From: Caprella mutica
Lineage: Eukaryota; Arthropoda; Malacostraca; Amphipoda; Caprellidae
NCBI GenBank assembly: GCA_947561585.1
Contig: CANNZV010002570.1
Span: forward strand, 1 to 64,000
DNA: 64,000 nt
Reading direction: 5' to 3'
Positions 1-64,000 of this stretch are shown piece after piece. Below the pieces are notes generated by a model that saw only the letters and a list, made by a program, of their open reading frames with translations, searched no databases and was not told the DNA's origin. Numbering within the stretch: the first letter of the stretch is position 1; every line of letters begins with the position of its first letter. Made by a program: the position numbers and the translations under genes.

Positions 1-612
1 TCAAAACTTTTTAATAAAATAAAAATATCAGGAAGTATGTAGAGAACATATTATCTTTGAATATATTTTAAATACAATTATAAATACATTTTTTTACTTT
101 TATTTAGATAATTTAATTGTAATCAATTATCCTCAATGATAATAACAGATCACATTACAATAGCCGAGGGAATGTTTTGGACAAATAAAAAATCATGAGT
201 AAAAAAAAAACGAAAGTTCAGTGCAGATGACCCACCTGTGGATCACCTCAAAAAACTTGATCATCTTCAAAAAACATTGTATAATAAACGGGAAATTTTT
301 ATATTTATGATTTTTATTTTTTAATATGTATTGAGTTTACAAGTGAATGAAAGTTATCATGATCATTAATCAAAAAATTTGATCACTCAGTAAATATGGC
401 ACTACCTATAATAATTTGCATTAAAATTGGGAAAATTAAAAGAATTTTTTCGAATAAAACTATATTTCTATTATTATTTTATTATAGGGAATCAATTTTC
501 TATGAGCAACTGATCATATTTTATATCCTTAAAATAAATGAAATTCTTACTAAATTTTCCTTTCCCCCCCTTTTTTAGTACTGTACGGAGTGATACTCTG
601 CTAGTACGATTC

Positions 613-1564
613 CGGGTGAGTTCTTACACACGAATGTATCTCATTAAAATCTACAGGAAAAATGAACGAACTCACCAGATTTTCCCCTATATTTTTTTAT
701 TCATTTATATAAGCTGAATCATTTTTATTTTATTGTTATCCAGATATCACCAGATTTTTCAACATATTTAGTTTCAAATTGATTGTTAGATGATTAATAA
801 TTCTTATCTAAATATTCTAATATTCAATGAATCTATTAACAATAATTATTCAATATGAATATCATTCCTGTTGTAAGATATATTCCAACAGAGGGCAATG
901 TTTTTTTTTAAATGTCTGAGATGTTACTATGTCTTCTCTATTTTGCACATAATTGGAATAGAAGCCAAAGATTGAAGTTCATTAATTTCTACCGATGAAA
1001 TTATAAAATATTATCCGTTCTGGTTTGATATTTCGAAACCGAAACCTACTAACATGAATTTTTAAGGAGAAACATGTTTCATGGAGAAAGAGCTCAAACT
1101 ATTTATCTCATTGGTTTTTTATTTATTATTAATTTCTCTGTGCAAGTTGAGTTGTGAAACTATCTTATATTATTAGTGATTAACTAAATAACACTTTTAT
1201 GCTATTTATTTATACATGAGTGAGTGGTTCATCAAGTGACTGAATCTTCTTTTCCCCCTCTAATCCCAGTAAATATTGCAACGTGGGCCGTATTATGACG
1301 TGCTTCGGTAACCTTATGGCAACGTCGTGCATCGGCAAATTAATTCATTTTGACATCGGCACAACGTCGGCTACACAACATGCGGTCGTCAGATGGATAT
1401 TATTTGTCGGCAGTTTGGCGTTCCTACAGCAGTTTAGTTTGTAGTTATAAGCAGTAGAATACCTAAAGATTCGATTGTGAGTTAGAAAAAAACTTGTATC
1501 CCGAATAGTTAAGATTCTATAAGCCATAAAAGGAAAAATGTATGAACTCACCCGGTTCTCCCCT
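613..1564. repeat. Possible degenerate inverted-repeat element
   Basis: A 35-bp sequence containing GAACTCACC and ending TCCCCT occurs at 655-689 and again at 1530-1564. The inverse motif CCGGGTGAGTTC lies at 613-624 and matches GAACTCACCCGG at 1544-1555. The spacing suggests a decayed MITE-like element, but no target duplication was found. Confidence 0.3.
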
Positions 1565-2429
1565 AGGCTATATGGTAATATATCCGAGTTATCGTACGGC
1601 TCTATATTTTGATGATAAAAAATAATACAATAATACAGTTTAATTTTACTTCAATTTTGGTGTTAATGATAGTTGCATTGAGTTGATTAACAGATACATA
1701 CTTTTTTATTGGTTTTAAATAATCGAAAATGTGAAGTCACACGATATCTCATAACTTACGCTATATACTTTAGACCACATCTGTATAATCAAAAGAATAA
1801 AAAAATAGGGTAGGCAGAAAAGCTACACATATAATTTCCATTTTTTTGTTCCGACAAAAAAATATTCCAAAAGAAATATATAATTATATCTTTTGCAATC
1901 ATACATATTTTATATATATTTGGAAATTACGAATTAAATTATTTGCTGAAATAGTTAATATTGATGGTTGACATTCTACAATGAATAAAAACACATTTAC
2001 TTGCAAATGACATAAATTTTATTACTGAGATAACATTGCATATGTTCCTACTGTACTTCGTTTCAAAAGTTTAGGACACTAACAATTTGTGACTGGCAAT
2101 TCATTACTGATTATGAGAGTAAAGTTCTGTAAATGTAGCTACAGTTGCCCTACTCTTCTCATTAGATAAGCTGTTTAGTGTTACTTTGTCATGAAAAAGG
2201 ATCATATTCTATGTTTGTTAGTGTTATAAAGAGAATTGTATCAGCTACACTAGTTGTGAAATTAAAAAAAATATGATTTGAAATGTAATGGAATGGGCAA
2301 CAGAGTTTGAATTTCCTTTAAAGCAAAGATAACAAAATAGAGTGCGATGAATAGTATTCGAAAATGAGAGCTTGTTATTGTATCGAAACTACTACATTAC
2401 CTTTACAAAGTACTTCTATATGCATTCAT

Positions 2430-2570
2430 TATACTCCATCTATATTCCCATGATTCTCCCAATGTGCTGTCATGATGCTCCCTCTATGTTTTCATGATAC
2501 TCTCTTTATGTTCTCTTGATTCATAATGAATCTATGCTCTCATACTGCATCTTCTATTTTCTCTTATATA
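2430..2570. repeat. Degenerate ~30-bp tandem repeat
   Basis: Units resembling CTCTATGTTCTCATGATACTC recur four to five times with many substitutions. No coding or regulatory meaning is visible. Confidence 0.4.
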
Positions 2571-3676
2571 GTCCAATAACTCTGAACTTAGCCTAAACAT
2601 TTCCTTCTTTCTTTTAATATATTCAGAATATTATAGGTTTTTTTGATTAATAAATACAAAAAAATGATACCAAGATGATCATCAACTAACATGAAATCTT
2701 GACTTGAAATTGTGTTCATGTATAATTTTTGTGAATATTTCTTAGAATAATTATTCCCAGGCTCTCATTTTTTCCTTCGCAGTTAAGACAAAGATTTTAT
2801 GTAAAAGAATTTCGCAGCAAAAAATATTTTATGTGTATAAAAATATCTAGTGGGATGAATATAATGATTTTTGGGTCTTCGGTATTGTGCCTCAATTTGA
2901 AAAAAAGGAGAAAAAGATATCGAATGATAGGGAGTTTCAATAATAAATTAAATAGTTACTGAAAGTTTATTATTCTGAGTATAGAATAAAAATAGATATT
3001 GTTAATTGAAACAAATAATGTTCGTTCACATTTTATAAAACATATTCCAAATAAACAAGAAGAAATTAAAAAAATATCTTTTTATCTTTGAAATAATTCA
3101 CAAAGTAATTAAATTTTTGTAAAGTTCGTACAATAATGAATAGCTTTATTATATAAAATGTAGACTGAAATTGATCTAAGAATATTTAATGGTTACTGCA
3201 AAGTAAGAACGGAAGTTTTGATTATCAAGAATTATTGTTTCTGAAAAATAATCTGTTTAACCCTTTTAAAGATTTTTGAAAAAAAAAATATCAAAAAGTC
3301 AATTTGTTGAGATTGTATAACAGTTTCAGAGAGGTAGCTTAAATCTTTAAAATTAATCTTTAGGCGTATCTAAGAACTTTTCTAATTCTAAGATAAGTTT
3401 ATTAAAACTCTCCACATACTGTTAACTCAGATATGGGAATTCCTTCTTTGTGTTAGTTACAGCAGTTGTTTCGTGAAGTTATTATTCTACATATAGCAGC
3501 TTGGAAAATTATCGCTACCTTCAGAGGCTTTGATATTTGTTAACATTTGGAACAGATCTATAAATGAAAGAATATCACTATGTAGTATTAATATACATAG
3601 TTCCAATATGCTTCATGAAATATATAATATTTTAAAAAAGACAATGTCATAATATTAAAATCTGATAGAAATAGAA

Positions 3677-3765
3677 ATGGTGACGTAAGTTTCATTACTG
3701 GACGTTTCTTTATCGCGGATGTTTCGTTAGCGAACGTTTCATTATTAGTACTTTTCTACTGGGAC
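3677..3765. repeat. Solo arm related to the 10.7-kb tandem-repeat TIR element
   Basis: The stretch begins GGTGACGTAAG and carries three to four degenerate copies of GGACGTTTCGTTACT, the same unit that builds the arms of the element at 10720-11469. No opposite arm is nearby, so it looks like a truncated or decayed relative. Confidence 0.45.
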
Positions 3766-4834
3766 TTATATTTACAATATATTCCATAGAGTAATGGTTG
3801 GTAAACTTATTGATTGAGCCACTTTCCTTTCTGAAATTTTCAACCCGTCTCCTATATTTATTATCTATTCTGATGTCAGTGTTAGGGCCTTTGTTTCCGA
3901 AGCAGACGTTAATCTCCTACTAAAATTTATAATACAAATTAATAATTTCGTCAAACGAGAAAAACAAGAGAAAAAACAGAATATTGTTCAAAAACTGTAA
4001 ATTTGTTGTGTCAATGATCGATTTATATTTAAATTCAACTTGAAAACTATAATTCTTAGATATTCATTCTAATTGTTTAAAATTTTTTATGTAAGATGGC
4101 TGTTTGTATTGAATAAAGTTTTCGTTATCTAACAATTCGTCACACTTCTGATTCTTGAAGCTTTGGTTGTTTTTGGTAAAATGCAAGAAATTTTTTCACT
4201 TGAGTTTCCTCTTAATTTTCCCCTTGATATTTTTCTGAAAGAAGAAAATCTGCATGTCACTTCACGACTGAAACAGTCGGGTGGATTCTCCTGAATACAC
4301 TTTTATAATTCAAAGGTTTACTGAAGCAAACCATTGTGTTTACACTTGTTTTCCGAGGTGAATACAGCTGCAAATTACTTTTCAAGCATTTGGAATATTA
4401 TAATTGTCTCCACTACGGACTCATGACTGGAGAATGATAAAAATGATACATTCTAATTACATCTTTATTTCACTTCAAGCAGTATATATACTAATATCTA
4501 AATCTCCTTGTTTGTTAGTGTAATTACATATCTTCAGATTGATTTTTTTTTCAATTATTCATATTCTTGCCTAAATATGGATATTTTATCCTCATTCATG
4601 TTAACCAATATAAGAATATATAAATCTAGTTGTTTGTAAGTTCCATTAATTATTTTAATTTCAAAATGATTAAGTTTTCCACCATTTACTTATATTTCTT
4701 CCTAAATAAACATATTTATATATAACTCATGATAATTCATGTATTTTTCATCTTAATAATGTATTAGCAACGTAATTACATAATACATGAATACGTATTA
4801 TTTCATTACGTATTACATATAAAATATACATGTA

Positions 4835-6131
4835 CAGGGTGGGGCGTAAGTTTGGAAGCAATTTTTCAAACATTAATATAATTCTTAAAAATAAGTTCCT
4901 AAGTAGGTGATAGGGTTTGAACTATAGTATAGACACTACATTATGACGTGGCAGTGTTATTTTTTTACAAAAATTTAGTCAATTCAAAAATGTCAGACAA
5001 AAGAGAAGCTATTATTGCTCAACACCGTACCGGGAAGTCAGATTCTATCATTTCAAAGACTCTCTCAATAGCGAGATCGAATGTTTGGAAATGAGTGAAG
5101 CGTTTTAATGAGAGAGGAGACTTGACTGATCATCCAAGAAGTGGTAGACCACGCTCACAACGCACCAAACAACTGATAAAATGTGCCCGAGAGAAGATCA
5201 GGAGGAACCCGAAAAGGTCAATACGATTGTTAGCCAAAACAGCTAATGTGAGTCCCAGAACAATGAGAAGAGTTGTCAAAGAAGACCTAAAGATGTCCTC
5301 TTTCACCCTCCAAAAGAGACAGACTCTGTCAGAAGCTGTAAAGAAAAAGAGATTGGAGAGAAGCAAAGCACTTCTGAGAGAATTGAATCTGGCACGGCTG
5401 GTGAAATTGTTTGGTCTGACGAAAAAAATTTCACAGTGGAAATGGCTCACAACCGGAGGAATGACAGAATAATTGGTAAAAGTGCAAAAGACATCCCATA
5501 CAACCAAAAAACTGTCCACAGAACCATGAAACCTGCTTCAGTAATGGTCTGGGCCACCGTTTCAGAAACTTGGAGATCTCCTTTAATTTTTGTGGAACAA
5601 GGCGCCAAAATCAATGCTAAATGTTATATTGAGAATATTTTGACGCCAATGTTGGAGTCAGCTAAGGATCACTTCGGTAATGACACTCTATGGACATTTC
5701 AGCAAGACGGCGTGACTTCACATTCTGCAAATGTCACTCAAAACTGGTGCCAGGACCATCTTCCACGGTTTTGGTCCAAAGAAATGTGGCCTCCCTGTTC
5801 CCCAGATGTTATTCCTATGGACTTTTCGGTATGGTCCATTCTTGCATCAAAGGCCTGTGGTAAATTCCATCGCAGTGTGGATGATTTAAAGCGTTCGCTC
5901 CAGAGATCTTGGAAGGAAATTTCACAAGAACAGTTGCGTGCCGCAGTAGGAGGAGTTCGGAGGAGATTTGAGGCTGTTATTAAAAACAAGGGGGGACATT
6001 TTGAATAAATTTATGATTTTTGAATTCTTAAAACCCTTATGTAATAATACATAACTGTAAATTATTAAATATATTTTTCGTTGGATTATAATATGCACTT
6101 TTATTTGCTTCCAAACTTACGCCCCACCCTG
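4835..6131 (+). mobile_element. maT-type (DD37D) Tc1/mariner transposon, copy 1
   Basis: The element begins CAGGGTGGGGCGTAAGTTTG and ends in the exact inverse. It is flanked by TA on both sides (4833-4834 and 6132-6133), the target duplication of the Tc1/mariner superfamily. The ~26-bp terminal inverted repeats enclose one transposase gene that fills most of the 1297 bp. A second copy of the same family is at 38562-39818. The perfect TIRs contrast with a broken transposase, so this copy could move only with enzyme supplied from elsewhere. Confidence 0.93.
4990..6008 (+). pseudogene. maT-family transposase, broken by one stop and one frameshift
   Basis: The intact form would be about 339 residues: cut-and-paste transposase acting on the element's TIRs. 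The start is the ATG at 4990, matching copy 2 (MSDKREAI). An N-terminal paired helix-turn-helix region runs over roughly the first 110 residues. WSDEK, holding the first catalytic Asp, is near 5412-5426. QQDGVTSH with the second Asp is near 5700. PPCSPDV followed by PMDFSVW gives the third Asp. Thirty-seven residues separate the second and third Asp, the DD37D spacing of the maT clade. Two lesions are visible by comparison with copy 2: TGA at 5092-5094 replaces a Cys codon, and one base is missing near 5387. The catalytic residues themselves survive. Confidence 0.9.
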
Positions 6132-6133
6132 TA

Positions 6134-8965
6134 TATCATATTTCTATGAGAAATATCTAGCTGTAGTTCATGCAATCGTACAAAAAAAATATGTACGTAC
6201 TTTATCTATTCAAAACTGCAAATAATTCTATTTGTTTTACCAAAGGATCATGATAGGATACATATACTAAATATATATTAAAATAGTTGATATCACTGAA
6301 AAGCAATCCATCCTTTCAGAGAGTTTTATTTTTTCTACAAATAACATGCTTTACATGTTCATGTATGTAAAATTGGTGTTGGGTGAATATTTATCTCTCG
6401 CTTTATAATACGGATATCCCTGTTTCATGATTTTCACTGAATATATTGGAACTTTAGTATTAATAAATTATAATATCATTATAATGAAATGAATATCTCA
6501 GTTTTTCTTACCAATTATAATATTAAATTTAATTATTTTGTCGATTAAATGCCTTCTTTTTTATTGAATTTGACAATCGAAAATAAAGCTGGGACATATA
6601 ATTGCATCAATTTGAGATATAGTAATTGCATCAATTCAGATCTCAAACGGCAAACTCTGACCAGCAGCAAATGGTCAAAGAATGGACTTCATTAACGTGG
6701 AAATTCCAAAAATTGTCTCCTGAGTGAACGACTATTGCCATGAACTCATTTTAGTCGACGGAAGAGTTCCACGTCTTCTAGGTGAATTAATTTAAAATTC
6801 TTATACGAACAACAGCAACATAATATATTGGTATAAAAATTTAATATATTTGATGGATCATATAATAAATATAGACATATACAATTATTATTATGATATA
6901 TTTCCTATACAAAAATTTGATTTCTTGCTTAATTAATTTTAGTTTCATTTCTGGAGAAAATGTAATAATTTAACTACAAAATTATCAAGAAATTGGTAAT
7001 AATATAATATTGAATAATATATTCAAGAAAGAAAAATGTATATTTAAAATGAACACTATGAGTTACTTAATTCTTCGAGGTTCCTAAAATCGAATCATCT
7101 ATCTAACTATAATGTGTTCCCCGCTTATGTCCAAAGGATATAAACTAACGCAAAAAGATCCTCTTTGTTTGTCCCCGGAACTCCTCTTCCCCTAACTTGG
7201 TCTCTTCCATCAACATTTGAAAAGAAGGAAGAAAATTTCATAAGCTCTGATGAGTTGACAAATGCGATTCGAGGAACAACTTATGGATCACAACAGTTGC
7301 TCTCACCACTCACCATTGGATATAATTCGTGTAATTAAACTGAAATTGAAGAATTTAATGGGCTATTTATGTCTCTCTCTTCAAACAAATATGGCAAATA
7401 ATGAGAGGAAATATTTCTTGTTAAATTATATCAGTGAAGTTCTCGTAAAAGTGCTATGTTGTTACTTTTACTCATCATTGAAACTTCGATAAGTTCAGTT
7501 ATACATTTAGTCATTGATTCCCTATCAATGGTTAAAAGATATATTTTTTGAAAGTAATCATTACTTTGTTTCCATGCTTTTATTTTGAAATGTTAAAATT
7601 TAATATAACAACTTTGAAAAATATTTTTCATAGAAGAAACTTCTAAATTAAATTCGGGCCAAAAAAAAAAAATACTGCTAGCCATGCTGTAAATAAGTCA
7701 TTGCTGCTTTATGCGTTTCATCTTATACAGGGAAAAACAAACATGCTCTGCCTCATGAAAATTGATATAAACGCACATCGATTTTATATTTAGGACATTC
7801 TACTCGTATGAATATTTCAATATACTTATAACAAATCCAGATATATCTTCATTGAACAATCATTGCCGATATTCATGGCTTACCCAATCACATAATTAAG
7901 TAAGCCATGCGTTATTTAAAAGCTTAACATAAAATTTAAGAATATTAATTTGTTTCATGCAAATAATGTTATTCTATTATTTGTTAATTTAACCTAAAAT
8001 ATTCGGGATATTGTGTATTGTTAACATAAATTTATCCATCCTTCTTTACTATTATTTTTTAAATAGGATTAAATATATTATCCAGATGGCTGGAAAAATA
8101 CAAATTTTGTTTGTGAATGTACTTTAAAAAAATAGGAATAGTGTTTTTTATCAAATGTCCATATTCTAAATAAACAAATACGAATGAACTGCATTAAACT
8201 TTCCAATATTTGACAACTAAAATTATGAAATCATTATCCAGTGAAGTGAGTGAACCGAAGTGAAATTCAGAAGAAAACATTATTTTTAAACTATAATTTA
8301 AATAATGTTTCACAAGGTTCAGCTTGAAAATACGCCAATAGTTTTTCTGTTCATCTCAGTTTCCTGTGCGATATTCATAAAATACACTCAAGAACAATAT
8401 CTGAAAAACAGTATGTCTGAAAAACAATGTGCCCAGTGGATAAGATAGAACCAGGAGTAACTTGTAAGTGGTATTAAAAGACTGTTAAGATTTTCATATG
8501 ACTACTACTTTCAACATCATATTGCTGTTTTGATTATCTGAATCCTTACAATATAGCTGTGTCAATTTGTAATATTAACAATAAATTTGGAATAGACATA
8601 TTTTTAACATGAAATATATACTTTATATTTCCTATTGAATTCTACACTCCTGTAAATCTGGATCTTTCCATTAAATCTTCTTTCAACAATGAAAACTTCA
8701 ATGAACCATGTAATATTCATTTTCCAATTAAATCATCATTTCATCAAAAGTTATTAAAACTCAAAGTTGAAGGTACTTGCAACGCTGAGTTTAAATAATC
8801 TCTTATAATATGGATTTCCCATTGTGTATGAATCTTTTCAATCAATTCTTTTTAATTTCCATCATGAAATCATTATTCTCAAATAAAACTGACTTTCTCC
8901 CCTAAATACTTCAATCTCTCGGAATGATCATTTTGCATAAAATACATTTACCCTTGGAAAGATAC
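6134..8965. other. AT-rich intergenic DNA, nothing recognised
   Basis: No gene, repeat array or terminal inverted repeat was found. The open frame at 7262-7492 has no recognisable domain. Confidence 0.55.
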
Positions 8966-8967
8966 TA

Positions 8968-9343
8968 CCCAAGCAACACAAGTTAATGGGGCCCATGTGG
9001 GCACTAGGATGACAAATCGTATTGGTACTTTGTGGTTATTTGCAAAATGGGCCAACATGGTGACAGCATGGACGGTTATATTGAAACCATCTTGGGCCAA
9101 GATGTTCCCAATATGTTAATCAAGTTTCAGCCGGTCGCTATATAGTAATCAGGTTGAGCCAATATGACAATTCAATGGGATGGACTCGCCATATTGAGCC
9201 AACCTTCTCCCAAGGTAACATTCCATGAGAATGGATAACCACATTATCCCCATGTAATTTCTAGGCTACTTTTCAGTTTGCCATCTCTTGCCCATCTAAC
9301 TATGTAGTGCCAATGTTGGCACAATGTGTCATGGTTGCTTGGG
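8968..9343. mobile_element. MITE with CCCAAGCAAC termini and TA flanks
   Basis: The left end reads CCCAAGCAACACAAG and the right end, inverted, reads CCCAAGCAACCATGAC. TA flanks both ends (8966-8967 and 9344-9345). The 376-bp interior has higher GC than its surroundings and several inverse motifs (GGGCCAACATGG, GTTGAGCCAATATG). It contains no coding sequence, so it is a non-autonomous element, probably mobilised by a Tc1/mariner-type transposase. Confidence 0.65.
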
Positions 9344-9345
9344 TA

Positions 9346-10711
9346 ACGCCAGAAATATATTTTTCTCGAATAAAACGTTTATTTCCCTCAAATCATATTC
9401 TCCTGAGAAACCTTTCATTCCCTTCAATCTACATCCACCCTAAAATTTGCACACTACTCCAGAAAATCACCCCAAATTGAGTGAAGAATGCGATTGTTTG
9501 CCGCAAACGAATTCAATTCAATATCTACAATGACGTGATCGTAGTTTATATCTATCAGCTACTCCTAAATGATGATATAAGTTCATAGAAAAACATCAAT
9601 TTTTATTTTTTTCAAACATTTATTTGAAGATTGTAAGTAAATATCCTAATTACAACGATGAATACGAAAAGATGAATAGAAATGAGAGATATTAAAAGTT
9701 AAATTCTTTATCAGTTCATATCAGATGGCACACTTCAATCACTATTTGATCACACATTAATGGACCAAGGCTTCAATCTAAAATATGTCTCAGATTGCAT
9801 AATATAAATTATTCATCATAAAAATTGTCAGTATTTCACTCATACTATTCCTGAACACCAGTCTGTTTTCTCTAATGTTTCATTGATATCCTTTCCTAAC
9901 TACATACCCTCAGTTTTCCTAAAGGTCTTATCTGCAGCCAATGGAAACCAATTGAGGAGAATGAAGAGAATCTCTATCTTTCTGTATATCAAATATAGAC
10001 GGTGTGTGAGAACCTGAGGAATAATATGCTAGAGAGTGAATGCCTGACGTGAATTTTACTATGAAAAAAAGCTAGTATGATAAATAACCTATACTCATAA
10101 TAAATAGTATGCATCACAAATGAGAATACCCGAATTCAACTGCTTATAATTTTGAAACAATTAAGATTTTTTTTGTTGTTGTATTTTATTGAGTGTAAAC
10201 AAATATCAATTCAATCATATTATTTCTCATATATATATCAGAGGTGACAACGTCACATGTCGAGTTAATTAGAAGCATATCTAAAAATCCAGTGCAAGGT
10301 TTTCAATATAGTTTTTGACATCATAAAGTCAACTATTGAAATGTGTGCCTATAGTTGCTGTGGTCCCCAAAATCCGGTTAGAATAATTTTTTTTATACTT
10401 ATTTATTAATAATTCGTTAAGGATAGTGTAAGCGCTATATTCTTCGTGTTATTCAAAATTGGTGTTTTAATGATGTTCAGTTCACTTTATCGTGCTAACT
10501 CAAAATTCACTGACCTGACGCACAACCTTCAAAACTTTTTTGAAATTTAACTAATTTTTTAATTCAAATTCAATTTTTTTTTATATTATATTTATTTTGT
10601 CATACACATGCTGTTTATTGTGATATTAGAGTTAGTTTTTTGTACTTGCCTGCAGATACCATATCTCTATGTTTAGAACGCTTTTATAGGTTTTTGCTAG
10701 TTTTTCCCTGT
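9346..10711. other. AT-rich intergenic DNA, nothing recognised
   Basis: No repeat or coding structure was found in this stretch. Confidence 0.5.
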
Positions 10712-10719
10712 TGTCAAAT

Positions 10720-11469
10720 GGTGCTAGGACGTTTCGTTACTGGACGTTTCGTTACCGGACGTTTCGTTACCGGACGTTTCGTTACTAAGGCGTTTCGTTA
10801 CTACGACGTTTCGTTACTAGGACGATTCGTTACGAAAGATTTTTTAAATTTGAAATGAGTTATAGACTAAAAAATATACCTATATCATACATCATAAATA
10901 TGTACTGAATTTTTTTCCCTATGCTGAACCAATTACCGGATATATTCAAAAATATTAGAAAATAGTATATAAGAATAAGATAAAGAGTTGAAATGTTAAA
11001 TTATATAATCTAATCTATTAATTTGAATTTTACCCTAACGTTAAAACATTTTCCGAAATATGAAAAAACAAAAGATTTTCTTAATGTAAGCAGTTGAGTA
11101 AGCTCCGAGTTCTCAGATTGAACCACATTTTCGATCGTGTGAGGAAAAATAAAATAGAAATATTGTTATGTAACTTCTATATCGATTGGATTTTAATCAA
11201 TATATAACCAAACGAATAAAAAATATGTTTAAAAAGTAGACATTATTTTTAAAGTAGTATAAATAAATAAATTATGGGATTGGTATAAAATGTAGTCGGC
11301 AACCCATTTCAAATAAAAAAATAATTTCCATTTCTTAAAACATAATGAAAAAGCTGGTAACGAATCGTACTGATATCGAATCGTCCTGGTAACGAAACGT
11401 CCGTTAACGAAACGTCCGGGTACGAAACGTCCGAGTACGAAACGTCTAGTAACGAAACGTCCGGTCACC
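10720..11469. mobile_element. Tandem-repeat-TIR element with 8-bp target duplication (Mutator-like)
   Basis: The element starts GGTGCTAGGACGTTTCG and ends CGTCCGGTCACC. TGTCAAAT directly flanks it on both sides (10712-10719 and 11470-11477). Each arm is a short tandem array of a ~15-bp unit, GGACGTTTCGTTACT on the left (10728-10835) and its inverse on the right (11357-11465). The open frames here simply read RFVTG repeats out of the array and are not genes. The interior is AT-rich and non-coding. The 8-bp duplication and long structured TIRs fit Mutator-like elements. The assignment rests on the related 15.5-kb copy, which carries a transposase fragment. Confidence 0.8.
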
Positions 11470-11477
11470 TGTCAAAT

Positions 11478-13500
11478 ATCCCTTCAAAAATAATCAAGAA
11501 TACATATTTACCCACGCTTTTACCTTCATCCCCAACCCTTAGATTAAACGCGTTAATTAAAATGAATAAACATTAGGACATCAAATTTCAGGCGAGTATG
11601 AATAGCTTTTCGAATAATAGAATGAATAGTCCACTAACATTGATTGAGTGTGATTACATTGAGAAAAGGGTTTTCATCACTCCGGCAAATGACGTTAAAA
11701 TTGGTAATGTTTTTATTCTCTTAGTGTTGTTCTGATAAACCGGGGAACAAACAGTTTTCCAGTTACAAATTTTACAAGAACCAAACATATGTGTTGTTGT
11801 TTTTCGTTGCATTCATTTTATGATGGAGCATTATTTGCAACTTTCTAAATGAAAACTTATATTGTAAATTTTTAGCTCTAGCTTTTTTGGGATCCGGTTG
11901 CAGCCCGCTTGATCAATTTCAAGAATAAACTCTTTTTATCTCAACCTAATAATTTAGATAACGTGAGGATTAGAATCATATGTGAGATTGAATTCTAGAA
12001 GTATAATCCTATTCTGAGTTAATCAAGAGAGGCCTGGCATCGCTGAAATGAAGATGCCAAAAATGTGTCACAAATAAAGGCCACCATAATGAGTAGATCC
12101 TACTATTTTTGTTAACTTTCATTATAATGGAGATTGTTTTTTAAACATATATAAATCCTATATGATACTTTAGTTATTTCTGAATAAAACAGTTCTTTTA
12201 AGCTTATGAAAAAGTTTCAAATGGTAAACGCTGTGATGTCAGTAAATCTATTAATATTTAGCGTCATTTGCTAGAATGCTAAGAAAAACTTCTCTGAACA
12301 GAATGCAACAAAATGAATTATTGTCTTTTGATTCATTCCAAAATTAAACCCAGTTGAATTCGGGTTTTCTTTTTTATATTTCAAATGAAATAATGAGCAT
12401 TCATTAATGAATACTCAAAGCGCAACCTCCAATACACGCTATATTAAAATTAAAATATAGAATACAATATGAGAACGAAATTCTTTGGAAAAAAACCATT
12501 CGCATACATTACAGAGTTCTAGCAAAATGTATAAATATTTATATTATTTAAAAAAAAATACAATTTGCATACATTACAGAGTTCTAGCAAAATGAATAGT
12601 TATTTTGCTATCAAAATGAATAATTATTTCTATCACGTATCATTCTAAATGTAATTCAACACTTGCAGAAATCTAAAATATTTCTATTCACTTACACTAT
12701 TTTTTTTCAATGGCATTGGTGTAACACTGTATTATTTCATCACATATCATAATAAGAACTAGTGTATAACATCACTCTTTAAAAAGGAACCAATACAAGT
12801 CTAGATTAGTTTACAACGGTTAAAATGTCAATATAATTATGAAAGTGATGTCAGTTGTTATCGAATAATAAAGTAAAACTAGACTGATTGTGATCTGTTT
12901 GATCAGACTGTACAATATATATAATTCTTCAATGAATTAAATACAAACCTAATTATATGAATACACTCTTAATAACCCGTTATGCTTTTGATTAATTAGA
13001 GTGTGAACTATTGTATAAACGATAAATATCATGATATCATATCCTATTGTTAAAGGAATTGCGGTGATCTGTTAATGAAACCACTTTCCTTTCTGACTGT
13101 TACTTTACGTTCCTTGTATTTAATTTCCTTTTGACTTCAGAATTGTGGCCTTCGGTTCAAAGGCAGACAAACCCTAACTAGAATAGATATTTTTTGTATC
13201 CATTTTGTTAAATCTATTATGTTCTCATAGATAGTTTGTATAAATTCAGAAACTTTTCAATTTACATATATAGGATGTGGCCATAGGCCTTGTAGCTTAA
13301 CGGACCCTTATATTCTCGATAAATTCTTTTGTTCTTTTATTTTGAAATTAACAATGTCTACAATTGGAACGTTTCCTTTCATTTCAATTAAATTTAATTT
13401 TGTAAGGGAATATTTTGTTCAATTAAATAAATGAAAAAATTCCCGGGACCAAAAAAAAATGATTTAAAGTTACTTATAGTCTTGTCTTATCTAGGCTAGG
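11478..13500. other. AT-rich intergenic DNA with one short direct duplication
   Basis: A 28-bp sequence starting GCATACATTACAGAG occurs at 12502-12529 and again at 12567-12594. Nothing else is recognisable. Confidence 0.5.
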
Positions 13501-13506
13501 ATACTA

Positions 13507-13749
13507 CAATAGAACTCTTCTATAATGAAGTCACGTATAGTGAATGTAGTGTCTTGGGTAAGGGAATTGCCCTTATAGTGAACCTATTATCTTCAGTCTA
13601 AAATGAAAGGCCAACAGTGTAAGAAACCTGATGGTCGTTTTATAGCTGGCTAATGAAAATTCAATCAATCTATTATTAAACCGGCATCTTACTTACTCCG
13701 GAAATTTCAGTGACAATAGATGATTCCATTATAGAGGTGTTTTATATTG
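13507..13749. mobile_element. Possible pogo/mariner-like MITE
   Basis: The left end reads CAATAGAACTCTTCTATAAT and the inverted right end CAATATAAAACACCTCTATA. Both share the CTCTATAATG-type core of pogo-like termini. TA precedes the left end, but the right target copy is not clean. No coding sequence lies inside. Confidence 0.45.
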
Positions 13750-14604
13750 TTTAGCAGTCTGGTAGTATTAACGACACATGTAACCAGTTGTATCCTACGA
13801 TCCAATTTTATTAATTTCTTAAGTGTTCAAACATGTGTACATTGTACAAGATAAAATAAACATAACTTTACAAGTACATATATAGATAGATAGATTCATT
13901 GCACTTTGAGCTTCTATAAATTGATTGAAAACGTTATTCGTATGATTCGTTTGATTTTTACTATACTGTACACAGTATGGGATATTTTTTTATAGCAAAC
14001 TAATGAGAAATCAATATATTAAATTTTTAATAACAATTAAACCCATTTCTGCCCGAATTAATTTTTGTATAATTATTTGGATTTTTCAATATTTCCGATG
14101 TTTGTTCTACATAATAGCTTAGAAAAATGCACCAGTTTACATATCCCTGCAATAGTATTGCTAGATCACAATGTGCAATCTATATACCATTAGGCAGATC
14201 CGAGAACAAAATTTCTATGTAAAAACAATAATGACTGCCAATGAAGTACATATATCTAATTATGAATACAAATTACACAAGTTCCGTCTCACTTATAGGT
14301 TAAAGTGAATCGAAAATTAACACAAATACATATTATTCTTGATATTCGAAAGAAAATATATACTAAAACTGTGAAATGACACAACCAAAACAAAGATTCA
14401 AGATATAGCATGAGCAACCAACTTTTCAATTAAAATCTCATTAAATTCTAACACATCTTACCTCAAGTTTGACTAATATTTAGAATGCAAGAAAAAAATA
14501 ATATTAGAATGTGGAGACTTATAAAACAACCTCATTTAGTATGAATGAAACATCACATGCCAAGCAAAGACTCACATCACATTTCTACCCTGACTGTATA
14601 TTAT

Positions 14605-15040
14605 AGAGTGCTATATTATATACGATCGAGGTAACACACCACCAATAGAGTGAATTGGTTACACGAGGTAACACATCAACACAGTGCTATAAATAGGGTA
14701 GTGGGTACACGATGTAACACACATAGAGCATGTTAAACGATACACGATGTACCGCATCAATACAGTACTACAAGATACACGAAATAACATATCAATACTG
14801 TGCTATAGGATACACAAGTTAACACATCAATAGATTGCTGTAGAATGCACGAGGTAACACATCAATAGAAAGCAATAGGATACATGATGTAACACACCAA
14901 AAGAGTGCAATAAGATACATCAGGTTACACGTCAATATAATGCTGCTGTTGGTGTGTTACATGAAATAACACACCTATAAATTGCTTAATGATACACGAG
15001 GTTACAAACCAATAGATTGCTATAGGATACACAAGGTTTT
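14605..15040. repeat. Degenerate ~40-bp minisatellite
   Basis: About ten units of the form TACACGAGGTAACACATCAA plus AGAGTGCTATAGGA follow one another with substitutions and small indels. It has no open frame or hairpin of note. Confidence 0.75.
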
Positions 15041-15523
15041 GATAAAAAATGTGTGCTGGGAAATTTGTACTCATATCATCCTAGCGTGCACAGATGAGAT
15101 GGCACAACAAATATAAAATTATATGAAGGGAAATCAGAGGACGAGACATATAGGAATGTTAACTGGAGAAGTCAGTTCAGACCTTGTTCAACCTATGCAA
15201 CTATCAAAGAAACATTTTCTTCAGAGAAATTTACAAAATATTCCCATTTTTTTATATGCTTAATATCTCAAATGCTCTTGTAGACAGTATAGAAAAACCA
15301 ACTATAAACTAGCATATATTGCTATATTGTACACACAGAGAAAGGATAAGTTGAATCAATTATTGTAATACTGTAATATTAAAATATCTTTATATACGTT
15401 TTTTTCATTCCAAGAGTTGTCATAATATGAAACTGAATGATGACATATCGATCTTTAATACCATCTATAAATCAATTGATATTATCATAATTGTATCGTG
15501 TGTCCGCCATACTAACCTAATAG

Positions 15524-16370
15524 GGGTCTATGTCATTTTGGTCGCAGACCATTTGGGTCGCGATAATTTGGGTCCGTGTTTCTAAAAAGTATAATAAACA
15601 TGCATAGTTAATTTAGCTTTTGTATAAATGAATGCTTTCTCAGTTTTGAGGTTAATTAATAAAATATTTTAATATATAATGAAATTTTAATATATAAAAA
15701 AAAATACATTATGCCATTGTTTCCTGATCAAATTTGGAATGTCCATGGATTATTGTTGAATAATTTACCTAGAACCAACAATAACATCGAAGCTTATCAT
15801 AACGCATCTTGCTTGAATCCAAACATATGGAAATTCATAGATACATTGAAAAAAGGAAGAAAGACTAGGTGCAACAAAGAAAATGCACATCGAATGCGGT
15901 GAGCCACATCATTTGAAAAAGAAGTACAGAGACGCTACGGTAAAGTTTCAAAATATTGTTAAACGATACAACTCAGACAATAAATTATTGTTTTTAAAAA
16001 AACATTGCCCACAATATTCGGTAATAATTTTTTCTATACCATGAACTAATTCAAACCTTCGTGTTTAAAGCTTATTTTACCATGTTAGACGTAAGCAAAC
16101 CTTTGTTGTGAAAAATCTTATTTATTAGAGTATGTTAAATTTTCATTGTTCAACACGTTGTTGAAGCGCATTAAGTGTTTTTTTTATATTAGAAAATTTC
16201 TTAAATTTAAAAATATTTCATCAATAACCCTTAAAACTGAGAAAGCATTCAAATATACATAAGCTATATTAACTATGCATGTTTATTATACGTTTTTTAA
16301 ACACGAACCCAAATGACCACGACCCAATTGACTGCGAGCCAAATGAACGCGACCAAATTGACCGGACACC
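15524..16370. mobile_element. Mutator-like element remnant with GGTC-type arms
   Basis: The left arm (15524-15585) begins GGGTCTATGTCATTTTGG and carries two to three degenerate ATTTGGGTCGC units. The right arm (16300-16370) is the inverse, with about four ACCCAAATGACC-like units ending GACCGGACACC. Inside lies the C-terminal part of a Mutator-like transposase (15711-16010). This copy links the tandem-repeat-arm element type of the window to a known transposase family. No clean target duplication was seen, consistent with age. Confidence 0.7.
15711..16010 (+). pseudogene. Mutator-like (MULE) transposase C-terminal fragment
   Basis: The frame reads WNVHGLLLNNLPRTNNNIEA followed by YHNA, CLNPNIWKFIDTLKK. 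This matches the conserved end of animal MULE transposases (RTNN.xE.WH...HPN.WKFI..LKKE). After the A-run near 15850 the reading continues in another frame with EERLGATKK and HHLKKKYRDA, so a one-base indel has broken it. The N-terminal and catalytic DDE region is absent. It is a remnant only. Confidence 0.75.
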
Positions 16371-16820
16371 ATCGAGACGATTAGTGTTTATGTCTTTGTC
16401 CTTTAAATTCAATTTTAAAATTAACTGCTATTAACCAGAGCAATTGGTTGAACCCACTTTGAACCACAGGTGGCAGCGCGATGCACTTTTGTTACAAAAA
16501 TAAATACCTGTTAGCGTTTTATATTATATTATAGTTATAGTTACAGTAGAATAATATCCTTACACATACTATTTATTTATATATATACGATTTTTCCTTT
16601 TCTATTTTCACATTTATATTGCTGATAATCTCATATATAATCTAGATAAGTAGTTTCCAATTAATATAATTTTCCAGTTCAATTGTCGTAAAGAAGAAAA
16701 TTATGAATATATAAATATATTGCAGTATCTTGATTATTTTTTCGATCGGTTGGATAGAAAATGAATATATTATAATATGACTTTTTGTCACATTACGTTG
16801 ATGAAATAAACATTCTTGTA
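16371..16820. other. AT-rich DNA, nothing recognised
   Basis: No coding or repeat structure was seen between the MULE remnant and the hammerhead-like motif. Confidence 0.4.
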
Positions 16821-16821
16821 T

Positions 16822-16895
16822 GGTCAAGGTTTTCACCACTAGATCCTGATGATGAATAGATATATTTCTATTTGAAATCTATACTCCTATAGAGA
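16822..16895 (+). ncRNA. Hammerhead-like ribozyme relic
   Basis: The motif CCTGATGATGAATAGA is followed by a short loop, TCTATTT and GAAA. This matches the CUGAUGA, stem II, GAAA core order of a hammerhead ribozyme. TCTATA-CTCC-TATAGA after the GAAA could form stem III. The expected UH at the cleavage site is GA here, so activity is doubtful. The same sequence family occurs as a discrete insertion at 35341-35438. Confidence 0.4.
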
Positions 16896-16902
16896 CAAAT
16901 AT

Positions 16903-17222
16903 ACCAGTGTTTATCAATACCTACCCAGTTACCTACTAAGTGTTGATCAATACCTACCTAGTTACCTACTAGTGTTCATCAATACCAACGTAGTTACCTA
17001 TTAGTGTTCATCAATACCTACCTACTTACCTAAAACTGTTTGTCAATACCTACCTAGTTATCTACTATAGTTTATCAATGCTTACCTAGTTACCTATAAC
17101 TGTTTGTGAATACCTACCTAGATACCTACCAGTGTTTACCAATGCCTACCTATATACTTACATCTGTTTATCAACAGCTACCTAGTTATATCTACTAGTG
17201 TTTATGAATACCTATCTAGTTA
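16903..17222. repeat. Degenerate ~41-bp minisatellite
   Basis: Units of the type TGTTTATCAATACCTACCTA plus GTTACCTACTAG recur about eight times with variation. It directly precedes the GC-rich array at 17257. Confidence 0.75.
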
Positions 17223-17256
17223 TTAAGATTTGCACCACGACTCAATATATAACTTT

Positions 17257-17894
17257 TTCCCGCGTAAATCAGACGAGGGACAGAGAGGGACATCCCGCGT
17301 GGGACAGACGTGGGACAGAGAGGGACATTCCGCCTACTTTTTCCCGTGTAAAACAGACGAGGGACATCCCGTGTGGGACAGACGTGGGGCAGAGAGGGAC
17401 ATCCCGCGTGGGTCAGAGAGGGACATCCCACGTGGGACAGAGAGGGACTTCCCGCGTGGGACAGAGAGGGACATCCCGCGTGGGACAGACGTGTGACAGA
17501 GAGGGATATCCCGCGTACTTTTTACCGCGTATAACACGCGAGGGACAGAGAGGGACATCCCACGTGGGACAGACGTCTGATATTCCACGTGGGACAGACG
17601 TGGGGCAGAGAGGGACATCACGCGTGGGTAGAGAGGGACATCCCGCGTGGGAAAGACGTGGGATGTGAGTGGGATTTAAGACGTTGGACAGACGAGGGAC
17701 ATCCCGCGTGGGACAGACGTGGGATACCCGCCGTGGGACATCCCGCTTGTGCAAGACGTGGGACGTGAGTGGGATTTCAGACGTTGGAAAGACGTGGGAT
17801 TTCAGACGTCTGGAGACGTTTGAAATCCCCCGTCCCTCTAGCTCTGTCCCTCGCTAGCGAGGGATGTCCCCCTCTGTCCCACGCGAGACAGAGA
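17257..17894. repeat. GC-rich GGGACAGAGAGGGACATCCC array with short inverse end
   Basis: The array mixes GGGACAGAGA, GGGACATCCCGCGT and GGGACAGACGT modules and stands out as GC-rich in an AT-rich window. From about 17820 the modules appear inverted (CTCTGTCCC, GATGTCCCCCTCTGTCCC), so the array ends in a foldback. Open frames on both strands here are products of the repeat, not genes. The long-arm/short-arm layout resembles the tandem-repeat TIR elements at 46.3 and 61.3 kb, but no target duplication was found. Confidence 0.7.
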
Positions 17895-18640
17895 GGATAT
17901 GGTTAGCTGGGCAGTATTTCTGATGAAAGTAATTACACATTAATTTGCTAATAATTTATTCTCCATATTCCCTCCATTGATGTTTTTTCTCACTAATAAC
18001 TTCATTCAAGGTGTTAAGATTGAACAATTATTTTGCCTGAGTCGCATCCTATATATTTTCAAATCAATTCACACATTGAAAGGATGTATTTACATTTTGC
18101 TGCATAACTTTTAATTGGATACAAACTAGATATTGGATTTTAATTTGAAGCAATGAAGCAATCAGTCACTAGAAAGTTACACTCAATTGAAAGTTATAAA
18201 TTAATATTGGGGATATTGGAATTTATGAATTAATAAAAAGTCAGTCAGTGTATTCATAAACAAGTTTCCATATTTGATTCAAGTGTAGTTATACACATAT
18301 ATCAGGATTTTTATTCAATTAGTGTAGTATCCAATAATTTATACATTATGATGATAAGTTATAATAAGTTTCTAATATTCATAAAAATAGTAACATTATA
18401 ATTCACTGACATTTCGTTGACTAATTGATTTATTTTGTATTTTAAAATTAAGATAAGCCATTTCATATGAACACAAAAAATATTTATATCAATCGATGTC
18501 AATTATTAAATTAAATATGCTGAAGTGATTGACTGTATCTTTGATTCATTTACCTCCTTTAAATATTTTAAATTAAGTAATAAGTTTCAAGTGTCCAAAA
18601 GATGAAACTGAAATAACAGGATTCTAACAAGAGTAATTGC

Positions 18641-18836
18641 GCTTTCTTTACACTTCCGTTTATTAACATCGCAGAAAAAAGCTCTTTTTAAAATGTGTTC
18701 ACACTTGCTTTTTTTTTGGGTGGACGGATAAATTACATTACATTTTTCCTTCAGCGATGAAAAACTCAAGTGTGAAAACACTTTAAGAAGAGCGTATTTT
18801 CTGCAATGTTGAAAAACGCATGTGTGAAGAGGGCGT
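18641..18836. mobile_element. Foldback MITE, ~200 bp
   Basis: TTAACATCGCAGAAAAAAGC and AAAATGTGTTCACACTTGC on the left pair with GTGTGAAAACACTTTAAGAA and TTTTCTGCAATGTTGAAAA on the right. The same family forms the core of the palindrome at 61603-62527 (GCGGAAAAA...CTTCTTAAAATGTG). The minus-strand open frame across it is a by-product. Confidence 0.65.
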
Positions 18837-18899
18837 AATTTTGTGGATACGTAAGATAGAGAATAAAATGAATACAATAGAAGAACAAACTAATTATTG

Positions 18900-20490
18900 T
18901 ATGGGTTCATTACGAGTCTGAAAACAGTAAGATAACATTGACGTTTTACGTTTGAATAATTGAACGTAGCACTAGAAGAAATCAATACTAAGCTATGTTT
19001 TTATATAACATCATATTACCAATCACTGGCTTAGTAGAATATTATATGCATTTTTGTATTTTATTTATTCACTGTTAAAAAAAATATTTTATAAATAACT
19101 AATATAGTCTATGCTGACTAATAATAGTGATGTTAATTCTAGTTATTGTGAATAAACACAACAAATATAGTAGTTATTGTGAACATACTCTTCAAGAAAA
19201 AAAAAAACAATTTCTATATTTATGTATTGTAAAAACTTAAAGAAATGTCTCGCTATCACTAAATATTTATAAGACCGGGTGCAATAAAATCAAGGCCTCC
19301 ATGCATATCATTCAAGAAATGGATTTAGTGTCATTATTTTACTTGTAAATAAGAATCTGATTCCCACCAACGAAGGATGTTTTCTACTTTTATAGTTAAT
19401 AATACATTAAAATAATTTATAATATGAAATATATGCCCAATATAATTGTAATTCAAAATAAAGTATTTCGTGGACGAAATGTCAGTGCATATTATATTAC
19501 CTAGCTGTTCTGTTTGGGAAAATTTTGATATATAGGATGATATGTGTATATATAAGTTATTCATATATATACATATATCTAGTTAATGTAAGTGGTAAAC
19601 TAATCTCTGACTTTTTTAAGTTGTAATTTTAGTTGAATGGAAAGATGAAAAGGGTCTCTTTATCAGCTTGTGATTGAAAATACAGATATCTCGACTGATA
19701 AAGAGCGTTCACACAACGTTTCTTTCTGCCCCTTGCGTAGTGAAAAATAAACAGCTTGTGATTGACAAACCATAGGTTTAATTTGTACACTGAAAAATCA
19801 AATAACCTACTATCACATAAAATAATAATAAATGATTAATATCTTTAAATTTACCTAACCTAACCCTCAAAGTGGGGAGAAACTTACCGGGACGGAATAT
19901 ATCTAGGGTGGAAAATATAGGGTGAAATATACCTGGGTGGAATTTACCGGGGTGGAATATACCAGGGTGGAATATACCGGCCGCAAATACGCACATACGA
20001 ATAAACATATGTGACCCTCTAATATTATATTACATACTTTATGTACTATAAAAACAGGTTTAACACTTTTTTCATGGCATTACAAACAACCATGGACAAA
20101 TCCTTTTATACTATTTACCCAGCAAATTCTTAAATATTATTTATTCAGCTGTATAGTATAAAGAGTATGTAATGTAATATTGCAAGGCACATCTGAGTGC
20201 TCGTATGCTCGTATTTGTTAATGTGCAGAAGTGTCTAAAACTCGCATCAAAGCATTTAGTATACCTTCTAAGTTAATTTAAATTGAGGATAATCAAGGTA
20301 ATGCTGAATTCAGCCAGTTTAGTTAAATAAATCGAAGTTAAAAGATTCGATTCTAAAAAGAATGAATAACGTACCTTGTTTCTATGTGAAAATAATAATC
20401 CCGGGTAATCGAAGCGTCATACACAACAAAACTTTATCCATCTTTATATGAACCTGCCCAATACTGTACATTGTAGTAAATAACTTGATT
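18900..20490. other. AT-rich DNA with one short single-arm array
   Basis: Apart from the array at 19863-19985 nothing recognisable was seen. Confidence 0.45.
19863..19985. repeat. Short GGGTGGAATATACC array
   Basis: Five to seven units of about 16 bp (CCGGGGTGGAATATA) are present. The look is that of a single arm of a tandem-repeat TIR element, but no inverse arm was found nearby. Confidence 0.5.
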
Positions 20491-20497
20491 AGAGTTA

Positions 20498-20945
20498 AGA
20501 GTCACTGTGATGACATACTATCAGGTAAAAAGTCACTGTGATGACATACTATCAGGTAAAAAGTCACTGTGATGATGTACTATCAGAGTAGAGAGTCACT
20601 TTGATTATGTTCTATCAGAAAAAAAGAGTCACTGTGATAATGTACTATAAGTAAAAAGAGTCGTGGTGATGATATACTATCAGAGAAATGAGTCCCAATG
20701 ATGATGTACTTTCATAGAAAAGAGTCACAGAGATGATGTACTATCAGAGAAAAGAATCACTGTGATTTTGTACTATCAAACAAAATAGTCACTGTGATAA
20801 TATACTATCAGAGGAAAGAGGCACAGTGATGATGTACTTACTATCATAGAAAAATGTCACTGTTATGATGTACTCTCAGAGATAAGAGTCACTGCAATGA
20901 TGTACTATCAGAGAAAAGAGTCACTGTGATGATCTTCTATCAGAA
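20498..20945. repeat. ~31-36-bp minisatellite
   Basis: About 13 units of GTCACTGTGATGATGTACTA plus TCAGAGAAAAGA occur. The first spacings are 31 bp and later ones are longer through A-run variation. Confidence 0.8.
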
Positions 20946-21186
20946 AAAAATAGACCTTCTTACCTATTTCATATATTATTCTTCCATGTGTACCTTTAAA
21001 TTTATCAAATGAAATTGTATATGATATCTATGTATAAGTATACTAGTGAAGTGCAATAGCATATCGTTGTCATGGTTACATGCACTTATTTCAGTGGTTA
21101 TGCCATAGCTATATTCAATTAGCAGCCCCAATTTTCATAACGGCAAAGTGGCCTAACTTAATGAGCTGTTCCTTTTTCAGTATATA

Positions 21187-22350
21187 GGGGATGATGGTCA
21201 CCAATGGGACACTGGGAACAATGGGACATGCTGATTAACTTCTTTATTTGAGGGTAATTCGCAACAAAATCTTAGTGGTAAATTAGGCATACTTCAGTGC
21301 ATTCACTCGCATTGCATTCAGCGGTTGGGGTGCAGTTAGCCCAGTGTAAAAGCGAAAACATGTTTTAGAGGTGGGAAAACTTAATTTTTCGTACTTTTTT
21401 TCGATTGTTCTAAATCTGGTAATTTAACATATAAAACTTACGGTGATTTTTCATAATAGTAAGTAATATGTAAACTATGATCATATGGAAGGATTGCCTT
21501 TATACTTTTGTAGTTGAGCTGCTATACCCATATGTTTTCAGAATGTCATCATGGTGATCATTGGGACAGAAAATTTGGTTAACAATGGGACAGTGCCCTA
21601 TTGTCAACCAAACTGTCTAGTTACTTCATATGAATCAAAAAATATTTATTTTTGATACAATAACGTGCAACGGATATACCAGAAAAAGAAAAGCTTTTTG
21701 CTGGTGACACTAAGGATAAGGCCTTCGAAATCACTTCATAAAGTATCCTCCGTAGATAGCCTGTGAATTATTGTTCTTGGTATGGTATAGAACTCTTAAT
21801 TTAACTGATCCATTCATCTGAAGAACTTAAATCTCAACCGAAAACGTTGGAAATAAAGGTTTAATAAATTGTAGAATTTGATTCGATTTCTAAAACGTAT
21901 TCTGTTGGCCAAAAGCATGAAAAAGATAAATACGAAATATTGATGTTAGGCGAAGATTCGAGTGCAATGAGCTTAATTTTACAGATGTTCCTGTGAGGCT
22001 AGAGGACAATAAACTGATATCATATGAACCAACTGAGTGTGGAACAACACAATAATTCGAACTTGAAATTTGACCATAACTGCAACAATATACAAGTTTG
22101 ATAAACTGTCAATTCGTTTACCAGGGTTTGACCCATTGTTCACCAGTGCTGTTATGCAATGGGACAATTTTTTTGTTTTTTATTTAATTTTTTTCTAGTC
22201 AACAGAATATATGATAGCATTCGAGTTAGTTTCATTTTATAAAGGAATATCTTTGTTACACATGGATTTTTTTATTTTTCATACTTAGCCCATAGTAAAT
22301 GAAATATCAATCTTTCTGTGTTTTTTGTCCCATTGATGACCATCCTCCCC
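21187..22350. mobile_element. Non-autonomous DNA transposon with GGGGATGATGGTC termini
   Basis: The left end reads GGGGATGATGGTCACCAATG and the inverted right end GGGGAGGATGGTCATCAATG, each continuing GGACA. TA flanks both ends (21185-21186 and 22351-22352), so this is probably a Tc1/mariner/pogo-superfamily element. AATGGGACA and TGTCCCATT motifs recur inside near 21570, 22130 and 22160. A short open stretch near 21870-21960 (VEFDSISKTYSVGQKHEKD) could be a transposase tail, but I cannot assign it. Confidence 0.7.
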
Positions 22351-22359
22351 TATGCAATG

Positions 22360-23580
22360 TGCTGTCAATTATCTCACTCTGCCTATAAAAGCTTGAATAT
22401 TCAATATTTTGTGGGTTAGGGCACCCTGTATATTTACCTTCCGATTGAATTATAAGAACTGTAATAGTTAGTAAGAAACGAAAATGTAATTTTCAGGAAT
22501 AAAACAGAAAGAAGGCATCTTCTATAAAAAAAAATCAATTAGGAAATATCTTTCAAAATGCACCTTTGACAATTTTTTATACCTTCTTATTTCAAAATGC
22601 CATGAAAAAAATTAATTGATGATGAACTAATAATATATCAATACAGTTTATCTCCTAATTTTAAATAAACTTTGTAATACTATTACATTTTCACCAAGCT
22701 AGTTCGTTGTCACTGCACAACGAAGATTCGCTAGATTGTTTAATTAGTCACAATTGTTTAATGAAATAGCAGATGATTGCTGTTCCTATTTATTCGTGTT
22801 GGGATCCTTTCAACCGAATGGTTCACACTGCTAATGACTTATTAATTATTCAATTCATTTCCATTAATATAAATTATATCTTCATTAGCCTTCACTTCAC
22901 GTGTAATTACGTACATGGTTGAATAATTAGTTTGTTCTTTGAGAAATAATGTGGAAAGGTTTGGTGTGAAATTAAAAGAAATACTATTATTTTAATTGTA
23001 TTTTATAATTGAAATCCATTTGCCAGATTCAAATGAATTTTTCATCTTCCTTTGATTGAATAATATATTAATTGAAATGATTTGATAATTATATTAATGA
23101 GAAATATAAAACTGTTTAGATGTCTACAGTAATTGCTAATAATATTTAAATTACTTTTTTCATGTAGCATAATGTAAATGTAAAATCTGGGGGATTCAAA
23201 TTGATAATTTGACTATTACAGTAAAATAGAAACTCATTACTTCTTTCATGATTATTGAGATCAATAATTTTAGATTTTATTTCGCAAGAACATTGGTAAA
23301 ACAACAGCAATAAAATAACAAATTGTTATATATGATTTTTTTTACTAATACTGTCAAAGCTCAAACTTCTATTTTCATTGGATTAAACACCGTGAATATG
23401 ATACAAATATAAGTTAATAAAATCTACTTAACGTAGACACCAAAATGCAAACTTCGTTAGTAAAATTCTTAAAACTTCGTTCATTTATATACCAGAGATC
23501 ACTAAATAAACCAATTCTTGCATTGATTATTTTGTGAAACTTGTGAAATTTTTTGAAATTAGGAGCAACGCTTGTGCCTG
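22360..23580. other. AT-rich intergenic DNA, nothing recognised
   Basis: No coding, repeat or terminal structures were seen. A short GCACCCTGTATA at about 22421 may be a scrap of a mariner terminus. Confidence 0.45.
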
Positions 23581-23860
23581 ATAAGTAGAGCCCAGATATC
23601 TATGCTCTAACAAAATAACAGCATAGAATGCTATAAAAGCATAGATGATCTCTGCTTTATAGGCATTAACCTATTTTCATACGAAGCATATACATACAAT
23701 TCTATTTAAGGTTTTGTCATTGATACAACATGTACAACTCTATTTAAGATATATTAAAGTTTACGCTACAGTTGCTCCATTTTCTATGTACAGTTTTATT
23801 TAGTAATATTTTAGCAAATCATTTAGTTCCAAGTCCTCGTAGTCTTAACAACTCTTAATA

Positions 23861-24316
23861 ATGACTAAAGTTAAGCGGTCTGGTAACGTTAGGATACGAA
23901 ATTTAGTTGATGAATTTGCGTGTTATGCAATGAAGACGGTGTTTTGAAATGCAAGTCATGCAATGTGAAGTTAAGTACAAGTAGCTACAAGAAATCGAAA
24001 GTTGTATCACACTTTAAAAAAAGCTAAACATAGGCGTAAGAGTGTAAATTTTGTAGATTTGAATGAGGTTGATGCCAACATGAAATCAAAAGTATTGTAG
24101 CTAATAATCCTGGATTGCAACACATAGAATAAATACGAAGCATTATCGCTGGAGCGAAAGAGGTGAAAATTGAAAGGAATATAACACAAAATGCAATGTA
24201 TTTCAAGTACACTCCGTTGACATCAGTTGAAGTAGAAAGAAGCTTTTCAAAACTTAAAATGTTACCGAGCGATCACCGAATATCTCTAAAAACAGAAAAT
24301 GTCAAAAACAATTAAT
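23861..24316 (+). pseudogene. Internally deleted hAT transposase remnant
   Basis: The N-terminal part begins at the ATG at 23861 (MTKVKRSGNVRIRNLVDEFA). After a frameshift it reads CKSCNVKLSTSSYKKSK with a following HF, resembling a BED-type zinc finger. After a short degraded stretch comes MYFKYTPLTSVEVERSFSKL followed by SDHRISLKTENVK, the hAT C-terminal dimerisation motif. The catalytic middle is missing. A hAT-like terminus TAGAGCCCAGATATC lies upstream at 23586, but no matching right end was seen. Confidence 0.7.
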
Positions 24317-24329
24317 CGGTTCATGTTTC

Positions 24330-25690
24330 TCCTAATTGTTAAATTATTTATATTCTAAATATAGCTACTATTATTTTTATCTAGCTAGATGAATAAATAA
24401 TTAAATATCATTATTTACCTGATATCGTTATATAGAGACTTATTTTTCTTAATCTGATATTTTGTTAGATATTAATGAAACTTTAGCTATCTCTTAGTAG
24501 AACTAAGAATCTGAGAAATTATCGTTAATGGTTATTTGTTGCTATTTTATTTAATTGTCATATGTTAATAATAGTGTGATGCACAACATATGGTTTGATT
24601 TCCAATTCCATTTTGAATTATTACAAAAAATGTTCTTCGATAATTTTCCATTTGAAAATGGGGAACATTATCCAACCTAATAAATACAACCTCAAAATTA
24701 AAGAAATGTATGCGTAATTAGGTCTACCATTTGACTCATACGGCATGGTTTTAATGTTTTTGAATAAACAAAACGTTACTTGAGGTATAACTATTCAATT
24801 TATAACGGCATATTTAGCATAGAATTTAGGCTATGAAGCATATTTTGAGAGCATATTTGTTAATCATCACGAGTATCAATTATTATAATCATCATAATCA
24901 ATTACCAATAATTATAATTACTTATGAATTTTACTAGTTTTAATATACAATTCAATTGATATCGCGATTGAATAACATTTATATATGAATATAATTCTAG
25001 ATAACATTGAGTTAACATTCAACATAGTTAAAAACATTCAGTTTTAATTAAAACATTATCCATGAACACGGATACAGACAAACGTCAAACCTCAAAGTAC
25101 TAAAAATAGAATCTTTATGACTATGTATCGAAAGAGCAACAAGCGCCTCTAACGAAGCTAAAACACACTAATGGTTATTTACAAATATTATTTTTCTATT
25201 AATTCAAAATTAATTAATATTTTTTTTGTTTTATCTCTAATAATTTCTTTCAATTGAAATTTTCTTCAACGTAATTATTTTTCTCTTTTCATTATTTCTA
25301 TTCCCTTATTAATAATATATTTTTATTATACTTTGTCGTTTTCCCTTTCCACTTATTTTCAACGAAATTTTATCCATTTTAATCATTTTCTTGTTTCTAA
25401 TTACCCTATTTCCTTAATTTTTATGTATATATTTTTTTCTTCTCCCCTTCATTGCCAATTATTTCCTGTAATTTATCCATCAATTAATTATTTTCCTTCC
25501 CCAACTAATTAAAATTTCTCCGTAATTATTCTAATGTGTATTTTTTATCTTTTTTCTAATAATTATTTCTCCCTATTAAATATTTTCTTTCAACAATTAA
25601 TTAATTATAACTACTCAGTAATTATCTTCCTTTGTGTTTTTTTTTTATAATATTATTTCTCCACATAAAATATTCTCTTTCCCAATTGAT
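24330..25690. other. Very AT-rich intergenic DNA, nothing recognised
   Basis: Pyrimidine-rich stretches (25200-25690) dominate and no gene was found. Confidence 0.5.
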
Positions 25691-25702
25691 AATAATATTT
25701 TT

Positions 25703-26817
25703 CGTGACCGGACAATTGCCACCCGCGGATAATTGCCACCTCCGGACAATTGTCACCCAATTATTTTGTTATAAGGCCTCTTAACTTTAAAAATGTTCAT
25801 AAAATATGTGTATTATTTTTGTACGATTAATTATTATTTCACCTTTGATATTTTTTATAGAATTAATAATCTGTGAAAAAATTAATTGGCTTAAAATTGT
25901 AGATGCCTGGTGTTTAAAGGGGCAGTAGTCATTTTTTGTTTAAAATTTTTTAATGTCAAGTGATTGTTCAGAAAAAATAAGGTATTCGTGTAAAATTGCA
26001 ATGTTCAATAAAATATAATAATTGAAATATCTCATTTTATATATAATTAATTTCTTAACAAATGCTAACGGTAGATGGCGCCACAATCAGTGGCGCCATC
26101 TTGTAAACAAACAACTGATATAAGTTTCTAGCCAGATTGTAGCTCAAGTGAAGAGATGGCTTTATTTTTAAAACTCTGCCTTCTTATTTTCGAATTCACA
26201 TAATCTTCTCACCATTTTGACGCAACAAAGGTTGATTACTGCATACATACATAAATTAATATGAAAACAACAAACATACTCACGTACATACTAATAAGTG
26301 CAAATGATTCCGCTAGGTGTCGCTAATTTTATTATATACTTTCTATATGAACATTTCAAATATAAACGAGCATTCAAATATTACTTAATGAAATATTCTG
26401 AATCGATTTAAAACCAATTTGGGGATTGTTTTATTTTTACTTTACTATCCCTTTCAGAAAATCGATTAGTGTAAATCCTGGAAAAGTTATAGACGAAGGG
26501 AATTAAACAATTTTTAATCGTTCTAAACTAGTGGTATAAAGATTAGATAACATAAGACTTAAAATATATAAGATTTGAAAAGCACATAAAGAAACCAAAT
26601 AATAATATTTTTTTATCTTATAATGTATATAATTATTCATTAATCATACAACAATAATATACATATTTTATCACCATTTTTGAAGTTAAGAGGCCTGATT
26701 TTAATTATTTGGGTGGCAATTGTCCGCGGGTGGTAATTGTCCGGGTGGCAATTGTCCGGGGCTGGCAATTATCCGCGGGTGGCAATATTGTCCGCGGGTG
26801 GCAATTGTCCTAGCACC
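25703..26817. mobile_element. Tandem-repeat-TIR element with 8-bp target duplication
   Basis: The element starts CGTGACCGGACAATTGCC and ends GGCAATTGTCCTAGCACC. ATATTTTT flanks both sides (25695-25702 and 26818-26825). The left arm has about three CACCCGCGGACAATTGC units, and the right arm (26710-26815) about six in inverse orientation. The inverse pair AGGCCTCTTAACTT (about 25772) and AAGTTAAGAGGCCT (26682-26697) extends the TIRs past the arrays. A compact hairpin, GATGGCGCCAC and its inverse, lies near 26071-26101. The interior has no gene. The termini share GGTGNNNGGAC with the elements at 10.7 and 57.0 kb. Confidence 0.85.
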
Positions 26818-26825
26818 ATATTTTT

Positions 26826-27317
26826 CTTTTCTTTCGATTAATTTCATTAAATAATTTTTTTTTCGCAAATAATTATATTTTTCCAAACAGTCAAATAATT
26901 TTCCTTCCTTTCGTAAATTAGAGGCACACCTGTAATCTTCTCGTTCCAAATTTTTTTTCTTGATTTTTTTTCATTGATTTTTTCTCCTGAATATTTCGTT
27001 GCTGCGGACGTCTCTCCATCAATTATATTTTCTTTCCCCTCATTAACTAATTATTTTCTTGTCATTGTAGCTTCTTATGCTTCCCTACAGTTTCAACAAT
27101 TAATAATTAAATATCAAGAAAATAGTCACTAGAAGAAACTAAAAATTTTAGAGAAATGGCAGCAGCTGCTGAACGGACGCTCATTGTTGTGAGCGAACTA
27201 CCGGTATTTAAAGGTAATCCTTTAAAGGTAATGATACCACAAACTAAACATCTTTTTAATGTCTTTTATATATTGAACCTCTAATGTTTATTCTGTGCTT
27301 CAATTCGCTTATATTTA
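26826..27317. other. AT-rich DNA bordering the GTAGATGGGGAA arrays
   Basis: No gene was seen. The segment 27229-27317 is repeated in diverged form at about 28238-28330, so it belongs to the local duplication. Confidence 0.5.
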
Positions 27318-28675
27318 GTAAAATGTGAGGTAATTGAAGGTGGGGGAAATTAAGTCAGGGGACTGAAATGGGTGAAGTGTATGTGTGGGAAGGGAAGGTG
27401 AGGGATGGTAATTTTGGGGAAGAGTAGGTTGGGAAGTGTAAGTGGGGGAAGAGAAGATGGGGGAAGTAAAGATGGAAATAGTATAGGTGGGGAATGTGAA
27501 GGTGGGAGAGGTGTAGATGGGGAAAGTGTAGATGGGGGAAGTAAAAGTGGGGAAAGTGAATTTGTGTCAAGTGTAGAAGGGGGAAGTAAAAGTGGGGAAA
27601 GTGAATTAGTGGTAAGTGTAGATTGTGGAAGTGTAGATGAAGAAGTGTAGATGGTGAAGTGTAGATAGTGTTGTGTAGATGGGGAAGTGTAGATGTTGAA
27701 GTATAGATGGTAAAGTGAAGATGGTGAAGTGTAGATGGGGAAGTGTAGATGGTGAACTGTAGATGGGGAAGTGTAGATGGTGAAGTGTAGATGGGGAAGT
27801 ATAAATGGTGAAGTGTAGATGGGGAAGTGTAGATAGGGAAGTGTAGATGGTGGAAAAGTAGGTGATGGAAATATAGGTGGTGAAAGTGTACTTGGAGGAA
27901 GTGAAGGTGGGAAAAGTGTAGGCTGAGGAAGTGAAGGTGGGGAAATGTTGGTTAGGGAAGTGAAGGTTGGGCAAGTTAAGCGGGGTGTGGGGGAGGAACT
28001 GTGGAAATACAACTTGGTATAGAGAAAATGATAAACTGATAATTTAATACAGAGGATAGTATTTTCTGAAGCATGTTACTAAACCCATTAGCTGCGTTTT
28101 ATATGTTTTCTGTCTAAATCAGAGTTTTTTTATTATTAGTTCAGAGTTTCTTTATAATCAGAGTGAGTGAGTGAGTGAGTCAGTGAGTCCGTCCGTTACG
28201 CTTTAACTAATTAGATATAAGCAAATTCGGTATGCATGATACCACAAACTAAACATCTGATTGCCTATTATAAAAATTAATTGTTCATCTTATTTTCGAT
28301 GTGTGCTTCAATTTGATTATATTTAGAATAAGGTGAGGTAATTGAAGGTGGAGGAAATGAAGGTGGGGAAGTGTATGTGGAAGAAGGGAAGGTGGAAGAA
28401 GAGAAGGTGGGGAACGGTAAATTTGGGGAAGTGATGATGGAAGTAGTATAGGTGAGAGAGATGTAGGTGTGGAAAGTGTAGATGGGGAAGTAAAAGTTGG
28501 AAAGTGAATTTGTGGCAAGTGTAGATGGTGGAAGTGCTGATAGTGGAAGTGTAGATGGTGGTGGAAGTGTAGTTGCAGGAAGTGAAGGCAGGGGAAGTGT
28601 AGATAGAGGAAGTGAAGGTGGGGTAAATGTAGGTGGGTGAAGTGAAGGGGGGTGAGGGAGGGACTGTGGATCTAA
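27318..28675. repeat. Two related GGGGAAGTGTAGATGG minisatellites in a ~1-kb direct duplication
   Basis: Array 1 covers 27318-28000 and array 2 covers 28325-28675. Both are G-rich on the plus strand, with ~15-18-bp units around GGGGAAGTGTAGATGGTGAA. They have the same left flank (ATACCACAAACTAAACATCT at 27234 and 28243) and a similar right flank (ACTGTGGA), showing duplication of the whole unit. The long open frames rich in Pro/Thr/Ser/His on the minus strand come from the repeat and are not credible proteins. A GTGAGTGAGTGAGTGAGT microsatellite lies between them at about 28162. Confidence 0.75.
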
Positions 28676-28679
28676 AATA

Positions 28680-29424
28680 TAATCAGTTTAAAATAATATT
28701 GTGTGGTGCTAAACAAAGTACGATTAACAGATACTCTATCAATAGTACCTCATAAGGTTGGTGTAAATCAAATTAATGTCTCTAATAGAATATTTATAAG
28801 GGATAATCTATATATATATATATACTATTATAAAATAAGACGTTTCAGCCGGTCTGTCCGTCACAAAACGGGTTAAACCGACATTCTATCAATAGCACCT
28901 CTTACAGTTAGTGTAAATCTAGTACTTGATGCTACTAAAAACATTTGCTGCGCATATGCTTTCTGTCTAAATCAGAGTCATTTTATAATAAGTTCTATCA
29001 AAACATTTTTGTTGCAAGTGATAAATAATTCTGTAGAACCCTATTTTGAATTTATTTGAGACTTATTTCCTTAAATAAAAAGTTGACATTCCAAACAGAA
29101 ACTTCGATCTTTATTTTGAATTTGTTAATTACACTTCTCAAGATTTCTAATAAATAACATTATAGAAGAAGTTGTAAAAAAGAAATTAATAAAATTTGGC
29201 GACAGTTTGTCCGAATTTTCGAATTTAATCGTGGAAACATTATCAAAAGATGAAAACTCAAAAAAACGTACAATTAGTCAAGGGATCATATTTTCCGAAT
29301 TTCAAAAATTAATTTCAAATTTTTAAGTTTATTTTTCTCCAGAATTGCAGGTGACCCGAGAATGCTTCTCAGACTTCATTAGTCACCATTTTGCAGATCA
29401 TTCTGGAGAACATTGATTTCCTAC
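28680..29424. other. AT-rich DNA, nothing firm
   Basis: TCTATATATATATATA at 28808 followed by ACTATTATAAAATAAG resembles Helitron 5' termini, but no partner end was identified. Nothing coding was found. Confidence 0.4.
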
Positions 29425-29428
29425 TTAA

Positions 29429-31155
29429 CACTAGGTCGGCCGCAGAAATGAAATTCCACGGTGGACCGTGCGAGTCATTTTAACCTGCACTAATATAAAA
29501 TGTTATTAGGGCTTAATTATACAATGAATGAAGGATTTATCTGTTACATTTGACTGTTTCATTAATAGATACGTGTATATTCAGAGGTTTTTACTTTGTT
29601 TTTATAGTTAGTAATAGTTAAAACATTGTTTATTGTTAGTTTACATTTATTATGGCAATTGAAATATTGTATGTACATCAAAGTTCAGAATGCAAGTAGA
29701 CCTAACACAAATATTAAAGCCGAATGTCATCGTTTATAATAAATATTCTATACGAAAATCATCCGATTAACATCGTTTTTACATGTAGTATATAACGATA
29801 TGAAAAAATCCTCAGATAATACTGACTAATATGGATCTTAAATAACTATGACACTTGAAGTACATTTCCCACAGGCAGGAGGACATTTGCATCTCCTAGA
29901 CTCCTACATCGTTTTACTAGTTTAGTCCCAGTACTTTCAAGTGTAGATCACTGAATTGTTTACAAGTATTTCAGTTGTTGAAGGCACCATGTCAAAATCA
30001 GATTTTTCCTTGTCAGATCAGTTTCACCATGAAATTTCTTATATATTGTGGCCCCTGTTACGTCTCAGTGTAGCACAATTTGTATATCTGGATTACATTT
30101 ATACTTTTACAATTGTATCTGAAAAATTAAGTTGCAACATCATAATAAAATTTGCAGGGCTAACAACCTGAGGGCTATCAACTCCTTCATTGACTACCTT
30201 CTTACCATTTGATGAACAATATCTACTACAAATGTAATTGGTTACAGTATTCGTTGTACAGAGTCTGAAATAAATTAGGATCAGTAATTGAGAGAGACGA
30301 ATCAGTATGAAGCAAAGAGAACATTATTTTGTTATATGTTCTTCTTATTTTTGAGTAGCATTGTTGTATACGGAGGCGCCTTGGGTGATTTTATAGAAGG
30401 GGGAAGTTCTTATAAAATCCAATACATAGTTTCGATAACTGTTATCTTCTTCAGTAAATTCTTAGCTAGTCTTACAGACGGGGAGAAGGTTATCTGTAGT
30501 AACATTCTGTCCTGTACCAGAAAAAAGGACCATGAGTTCAAAAATGACTTGCTGATAATGATTTCTCTTTGTGCCACTATCTATCTCTTCTAAATGAGGA
30601 AATCCATTTTCTAAATATTCACACGTCTCAATCACAAATATCCTAAATTGTTACCGAATTACCTGGTTCAACAGCCATATATTGAGTGATCTGATATCGT
30701 GAATTCGTTGAAAAGAGCTCATCAATAGTTACGAAACTCTTGCCTTATGATTTATCCATAGGTGTTGCCATAAATAAATGTATATATTTCATCATTTGTG
30801 AGCGTTCTTGCAACATGTCTACTGGTTTGGTTGTTTAGAAAGTACTGAAATGAGTGTGCAAGAGCTAATCTATTATCATATAAGTATCAATTCATTATCT
30901 CAATTTAGTAGCCCAAGTTAACGTCAATAAGAAATTTTATGAGAGCAGGTTATAATTACCTGCTGGGCTTTGGAGGTAAATGTTAAAATAACTCTTTAAA
31001 TTATTTAGGAACAAATTTTAAATCTCTCATGAATATTGACCATGAATATTCGTGAAAAGTCTGTAAATTTTAGACATATTAGACATTGGTGCATTGAAAT
31101 TTCACAGAGTCAAATATAATTTGCGGGTTAAAATGAGCCGCCGGTCCACCGTGTG
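29429..31155 (-). mobile_element. piggyBac-like element remnant flanked by TTAA
   Basis: TTAA occurs at 29425-29428 and 31156-31159, the piggyBac target site. The left end starts CACTAGGTCGGCCGCAG and continues to CACGGTGGACCGTGCGAG plus TCATTTTAACCTGCA. The inverted right end starts CACACGGTGGACCGGCGGC plus TCATTTTAACCCGCA. About 26 bp present at the left are missing at the right. The interior holds a decayed transposase on the minus strand. The 1727-bp length is shorter than full piggyBac elements, so part of the gene is lost. Confidence 0.75.
29850..30570 (-). pseudogene. piggyBac-like transposase, multiply broken C-terminal part
   Basis: Reading the minus strand from about 30530, GQNVTTDN matches the family's GRNVTTDNFFT motif. 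After a frameshift, LAKNLLKK follows, as in the family's SLPLAEELLKK segment. Further down, NGKKVVNEGVDS resembles the NSTKGGVDTLDQ block. Near 29890 RCKCPPACGKC recalls the C-terminal cysteine-rich zinc-binding domain. Several stops and frame changes separate these blocks. The plus-strand open frames at 29956-30171 and 30288-30593 are shadows of this remnant. Confidence 0.6.
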
Positions 31156-31159
31156 TTAA

Positions 31160-32225
31160 TTTCGTTATTTTATACTGAAATTAAATGCTAGAAGTGGTAA
31201 TTTATTGGAAATTCATTTTGTACATTGATAAGTGTACTTTATTATTGTATACATTTTTGTATTATTGTATTTACCTTCATATTTTTGTCTAATAATATTT
31301 TATTCTTGCCGATACTATTTATTTCTTACTAATAAATATTGTTTCCTATTAATGTAATGTATTTAAAAGCAACAAAGCTTTATATTTATAATCATGTTTC
31401 ATCTAAATCTAAATTCCTTCTAATTTTGTTAACTTAAAATTCAATTCCGAACAATCAATTACTTTGGCGATATTCAGGGAGTCGGAAGAGGATCTTATTC
31501 GGTTTACGAATTCATTCTCAAACACTCTTTGCAAACCCCTTGATCTTCTCAAAGAATCTGCTATTGAATTTCCGTCCAATTTAAGATGAGCTCAGTTCAG
31601 CGATCTGATTGAGGATACAGTTGAATATTTCACAACTTGTATTCCATGAAATTCATTTAATAAGATCCACGACGGGAGAGAATTTCGTATATTTTATCTA
31701 CTACATATTTTTAATGTTGAGTTGAAAATAATGAATATATATGAATATGTATATTTGTATTTAATCATGCATGAATACAGAAATGCCACAGTAGTCGGAC
31801 AATTACTCATGATCAGAGTACCAGGAAAGTGGGGGTAAATACTACAATATGACATTCAGAAATTTCAAAAGGTGACAGCTTACACTTGTAGTACTAAATA
31901 ACACTTTTCGAAAATCTGATATCTGCTACAGTTAATTTTTTCATAATATATTATTTCTTGATCTTCAGGTGTATCCATTTTCATCCTGAGTTGACTTTGA
32001 ATTCTATGATTCATTCCCAGAGAGGGTATCAGCATTCCTAATTAAAGAGTCATAATCAAATGATTTCAAAAGGAGTTTGAACCAAATTATAATTATGAAA
32101 GCATATGGATAACATTCTCTTTATTTTCATTCTTCCCTTGTGCTTGTGACACGTACCTAAGTGTTAAAATTATTGTCATTTGAAGTGATTTTTATTGCAC
32201 GAAATTTAAACTTTTCAAAGAAAAA
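31160..32225. other. AT-rich intergenic DNA, nothing recognised
   Basis: No repeat or coding structure was found. Confidence 0.45.
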
Positions 32226-32231
32226 TAATGC

Positions 32232-33140
32232 AGCGTGTGGGAGTTCACTTCTTTACTGGAGTTCACTTCTTTACTGGAGTTCACTTCTTTACTGGAGTTC
32301 ACTTCTTTGCTATAGGCCACTTCTGTGCAAGAGGCCACTTCTTTGCCGGAGGCCATTTCTTTTCCGGAGGCCACTTCTTTGCCGGAGGCCACTTCTTTGC
32401 CAGAGGCCATTTCTTTCCCGGAAGCCACTTCTTTGTCGGAGGCCACATCTTTGCCGGAGGCCACTTCTTTCCCGGAGGATATTTATTGACGGAGAACATT
32501 TTTTTGCCGGAGGTCACTGTTTTTTGCCAGAGGACATTTCTTTTGCCGGGGGTCACTGTTTTTTTGTCGGGAGTCACTGTTTTTTTTCCTGGGGTCACTG
32601 TTTTTTGCCAGGATCACTGTTTTTTGTCGGGGATCACTGTTTTTGTCGGAGGTCACTGTTTTGCCAGGGGACATTTTTTTGCCGGGGGTCACTTTTTTTT
32701 GCCGGGGGTCACTGTTTTTTGCCGCAGGTCACTGTTTTTTGCCGGAGGTCACTGTTTATTGGCGGAGGTCATTGTTCATTGCCGGAAGTCACTGTTTTTT
32801 GCCGGAGATCACATTTTTTTCCGGAGGTCACAGTTTTTGGTCGGAGGCCACTATTTTTTGTCGGAGGTCACTGTTTTTGGTCGGAGGTCACTTTTTTGGT
32901 CAGAGGTCACTGTTTTTTGTCGGAGGTCACTGTTTTTGATCGGAGATCACTATCTTTGGTCAGAGGTCACTGTTTTTGGTTGGAGGTCACTGTTTTTTGT
33001 CGGAGGTCACTGTTTTTGTCGGAGGTCACTGTTTTTTGTCGGAGGTCACTGTTTTTTGTTGGAGCTCACTTTTCTTTGTCGGAGGTCACCGTCCTTTGTC
33101 GGAGGTCACCGTTCTTAGTCGGAGTACACTGTTTTTCACA
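32232..33140. repeat. GGAGGTCACTGTTTTTTGCC minisatellite with three unit classes
   Basis: The array begins with four exact 18-bp units GAGTTCACTTCTTTACTG. It passes to 18-bp GGAGGCCACTTCTTTGCC units and then to ~19-21-bp GGAGGTCACTGTTTTTTGTC units up to 33137. The ordered change of unit class suggests successive expansions. The long plus-strand frames across it read repeat peptides (GGHFFA, RRSLF) and have no gene context. Confidence 0.85.
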
Positions 33141-33776
33141 CATGACACACCTATTTAATTATCTAATCAATTTTTCTATCAGCAACATGTTGGAAAATTA
33201 TAATTGCAGGCTCCTATCACCACTTAAAGTAATGCAGTCGAGCAGAAAGATAGTGCTTAAATCATAGTTCAGAGATGGTATGGTTCTGTTATTTGATAAT
33301 GGTGGCCACACTAATATAGATGATGCTGGGTGGTAATTATATACTATATTATTCAGAGTCAAAATCCTTGCTCATTCACCAGTGTCATTGTCTTGAGTCC
33401 TTTGACCAATGAGATATTTTTCAAACAATCTCAAATTGTCGGATAATCCAAGAAACTTTGATAGATATTTGAATTTAAAGCATATTGAATAGAAAATTAA
33501 TTTTTATTGCATAGTATGGAAGTGGCTATTATCACTCGTATATATTTATGTAACTGGTGTTCTATCAGTTATCTACCTATGTTCTTGTGTTAATTTTCAT
33601 ATTTATACTGAGTGTGACTGTGATCATTATTCAAAAATTAGACATAGCTAACTAAAATTGTGAGTTTGCTTATTGTAATCTGTATTACTGCCTCCGGCTA
33701 TTGTTTCTAACTAGGCTATTTTTACATATGTTGTTAAATTTGTTTGTCATATATGTCAAAACTAATGTTTTTTCAG
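33140..33776. other. AT-rich intergenic DNA, nothing recognised
   Basis: No feature was found. Confidence 0.4.
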
Positions 33777-34904
33777 GAATATATAATGATTCAATATATT
33801 CCTAAAGGAAAAGAGTTTGAAGGAAAGTTTGAGAAAATTTGTTTATATTAAACAATCAAAGATTTAATTCAGTTCAAACTATAACATGTCTTTAGATGCT
33901 GCAGAGGACATGATGCTATTCAATATGAAGTAATAGGTAAGTTCAACTCTCTTTAATCATTAATTTAATAATTTCCACATTTCAACAGACTTGCTAATTT
34001 ACTGTCCTACACACCACAGCTATCCTCTTGATACCATTGAAAGAAAGTATGTCATGATGTTACAAGACAGGACTGGACTTTCACTGGCAAAAAAAAAATC
34101 AAGTTCAAGTTCAACATCTTAACTGACTTTTTGAAGATTGAAGGTGAGTCTTAACTAATTTTCACACATATTATTTAGGTAGTAACTAACTGATTTTGTT
34201 TTTCTTCCACACATTTTTTTATTGGCTCTAATGAATCAATAAATAGATGATAATTTCACGGTTGGCTTATCATGGTTATTTATTCAAATTCATACCATGT
34301 AGTTTATTTTAATTTCCTTCTATTATATAATTAAATTGTTAAAAGGATCAATTAATTAGTAGCTATTTAGTGAAATATCCATCTAATAGTTTTTAATATT
34401 TATTTCAATTTTCAGATGCAAACTCAGAAGAAGAGCTCCAGGAACGTGAATACCCTCCTCTAGTGCTACACCCCATGACCCACTGATGAAGAGTAATTGA
34501 GAGCTATTTGGAATTTAGAATAATTGGTAAGTTCACTATGGCCTTTTTCTCGACTCTTGATTGCCATATTTTCAAAATGTTGTCCATACTGATATAGTAA
34601 ATCAGCTCGCTTTAGGTATATTTAATTAAGGTTTCCAACATTGCAGGTAGGTCTAATTTTTTCACTAAAAGTCTACTCTGTCAAGCACAATGACATCGAT
34701 GGCAAAGGCCAAAATGTCACGCGAATTTGCCTTTCAGTATTGAATGACTTGTTGATTTTAAAACTGCCTTATTGAAAATTTAAGGTGAGGCTTCATTAAT
34801 TTTCCTTTTTCAGACTGGTTATTTTGGTGTTGACTGCTGTTACAGTAGTTTTTCTTATACTTCTATATTTCTATATTTATTGGACTAATTAATTAGCCAT
34901 TATT

Positions 34905-35552
34905 AACCTCGCAAATTTGCGTAAGATCATATTTTACCCGGCATTTATTTATCATCTTATTATTCGCATAACTGAAAAAATGTTCAACCAAATTGCCTGA
35001 AATTTGGTGAAACGATTGTTCAGTGTCCAGTGACCTTCTTGTAGAACTTAAGGAGCTAACCGGTCCAAGGTCATGGTCATTTATAACTCAAAAAGTATTG
35101 AACCATATTGCATGAAACTTAGTGGGACAATTGGACAATATGCAGGAACTAGTTTGTTCGATTTTGGGAGCGATCGTGTTAAAGATCAAAGATAGAGGTC
35201 AAGGCCATTTATGACTCAAAAACTATTCAACCAAATTGTCTGAAATTTGAGTTAACGATTGGTCAATGACCAGGAACCATTTGTGAAATTTTGGGAGCGA
35301 TCCGGGGTCGAAGTTCATAGTCATTTATAACTCACAAAGTGAGTTTTCCACCTTTCTCCTGATGATGAATAGAAATCTTTCTATTCGAAAGCTTGAAACC
35401 TGATAAAACCTTCAACGTTGAGTTTGAATAACCTCATAATAACTCACAAAGTATTAAACCATATTGCATGAAACTTGGGGGGACGATTGGGGGGAGAGAA
35501 CGGGCCAAAACGGCGGCGAAGGTATGCGCTCTACCGAGTTCACTTAATCTAG
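34905..35552 (+). mobile_element. Helitron-like repeat DNA ending CTAG|T
   Basis: The stretch repeats a ~125-bp phrase, CATTTATAACTCAAAAA then ATTGCCTGAAATTTGG, with GGGAGCGAT, three to four times. It ends in GGTATGCGCTCTACCGAG followed by CTAG at 35549-35552 and a T. Helitrons typically end CTRR|T after a short hairpin. A related phrase recurs at 60830-61180. No Rep/helicase coding is present, so it would be non-autonomous. It is interrupted at 35341-35438 by a hammerhead-like insertion. Confidence 0.55.
35341..35438 (+). ncRNA. 98-bp hammerhead-like insertion with 14-bp target duplication
   Basis: ATAACTCACAAAGT occurs at 35327-35340 and again at 35439-35452, directly bracketing the insert. 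Inside, CTGATGA, then GAATAG...CTATTC (a perfect 6-bp stem II), then GAAA reproduce the hammerhead core. TTGAA and TTCAA could give a weak stem III. Type I hammerheads are known from Penelope-like retroelements and retrozymes. The target duplication indicates retroposition of a tiny RNA. A diverged relative lies at 16822-16895. Self-cleavage is inferred, not shown. Confidence 0.55.
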
Positions 35553-36212
35553 TTGAATATATATTTTTGAATGAGTGTTATATAAACTAGGATGGCTTAT
35601 CTCATGACTGTCATAATACATTATTGAGTAGATAATAATTTATTCTACTTCATAACTAATGAATGTATTCTGATAGCTTTAATCTTTGAATTTCTTAATG
35701 ATATTTTTAAATTACTCTGGTATTTTGCATTTGGTTGAAAATTAAGATGAGGTAGCTAATTGGTTCACTCCTCTAGGTTTTATTCCAAATTCAATCTCAT
35801 ATATCTTTTTCTTTTAAATGTAATTATTCGGTGAATTGTTTATAATATTCGTTTCAATTTTCAGAAGCACTATCACAGAGTCCGGACCCGATTTCAATCC
35901 AGCACATAAAACAATTCGAATCTCACTATAGAATTCTGCCAATTGGGATGGACATAGGGTGAGGGGTAAACGTTCCCCCACCGGAGCACTTTCATTTTGC
36001 GGAACACGTTATCATAGTAGGCAACGTTAATCTCTTACTATTCTCCCAATTTATATTTGTAAGTATGGTCACTTTTTTGATTCTTTTTCAAAGAGATTAA
36101 GTTTAAGTTAAAGTTCTTCATTACTTGAAAGTGATACTCTGGTATGATAGAAACTTAGTGATACTCATAGTAACAAGTGATACTCATTTTACAAGCTTTG
36201 ACAACCAATTAG

Positions 36213-36216
<4 letters not shown>

Positions 36217-36243
<27 letters not shown>
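36217..36243. repeat. (TA)n microsatellite
   Basis: A run of about 13 TA dinucleotides. A similar run is at 49209-49231. Confidence 0.9.
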
Positions 36244-36247
<4 letters not shown>

Positions 36248-36384
36248 AATTTACTGCATTGTTACACTCGTTTATAGTAACACACTGCTTTGTGACACGT
36301 ATTCTGCATAGTTTCACACGTATTCTGCATAGTTGCACCTTATAATCATTTGATCAGATAATCAGATAATCATAGCTACTTTTT

Positions 36385-37505
36385 GAAAATAGGAACAGCA
36401 GCTCATAAAGCAGGTGGACGTTAAGGGCCATGTCACACAAACGTTTTTGGAGCGTTTTCAACGCTTCAAAAGCGTTTCGTAACATGCATACATATGAAAT
36501 GAGTTTAACAATTTTTCAGAGTCAAAATCTCTGTGAAAACGCTGTGAGAACGCTGTGAAAAACGATGGTAAGACATTGTTGCCCTAAGGATGTCTTCGTT
36601 ACACAATAATTCTTATATTTTTTGAAATATCTTCATTTTTCTGAACAGCAACTCATAAAGCAGGTGTGAGTATGCAGAAGTTGTCTTAGTTACACACTTT
36701 GTATGTGCGAGTATGCAGAAGTTGTCTTAGTTACACACTTTGTATACAAAAATATCGCTGATGTAATTTCGATTGAAATATCTTCATTTTTCTGAACAGC
36801 AACTCATAAAGCAGGTGTGAGTATGCAGAAGTTGCTTAGTTACACACTTTGTATACAAAAATATCGCTGATGTAATTTCGATTGAAATATCTTCATTTTT
36901 CTGAACAGCAACTCATAAAGCAGGTGTGAGTATGCAGAAGTTGTCTTAGTTACACACTTTGTATACAAAAATATCGCTGATGTAATTTCGATTGAAATAT
37001 CTTCATTTTTCTGAACAGCAACTCATAAAGCAGGTGTGAGTATGCAGAAGTTGTCTTAGTTACACACTTTGTATACAAAAATATCGCTGATGTAATTTCG
37101 ATTGAAATATCTTCATTTTTCTGAACAGCAACTCATAAAGCAGGTGTGAGTATGCAGAAGTTGTCTTAGTTACACACTTTGTATACAAAAATATCGCTGA
37201 TGTAATTTCGATTGAAATATCTTCATTTTTCTGAACAGCAACTCATAAAGCAGGTGTGAGTATGCAGAAGTTGTCTTAGTTACACACTTTGTATACAAAA
37301 ATATCGCTGATGTAATTTCGATTGAAATATCTTCATTTTTCTGAACAGCAACTCATAAAGCAGGTGTGAGTATGCAGAAGTTGTCTTAGTTACACACTTT
37401 GTATACAAAAATATCGCTGATGTAATTTTGATTGAAATATCTTCATTTTTCTGAACAGCAACTCATAAAGCAGGTGCAAGTATGCAGAAGTTGTCTTAGT
37501 GACAA
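36385..37505. repeat. 110-bp satellite array, about eight nearly identical units
   Basis: CTGAACAGCAACTCATAAAG recurs at 36641, 36792, 36901, 37011, 37121, 37231, 37341 and 37451, so the later spacings are 109-110 bp. Units are nearly identical, with two changes in the last unit, which points to recent amplification. The first interval (151 bp) contains an internal duplication of GAGTATGCAGAAGTTGTCTT. A diverged single copy at about 36394 may be the ancestor. No open frame was found. Confidence 0.92.
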
Positions 37506-37756
37506 AATTGAAAGTGAATGGAAAAAACCGTTAATCATTTTTACCGAAATTCATTTTGGCAGTTCGTGAAATATGATTAAATCACAAAATAATCCGACCA
37601 TCATTTCAAATTCGTAACTAGAATCAGCACTCGGTGCGCATACCATGGCAAGTTCGCTACCGCTTCAAATGATTTTAATCTTTTCGCGACCTTGCCCTTC
37701 GACCTAATCGCTCCCAAAATGATAAAATCTAATAAAAATGATTCATGGATAATGAA

Positions 37757-37956
37757 TAGAGCCCGGACTTTTAGGACCTATAAAAAAGGCATTTTAGGAC
37801 CTAAAAAAAAGGCATTTAAGGACCTAAAAAATTGCATTTTAGGACCTATCAAGGCATTTTAGGACCTTAATACAACATTCTGACTTATGCATACACTTTT
37901 AAGATTAATAAATAGGTATTTACAACGAATAAATCAGAGCATTTGTCCGGGCTCTA
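37757..37956. mobile_element. hAT-type MITE with TAGAGCCCGGAC termini
   Basis: TAGAGCCCGGAC at the left and GTCCGGGCTCTA at the right are exact inverses. The flanking octamers ATAATGAA and GTAATTAA agree at six of eight positions, compatible with an old 8-bp duplication. The interior repeats TTAGGACCTAAAAAAAGGCA about four times. The terminus resembles the one at 23586 near the hAT remnant. Confidence 0.7.
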
Positions 37957-37959
37957 GTA

Positions 37960-38559
37960 ATTAATAAATTAATTTAAAAAAAAATTAATTAAGTTTATTA
38001 ATGATCGGGAAAAGCATAAATTTGAACGAGTAATTAACAGATCGCCATTTTATGTATAGCTGAAAAATAAAATAATAAATTCACGATATAGAATACTAGA
38101 GTTTAATTAACTGAACAAATCGAAGTTGCTTAGAGTACCTTGCGACACTTGGTAACCCTTAGTATTGCAATAATGTTCGTACTTTGTAGCATCTCCTAAT
38201 TATATACGAAAATACGAAGGCACAATCTTAAAATCGAACGAATAATATGGGCACATAATTACGGGAATCAAATTTTGTTAATAAAATGTGTTTTCTACTA
38301 ATAAATTTTGTGTTTTATCAAAATCATACTTTAATAACCTAAATTACTGATATTTTATTCGGCGGGGAAAAGTCCTATTGCCATACTGACCACCTGTGTC
38401 TATAATCTGTTTCTATTATTATCTTATTCTTTATTTACATTACTGTGAGTGTTACTTTTAGCTTTATGGCGCCATATAGTTAACCATATTCTCTAATTTT
38501 TGAACAAAATTTAAAACCATATTTATTAGGAAAACTAAATGATAGAACACCTAAAGGTA
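37960..38559. other. AT-rich DNA, nothing recognised
   Basis: No feature was found between the MITE and the second maT copy. Confidence 0.4.
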
Positions 38560-38561
38560 TA

Positions 38562-39818
38562 CAGGGTGAGGCGTAAGTTTGGAAGCAATTTTTCAAACAT
38601 TAATATAATTCTTAAAAATAAGTTCCTAAGCAGGTGATAGGGTTTGAACTTTAGTAGAGACACTACTACATACAAAAATTTAGTCAATTCAAAAATGTCA
38701 GACAAAAGAGAAGCTATTATTGCTCTACACCGTGCCGGGAAGTCAGATTCCGTCATTTCAAAGACTCTCTCAATAGCGAGATCGACTGTTTGGAAGTGTG
38801 TGAAGCGTTTTAATGAGAGAGGAGACTTGACTGATCGTCCAAGAAGTGGTAGACAACGTTCACAACGCACCAAACAACTGATAAAATGTGCCCGAGAGAA
38901 GATCAGGAGGAACCCGAAAAGGTCAATACGATTGTTAGCCAAAACAGCTAATGTGAGTCCCGGAACAATGAGAAGAGTTGTCAAAGAAGACCTAAAGATG
39001 TGTTCTTTCACCTCCAAAAGAGACAGACTCTGTCAGAAGCTGTAAAGAAAAAGAGATTTGAGAGAAGCAAAGCACTTCTGAGAGAATTGAAGTCTGGCAC
39101 GGCTGGTGAAATTGTTTGGTCTGACGAAAAAATTTTCACAGTGGAAATGGCTCACAACCGGAGGAATGACAGAATAATTGGTAAAAGTGCAAAAGACATC
39201 CCATACAACCAAAAAACTGTCCACAGAACCATGAAACCTGCTTCAGTAATGGTCTGGGCCCCCGTTTCAGAAACTTGGAGATCTCCTTTGATTTTTGTGG
39301 AACAAGGCGCCAAAATCAATGCTAAATGTTATATTGAGAATATTTTGACGCCAATGTTGGAGTCAGCTAAGGATCACTTCGGTAAGGACACTCTATGGAC
39401 ATTTCAGCAAGAAATTCACATACTGCAAATGTCACTCAAAACTGGTGCTATGACCATCTTCCACGGTTTTGGTCCAAAGAAATGTGGCCTCCCTGCTCCC
39501 CAGATGTTAATCCTATGGACTTTTCGGTATGGTCCATTCGTGAATCAAAGGCCTGTGGTAAATTCCATCGCAGTGTGGATGATTTAAAGCGTTCGCTCCA
39601 GAGATCTTGGAAGGAAATTTCACAAGAACAGTTGCGTGCCGCAGTAGTAGGAGTTCGGAGGAGATTTGAGGCTGTTATTAAAAACAAGGGGGGACATTTT
39701 GAATAAATTTATGATTTTTGAATTCTTAAAACCCTTATGTAATAATACATAACTGTAAATTATTAAATATATTTTTAATATGCACTTTCATTTGCTTCCA
39801 AACTTACGCCCCACCCTG
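38562..39818 (+). mobile_element. maT-type (DD37D) Tc1/mariner transposon, copy 2
   Basis: The left end CAGGGTGAGGCGTAAGTTTG and inverted right end CAGGGTGGGGCGTAAGTTTG differ at one position. TA flanks both ends (38560-38561 and 39819-39820). It is about 40 bp shorter than copy 1, mostly through deletions in the leader and near the 3' end. Sequence identity to copy 1 is high across the gene, but the inactivating lesions differ. Confidence 0.93.
38695..39706 (+). pseudogene. maT-family transposase, two frameshifts, second catalytic Asp lost
   Basis: The start is the ATG at 38695 (MSDKREAI). The N-terminal helix-turn-helix half is intact to about 39010, where a base missing from a C-run (CACCTCC instead of CACCCTCC) shifts the frame. 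The next segment carries WSDEKIFTVE. A 7-base deletion at about 39412 then removes the Asp-Gly of the QQDGVTSH block, destroying the second catalytic residue. The last segment has PPCSPDVNPMDFSVW and ends at TAA 39704-39706. Here the Cys codon that is TGA in copy 1 is intact, so the two copies broke independently. Confidence 0.9.
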
Positions 39819-39824
39819 TATAAC

Positions 39825-40940
39825 AAATAAATTAGGGGGTTTGTTCAACCTCCCACCAGATATAAACAGCTGGAAGTGCATATATTGCCTTCCTTTCAGT
39901 TTCAAATGCATATGCCTTTTCTTATATCCATTATCTTTAAGTGCATATGTTTTATCTGCAAAACATATGAGTTTTCTCAAAAAGCATAAAACCTGTTGCA
40001 TATGCAGTATATTTCCCAGTGCATATACTGCATATTTGGAAATGCATAATGTCACAACCCTATAGATAACATTGAACTTTATTTTTGAATTTCAAATTCT
40101 AAAAAGGTAAGTGAATGACAAATTCACACGGTATGAGGACAGCAAGTTTTAATTCATTTTTCTTCAAGAATGCATAACTTCAAGTTTCATTCAATATCTA
40201 TTTTTTTGGTAATAATGGAAGAGGAAAATGAATAGGTGATAGATGAAGCCTACGGTGCCTACGTAACCAAAAATCTAAGAGGAAAATGAAGGGGTAACGG
40301 TAAATGAAGTCTACCTAACACAAAATCTAAGACCTCGTGGTTGAAGAGCAGAATCCTAGCGCTATCCTCTAAAACTGCAAGTAGCGTTAAAAAACTTATA
40401 AACATGGTAACAAAATCATAATTAAATTAAAACAGTTCGGAGTCTGGTGACAAGTCATCTCTCCATTTCACCACAGACAGTATTCGGATGTTATTCAAAG
40501 CCAATAATACTAAAATTCAAGGGTATAGCTATATAACAAACTGTCTACCTACTACTTAGGACTTTCTCCACAAATGTTAGGTTGATCTTCAACTGTATTT
40601 CACTTCAATCTAAGCATAATCAGGTTCACAGCTCAAGACAGGATCATGTACATTTGCAAATATTTACATATGATTGAAGCATGTGCTTGTAGAGAATATC
40701 ATAAAAAATTGTCTACCTACAACACCTATAAGTATTTTTTATTTATTTATTAGACAACTGAACTACTTCAGGGAAAGTCCCCCATTTATTAGTCATGTAG
40801 GTTACAAAATGAGTTTCTTTTTTCCCTGGTAGCAAGCTACCGAGGCAACCAGCTGCTTTAGGGATTTACATGGATTCATATTGATATAACAGGATATTTA
40901 ACCTATATATGGAACTAAATGGTAGTATATTTTGAATATC
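39825..40940. other. Intergenic DNA with a GCATATGC-rich patch
   Basis: The stretch 39870-40060 repeats GCATAT-type motifs, with some inverse symmetry (GCATATACTGCATATT), and may be a decayed MITE. No gene was seen up to the LINE fragment. Confidence 0.4.
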
Positions 40941-40944
40941 TAGA

Positions 40945-41570
40945 TGAGAGGAGGGCATCACTCACCACTAAATTTTATTTTATATTCTGAGGGATTTAAG
41001 AAAATTGAAAATGAGAGAAGGGTTGATATCCTCTCCCAAGAGAGTTGATGTTGGTAGGGTTGAGGATGGTGCTTCTTGCGATGGTTAGTTCGGTACAGTC
41101 TAGGAAGATATGCTTCATTGTCACACCATGGACATGGTGGAACATTTCGGGCAATAGACTCACTCATTATATAGCTGTTAGTGAAGTTGATATGTCAAAG
41201 ACGAATCTGTTAATTATGACTCCTTCCTTCCTTGCCTAGTTCAGAATTTTTTATTTTGATGGTTCATTTACTATTGATTTGAAATGCGATTTCCTTTTGT
41301 TCCATTGTATTTTCCACAGTGAAATTAGCTTGCTTTTTATAAGAGGGGTCCAGTCGGTATGGGGACAAGGTATAAATTCTGGGTTTCTGGTTGCTGCCTG
41401 TTTGCCCTCCTGATCTGCTAGTTAATTACCTGGAATTCCGCTATGACCTGGAATCCATATGATTGCTATTTCAATGTTGGATGATAGGAGGTTGTGAAAG
41501 AGAATTTGAATTTTGTAACAGAGTTGGTTTTTGGGCTGTATTTCACTGAGTACTTCTATTCTATTCTTTC
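40945..41570 (-). pseudogene. LINE (non-LTR retrotransposon) RNase H and 3' fragment
   Basis: The minus strand reads LSEIQPKNQLCYKIQILFHN, then IAIIWIPGHSGIPGN, then a stop (TTA at 41422-41424) in place of the expected Glu, then LADQEGKQAATRNPEF. WIPGHxGIxGNExAD is the RNase H signature of Jockey/R1-like ORF2 proteins. Further on, CPWC and HIFLDC appear in different frames, fitting the C-terminal CCHC motif with a frameshift between. The fragment is truncated upstream and has several lesions. Confidence 0.8.
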
Positions 41571-41574
41571 AAAT

Positions 41575-42459
41575 GAACAGGTATCATAACAAAATCACAA
41601 CTTGATCAGTGGGTAAACCATAATTTCTTTAATCAATAGCTATCGGATTTAACAAAATGTAAACAATATTCACTAATTCTAGATAAATACATTCCATATA
41701 ATATTTTTACCTTTAAACCTAATTATTTATCGAAAAGAAATCTGGCAATCGATAGCAGAGATTTTAGAGAATACACTGTAAAAATTGTAAATCAAATTTA
41801 CACTCTTAACTATAAAAAAATAAGTCAAAGGAAAACTCAACCAGTTTTTTTTCTATTTATTCCTATCTAAATAAATGTTAGCGTAGCGCTTTGTTATGAT
41901 TTCGGCAATCAGCTGTTCAAACTGTAAACGCCAGAATGTACCAGCCTTGATAGATTGCCTTGATTAGAGTCCCTGGGTGCTAAAAGAAAACAAATGTATA
42001 TTTTTAATATAAGTTTAATATAAATCATCACTGAAACTTTGAAGTTTCAGTGAAAGAAAATTGATACATATTTTTAATATAAATCTCTTTCAAAAAATGA
42101 TAAACATTTCATAAATGAAAAAAAAGTATTTCATGATCCAAATTACAACAGATCGGGGTCTTCCATTCACTAGACAGTTACAAGTTAGAGCCCCTGGGCA
42201 CCACAACAAAATAAACGGCATCTCTAACCTTCCTTTAAGTAATTAAATTTATAAACTCTTCAAAATTGAGAAGAAAAAAGAACATTGTATAAGAATAAAC
42301 AACAATAAAAAATAATTAAATTTCCTTCATTTTCTAATGGTACCAAACAATTTTTAGTTTTAGGAACATAATTTTCTCCTTGGAAAATATTACTCGGGAA
42401 TCATATTCTAATTAGGTTACAGAAAGTTTTAAATATAGTATTCATTGGAATGAGCTTGT
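41575..42459. other. AT-rich DNA downstream of the SET-recombinase gene
   Basis: This is the 3' flank of the minus-strand gene ending at 42460 and should hold its 3' UTR. I see no firm poly(A) signal or other gene. Confidence 0.4.
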
Positions 42460-42938
42460 TTATTGTTTGTTTAGTCGACGATAATTATATATCGCAGTTC
42501 GAACCTTGTGTACCTTCTGTGGAGTACTGAAATTCCTGAGTGAAGGGAGAACACCTGATTTTACTAATGGAACTATATTTTTTGATACAGGCCTAGGACT
42601 TTCATTTATACGATCATTTATATAGAAATGGAATTTATCCTTTAGAACTTTTTTTTCTCGATCTGAGAATTTCATTCTCTTACGTTTGGGGGTGACGCAA
42701 TCTCTCTCAGAAGAGTGGAATGTCTCATCACTTGACGTAGAATGGTCTAATTCTCTGGTTTCATAGCTCGGCGAAGGATCGTCTACTTCTCTGGTTTCAT
42801 AGCTCGGAGAAGGATCGTCTACTTCTCTGGTTTCATAGCTCGGAGAAGGATCGTCTACTTCTCTGGTTTCATAGCTCGGAGAAGGATCGTCTAATTCTCT
42901 TCGAAGCGGTGATTCCATGGCGAAATAGCTTTCCAAAT
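42460..42938 (-). CDS. Last exon: repeat-bearing C-terminal domain
   Basis: The acceptor TTTTGACAG precedes ATTTGG, and the preceding exon's G completes GAT (Asp). The exon encodes about 159 residues and stops with TAA at 42460-42462. An acidic tandem repeat comes first, four copies of DDPSPSYETREV encoded by a 36-bp minisatellite (about 42747-42900). Then follow a basic segment KRKRMKFSDREKKVL and a C-terminal region SLRNFSTPQKVHKVRTAIYN plus YRR. The last part resembles the SANT/Myb-like tails seen after Crypton-type recombinase domains, but that assignment is tentative. The repeat suggests a disordered, length-variable linker. Confidence 0.75.
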
Positions 42939-43508
42939 CTGTCAAAATAATTTGATGTAAATTAAATGTGGCGTGTATTTTAAGACCGTTTCAGTCATCA
43001 AAGGTGAAATTATAGAAGGGATCTCTGAATAGAAATTACACAGGAGAGCAGCTTGATAGATGTCAATAATTTTATGAGTATTTGAAGATTTGTACGAAAC
43101 ACTAATCTGACCCATGGTTTTGATTTACAATCACCATTCACTGACAGGTCTTATTCAAGCAGAAAAGCTACAGTGTAAAAAGTAACAAAAATATCACTGA
43201 TCCCCTGAATATTAAATGAAGATATGATAGTTCATACTCAACACACAAATCTTATGACCTCGTAGTTAAAGAGCATAACTCTAGCACTATCTCTAAATGT
43301 CTATAACTACAATTAGAGATCAAAAATGATAAACCTGAATGAATTCAAGTACAAGAAATTAGAAATAAATAACCGCCGCAATCATATCATTCATACCCTA
43401 CTAGTTCACATGGGCTCTGGATATTAATGTAATCCGTGAATATTGAGAGAAGATTGATGTTACAGGATGATAAAGAGTCATAAGACACATTACATTACAT
43501 TTACGTAC

Positions 43509-44145
43509 CATTTAGATTCTCCTCATTTAAATTCTCTGTATTTCCACTTTCTTGGTCCATAGACGTAGAGGTAATTTCCTTTTGCATCTTATCCGCAATG
43601 ATGATAGAATTGAGCGCTGGTGGACATCTGTATATGGTTTCATGGATGTCTTTCGAATGGCTGAAGATTTTGAGCAGACTTCCATGCTCTTTTTCAGTTA
43701 AGTTGGCTCCCTCCATGATCATGGCGACTAAATGCCTGTTTTTTGTCGCATTAATAGAACCAACTCCATATTTTGTACACACAAAGTCTAGATCATGCCA
43801 CCCTGAGCTGTGGTTAGTGCTGTTTAAAGATGCAAATACAAAATTATTTTCTTTTGGGATTCCAGATAATTTTCTGATATTATCATTAATCATATATTCA
43901 AAAAAGCGACCATATTCACGGTTGACCACAATGTCTGCATTCTCTTTGCCATTTTTGGCTGGGACATAGAAGATCAAATTATCTTTGAGGATGTTTTTAT
44001 GTGCATCAGACAGTTTTACTATATGTTCGGTGTTTGTGTAAGTACCCGCTATTCCTCTTCTGCAGTGTTCAGTTGTAAGTCTGCAAACTTCTTCCCCCCT
44101 CCTTGCATTCTTAAGAGTCAAGTATGCAAACATCAGACGTCGAAT
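43509..44145 (-). CDS. Tyrosine recombinase (Crypton-like) catalytic exon
   Basis: The acceptor TGTCTTTTCAG precedes ATTCGACG and the donor is G|GTACGT. The 637 nt encode 212 residues. Motifs fit a tyrosine recombinase fold. NARRGEEVCRLT (residues 13-24) holds the first-box arginine. TKNRHLVAM (134-142) matches the TxRKHxAT-like second box. FSHSKDIHETIYR (161-173) matches the GHxxxxHxxYYR block, with His163 and the candidate nucleophile Tyr172. The usual Gly before that His is Ser. Such domains cut and rejoin DNA through a phosphotyrosine intermediate. Retained R, H and Y with no stops suggest recent function or domestication under selection. Family placement is by motif recall only. Confidence 0.78.
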
Positions 44146-44392
44146 CTGAAAAGACATTTATGTTGAATAGCTAAAATGAAGAATAGATTAGCTAACAAGT
44201 TTGATTTAGTTCGCTAAAAAAATTACTTTTCTTATATTAACATATACATCTATAAGAAAATTTATTTCCCACTTCTAATTTTACGCTATAATGAAAAATT
44301 AATATTAATTATTAAAAGTTACACTTTTCTCACTGAAGTGAAATGATATTTACAACTATACACATTGAATGCGTGAATCAGTGTGATCCTAC

Positions 44393-45381
44393 CTTGATGT
44401 AGGATTTCCCATCAGCAGGCAATTCTTCTCCATATTTTAGCAACGTCTGTAATTCATTTGTTACAGATCGTACCAATTCGCATAATATATCTTTAGCAGG
44501 AATATTTGCAGGTACTCTAGTTTTGTCTTGACGCTTGATACTGATGGAATCTAGTGCCTTCTTCCTTCTTGATTTCCAGAACATATTGGATGTTTTTTGG
44601 AATTCGTTCAGTTTTACTGTTAAATCTTTCTCTCCGTCTATTGTGGTGAGAACTGAGGCGATGTCACAAGTACACCTTATTATTTCATAATAATATAGCA
44701 CCTGATTTTTCTGTTCCTCACAAATATTTTCTATGATATCAGTTAAAATTTCAATTTTTCCCACTGTCATCATATCAATAAGATTGGCTTGGCCTTTGAC
44801 TTGTTCTTTGAATTTACCAAAAATTAATGCTAATCCTCGCAAATGCTTTCTAACTCTCTTGGCCGTTTCGAAAGGTTTTCTTTCATTCATCACGTTTGCG
44901 AAGTACTGCTTCCCAATTCGCAACATCCAATCGGAATCTCTAATTAATTTACCTAATTCATCATTGCGTAAGGTACTGATCAGTTTCGAGTATTCCGATT
45001 GGCCCTTATCATCCAATCTGTTGAATTCATTAGTCTTCATTTTGGCGACACATTTGTGTCTCGAAGAATTTGATTTGAGGATAAAAGCATAACAGTTGGC
45101 ACATTGTATCACATCTTCAGAGGAGCATTTTCTTTTGGTCATTATAGGAAAATTCCCGTCTTCCCTTTTACGTAAGTAGTTATATTTTTCAATACCTTTA
45201 TTTTTCAGTTTGGTGAACTCAAGAGTTCTTTTTTTAGGAGATAAAGTAAAGAGGTGATTTGTTTCTTGAAAATGAACTGTTTTGAGGTGGCGCATTATAT
45301 CTGCGACCACCTTATCGCAGTACAGACAAGGTCGCGGAACTCTTCTAGATTTTGAATTGATAGAAGGTTTTGGCCTCAGAC
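44393..45381 (-). CDS. Zinc-finger and core-binding exon upstream of the recombinase
   Basis: The acceptor TTTTGTTCTCAG precedes GTCTGAGG, and the array exon's terminal G completes GGT. The donor is AAG|GTAGGA. The 989 nt encode about 330 residues without a stop. Cys19, Cys22, His32 and His37 (PCLYCDKVVADIMRHLKTVH) form a C2H2-like finger. Cys94, Cys97, His109 and Cys111 (CANCYAFILKSNSSRHKC) form a second zinc-binding knuckle. The segment IRDSDWMLRIGKQYFAN and RVRKHLRGLALIF resembles the helical N-terminal part of Crypton-type recombinases. Codon use and length are what one expects of real coding sequence, unlike the repeat-derived frames elsewhere. Confidence 0.8.
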
Positions 45382-45385
45382 CTGA

Positions 45386-46266
45386 GAACAAAACGATAAT
45401 TATAGCAAAAGTATCAATCTGTATTGCTAACTATATAAAAAAAAATTTCTTTAATTCGATCTTTCCCACTTGACGACCCCACCAAATTTGATTCAAATTA
45501 TTTTTTTATATGTATTTTTGTCCATAGAGATTGTTTAATGTTTTCCAACTTTTTTGAGTTGGGTCTGGTAATAGTGATAAATAAATGCCATTTTGTGTTT
45601 AAAATCTTGGTTCTCTAAACCAATATTTGAATCTAGTTAAATAATTTCATATGTATAAAAAGAGAACTGTACCGTCATTTGCCTTTTTTATTACTCACTC
45701 AATCATGCTATTTTATTTGTTAATAATTAGCTCATTATTGTGGCAAGAGAAGATGATATTCTATGACTTTGGGACTCAAAATTTAGTTTTATATATAACC
45801 AAAAATCATTGTAATTAACCTATTACAATATATAAAAACAAGAAATGAAGTTTTAGGTATAAAATTAAAAAGTGGAAAAAATCTATATTTTTTAATATTT
45901 TGGTTATATTCAACTCATTTGTGGCGGATGAAGATTATTTAGCAGAGCAGGCCAGAGCCATATAATTTATTATCTAATTTCATCTATTACGAATAATATA
46001 AATGAAAAATGAAAATTTTAATAAATGATCATATTCATAAAATGGTGGGTTTTCACTATTTTTAAAATTTTCAAGTCTCTTGTGGCGCATGAAAGAATTG
46101 GTTTAGAGAACCATAATTTTTAACACAAAATGGCATTTATTTATCAGTATTACCAGACCCAACTCAAGAAGTAGAAAAAACGCTCCACCCCATTACACAT
46201 ATACCAGCATTGAAGTAATAAATTTAAAATATCACGGAACTGGAAATATATTCGATATATGTATGA
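45386..46266. repeat. Foldback pair in the large intron
   Basis: A ~85-bp sequence at 45541-45630, including GAGTTGGGTCTGGTAATA and AATGCCATTTTGTG, recurs inverted at 46085-46180. The arms are about 90% alike by eye. It is probably a MITE or decayed TIR element. No termini or target duplication were fixed. Confidence 0.6.
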
Positions 46267-46267
46267 C

Positions 46268-48854
46268 GGTTCTAGGACAACTCGCCACCGGACAATTCGC
46301 CGCGTGATTTATGTCTTGCCGGTGTATACATCATTAACATATATTTGAAAATATTATAAATTTGAACAATGATTAATTTCTATACGCTCAAGACAAATTT
46401 CAATTTTTTAGTTTCTTGTTATATTATGGGATTATAATTATTGGGATTATTTCAGGCTGCAAAAGATATTAGAGCTATTAATATAAAATTAGAAGCATTT
46501 AACGTCTGCTTCGAAATGAAGGGCTTTCTAGTTGACGTCAAAAGAAATTTAAATACAAAGACAGGAAGAAAAAATCAGAAAGCAAAGTTACTGTTTGAGC
46601 AAAGGCACAAACCACCAATCCGTGACATACTCATGGATATAGAAAAGCTACTTCGTGGATGCAATCTTTTACCAAGGAATTATATAAAATAATTATATAC
46701 ACAAGCAAAGGTGACTGCACTCACGAATAGAAGAGAAAAATAAAGAGGTGATAGTAAATGTAATTCATTAGCCTACCTAAGACAAATATCTAAGACTTTG
46801 TAGTTCAATAACCTTTATTCGCAATAATGTACTAGTTTTAAACTGGAGTAATTTTTTATATAAGACATTAAACGTGTTAAAATACACCTGAAATTGTTTA
46901 TTTTTCAATAAAAAGTTATTTTTATCAAAATACTTTAAAAATCGAACGAATAAAATATCATTGTTAATTTACAACACACAGTACGTTTATATAATAGTTA
47001 AAAAACAGTATATTTAACTTGTGAAATGTGGAAAAGAAAACATTTTCAAATACTGCTAAGAAAATTAATTAATTTACAACACGCAGTTTATATTTAAAAT
47101 ATTTATTATAAATTAATGGTGTGTACGACATTTGTTTTGGCGGCGAATTCCAAACCGAGAGTTGTACTAACGGCGAGTTGTCCTAACGGCGAGTTGTCCT
47201 AACGGCGAGTTGTCCTAACGGCGAGTTGTCCTAACGGCGAGTTGTCCTAACGGCGAGTTGTCCTAACGGCGAGTTGTCCTAACGGCGAGTTGTCCTAACG
47301 GCGAGTTGTCCTAACGGCGAGTTGTCCTAACGGCGAGTTGTCCTAACGGCGAGTTGTCCTAACGGCGAGTTGTCCTAACGGCGAGTTGTCCTAACGGCGA
47401 GTTGTCCTAACGGCGAGTTGTCCTAACGGCGAGTTGTCCTAACGGCAAATTGTCCTAACGGCAAATTGTCCTAACGGCAAATTGTCCTAACGGCAAATTG
47501 TCCTAACGGCAAATTGTCCTAACGGCAAATTGTCCTAACGGCAAATTGTCCTAACGGCAAATTGTCCTAACGGCAAATTGTCCTAACGGCAAATTGTCCT
47601 AACGGCAAATTGTCCTAACGGCAAATTGTCCTAACGGCAAATTGTCCTAACGGCAAATTGTCCTAACGGCAAATTGTCCTAACGGCAAATTGTCCTAACG
47701 GCAAATTGTCCTGACGGCAAATTGTCCTAACGGCAAATTGTCCTAACGGCAAATTGTCCTAACGGCAAATTGTCCTAACGGCAAATTGTCCTAACGGCAA
47801 ATTGTCCTAACGGCAAATTGTCCTAACGGCAAATTGTCCTAACGGCAAATTGTCCTAACGGCAAATTGTCCTAACGGCAAATTGTCCTAACGGAGAGCTG
47901 TCCTAACGGCAAATTGTCCTAACGGAGAGCTGTCCTAACGGCGAATTGTCCTAACGGCGAATTGTCCTAACGGAGAGCTGTCCTAACGGCGAATTGTCCT
48001 AACGGAGAGCTGTCCTAACGGCGAATTGTCCTAACGGAGAGCTGTCCTAACGGAGAGCTGTCCTAACGGCGAATTGTCCTAACGGCGAATTGTCCTAACG
48101 GCGAATTGTCCTAACGGAGAGCTGTCCTAACGGCGAATTGTCCTAACGGAGAGCTGTCCTAACGGCGAATTGTACTCATGGAGAGCTGTCCTAACGGCGA
48201 ATTGTACTCATGGAGAGCTGTCCTAACGGCGAATTGTACTCATGGAGAGCTGTCCTAACGGCGAATTGTACTCATGGAGAGCTGTCCTAACGGCGAATTG
48301 TACTCATGGAGAGCTGTCCTAACGGCGAATTGTACTCATGGAGAGCTGTCCTAACGGCGAATTGTACTCATGGAGAGCTGTCCTAACGGCGAATTGTACT
48401 CATGGAGAGCTGTCCTAACGGCGAATTGTACTCATGGAGAGCTGTCCTAACGGCGAATTGTACTCATGGAGAGCTGTCCTAACGGCGAATTGTACTCATG
48501 GAGAGCTGTCCTAACGGCGAATTGTACTCATGGAGAATTGTACTCATGGAGAATTGTACTCATGGAGAATTGTACTCATGGAGAATTGTACTCATGGAGA
48601 ATTGTACTCATGGAGAATTGTACTCATGGCGAATTGTACTCATGGCGAATTGTACTCATGGCGAATTGTACTCATGGTGAATTGTACTCATGGCGAATTG
48701 TACTCATGGCGAATTGTACTCATGGCGAATTGTACTCATGGCGAATTGTACTCATGGCGAATTGTACTCATGGCGAATTGTACTCATGGCGAATTGTACT
48801 CATGGCGAATTGTACTCATGGCGAATTGTACTCATGGCGAATTGTCCTGTCACC
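46268..48854. mobile_element. Tandem-repeat-TIR element with a hugely expanded right arm
   Basis: The left end reads GGTTCTAGGACAACTCGCC and the right end GAATTGTCCTGTCACC, i.e. the GGTGNNNGGAC terminus inverted. The left arm has only about two units, whereas the right arm has about 105 units of 16 bp (47150-48850). The flanks ATGTATGA and ATATATGA match at seven of eight positions, next to an extra C at the left. It lies in the intron between the last array exon and the zinc-finger exon. The frame at 46441-46692 (FQAAKDIRAINIKLEAFN) is internal and may be a coding remnant I cannot place. Confidence 0.75.
47150..48850. repeat. 16-bp minisatellite with ordered variant blocks
   Basis: Units run first as GGCGAGTTGTCCTAAC (about 18), then GGCAAATTGTCCTAAC (about 30). 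A mixture of GGAGAGCTGTCCTAAC and GGCGAATTGTCCTAAC follows. A 32-bp higher-order unit with GCGAATTGTACTCATG comes next (about 12), then GGAGAATTGTACTCAT and finally GGCGAATTGTACTCAT. The HGELYSW peptides read from it are artefacts. The block order records successive local expansions. Confidence 0.95.
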
Positions 48855-48859
48855 ATATA

Positions 48860-49329
48860 TGAACGGTCAGGTCATTGATCAATCATGAAGTGTGTAGTAT
48901 AACAAACTAGCGGATACAACAAACTACATTACAGTTTCCTGTAAAAAATTATATTGTTTGAGTAATTTCGATGAAAACACGAGTTTTTTAAATACTTCTC
49001 AATCCTTCAGTAATAGATAGGAAATAAATAACTTTGAACACTCATATCTCAACCAGTATTAGTTTCCACAAAAAACGTTTTTATTTTAACTATGGACAAG
49101 AATGCATAAAAAAATTAATTAAAATTAAATCTGGTGTAGGTAGTCAAATGGGAAAGATCCACCTGTATTATTGCCAAGTATATAAAAGAAAATCATCAAA
49201 TAGAAATAGTATATATATATATATATATATAATTCTTAAAAGGAATAATTTATCCATAAAATCTGATACCGAGGTAGCTACTAATATTCATTATTTTCCA
49301 TTATAGTTTCCAATTTATATTACTCCAAA
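48860..49329. other. AT-rich intronic DNA
   Basis: This is the intron between array exon copy 1 and the MULE-like element. AATCATGAAGTGTG at about 48880 recurs at about 62590, suggesting another dispersed repeat. A (TA)n run is at 49209-49231. Confidence 0.45.
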
Positions 49330-52300
49330 ATATAGGAGCTTCTACTGACTCTACACATAAACTTCATAGATTTACCTTTCTGATTGATGTCCTCAGTTAG
49401 AGTGCCACCAGTGAAGAAAGAACATTGCGGGGGGTCAACCAGATCGTGAGAACAACTCCCAGGAGAAGCTAAAAAAATAAGAGCATGTCAGTGGATTTGT
49501 GATCATCTATCACCATATGCTACTACTGACTATGCACATGACAAATGTTCTCATAAGTACAGAGGAACTCTAAACTTCATAGATTTACCTTTCTGATTAA
49601 TGTTCTCAGTTAGAGTGCCACCAGTGAAGAAAGAACATTGCAGGGGGTCAACCAGATCGTGAGAACTCCCAGGAGAAGCTAAAAAAATAAGACCATGTCA
49701 GTGGATTTGTGATCATCTATCACCATATGCTACTACTGACTATGCACATGACAGATGTTTTCATAAGTACAGAGGAACTCTAAACTTCATAGATTTACCT
49801 TTCTGATTAATGTCCTCAGTTAGAGTGCCACCAGTGAAGAAAGAACATTGCGGGGGGTCAACCAGATCGTGAGAACAACTCCCAGGAGAAGCTAAAAAAA
49901 TAAGAGCATGTCAGTGGATTTGTGATCATCTATCACCAAATGCTACTACTGACTATACTCATAACAGATGTTCTCATAAGTACAGAGGAACTCTAAACTT
50001 CATAGATTTACCTTTCTGATTAATGTCCTCAGTTAGAGTGCCACCAGTGAAGAAAGAACCTTGCAGGGGGTCAACCAGATCGTGAGAACTCCAAGGAGAA
50101 GCTAAAAAATAAGAGCATGTCAGTGGATTTGTGATCATATATCACCATATGCTACTACTGACTATACACATAACAGATGTTCTCATAAGTACAGAGGAAC
50201 TCTAAACTTCATAGATTTACCTTTCTGATTAATGTCCTCAGTTAGAGTGCCACCAGTGAAAAAGGAACATTGCGGGGGGTCAACCATATCGTGAGAACAA
50301 CTCCCAGGTGAAGCTAAAAAAATAAGACCATGTCAGTGGATTTGTGATCACCTACCATCATATGCTACTAATGACTATACACATAACAGATGTTCTCATA
50401 AGTACAGAGGAACTCTAAACTTCATAGATTTACCTTTCTGATTAATGTCCTCAGTTAGAGTGCCACCAGTGACGATAGAAAATTGCGGGGGGTCAACCAG
50501 ATCGTGAGAACTCCCAGGAGAAGCTAGAAAAAATAAGAGCATGTCAGTGGATTTGTGATCACCTATCACCATATGCTACTACTGACTATGCACATAACAG
50601 ATGTTCTCATAAGTACAGAGGAACTCTAAACTTCATAGATTTACCTTTCTGATTAATGTCCTCAGTTAGAGTGCCACCAGTGAAGAAAAAACAATGCAGG
50701 GGGGTCAACCAGATCGTGAGAACAACTCCCAGGAGAAGCTAAAAAAATAAGAGCATGTCAGTGGATTTGTGATCATATATCACCATATGCTACTACTGAC
50801 TATGCACATGACAGATGTTCTCATAAGTACAGAGGAACTCTAAACTTCATAGATTTACCTTTCTGATTAATGTCCTCAGTTAGAGTGCCACCAGTGAAGA
50901 AAGAACATTGCGGGGGGTCAACCAGATCGTGAGAACAACTCCCAGGAGAAGCTAAAAAAATAAGAGCATGTCAGTGGATTTGTGATCATATATCACCATA
51001 TGCTACTACTGACTATGCACATGACAGATGTTCTCATAAGTACAGAGGAACTCTAAACTTCATAGATTTACCTTTCTGATTGATGTCCTCAGTTAGAGTG
51101 CCACCAGTGAAGAAAGAACATTGCAGGGGGTCAACCAGATCGTGAGAACTCCCAGGAGAAGCTAAAAAAATAAGAGCATGTCAGTGGATTTGTGATCACC
51201 TACCATCATATGCTACTAATGACTATACACATAACAGATGTTCTCATAAGAACAGAGGAACTCTAAACTTCATAGATTTACCTTTCTGATTAATGTCCTC
51301 AGTTAGAGTGCCACCAGTGAGGAAAGAACAATGCGGGGGGTCAACCAGATCGTGAGAACAACTCCCAGGAGAAGCTAAAAAAATAAGAGCATGTCAGTGG
51401 ATTTGTGATCATATATCACCATATGCTACTACTGACTATACACATAACAGATGTTCTCATAAGTACAGAGGAACTCTAAACTTCATAGATTTACCTTTCT
51501 GATTAATGTCCTCAGTTAGAGTGCCACCAGTGAAAAAGGAACATTGCGGGGGGTCAACCATATCGTGAGAACAACTCCCAGGAGAAGCTAAAAAAATAAG
51601 AGCATGTCAGTGGATTTGTGATCATATATCACCATATACTACTACTGACTATGCACATAAAAGATGTTCTCATAAGTACAGAGGAACTCTAAACTTCATA
51701 GATTTACCTTTCTGATTGATGTCCTCAGTTAGAGTGCCACCAGTGAAGAAAGAACATTGCGGGGGGTCAACCAGATCGTGAGAACTCCCAGGAGAAGCTA
51801 AAAAAATAAGAGCATGTCAGTGGATTTGTGATCACCTACTATCATATGCTACTAATGACTATACACATAACAGATGTTCTCATAAGTACAGAGGAACTCT
51901 AAACTTCATAGATTTACCTTTTTGATTAATGTCCTCAGTTAGAGTGCCACCAGTGACGATAGAACATTGCGGGGGGTCAACCAGATCGTGAGAACTCCCA
52001 GGAGAAGCTAGAAAAAATAAGAGCATGTCAGTGGATTTGTGATCACCTATCACCATATGCTACTACTGACTATACACATAACAGATGTTCTCATAAGTAC
52101 AGAGGAACTCTAAACTTCATAGATTTACCTTTCTGATTAATGTCCTCGGTTAGAGTGCCACCAGTGAAGAAAGAACATTGCGGGGGGTCAACCAGATCGT
52201 GAGAACTCCCAGGAGAAGCTAAAAAAAATAAGAGCATGTCAGTGGATTTGTGATCACCTACCATCATATGCTACTAATGACTATACACATAACAGATGTT

Positions 52301-54190
52301 CTCATAAGTACAGAGGAACTCTAAACTTCATAGATTTACCTTTTTGATTAATGTCCTCAGTTAAAGTGCCACCAGTGACGATAGAACATTGCGGGGGGTC
52401 AACCAGATCGTGAGAACTCCCAGGAGAAGCTAGAAAAAATAAGAGCATGTCAGTGGATTTGTGATCACCTATCACCATATGCTACTACTGACTATGCACA
52501 TAACAGATGTTCTCATAAGTACAGAGGAACTCTAAACTTCATAGATTTACCTTTCTGATTAATGTCCTCAGTTAGAGTGCCACCAGTGACGATAGAAAAT
52601 TGCGGGGGGTCAACCAGATCGTGAGAACAACTCCCAGGAGAAGCTAGAAAAAATAAGAGCATGTCAGTGGATTTGTGATCACCTATCACCATATGCTACT
52701 ACTGACTATACACATAACAGATGTTCTCATAAGTACAGAGGAACTCTAAACTTCATAGATTTACCTTTCTGATTAATGTCCTCGGTTAGAGTGCCACCAG
52801 TGAAGAAAGAACATTGCGGGGGGTCAACCAGATCGTGAGAACTCCCAGGAGAAGCTAAAAAAAATAAGAGCATGTCAGTGGATTTGTGATCACCTACCAT
52901 CATATGCTACTAATGACTATACACATAACAGATGTTCTCATAAGTACAGAGGAACTCTAAACTTCATAGATTTACCTTTCTGATTAATGTCCTCGGTTAG
53001 AGTGCCACCAGTGAAGAAAGAACATTGCGGGGGGTCAACCAGATCGTGAGAACTCCCAGGAGAAGCTAAAAAAAATAAGAGCATGTCAGTGGATTTGTGA
53101 TCACCTACCATCATATGCTACTAATGACTATACACATAACAGATGTTCTCATAAGTACAGAGGAACTCTAAACTTCATAGATTTACCTTTTTGATTAATG
53201 TCCTCAGTTAGAGTGCCACCAGTGACGATAGAACATTGCGGGGGGTCAACCAGATCGTGAGAACTCCCAGGAGAAGCTAGAAAAAATAAGAGCATGTCAG
53301 TGGATTTGTGATCACCTATCACCATATGCTACTACTGACTATGCACATAACAGATGTTCTCATAAGTACAGAGGAACTCTAAACTTCATAGATTTACCTT
53401 TCTGATTAATGTCCTCAGTTAGAGTGCCACCAGTGACGATAGAAAATTGCGGGGGGTCAACCAGATCGTGAGAACAACTCCCAGGAGAAGCTAGAAAAAA
53501 TAAGAGCATGTCAGTGGATTTGTGATCACCTATCACCATATGCTACTACTGACTATACACATAACAGATGTTCTCATAAGTACAGAGGAACTCTAAACTT
53601 CATAGATTTACCTTTCTGATTAATGTCCTCGGTTAGAGTGCCACCAGTGACGATAGAACATTGCGGGGGGTCAACCAGATCGTGAGAACAACTCCCAGGA
53701 GAAGCTAGAAAAAATAAGAGCATGTCAGTGGATTTGTGATCACCTACCATCATATGCTACTAATGACTATACACATAACAGATGTTCTCATAAGTACAGA
53801 GGAACTCTAAACTTCATAGATTTACCTTTTTGATTAATGTCCTCAGTTAGAGTGCCACCAGTGACGATAGAACATTGCGGGGGGTCAACCAGATCGTGAG
53901 AACTCCCAGGAGAAGCTAGAAAAAATAAGAGCATGTCAGTGGATTTGTGATCACCTATCACCATATGCTACTACTGACTATACACATAACAGATGTTCTC
54001 ATAAGTACAGAGGAACTCTAAACTTCATAGATTTACCTTTTTGATTAATGTCCTCGGTTAGAGTGCCACCAGTGAAGAAAGAACATTGCGGGGGGTCAAC
54101 CAGATCGTGAGAACTCCCAGGAGAAGCTAAAAAAAATAAGAGCATGTCAGTGGATTTGTGATCACCTACCATCATATGCTACTACTTACT
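49330..54190 (-). repeat. ~211-bp tandem repeat, 23 units, each exon plus intron
   Basis: Twenty-three units follow at 209-214-bp spacing. On the minus strand each contains acceptor TTATTTTTTTAG, a 90/93-nt exon, donor GTAAATCTATG, and ~118-121 nt of intron. The intron has ACTGAC (a good branch-point candidate) about 20 nt before the AG. Introns are as conserved as exons, so homogenisation by unequal exchange or gene conversion is continuing. A roughly two-unit higher-order pattern is visible (GAAGAAAG versus GACGATAG forms) in 51.9-54.1 kb. Confidence 0.97.
49376..54126 (-). CDS. Tandem array of 23 phase-1 exons (30/31 residues each)
   Basis: Exons in plus coordinates: 49376-49468, 49589-49678, 49799-49891, 50012-50101, 50221-50313, 50434-50523, 50645-50738, 50859-50951, 51072-51161, 51282-51374, 51495-51587, 51708-51797, 51918-52007, 52129-52218, 52340-52429, 52551-52643, 52765-52854, 52976-53065, 53187-53276, 53398-53490, 53612-53704, 53826-53915, 54037-54126. 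Each reads SPGS(C)SHDLVDPPQ then CSFFTGGTLTEDINQK, starting after a phase-1 G (Ala across the junction). Nine are 93 nt and thirteen are 90 nt. Copy 50645 is 94 nt (an extra G) and would frameshift. Variants include FF/IV, C/F, P/L and L/M. They also include silent changes (ACT/ACC, ATT/ATC, CAG/CAA, CTA/TTA, TCT/TCA). The function of the peptide is unknown to me. Whether exons are used together or one at a time is open. Confidence 0.8.
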
Positions 54191-54315
54191 AATAATAACT
54201 AACTAAGTTCTCAATTAGAGATCAGATTCAGAGATACTTCAGCTAAAAGAGTTCAAATAGATAATCTTAAAAAAAGAGTGCTAATACACCTTCCTATTAG
54301 TTGCCATAAACATAC

Positions 54316-54357
54316 CTAATTCGAATGGCACTCCAAAACGAACTGCATCAGGTAAAT
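54316..54357 (-). CDS. 42-nt linker exon between SET domain and exon array
   Basis: The acceptor CTATTTCACAG precedes ATTTACC and the donor is TTAG|GTATGT. Phase 1 at both ends gives D-LPDAVRFGVPFEL, joining upstream to the SET exon and downstream to the array. The small size makes it less certain than its neighbours, but both splice sites are good and the phases fit. Confidence 0.6.
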   Translation of the reverse strand: MYLMQFVLECHSN

Positions 54358-54766
54358 CTGTGAAATAGATATTTTTCTTTCATATATTAACTTTGTATTG
54401 CAATCAAGTATTACAGCAATTCATCTTCCACATTGAAAAATTCAAAGAGCTAAAATTCAATAAAAAAATTCATTATAAGTAGATATATGACTAACTATAA
54501 ACTATACTTTTATTTGTTTTTAGTGAACAATAATGTCTTCAGATGACTTTTGTTGCAGAAAACTTTAAATTCTATTTTTCTTAATTAAGAGCTCCCTCTC
54601 AGTTTAAGCATCAAAGCTAAAAAATTATAATCGCTAACAATAACAGTGCAGCATTTTACCAAGAGATTAATTTAAAATGGAAGTAATATAACTCGTTTGA
54701 AAAAATATACTCTACGGAAAAAATTTGAAAATCATCATTAAAGCAATAAAAGTGGTATGAATTTAC

Positions 54767-54797
54767 CTCTTTGAAAGATTACCATTCCTGGCTCCAT
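54767..54797 (-). CDS. Possible alternative first exon or 21-nt micro-exon
   Basis: On the minus strand ATGGAGCCAGGAATGG opens MEPGMVIFQR and meets AGAG|GTAAAT after a phase-1 G, which is compatible with the 54357 exon. It could start a shorter product lacking the SET domain. Alternatively GCCAG|GAATGG inside it could serve as an acceptor for a symmetric 21-nt exon. The evidence is only phase and splice-site fit. Confidence 0.3.
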
Positions 54798-54799
54798 CG

Positions 54800-55705
54800 A
54801 GATATTAAATAAATTGTAAATAATTGGCATTGTAATGAATAAACTTGAAAATCTGAAAACTGAAACCTGTAATCAAAGATATAGTATTATTTATCCACAC
54901 TTTCATTAGATACAAAGGTTTAGTAGAATTCTGAGAGTAAATTGAGTTATATTTTGAACTAATTTACCTCGACCTAATAAGGATTGAGCTAAAATTCATA
55001 GTCAAAGCTAACTCGACCGGCAATTAGAAAACTTAGGCCACAAGCCAGACGTGAAGCTAGGAAGACGGAGCGAGCGTGTGCGTTGACAATAAATGAATGT
55101 AATTTAGCCCTAAAAAAGGCAAGCGCAAGGTGTGCACACGATGGCTAGCGCTGCCAGAAACTTGAAAGCAGGTTTATTACTATGATGTAATATTCTCATT
55201 TTTGTTTGTGCAAGCTTAGCACCTGTCATTCTTGAGTCATTAAGTGATGGTTCTGTAGGACGAGACTTGCACAAGTCACTTGCGACATGATTGAATTTGA
55301 ATCCTGCCACTTGTGCAAGTCTGACTAGTGCAAGTGCAACGTACCATGTGTAATGGGAATATTGAAGACTTTATAACAATTACGATGAATGTAAAGGATA
55401 ATGAGTTTGTTTTTACAAATACATCATTTCGTTTCTTCTTTTGAGATTTTCTTGATGCATATACAAGACAAAAAGCAACCAAAACAAGAACTCATCGTCT
55501 GAACTCGACATAATCACAATTTCAACAAGAGGCTTGTACAAGTATACTTGTATTGTGTGTTGGGCGAAGTGAAATATTCCAATACTTGTGCAAATACTTG
55601 CGCAAGCTTGCATGGACGTGAGTAGCCACCTTTAGTCAGTTCTAGCTATTTGGGATGAATTTCATCCCAAATCAAGAGGCTGAATATAAGTCCCAATGCA
55701 TTCAC
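54800..55705. other. Intronic DNA with ACTTGTGCAAG-type short repeats
   Basis: CTTGTGCAAG and CTTGCGCAAG motifs recur between 55130 and 55620 in both orientations, suggesting a decayed MITE in the intron. No exon was recognised, and the open frames here have no domain. Confidence 0.4.
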
Positions 55706-55709
55706 GTAC

Positions 55710-55906
55710 CTTCATTTTTTTTGCGCCAGGGATAATCTCCACCACCGTAGTCGTACTCAAGCTCTGTAAATGGAAGGATATCTTTAAGCGCGTAGAAGAC
55801 AGGAAAGCTTTGACCTTCTACACGCTCCATCTTGACTTTAACATTTGGATTGCATTTAGAATCATTCATGTAGCGGCAGACATTAGGAGAATTTGATGCA
55901 TCAATC
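55710..55906 (-). CDS. SET domain exon, C-terminal half
   Basis: The acceptor CTTTCTTTACAG precedes GATTGATG and the donor is GAAG|GTACGT. The 197 nt encode IDASNSPNVCRYMNDSKCNP, then NVKVKMERVEG, FPVFYALKDILPFTELEYDY, and GGGDYPWRKKNE. The NDSKCNPNV block stands where KMT5A-type SET domains have NHSKC..N, with His replaced by Asp. ELEYDYGG holds the conserved catalytic-region Tyr and the YDYG motif. SET domains transfer methyl groups from S-adenosylmethionine to protein lysines. Whether this one is active is uncertain given the His change. GDYPWRK after YDYG resembles KMT5A-like proteins that carry recombinase tails. Confidence 0.85.
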
Positions 55907-56374
55907 CTGTAAAGAAAGTTAAATCTGTAGACTAAATGAGATATGGAATAATTGAAATAATATTGGGAATGAATGTTGATTAGTAGCAACCGCTGTTCGA
56001 TAAGCGCACAACCAAATTGAGGTTCATGATCATGAAGTTTACTCTTGTCTACAAATTGAAGTACTTATTACAAAACTACAAAAGAAAAGAGCAATAACAA
56101 GGTGAAATAAGTACTATTTATTAATAAAAAATATATCCTTTAAGATATACCTAGCAGTTTTAGTAAAATGGTGACAAATATATCAACAAAGATATGTACT
56201 GGAACTTGAATACAGATGATGCTAGCAACAAAAAATGGATTGTTAATGAATTGAAGGGTATTTCATAAATTCATGATATAATTGATAGATTTAATATAAT
56301 CCATGATATAGCTGCCACAAATGAGACCAGATGAAAATGTTACATATGCAACTATAAAATTATTCCTGTATTAC

Positions 56375-56510
56375 CATGATTTCGGCTTGCTTATCAATTC
56401 AAAGAGGTATGTAGAGTCACGTTTTTTGGGTTCTTTGAAAATCCTCTGACCTCCATAAAAGTGGATGAAAGATCCCTGACTTATCCTCTTGTTTGATACA
56501 AGGCCCTTCC
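56375..56510 (-). CDS. SET domain exon, N-terminal half
   Basis: The acceptor TTTTATTTCAG precedes GGAAGG and the donor is TCATG|GTAATA. The 136 nt encode GKGLVSNKRISQGSFIHFYG, then GQRIFKEPKKRDSTYLFELI, then SKPKSW. GKG-x(n)-G-F-I-x-F-Y-G-G is the opening S-adenosylmethionine-binding segment of a SET domain (compare KGRGV...GEFVVEYHG). The phase-2 end joins the next exon as TGG (Trp), giving KSWIDAS, the site of the family's YCVDA strand. Confidence 0.85.
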
Positions 56511-57042
56511 CTGAAATAAAAAGATAGCAGAATGTAATATAAATGTTAGTTCTTGTAACTCGCATTCTTCAATAAATAAGGTTACCTTCAAAAAAAGTCG
56601 ACTAGCTATAGCTATATTATATGAAAAAAGTTCATAATTATAATTTTCCAAGCAACTACATCGTAAGTTTCATAAAATTTTTAATGACATCTCAAATTGA
56701 TAACTAAGTTTAATTATTTTCTCACTTATAATTCAGAAAACTAATTATCAAGTTGAGAAGCTTGCAAAATTATTCCATTGAAAAATAAGTATTAGAAAAT
56801 AAATTGAAATTATGAAAAATAGTATTAGCTACCTATGATTTTTTTTTTATTTATTGAGGTGAATTAAATATTTTGTCAATGTTAATTTATAGCTATAAAA
56901 TTAATAGATTGTTTAATAAATTATATTATTTGTAATAAAATAAAATAATATTATTTGTAATATATCTCATCCCTACTAAAATTGCACAAGGATTAGTGTT
57001 TAATCACTAATCAACTACACAGTAATTATAAAATATATTATG

Positions 57043-57410
57043 GGTTCTAGGTCAATTCACCGAAAACACATTCGCAGCAGGACACATTCGCCGAAAAATT
57101 GACAATTATTTACCTAAATAAGGTATACTTATTTTACAGTAAAAAACAGTTAAGTATACATTTTGTCACTATCAAACCTGGACGGGGTGGGAGCAAGCCC
57201 CCCATCCCCCCCAAAACACACCACCCCAACTGGACCACTAACCTAACCTTAGGTGGACTGTATCTCTTTATATTTAAAGCGTATAGTGTTTTTAAATTTT
57301 CTGCGAATGTGTTTTCGGCGAATGTGATTTCAGCGAATGTGATTTCGGCAATTGTGATTTCGACGGAAGTGTTTTCGGCAAATGTGTTTTCGGCAAATGG
57401 ACCGGTCACC
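57043..57410. mobile_element. Small tandem-repeat-TIR element with perfect 8-bp target duplication
   Basis: The element starts GGTTCTAGGTCAATTCACC and ends ATGGACCGGTCACC. ATATTATG flanks both sides (57035-57042 and 57411-57418). The right arm has about six TGTGTTTTCGGCGAA units of ~15 bp and the left about two inverse units. The 368-bp copy sits in the intron between the 57.5-kb exon and the first SET exon. A GC-rich patch (GGGGTGGGAGCAAGCCCCCC) is in its interior. Confidence 0.85.
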
Positions 57411-57493
57411 ATATTATGATTGATGAATGAATAGGACTTGGTTCATCCTGTTTTGGAAGAAATTGTATATTTCACATTTCTAAAAAATATTAC

Positions 57494-57578
57494 CTTTGAC
57501 ACCACAATCCACCACAAGTAAATGAGAGGGATTCTCATTTTTTGAGATTGCTTCAAGCAGTTTCTCTCTATTTGTAGG
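57494..57578 (-). CDS. Exon upstream of the SET domain
   Basis: The minus strand reads PTNREKLLEAISKNENPSHL then LVVDCGVK, ending AAAG|GTAATA in phase 1. With the next exon this gives VKGKGLVS, the usual run-in to a KMT5A-like SET domain. The acceptor is taken as TTATTGCAG before CCTACA, which keeps the frame open. An alternative AG eleven bases upstream meets a stop in phase 0. It is the most 5' exon I regard as well supported. Confidence 0.7.
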
Positions 57579-57727
57579 CTGCAATAACCTTGAACAAAAG
57601 TAATATTAGAATCTATTCAAATGATGGTAACAAAAATATTAGATATCTAAAATAAATATGCTACATCATCATTGAACTTAGCATATTATTGGAGATAGCA
57701 TGGCTAATTTTAATATTGATATCATAT

Positions 57728-58080
57728 TAGAGATGGGACGATACCAAAATTTTCACCGATACCAAGCCGATACTGATACCTCAGTTTTTCACTGATACCA
57801 AGCCGATACTGATACCTAGATTTTCACCGATACCGATACCAATACTTTGACAATTTAAATGAGATACAAAATTTGAAATTCCGAATATTAGGATTATCTA
57901 TCTATATGAAATCATTTTTACATCTATTTTAATTTATCAATTTCATTGTAATAGAGAAATATGAGCCTATACCAATACAGAGTAGCTATCGATACCAAAA
58001 AAATGCCGATACCGAGTACAGATTCCAGAAAAATTGCTGATACCTTCTATACCGAGAACTGATACTTCGTCCCATCCCTA
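57728..58080. mobile_element. hAT-type MITE (TAGAGATGGGACGAT termini), perfect 8-bp target duplication
   Basis: The left end TAGAGATGGGACGA and right end TCGTCCCATCCCTA are near-exact inverses. TATCATAT flanks both ends (57720-57727 and 58081-58088). The interior is filled with CGATACCAAGCCGATACTGA-like subterminal repeats in both orientations. It lies upstream of the 57.5-kb exon, probably within an intron. Confidence 0.88.
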
Positions 58081-58084
58081 TATC

Positions 58085-58535
58085 ATATGAATTCTTGAGT
58101 AGGGTTCAAGATGGAATCTGATACGCTTTTAATCAGAGCAGTCAAAAAGTTAAGGTTTTCCCCGTATTCCATGATGTTGTAAATTAAGTTCAGAAAGATT
58201 TAGAAAAATTAAATGCATTTAGAAGTTGACTCATTGTGAACAAGTCAATTATCATTTAGTTAATAACTTAACTTTAGTGGAGGAAATCATTATTTTCTTT
58301 GAGAAATTATAATCAACTTCTACATTGTGTACCAATACTTGCTCACTGGCTGCATTAGGAATCAGATTTAACTTGTTCTTAAAGGGATCTTTAACTTTTT
58401 TGCTAGCTACTAATAATACTCCTCAGATTATAAGGTGCATAATGTTCCAAATATTTGAAGTTGGTCCTCTAAATTTTTCATTTTGGGGCACCCCTCCCCT
58501 GTGTTGGTTGAAAAAAAAGTATGGTTCAACAAGTC
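58085..58535. other. AT-rich DNA, probably intronic
   Basis: No feature was seen. The plus-strand open frames at 58325-58731 have no domain, and their complement contains the candidate exon at 58542-58602. Confidence 0.4.
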
Positions 58536-58541
58536 ACTTAC

Positions 58542-58602
58542 TGCTTTAATCTTTTTGATGTCCTTCGATGACCATTCATTACGATTACTGGATTTACTAA
58601 TA
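58542..58602 (-). CDS. Candidate further-upstream exon
   Basis: The minus strand reads ISKSSNRNEWSSKDIKKIKA and ends at a consensus donor GCA|GTAAGT in phase 0, matching the phase-0 start of the 57578 exon. The upstream AG follows a pyrimidine-rich stretch (TTTCTCTCTTTGAG). With no homologue recalled, this rests on splice sites and phase alone. Confidence 0.35.
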
Positions 58603-58604
58603 CT

Positions 58605-59515
58605 CAAAGAGAGAAATTACGTAAAGAATGAAAGAAATATTCTCTCAGAGAAGAGATATTTCATTGATGGTTTAATTATATCAATGGGTATGCTGATGCC
58701 TGAATTTATTAACAATGAAAAAAATCTGTAAAAAAATCGAAGCATTTAGGCTATAATTTTTCTTTCAAGCTTTTTCAGTAAAAAATAATGCACAGTATTT
58801 CACCTCATCATTGACAAAAGTTAATGATAACCCTCAGTTTCTCCCGCCTTTCTACCTATGTTGAGAGAATTGAGACAGCGGAGAACTTCAACCAATAGCC
58901 TCTAGATTGGTTCAATTGGGATTAAGTGTCACCTGCTCATGATTTTTATTTATTATACTAGATAGCAAACCACCAGATAGCATGATTTGAAAATAAGAAC
59001 AAGACTTTGAATATTCACTGAACCTCCTGAAAAATGAGAAACTCAATTGACTGATTTACAGAGTAGAAGATGAGACAGAATTAATGAAAAAACCGTATAG
59101 TTTAAGACTAAGGGAAACCAATTATAATTCCAGAAAAAGTCTATGGAGACTTCTAGTTTACAGACACAGCAGGCACAAGACTTTGAATCTATCACTCATG
59201 CTTTCCATTTAGAATATTAGAAAGCAAGCAGCCAGATTGAATGATTTGAAAATCTATCTTTATGTATCCCAATAAACATTTATGTTAACATGTAATAATG
59301 GAGACAGACATTTATGAGAACTGGTCATTTTGGAGAGCAATCAGAAAATCTTTTTGAGACTTAAGTGTCTTAAAATGAAAGTCTTTTGAAAGATTGGGCA
59401 TAATCTGCAGATTGGCTGATAGCTCAATTATTCCTCTATTTTGTTAATTATCATTGCCTTCTCCCTCCTGTTCTCAATAAAAAGCATGTAGGCCCTTCAG
59501 TTCTCAGAAACAATC
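58605..59515. other. AT-rich DNA, nothing recognised
   Basis: It may contain the gene's 5' exons or promoter, but I could not identify either. Confidence 0.35.
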
Positions 59516-59519
59516 ATAT

Positions 59520-59906
59520 AAATTTCATGGATGTGGAATCTGAGTCAGAGTTGTGTAGTTGGATTCTAAGCTTTTTTGATAGAGTCCGAGTCTGATTCAG
59601 GAGTCGAAAATTTGTACAGACTCCAACTCCAAACATTAGATACAAGTCAAATTTTGTAATCCATTTCATTTGTTGTTCATCACGTTATATATCTTACAAG
59701 AACTAATAAATGCTCATAGCTATAAATCCAATCAATATTCAAAGTCTTAACACTCAAATGACTCAATAGAACTAATAAAATTACTATAAAACTGGTTGCT
59801 GGAGTCGGAGTCTGAAATTCTTTATAATGGAGTCTGAGTGAATAAATTCAAAATAAAGGAGTCCGAGTTGGAGTTGAACATTTTATGTACCGACCCCACA
59901 GCCCTG
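59520..59906. mobile_element. hAT-type MITE (CAGGGCTGTGG...GGAGTC family), copy 1
   Basis: GAGTCCGAGTCTGA and GACTCCAACTCCAA motifs near the left and CCGACCCCACAGCCCTG at the right end identify the family. Its termini run CAGGGCTGTGGAGTCGGAGTC. The left end is eroded. The internal ~200 bp (from TACAAGTCA to CACTCAAATGAC) matches copy 2. Confidence 0.65.
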
Positions 59907-60072
59907 ATAAATATACTAGGTAGGAAAAATTGAGCATTGTTCACACATAAAACATGCAAATCTAGGTATATAATATTCAACATTCAATTTTCAGATGATT
60001 CATAATATTGTGCAATGTTAATTTTGGTGTGAAATCCTCATAATAAGAGCTTGGCATTATATGCTGGTACTC

Positions 60073-60510
60073 AGGGCTATAAACTCAGACTCAGAGATTC
60101 CATTAGTAGTTGCAGTCAGGAGTAGAGAATTAGTGCCAACTCCGATCAGCGCAATGGAGTCTGATCCTTTTTTGATGACTCTGATCAGCGCAATGGAGTC
60201 TGATCATTTTTTGATGGAGTCGAAGTGAGGAGTTGAATACTTGTATTGACTCCAACTCCAAATATTTGATATAAGTCATAAATTTTGATCCATTTCATCT
60301 GTTACTCTTCATGTTACATATCTTATAAGAGCTAATAACAGCTTATAGTTAGAAACCAAATAAATATTTATAGGTGCAAACATTCAAATGACTATAGTAC
60401 TCATAAAAGGATTTGGAGTAGTGGAGTAAGAGTCTAAAATTTTAAATACTTGGACAGAGTTTTAGTATTTTATGTACAGACTCAGCAGTCCTAACTCCGA
60501 CTTTATACCC
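60073..60510. mobile_element. hAT-type MITE (same family), copy 2
   Basis: It starts CAGGGCTATAAACTCAGACT and ends near CTCCGACTTTATACCCTTA. A 33-bp internal direct duplication (GATCAGCGCAATGGAGTCTG) lies at about 60144-60205. The middle matches copy 1 in the same orientation. Confidence 0.65.
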
Positions 60511-60622
60511 TTAGATTGAAACAGTGAAAGCACTTAATTAATAAATTAGTTCTTTAATTGAAGAGAGACCTATGAATTAAATGAATTTGGTGTGACAATT
60601 AAGATATTAAAGTTGATGGGAC

Positions 60623-60811
60623 GCTCCAAAGAGACAGCAAAAGGGCCCATATGTACTAAATCCCTACCTTGACCTAATCCCAGCCAGATGACTCGTAACC
60701 AAGTAACCACTCGTTCACACAGGGCATAAATCCCACTGAGTCAGTCCGGGACCCGAGCGTACGACCTTACTAACATGAGGCAAACGCTCATACCACAGTG
60801 CTACCGAGCGG
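60623..60811 (-). mobile_element. tRNA-derived SINE with 11-bp target duplication
   Basis: GTTGATGGGAC flanks the element exactly (60612-60622 and 60812-60822). On the minus strand it opens CCCGCTCGGTAGCACTGTGG, with TATGAGCG following, a tRNA-like 5' half and A box. It continues to CTCGGGTCCCGGACTG, a degenerate B box about 40 bases on. The rest to 60623 is the SINE body, ending AGACAGC then CTTTGGAGC-like sequence. The 189-bp length and target duplication indicate LINE-driven retroposition with transcription by RNA polymerase III. It is inserted in a Helitron-like phrase. Confidence 0.85.
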
Positions 60812-60829
60812 GTTGATGGGACAATTTGT

Positions 60830-61190
60830 AATTATCCAGAAACTGTCTTAATATGCTTTTGGGAATGATCAGGTCAAGGTCATTTATAACTCAGAAAATA
60901 TTCAACTACATTGTCTGAAATTTGGTGACATGATTGGTAATCATCCAGGAACCATTTGATTGAATTTTAGAAGCGATCACGTTTAAAGGTCGAGATTGAC
61001 AAATTCATTTATAATTTTTAACTTTTTTGTATGTAATCTAGTTTATTCTTAATCTTATCCAACTAACTAGAAAAGTATTCAACCAAATAGCCTGAAATTT
61101 GGCAGTACAGAGATCTTTATCCAGGAACTATTTGATTAGATTTAGAGAGTGATCAGTCAGGGTCACTGAAAAGGTCAAAAAAAATTTACA
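60830..61190. repeat. Helitron-like repeat phrase
   Basis: GGTCATTTATAACTCAGAAA, TATTCAACTACATTGTCTGA and ATCCAGGAACCATTTGAT repeat as in 34905-35552. No CTAG terminus with hairpin was fixed here. Confidence 0.5.
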
Positions 61191-61370
61191 TTTGATCATC
61201 TGAATACATTTAACTTCTAGATGATATTGCAACAGATGATTCTTTCTGTGTGGCGATGATATTTTAACAAATTGACGCAAACTGGTAAATGTATGCACTC
61301 TAATAAGTGCCAAAAACTAGTTTATATTATATATAGCTCTGGAGTAAGGATTACTATTCAGTAGTCAGAC

Positions 61371-61565
61371 GGCCCATTAGTTAGTCCGACAGCCCATTAG
61401 TTAGTCCGACAGCCCATTAGTCAGTCCGACGCCCCATTAGTCAGTCCGACGCCCCATTAGTCAGTCCGACGCCCCATTAGTCAGTCCGACGCCCCATTAG
61501 TCAGTCCGACGCCCCATTAGTCAGTCCGACGCCCCATTAGTCAGTCCGACGCCCCATTAGTCTGA
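61371..61565. repeat. 20-bp minisatellite, about ten units
   Basis: GCCCCATTAGTCAGTCCGAC is repeated. The first units carry ACAGCCCATTAGTTAG variants and the later ones are identical. Confidence 0.95.
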
Positions 61566-61602
61566 CAATTTTGTAGTTTATTACTAATTTAACATAAAAT
61601 AT

Positions 61603-62527
61603 AGTATGGGCCACAAATATATGTTTCAGCCAATGGACGAAAAAGCTGTATCTTGGTCTCTTTTTCTCCGCCTCTTATTGTACTATCAACAGGTAAAAAC
61701 ATTTTTGAACAGATGGACACATTTTGAGAATAGGTAAGAAAAGAGTGAGGGTTATTATATTTGTCATTGTGTTAAGGTTATTCATAGAGCTAACTATGTG
61801 TTTACTTATTAAAAGGCAGTGAATGAAAAAAAATATAATGGTAGACATTAAAATAAAAGGTGTTTATAGACTTCTTCCTTGGACACTATTTGGAAATAGA
61901 ACAACCTCAGCTACATTTTGATCTCATTGAAGTTTTCACTCTGAATATTCATTCTTCGCTTGTTCATTGCATGGCTAAGGCCTGCTTCACAATTGCTATT
62001 TCTTAACACCGCGGAAAAAGTTCTTCTTAAAATATGTTTACTCTTGCGTTTTTTGTCAATGATGGAAAATAAAATAATTTTTTTACTTCGGCGATAAGAA
62101 ACGCATGTATGGACACATTTTAAGAAGAGATTTTTCCGCGCTGTTAAAAATGCAAGTGTGAAGCTGGCCTTGACCATGCAATGAACAAGCTAAGAACGAA
62201 TATTCAGAGTGAAAACTTCAATGAGATCAAAATATAGCTGAAGTTATTCTATTTCCAAATAGTTTCCAACGAAGAAGTGTAAGCACCCTGAATTAAAATG
62301 TCTACCAAATGTTAGCTCTAAGAATAACCTTCGCACAATGACAAAAATAATCAACCTCACACTTTGCTTACCTGTTCTTAGATTATGTCCATCACTTTAA
62401 AAATGATTTTACCTGTTAACAGTACAATTAGAGGCGGAAAAAAATGAGACCAAGATACAATTTTTTCATCAATTGGTTAACGATTATAAATATTTGAAAA
62501 AGCGGAAACATTTTTGTGGCCCATACT
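61603..62527. repeat. 925-bp palindrome with ~450-bp arms
   Basis: AGTATGGGCCACAAA at 61603 is mirrored by TTTGTGGCCCATACT ending at 62527. Matching continues inward through TATCTTGGTCTC, CTATTTGGAAATAGAA and GATCTCATTGAAGTTTTCAC to a centre near 62065. The right arm lacks ~45 bp present in the left near 61800-61855. The core resembles the MITE at 18641-18836. The minus frame at 61911-62177 is an artefact of the palindrome. Confidence 0.9.
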
Positions 62528-62859
62528 GTATATATATATTGGGAGAGGGGGCGTGCCGCCCCCCGAACCCCCCTGCCAGGTCATTAAACAATCATGAAGT
62601 GTGCAGTACAACAAACTACATTGAATGTGAAATCAAGTGAAGGATTACATTGTAAATTAATATTAGAAATAAAGTTAAATTAAAGAGTAATATAAAATTT
62701 AAAAAATAATTTTATTATTTAAATTTTATATTAATTGAGTATATCTATTTAATCATATTTTTTATTTTAATCAGAAAATAAAACGAAAAATGACACAGAA
62801 AGATGGAACTGTCGGACTAGTGGGGGCGTCGGCCTATTGAGAAGTCCTCGGAGTAAGAG

Positions 62860-64000
62860 CCAACACAATTATAATCAACTCCCAGCCCTGATTAGTGTGT
62901 ATGTAACAAAGACATTTCATAACACTTTCCTACTTCAAGTGCTGCACTGCAATTCCTATTTTAGAAAAGGATATATAGATATATATCCCTAATCCACTGC
63001 ATAATTACACATCTCTATCTCTAAATCATGTCATTGTTACACAAAATTCTTGCATTGTTACACATGGGTTGCTATAATAACATGCTAAATTCATGTGTCA
63101 CTATAACCTCCATGTTAATTAGATAGGAAATAAAGATGGAGGCTTAAGGATGTTTTTATACTTTTCTACCTATATCCCTAACTGTTCATAATTTTTAGAG
63201 TAGAGAATTTTAGGAGAAAACTGATAACTACTTATAGCTATAGATCAAGTCAATATTTATAATCTTAGCACTCAAATGACCTAATAGTAATTATATAATT
63301 GTGTTAAGAGTCTTTAACTTCTGAACAATTATTTACTAGATAAATTATAAATCTATCAACTGTCTATAGCTATAAAGTATAAATTGAATCTACTTAATTT
63401 ATACACTCACATTTATATTCACATGCTATGGTGAGACTCAATAAATAATAATTTACTAAATTAAATAACATGTTTCGAATTAGGTACAACTAAAGTCACC
63501 AATATAGCTACTATAGTAATTGATTCATAAGTGTTACTGTGTTCATAGCTAAATCTGTAAATCAATTTATGTCCGGATAATGTCATAGATGACATTTCAT
63601 ATTGTAGCAATATGTAGCACTGAGTAGTAGTCCTACAATCTAGCTAATCTGCATCACAGTCACAGATTAGCTAGATGGTATGACTATCACTCAGTGCTAA
63701 ATATTGCTACGATATGAGAAGCCATGTTAGATTTGAAAGGCTGAAAAAGTGCCCATTTGCCATGATATCAAGTAAAATACTCAAAAAACATTTGAATATA
63801 TCAATTTTGTCTTTAGGCAACTTGATTTAGGGAGCTGCTGAAATTATATGAAAATATGCAAGATTTCTGGATATTGGTCTATTCATTGCAATGTGTATTA
63901 GCGTCCTTTAAATTCCAATTTGCTGAACCTTGATCCATCTATTGTTATTCAGCACTTATATTCTTAGCTATGTTTGAGCCAGGTTTAGGACCCAAATTGG
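62860..64000. other. AT-rich DNA with MITE scraps
   Basis: CAACTCCCAGCCCTGA at about 62877 and 63205-63330 (TACTTATAGCTATAGATCAA and CACTCAAATGACC) match the 59.5/60.1-kb MITE family. No gene was recognised. The hairpin at 63598-63716 is listed separately. Confidence 0.5.
63598..63716. repeat. 119-bp hairpin, ~54-bp arms
   Basis: CATATTGTAGCAATATGTAG and the following bases to CTAGCTAATCTG pair with CAGATTAGCTAGATGG onwards, leaving an 11-base loop. Only about six mismatches occur in 54 pairs. It could be a small MITE or a hairpin-RNA locus. Confidence 0.8.

What the first reader, a model, noticed from the sequence alone, without database searches (positions are those of the whole stretch)
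49330..54190. A 23-copy tandem exon array in a SET-recombinase gene
Each ~211-bp unit has an acceptor, a 90/93-nt exon and a donor. All exons are phase 1-1, so any number can be joined or skipped without changing frame. They fit the flanking exons in phase. Arrays of this size are known in a few genes that use alternative exons for diversity (Dscam-type) or build repeat proteins. I know of none described in a SET/tyrosine-recombinase gene.
Basis: partly seen in the sequence, partly recalled or inferred. Interest (0 to 1): 0.93.

Follow-up and report, generated by a model that had tools for sequence, protein, structure and literature searches.

The report
Twenty-three-copy predicted exon array
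Inside one predicted gene, probably of an animal, that carries a histone-methylase-type (SET) domain, a 211-base block holding one predicted exon is repeated 23 times, and 22 of the 23 keep the reading frame, so the gene would likely make a protein with a long repeated linker whose length could change as copies are gained or lost; no RNA evidence was available.

Summary
The array is real in this assembly. It holds 23 minus-strand units of about 211 nt (49358-54191), each with an acceptor, a predicted exon and an identical donor. Thirteen exons are 90 nt and nine 93 nt, all open in phase 1-1. Unit 17 is 94 nt (+1 in a C-run) and stops the frame, so "all exons are 1-1" is wrong by one. The flanking predicted exons also join in phase 1. 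The model reads through without the array (825 aa) or with 22 units (1494 aa), but stops at residue 635 with all 23.

The SET domain is supported (Pfam E 3.3e-12; nearest solved relatives SET8/KMT5A). The tyrosine-recombinase label is not: no library matched, and the fold failed.

Best reading: a young exon-plus-intron cassette, amplified by unequal exchange and predicted to encode a near-uniform repeat linker between the SET domain and the C-terminal region. Exon and intron copies differ about equally (4.0%, 4.6%), so coding selection is not shown. Near-identical exons and no docking signal above shuffles argue against Dscam-type choice. Such arrays are known (Tetrahymena LRR genes, schistosome mucins); the host gene and linker position are new as far as searched. 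No transcript, relative or second individual could be examined.

The parts
49358..54191 (-). Tandem array of 23 predicted exons with their introns; 22 complete units of 210-215 nt plus the last exon
   Evidence: TRF 22.8 copies, 95% matches; unit table
54037..54126 (-). First (5'-most) predicted array exon, unit 1, 90 nt, phase 1-1, A-SPGSSHDLVDPPQCSFFTGGTLTEDINQK
49376..49468 (-). Last (3'-most) predicted array exon, unit 23, 93 nt, phase 1-1
50645..50738 (-). Unit 17, 94 nt: one extra base at the C-run, frame lost, stop within the unit
54316..54357 (-). Predicted 42-nt exon just upstream of the array, phase 1-1 (LPDAVRFGVPFEL)
   Evidence: GT-AG, open in phase 1
55710..55906 (-). Predicted exon, second part of the SET domain, ends in phase 1
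   Evidence: Pfam SET 3.1e-8 for the ORF around it, 3.3e-12 joined to the first part
56375..56510 (-). Predicted exon, first part of the SET domain
   Evidence: nearest solved chains SET8/KMT5A
57494..57588 (-). Candidate exon upstream of the SET exons, in phase; weakest part of the model
   Evidence: rule-based search; SET score 48.9 bits when joined, 47.2 without
44393..45381 (-). Predicted 989-nt exon after the array, starts in phase 1; two Cys/His-rich stretches (by eye), then a region without a family match
   Evidence: open across 329 codons, GT-AG; no Pfam family above cut-off
43509..44145 (-).
   Evidence: in phase; no YR match in Pfam, PDB, PHROGs, NCBIfam
42460..42938 (-). Predicted terminal exon with the stop codon; holds its own 36-bp coding repeat (DDPSPSYETREV x4.3, 42745-42900)
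45382..49375 (-). 3994-nt predicted intron after the array; contains a 16/32-bp minisatellite at 47141-48848

Best explanation
This is a 23-copy head-to-tail array of about 211-nt units, each with one predicted exon, lying between the SET-domain exons and the C-terminal exons of one predicted minus-strand gene, and it likely grew by unequal exchange and would encode a repeated linker of variable length. Shown: the array, the identical donors, the shared phase 1, the open frame of the model without the array or with 22 units, the frameshift in unit 17, and the mosaic pattern of variants among copies. Inferred: each exon has the same donor and nearly the same acceptor, so the splicing machinery would treat them alike and most copies would be joined in order, giving up to about 22 repeats of ASPGS(C)SHDLVDPPQCSFFTGGTLTEDINQK between the SET domain and the C-terminal part. 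Because the exons are symmetric, gain, loss or skipping of units changes only the length of the linker, so exchange between misaligned copies would be tolerated. Unit 17 must be skipped, or be a sequence error at a C-run, in any transcript that reaches the C-terminal exons in frame.
For: 23 of 23 identical donors and AG acceptors. 22 of 23 exons open in phase 1 only. The flanking joints fit: 825 aa to the stop without the array, 1494 aa with 22 units. Joining two predicted exons raises the SET match from 34.4 to 47.2 bits, which supports the splice model there. Exchange: units 4 and 8, and 7 and 10, are identical over exon plus intron; 45 of 171 pairs of informative columns show all four combinations; units 1-11 differ less among themselves (7.1 of 215 columns) than units 12-22 (11.3).
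Against: No transcript was available. Exon copies vary about as much as intron copies (pi 0.040 and 0.046; 16 of 93 exon columns without unit 17 and 16 of the first 114 intron columns), and 7 silent against 10 amino-acid changes do not differ from neutral expectation (p 0.18), so coding constraint is not shown. Unit 17 breaks the frame under full inclusion. Minisatellites cover another 7683 nt of this window, so tandem growth here needs no function. No relative of the gene was found, in collections that may hold few animal genomes.
Confidence: 0.55

Rival explanations
1. Passenger array: one exon was caught in a minisatellite-like expansion; the mRNA uses none or only a few units and the rest are spliced over or decay, without function.
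For: About equal exon and intron divergence and no significant excess of silent changes; a frameshifted unit; 59 TRF rows in the window, covering 12517 of 64000 nt with the array; the gene model reads through without the array.
Against: Splice signals and frame are intact in 22 of 23 copies, although the copies are alike enough that decay had little time to show.
Confidence: 0.25
2. Diversity by alternative exons: cells choose one or a subset of the array exons (Dscam-type).
For: Symmetric exons permit skipping; 12 different peptides are encoded, one of them the frameshifted unit.
Against: Exons are about 96% alike; the best pairing of one array intron with either flank is not clearly beyond shuffles (9 of 60 and 4 of 60 shuffles as strong or stronger); equal splice sites give no evident basis for choice; inclusion of several exons is in frame.
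Confidence: 0.08
3. Assembly artefact: copy number or the unit 17 base is wrong.
For: 4.8-kb near-identical array; the unit 17 lesion is one base at a C-run, a typical read-error context (recalled).
Against: The 22 units compared form 20 different sequences (two identical pairs), and variants form blocks; an artefact would not readily create these, though it could alter the count.
Confidence: 0.08
4. Decaying gene: the whole locus is a pseudogene and the array is a by-product.
For: Frameshift in unit 17; the SET motif NHS reads NDS (alignment).
Against: The other predicted exons, 825 codons in sum, are open with GT-AG joints.
Confidence: 0.04

Closest known systems
Tetrahymena LRR genes with tandem 90-bp exon arrays (PMC6564038; abstract and passages seen)
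   Same: Uniform 90-nt exons in a row, one intron phase, a characteristic intron length per species, 1-51 such exons per gene in T. thermophila, growth put down to unequal crossing over.
   Different: There phase 2, thousands of LRR genes, ciliate, exons encode a known repeat; here phase 1, one gene seen, 90/93-nt exons, no known repeat family, array sits between two non-repeat parts of the predicted protein.
Schistosoma mansoni SmPoMuc genes (0-20 tandem 27-bp exons), the 10-3 gene with 81-bp repeats, and micro-exon genes (review PMC4015677; passages seen)
   Same: Symmetric short exons, tandem exon repeats whose number varies, skipping keeps the frame.
   Different: Mucin-type, secreted or gland proteins with reported alternative splicing; here a SET-domain gene without transcript evidence.
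Internal tandem repeats in human duplicated genes (PMC2812944; abstract and passages seen)
   Same: Tandem repeats in genes lengthen low-complexity stretches between domains while keeping the frame in most cases; expansion by slippage or unequal crossover.
   Different: Repeats within exons or at exon-intron boundaries, not whole exon-plus-intron cassettes in the passages seen.
Clusters of mutually exclusive tandem exons (PMC9013439, abstract and case-studies section seen; Dscam itself recalled)
   Same: Many tandem homologous exons in one gene.
   Different: One exon chosen per cluster, from exons that differ in sequence (recalled); here near-identical exons and no docking signal above shuffles.
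KMT5A/SET8 methyltransferases
   Same: Nearest solved relatives of the SET part (best E 2.4e-7; Clr4-type H3K9 enzymes follow at 1.4e-6; 60 of 80 matches listed).
   Different: Predicted gene has an array and an unrelated C-terminal region; NHS motif reads NDS.

Membership tests
Tandem symmetric exon-array genes (general kind) | Three or more consecutive homologous exons, each with its own splice sites | tested here: met
   23 units with AG acceptor and identical donor; exons are predicted, not seen in RNA
Tandem symmetric exon-array genes (general kind) | Length a multiple of three and one phase, fitting the flanking exons | tested here: met
   22 of 23 exons; unit 17 fails
Tandem symmetric exon-array genes (general kind) | Array exons are spliced into mRNA | not testable with these tools
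Tetrahymena-type 90-bp LRR arrays | Exactly 90-bp exons, phase 2, leucine-rich repeats | tested here: not met
   90/93 nt, phase 1; three joined units match no Pfam family above cut-off, no LRR family listed up to E 10
Mutually exclusive exon clusters (Dscam-type) | Diverged alternatives | tested here: not met
   Exon pi 0.040; 12 peptides from 23 exons
Mutually exclusive exon clusters (Dscam-type) | Docking and selector sequences that pair | tested here: inconclusive
   One array intron against both flanks: 9 of 60 and 4 of 60 shuffles as strong or stronger
SET domain (PF00856) | Profile match above the curated cut-off | tested here: met
   47.2 bits, cut-off 22.4
SET domain (PF00856) | Conserved NHS and YDYG motifs | tested here: inconclusive
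   YDYG present; NHS reads NDS (alignment; motif names recalled)
Tyrosine recombinase / Crypton YR | Profile or sequence match to a known YR (phage integrase, DUF3504) | tested here: not met
   Searches list no YR family
Tyrosine recombinase / Crypton YR | R-H-R-Y tetrad (PMC3212892) | tested here: inconclusive
   By eye and from recall only: NARRGE, TKNRH, SHSKDIHETIY; the H of the tetrad would be T; AlphaFold model pLDDT 30.7, unusable

The most novel reading that the evidence does not exclude
A chromatin-modifying SET enzyme is tied to a transposon-derived tyrosine-recombinase (Crypton-type) DNA-binding part by a copy-number-variable tether: the exon array acts as a length dial that differs between alleles or transcripts and sets how far along chromatin the SET domain can reach from the bound site.
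Probability: 0.1. Interest if true: 0.8.

Novelty: new variant of a known kind. Interest (0 to 1): 0.45.

Why it matters
If the exons are used, this is a young, homogeneous exon array caught early, inside a predicted nuclear-type enzyme gene and not in a surface or repeat-domain gene. It would let one test directly how whole exon-plus-intron cassettes spread by unequal exchange, whether splicing copes with 23 nearly equal exons, and whether linker length between two protein parts can vary freely between individuals. The frameshifted unit 17 is a built-in marker: its presence or absence in mRNA tells whether single array exons can be skipped.

Tried and rejected
Single continuous coding minisatellite: rejected, none of 43 ORFs of 90 aa or more lies in the array on either strand. 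Known RNA family: none in the window at gathering scores. Known repeat fold: three joined units match no Pfam family above cut-off (three weak ones below it, best E 0.0078); two designed toroid proteins in PDB reached E 4.8e-9 and 1.7e-6 with no stretch passing on its own, which I take as an artefact of a 31-residue period (not tested further). Mutually exclusive splicing by RNA docking: not above shuffles. Homologues: none at E 1e-3 for the joined C-terminal part (6261 candidates) or for the SET-plus-three-units part of a shortened model (4890 candidates; both searches admit only proteins of 0.55-1.75 times the query length); in viral contigs one pattern match but no relative of the 43510-44145 exon and no exact match of an array-exon pattern; none of that pattern in prokaryote contigs. 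These collections probably hold few animal genomes (inferred), so absence means little. Structure of the putative recombinase exon: no confidence, so no fold search was run. Other copies in the window: no match of the model at E 1 outside 42400-56600, and only chance-level matches of the unit (10 rows of 12-22 nt, E 1.1 or worse) outside the array.

Literature: searches for a SET/recombinase gene gave 2, 0, 4 and 1 papers, none on such a gene by title or start of abstract (listings only). Searches covered exon arrays, micro-exon genes and Cryptons.

One search used exon ends that were off by a base for some flanking exons; one search corrects them.
Full report
What is there. Tandem Repeats Finder places one array at 49358-54191, period 211, 22.8 copies, 95% matches. 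Read on the minus strand, 23 units each hold an AG acceptor behind a T-rich tract, a predicted exon and the donor AAG|GTAAAT, which is identical in 23 of 23; the 30 nt before the exon occur in five closely related forms. Exon lengths are 90 nt in 13 units, 93 nt in 9 and 94 nt in 1; the 93-nt form has three extra bases, which add a Cys codon. The 22 introns between them are 121 nt (11), 120 nt (10) or 119 nt (1). Exons, from 5' to 3' on the minus strand, run from 54126-54037 to 49468-49376. In 22 of 23 exons only one frame is open, and it is the one that follows a phase-1 donor: ASPGS(C)SHDLVDPPQCSFFTGGTLTEDINQK.

The exception. Unit 17 (50738-50645) has CCCCCCTGC where 19 units have CCCCCCGC and 3 have CCCCCTGC. 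The frame is lost and a stop follows within the unit. It may be a real lesion or a read error at a C-run; the tools cannot tell.

The gene. With GT-AG joints at every step the predicted exons fit in phase: 56510-56375 and 55906-55710 (SET), 54357-54316 (42 nt, phase 1-1), the array, 45381-44393, 44145-43509 and 42938-42460 with the stop codon. Joined without the array the model is 825 aa to the stop; with 22 units (17 left out) it is 1494 aa; with all 23 it stops at residue 635. A candidate exon further upstream, 57588-57494, also fits and raises the SET match slightly. The start of the gene was not found.

SET part. The ORF around one exon gives Pfam SET 34.4 bits; joined to the other predicted exon 47.2 bits, E 3.3e-12. 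This gain supports the splice joint. Nearest solved chains are SET8/KMT5A, best E 2.4e-7, followed by H3K9 enzymes at 1.4e-6 (60 of 80 matches listed). The motif NHS reads NDS here, YDYG is kept; activity is open.

C-terminal part. The 701 residues match no Pfam family above cut-off; the exon at 43509-44145 has no PDB match better than E 0.95 and none in PHROGs or NCBIfam; a single-sequence AlphaFold model has mean pLDDT 30.7. By eye the exon holds NARRGE, TKNRH and SHSKDIHETIY, which resemble tyrosine-recombinase boxes (recalled); Crypton recombinases have an R-H-R-Y tetrad (PMC3212892, abstract and passages), whose H would be T here. I treat the label as a lead.

Is it more than chance? Of 5000 shuffled units read as arrays, 237 give a symmetric exon open in some frame and 74 one open in phase 1. 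A similar rule finds one weak candidate in 1350 nt between the SET exon and the 42-nt exon and one in 3987 nt after the array; 22 of 23 array exons pass it. The rules were set after seeing the unit.

How it arose. Units 4 and 8 are identical over exon plus intron, as are 7 and 10, so the 22 units compared form 20 different sequences; differences average 7.1 of 215 columns within units 1-11, 11.3 within 12-22 and 13.3 between the halves. Of 171 pairs of informative columns 45 show all four combinations, as expected when copies exchange parts, though repeated mutation can add to this. Both edges lie inside introns: the last 74 nt of the upstream intron (about 9 nt beyond the TRF edge) and the first 18 nt of the downstream intron align to the array intron, so the repeated block was an exon with intron parts. 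This fits unequal exchange, which is inferred. The window is rich in other tandem repeats: 12517 of 64000 nt with the array, 7683 without, so the region, or the genome, is prone to tandem growth.

Does it code? The evidence is mixed. For: open frame and splice signals in 22 of 23 units, and the fit to the flanks. Against: exon and intron copies differ about alike (pi 0.040 and 0.046; 16 of 93 exon columns, unit 17 left out, and 16 of the first 114 intron columns, the last seven left out); without unit 17, 10 amino-acid and 7 silent changes against an expected silent share of 28% give p 0.18. The copies may simply be too young for selection to show. No transcript data were at hand.

Why not exclusive choice. 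The exons are near-identical and encode 12 peptides, one of them the broken one. The donors are the same. Inclusion of several exons keeps the frame. Pairing of one array intron with the upstream or downstream flank is matched or beaten by 9 of 60 and 4 of 60 shuffles, which is weak evidence either way for the downstream flank. I therefore expect in-order inclusion of many units, or none, not choice of one.

Relation to known systems. Tetrahymena LRR genes hold tandem arrays of exactly 90-bp exons, 1 to 51 per gene in T. thermophila, with one intron phase (2) and typical intron lengths, put down to unequal crossing over (PMC6564038, abstract and passages). Schistosome polymorphic mucin genes hold 0-20 tandem 27-bp exons and the 10-3 gene 81-bp repeats; micro-exon genes have symmetric exons (review PMC4015677, passages). 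In human duplicated genes, internal tandem repeats lengthen low-complexity regions between domains, mostly in frame (PMC2812944, abstract and passages). The present array would work like these but was not shown to belong to any of the named gene families. New, as far as searched, are the host gene and the position between a SET domain and a further non-repeat part. Four searches for a SET/recombinase gene in print found none (listings only).

Limits. The species is unknown ('probably an animal' is inferred from the introns, the SET type and Tc1/mariner-like remnants); protein searches gave no relatives and the search of the window's own genome did not complete. Copy number rests on one assembly.

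Noticed in passing
42745-42900: A second, purely exonic repeat in the same predicted gene: 36 bp x 4.3 at 97%, encoding DDPSPSYETREV in the terminal exon.
   Followed up: partly
47141-48848: A 16/32-bp minisatellite (53.4 copies of a 32-nt period, 97%) in the predicted intron right after the exon array; sequence types run in blocks along it (seen).
   Followed up: no
36705-37504: 110-bp tandem repeat, 7.3 copies, 98% matches, 5 kb beyond the end of the predicted gene.
   Followed up: no
5095-6008 and 38641-39706: Two similar broken transposase-like stretches on the + strand. 38641-39045 has helix-turn-helix matches, incl. the Sleeping Beauty HTH model below cut-off; 5247-6008 and 39386-39706 match no Pfam family. 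Tc1/mariner-like is inferred.
   Followed up: partly
25708-26810, 47141-48848, 57297-57399: Minisatellites with related-looking motifs (..GGCAATTGTCC.. / ..GGCGAATTGTCC.. / ..CGGCGAATGTG..) at separate places in the window, as if one motif seeds arrays repeatedly.
   Followed up: no
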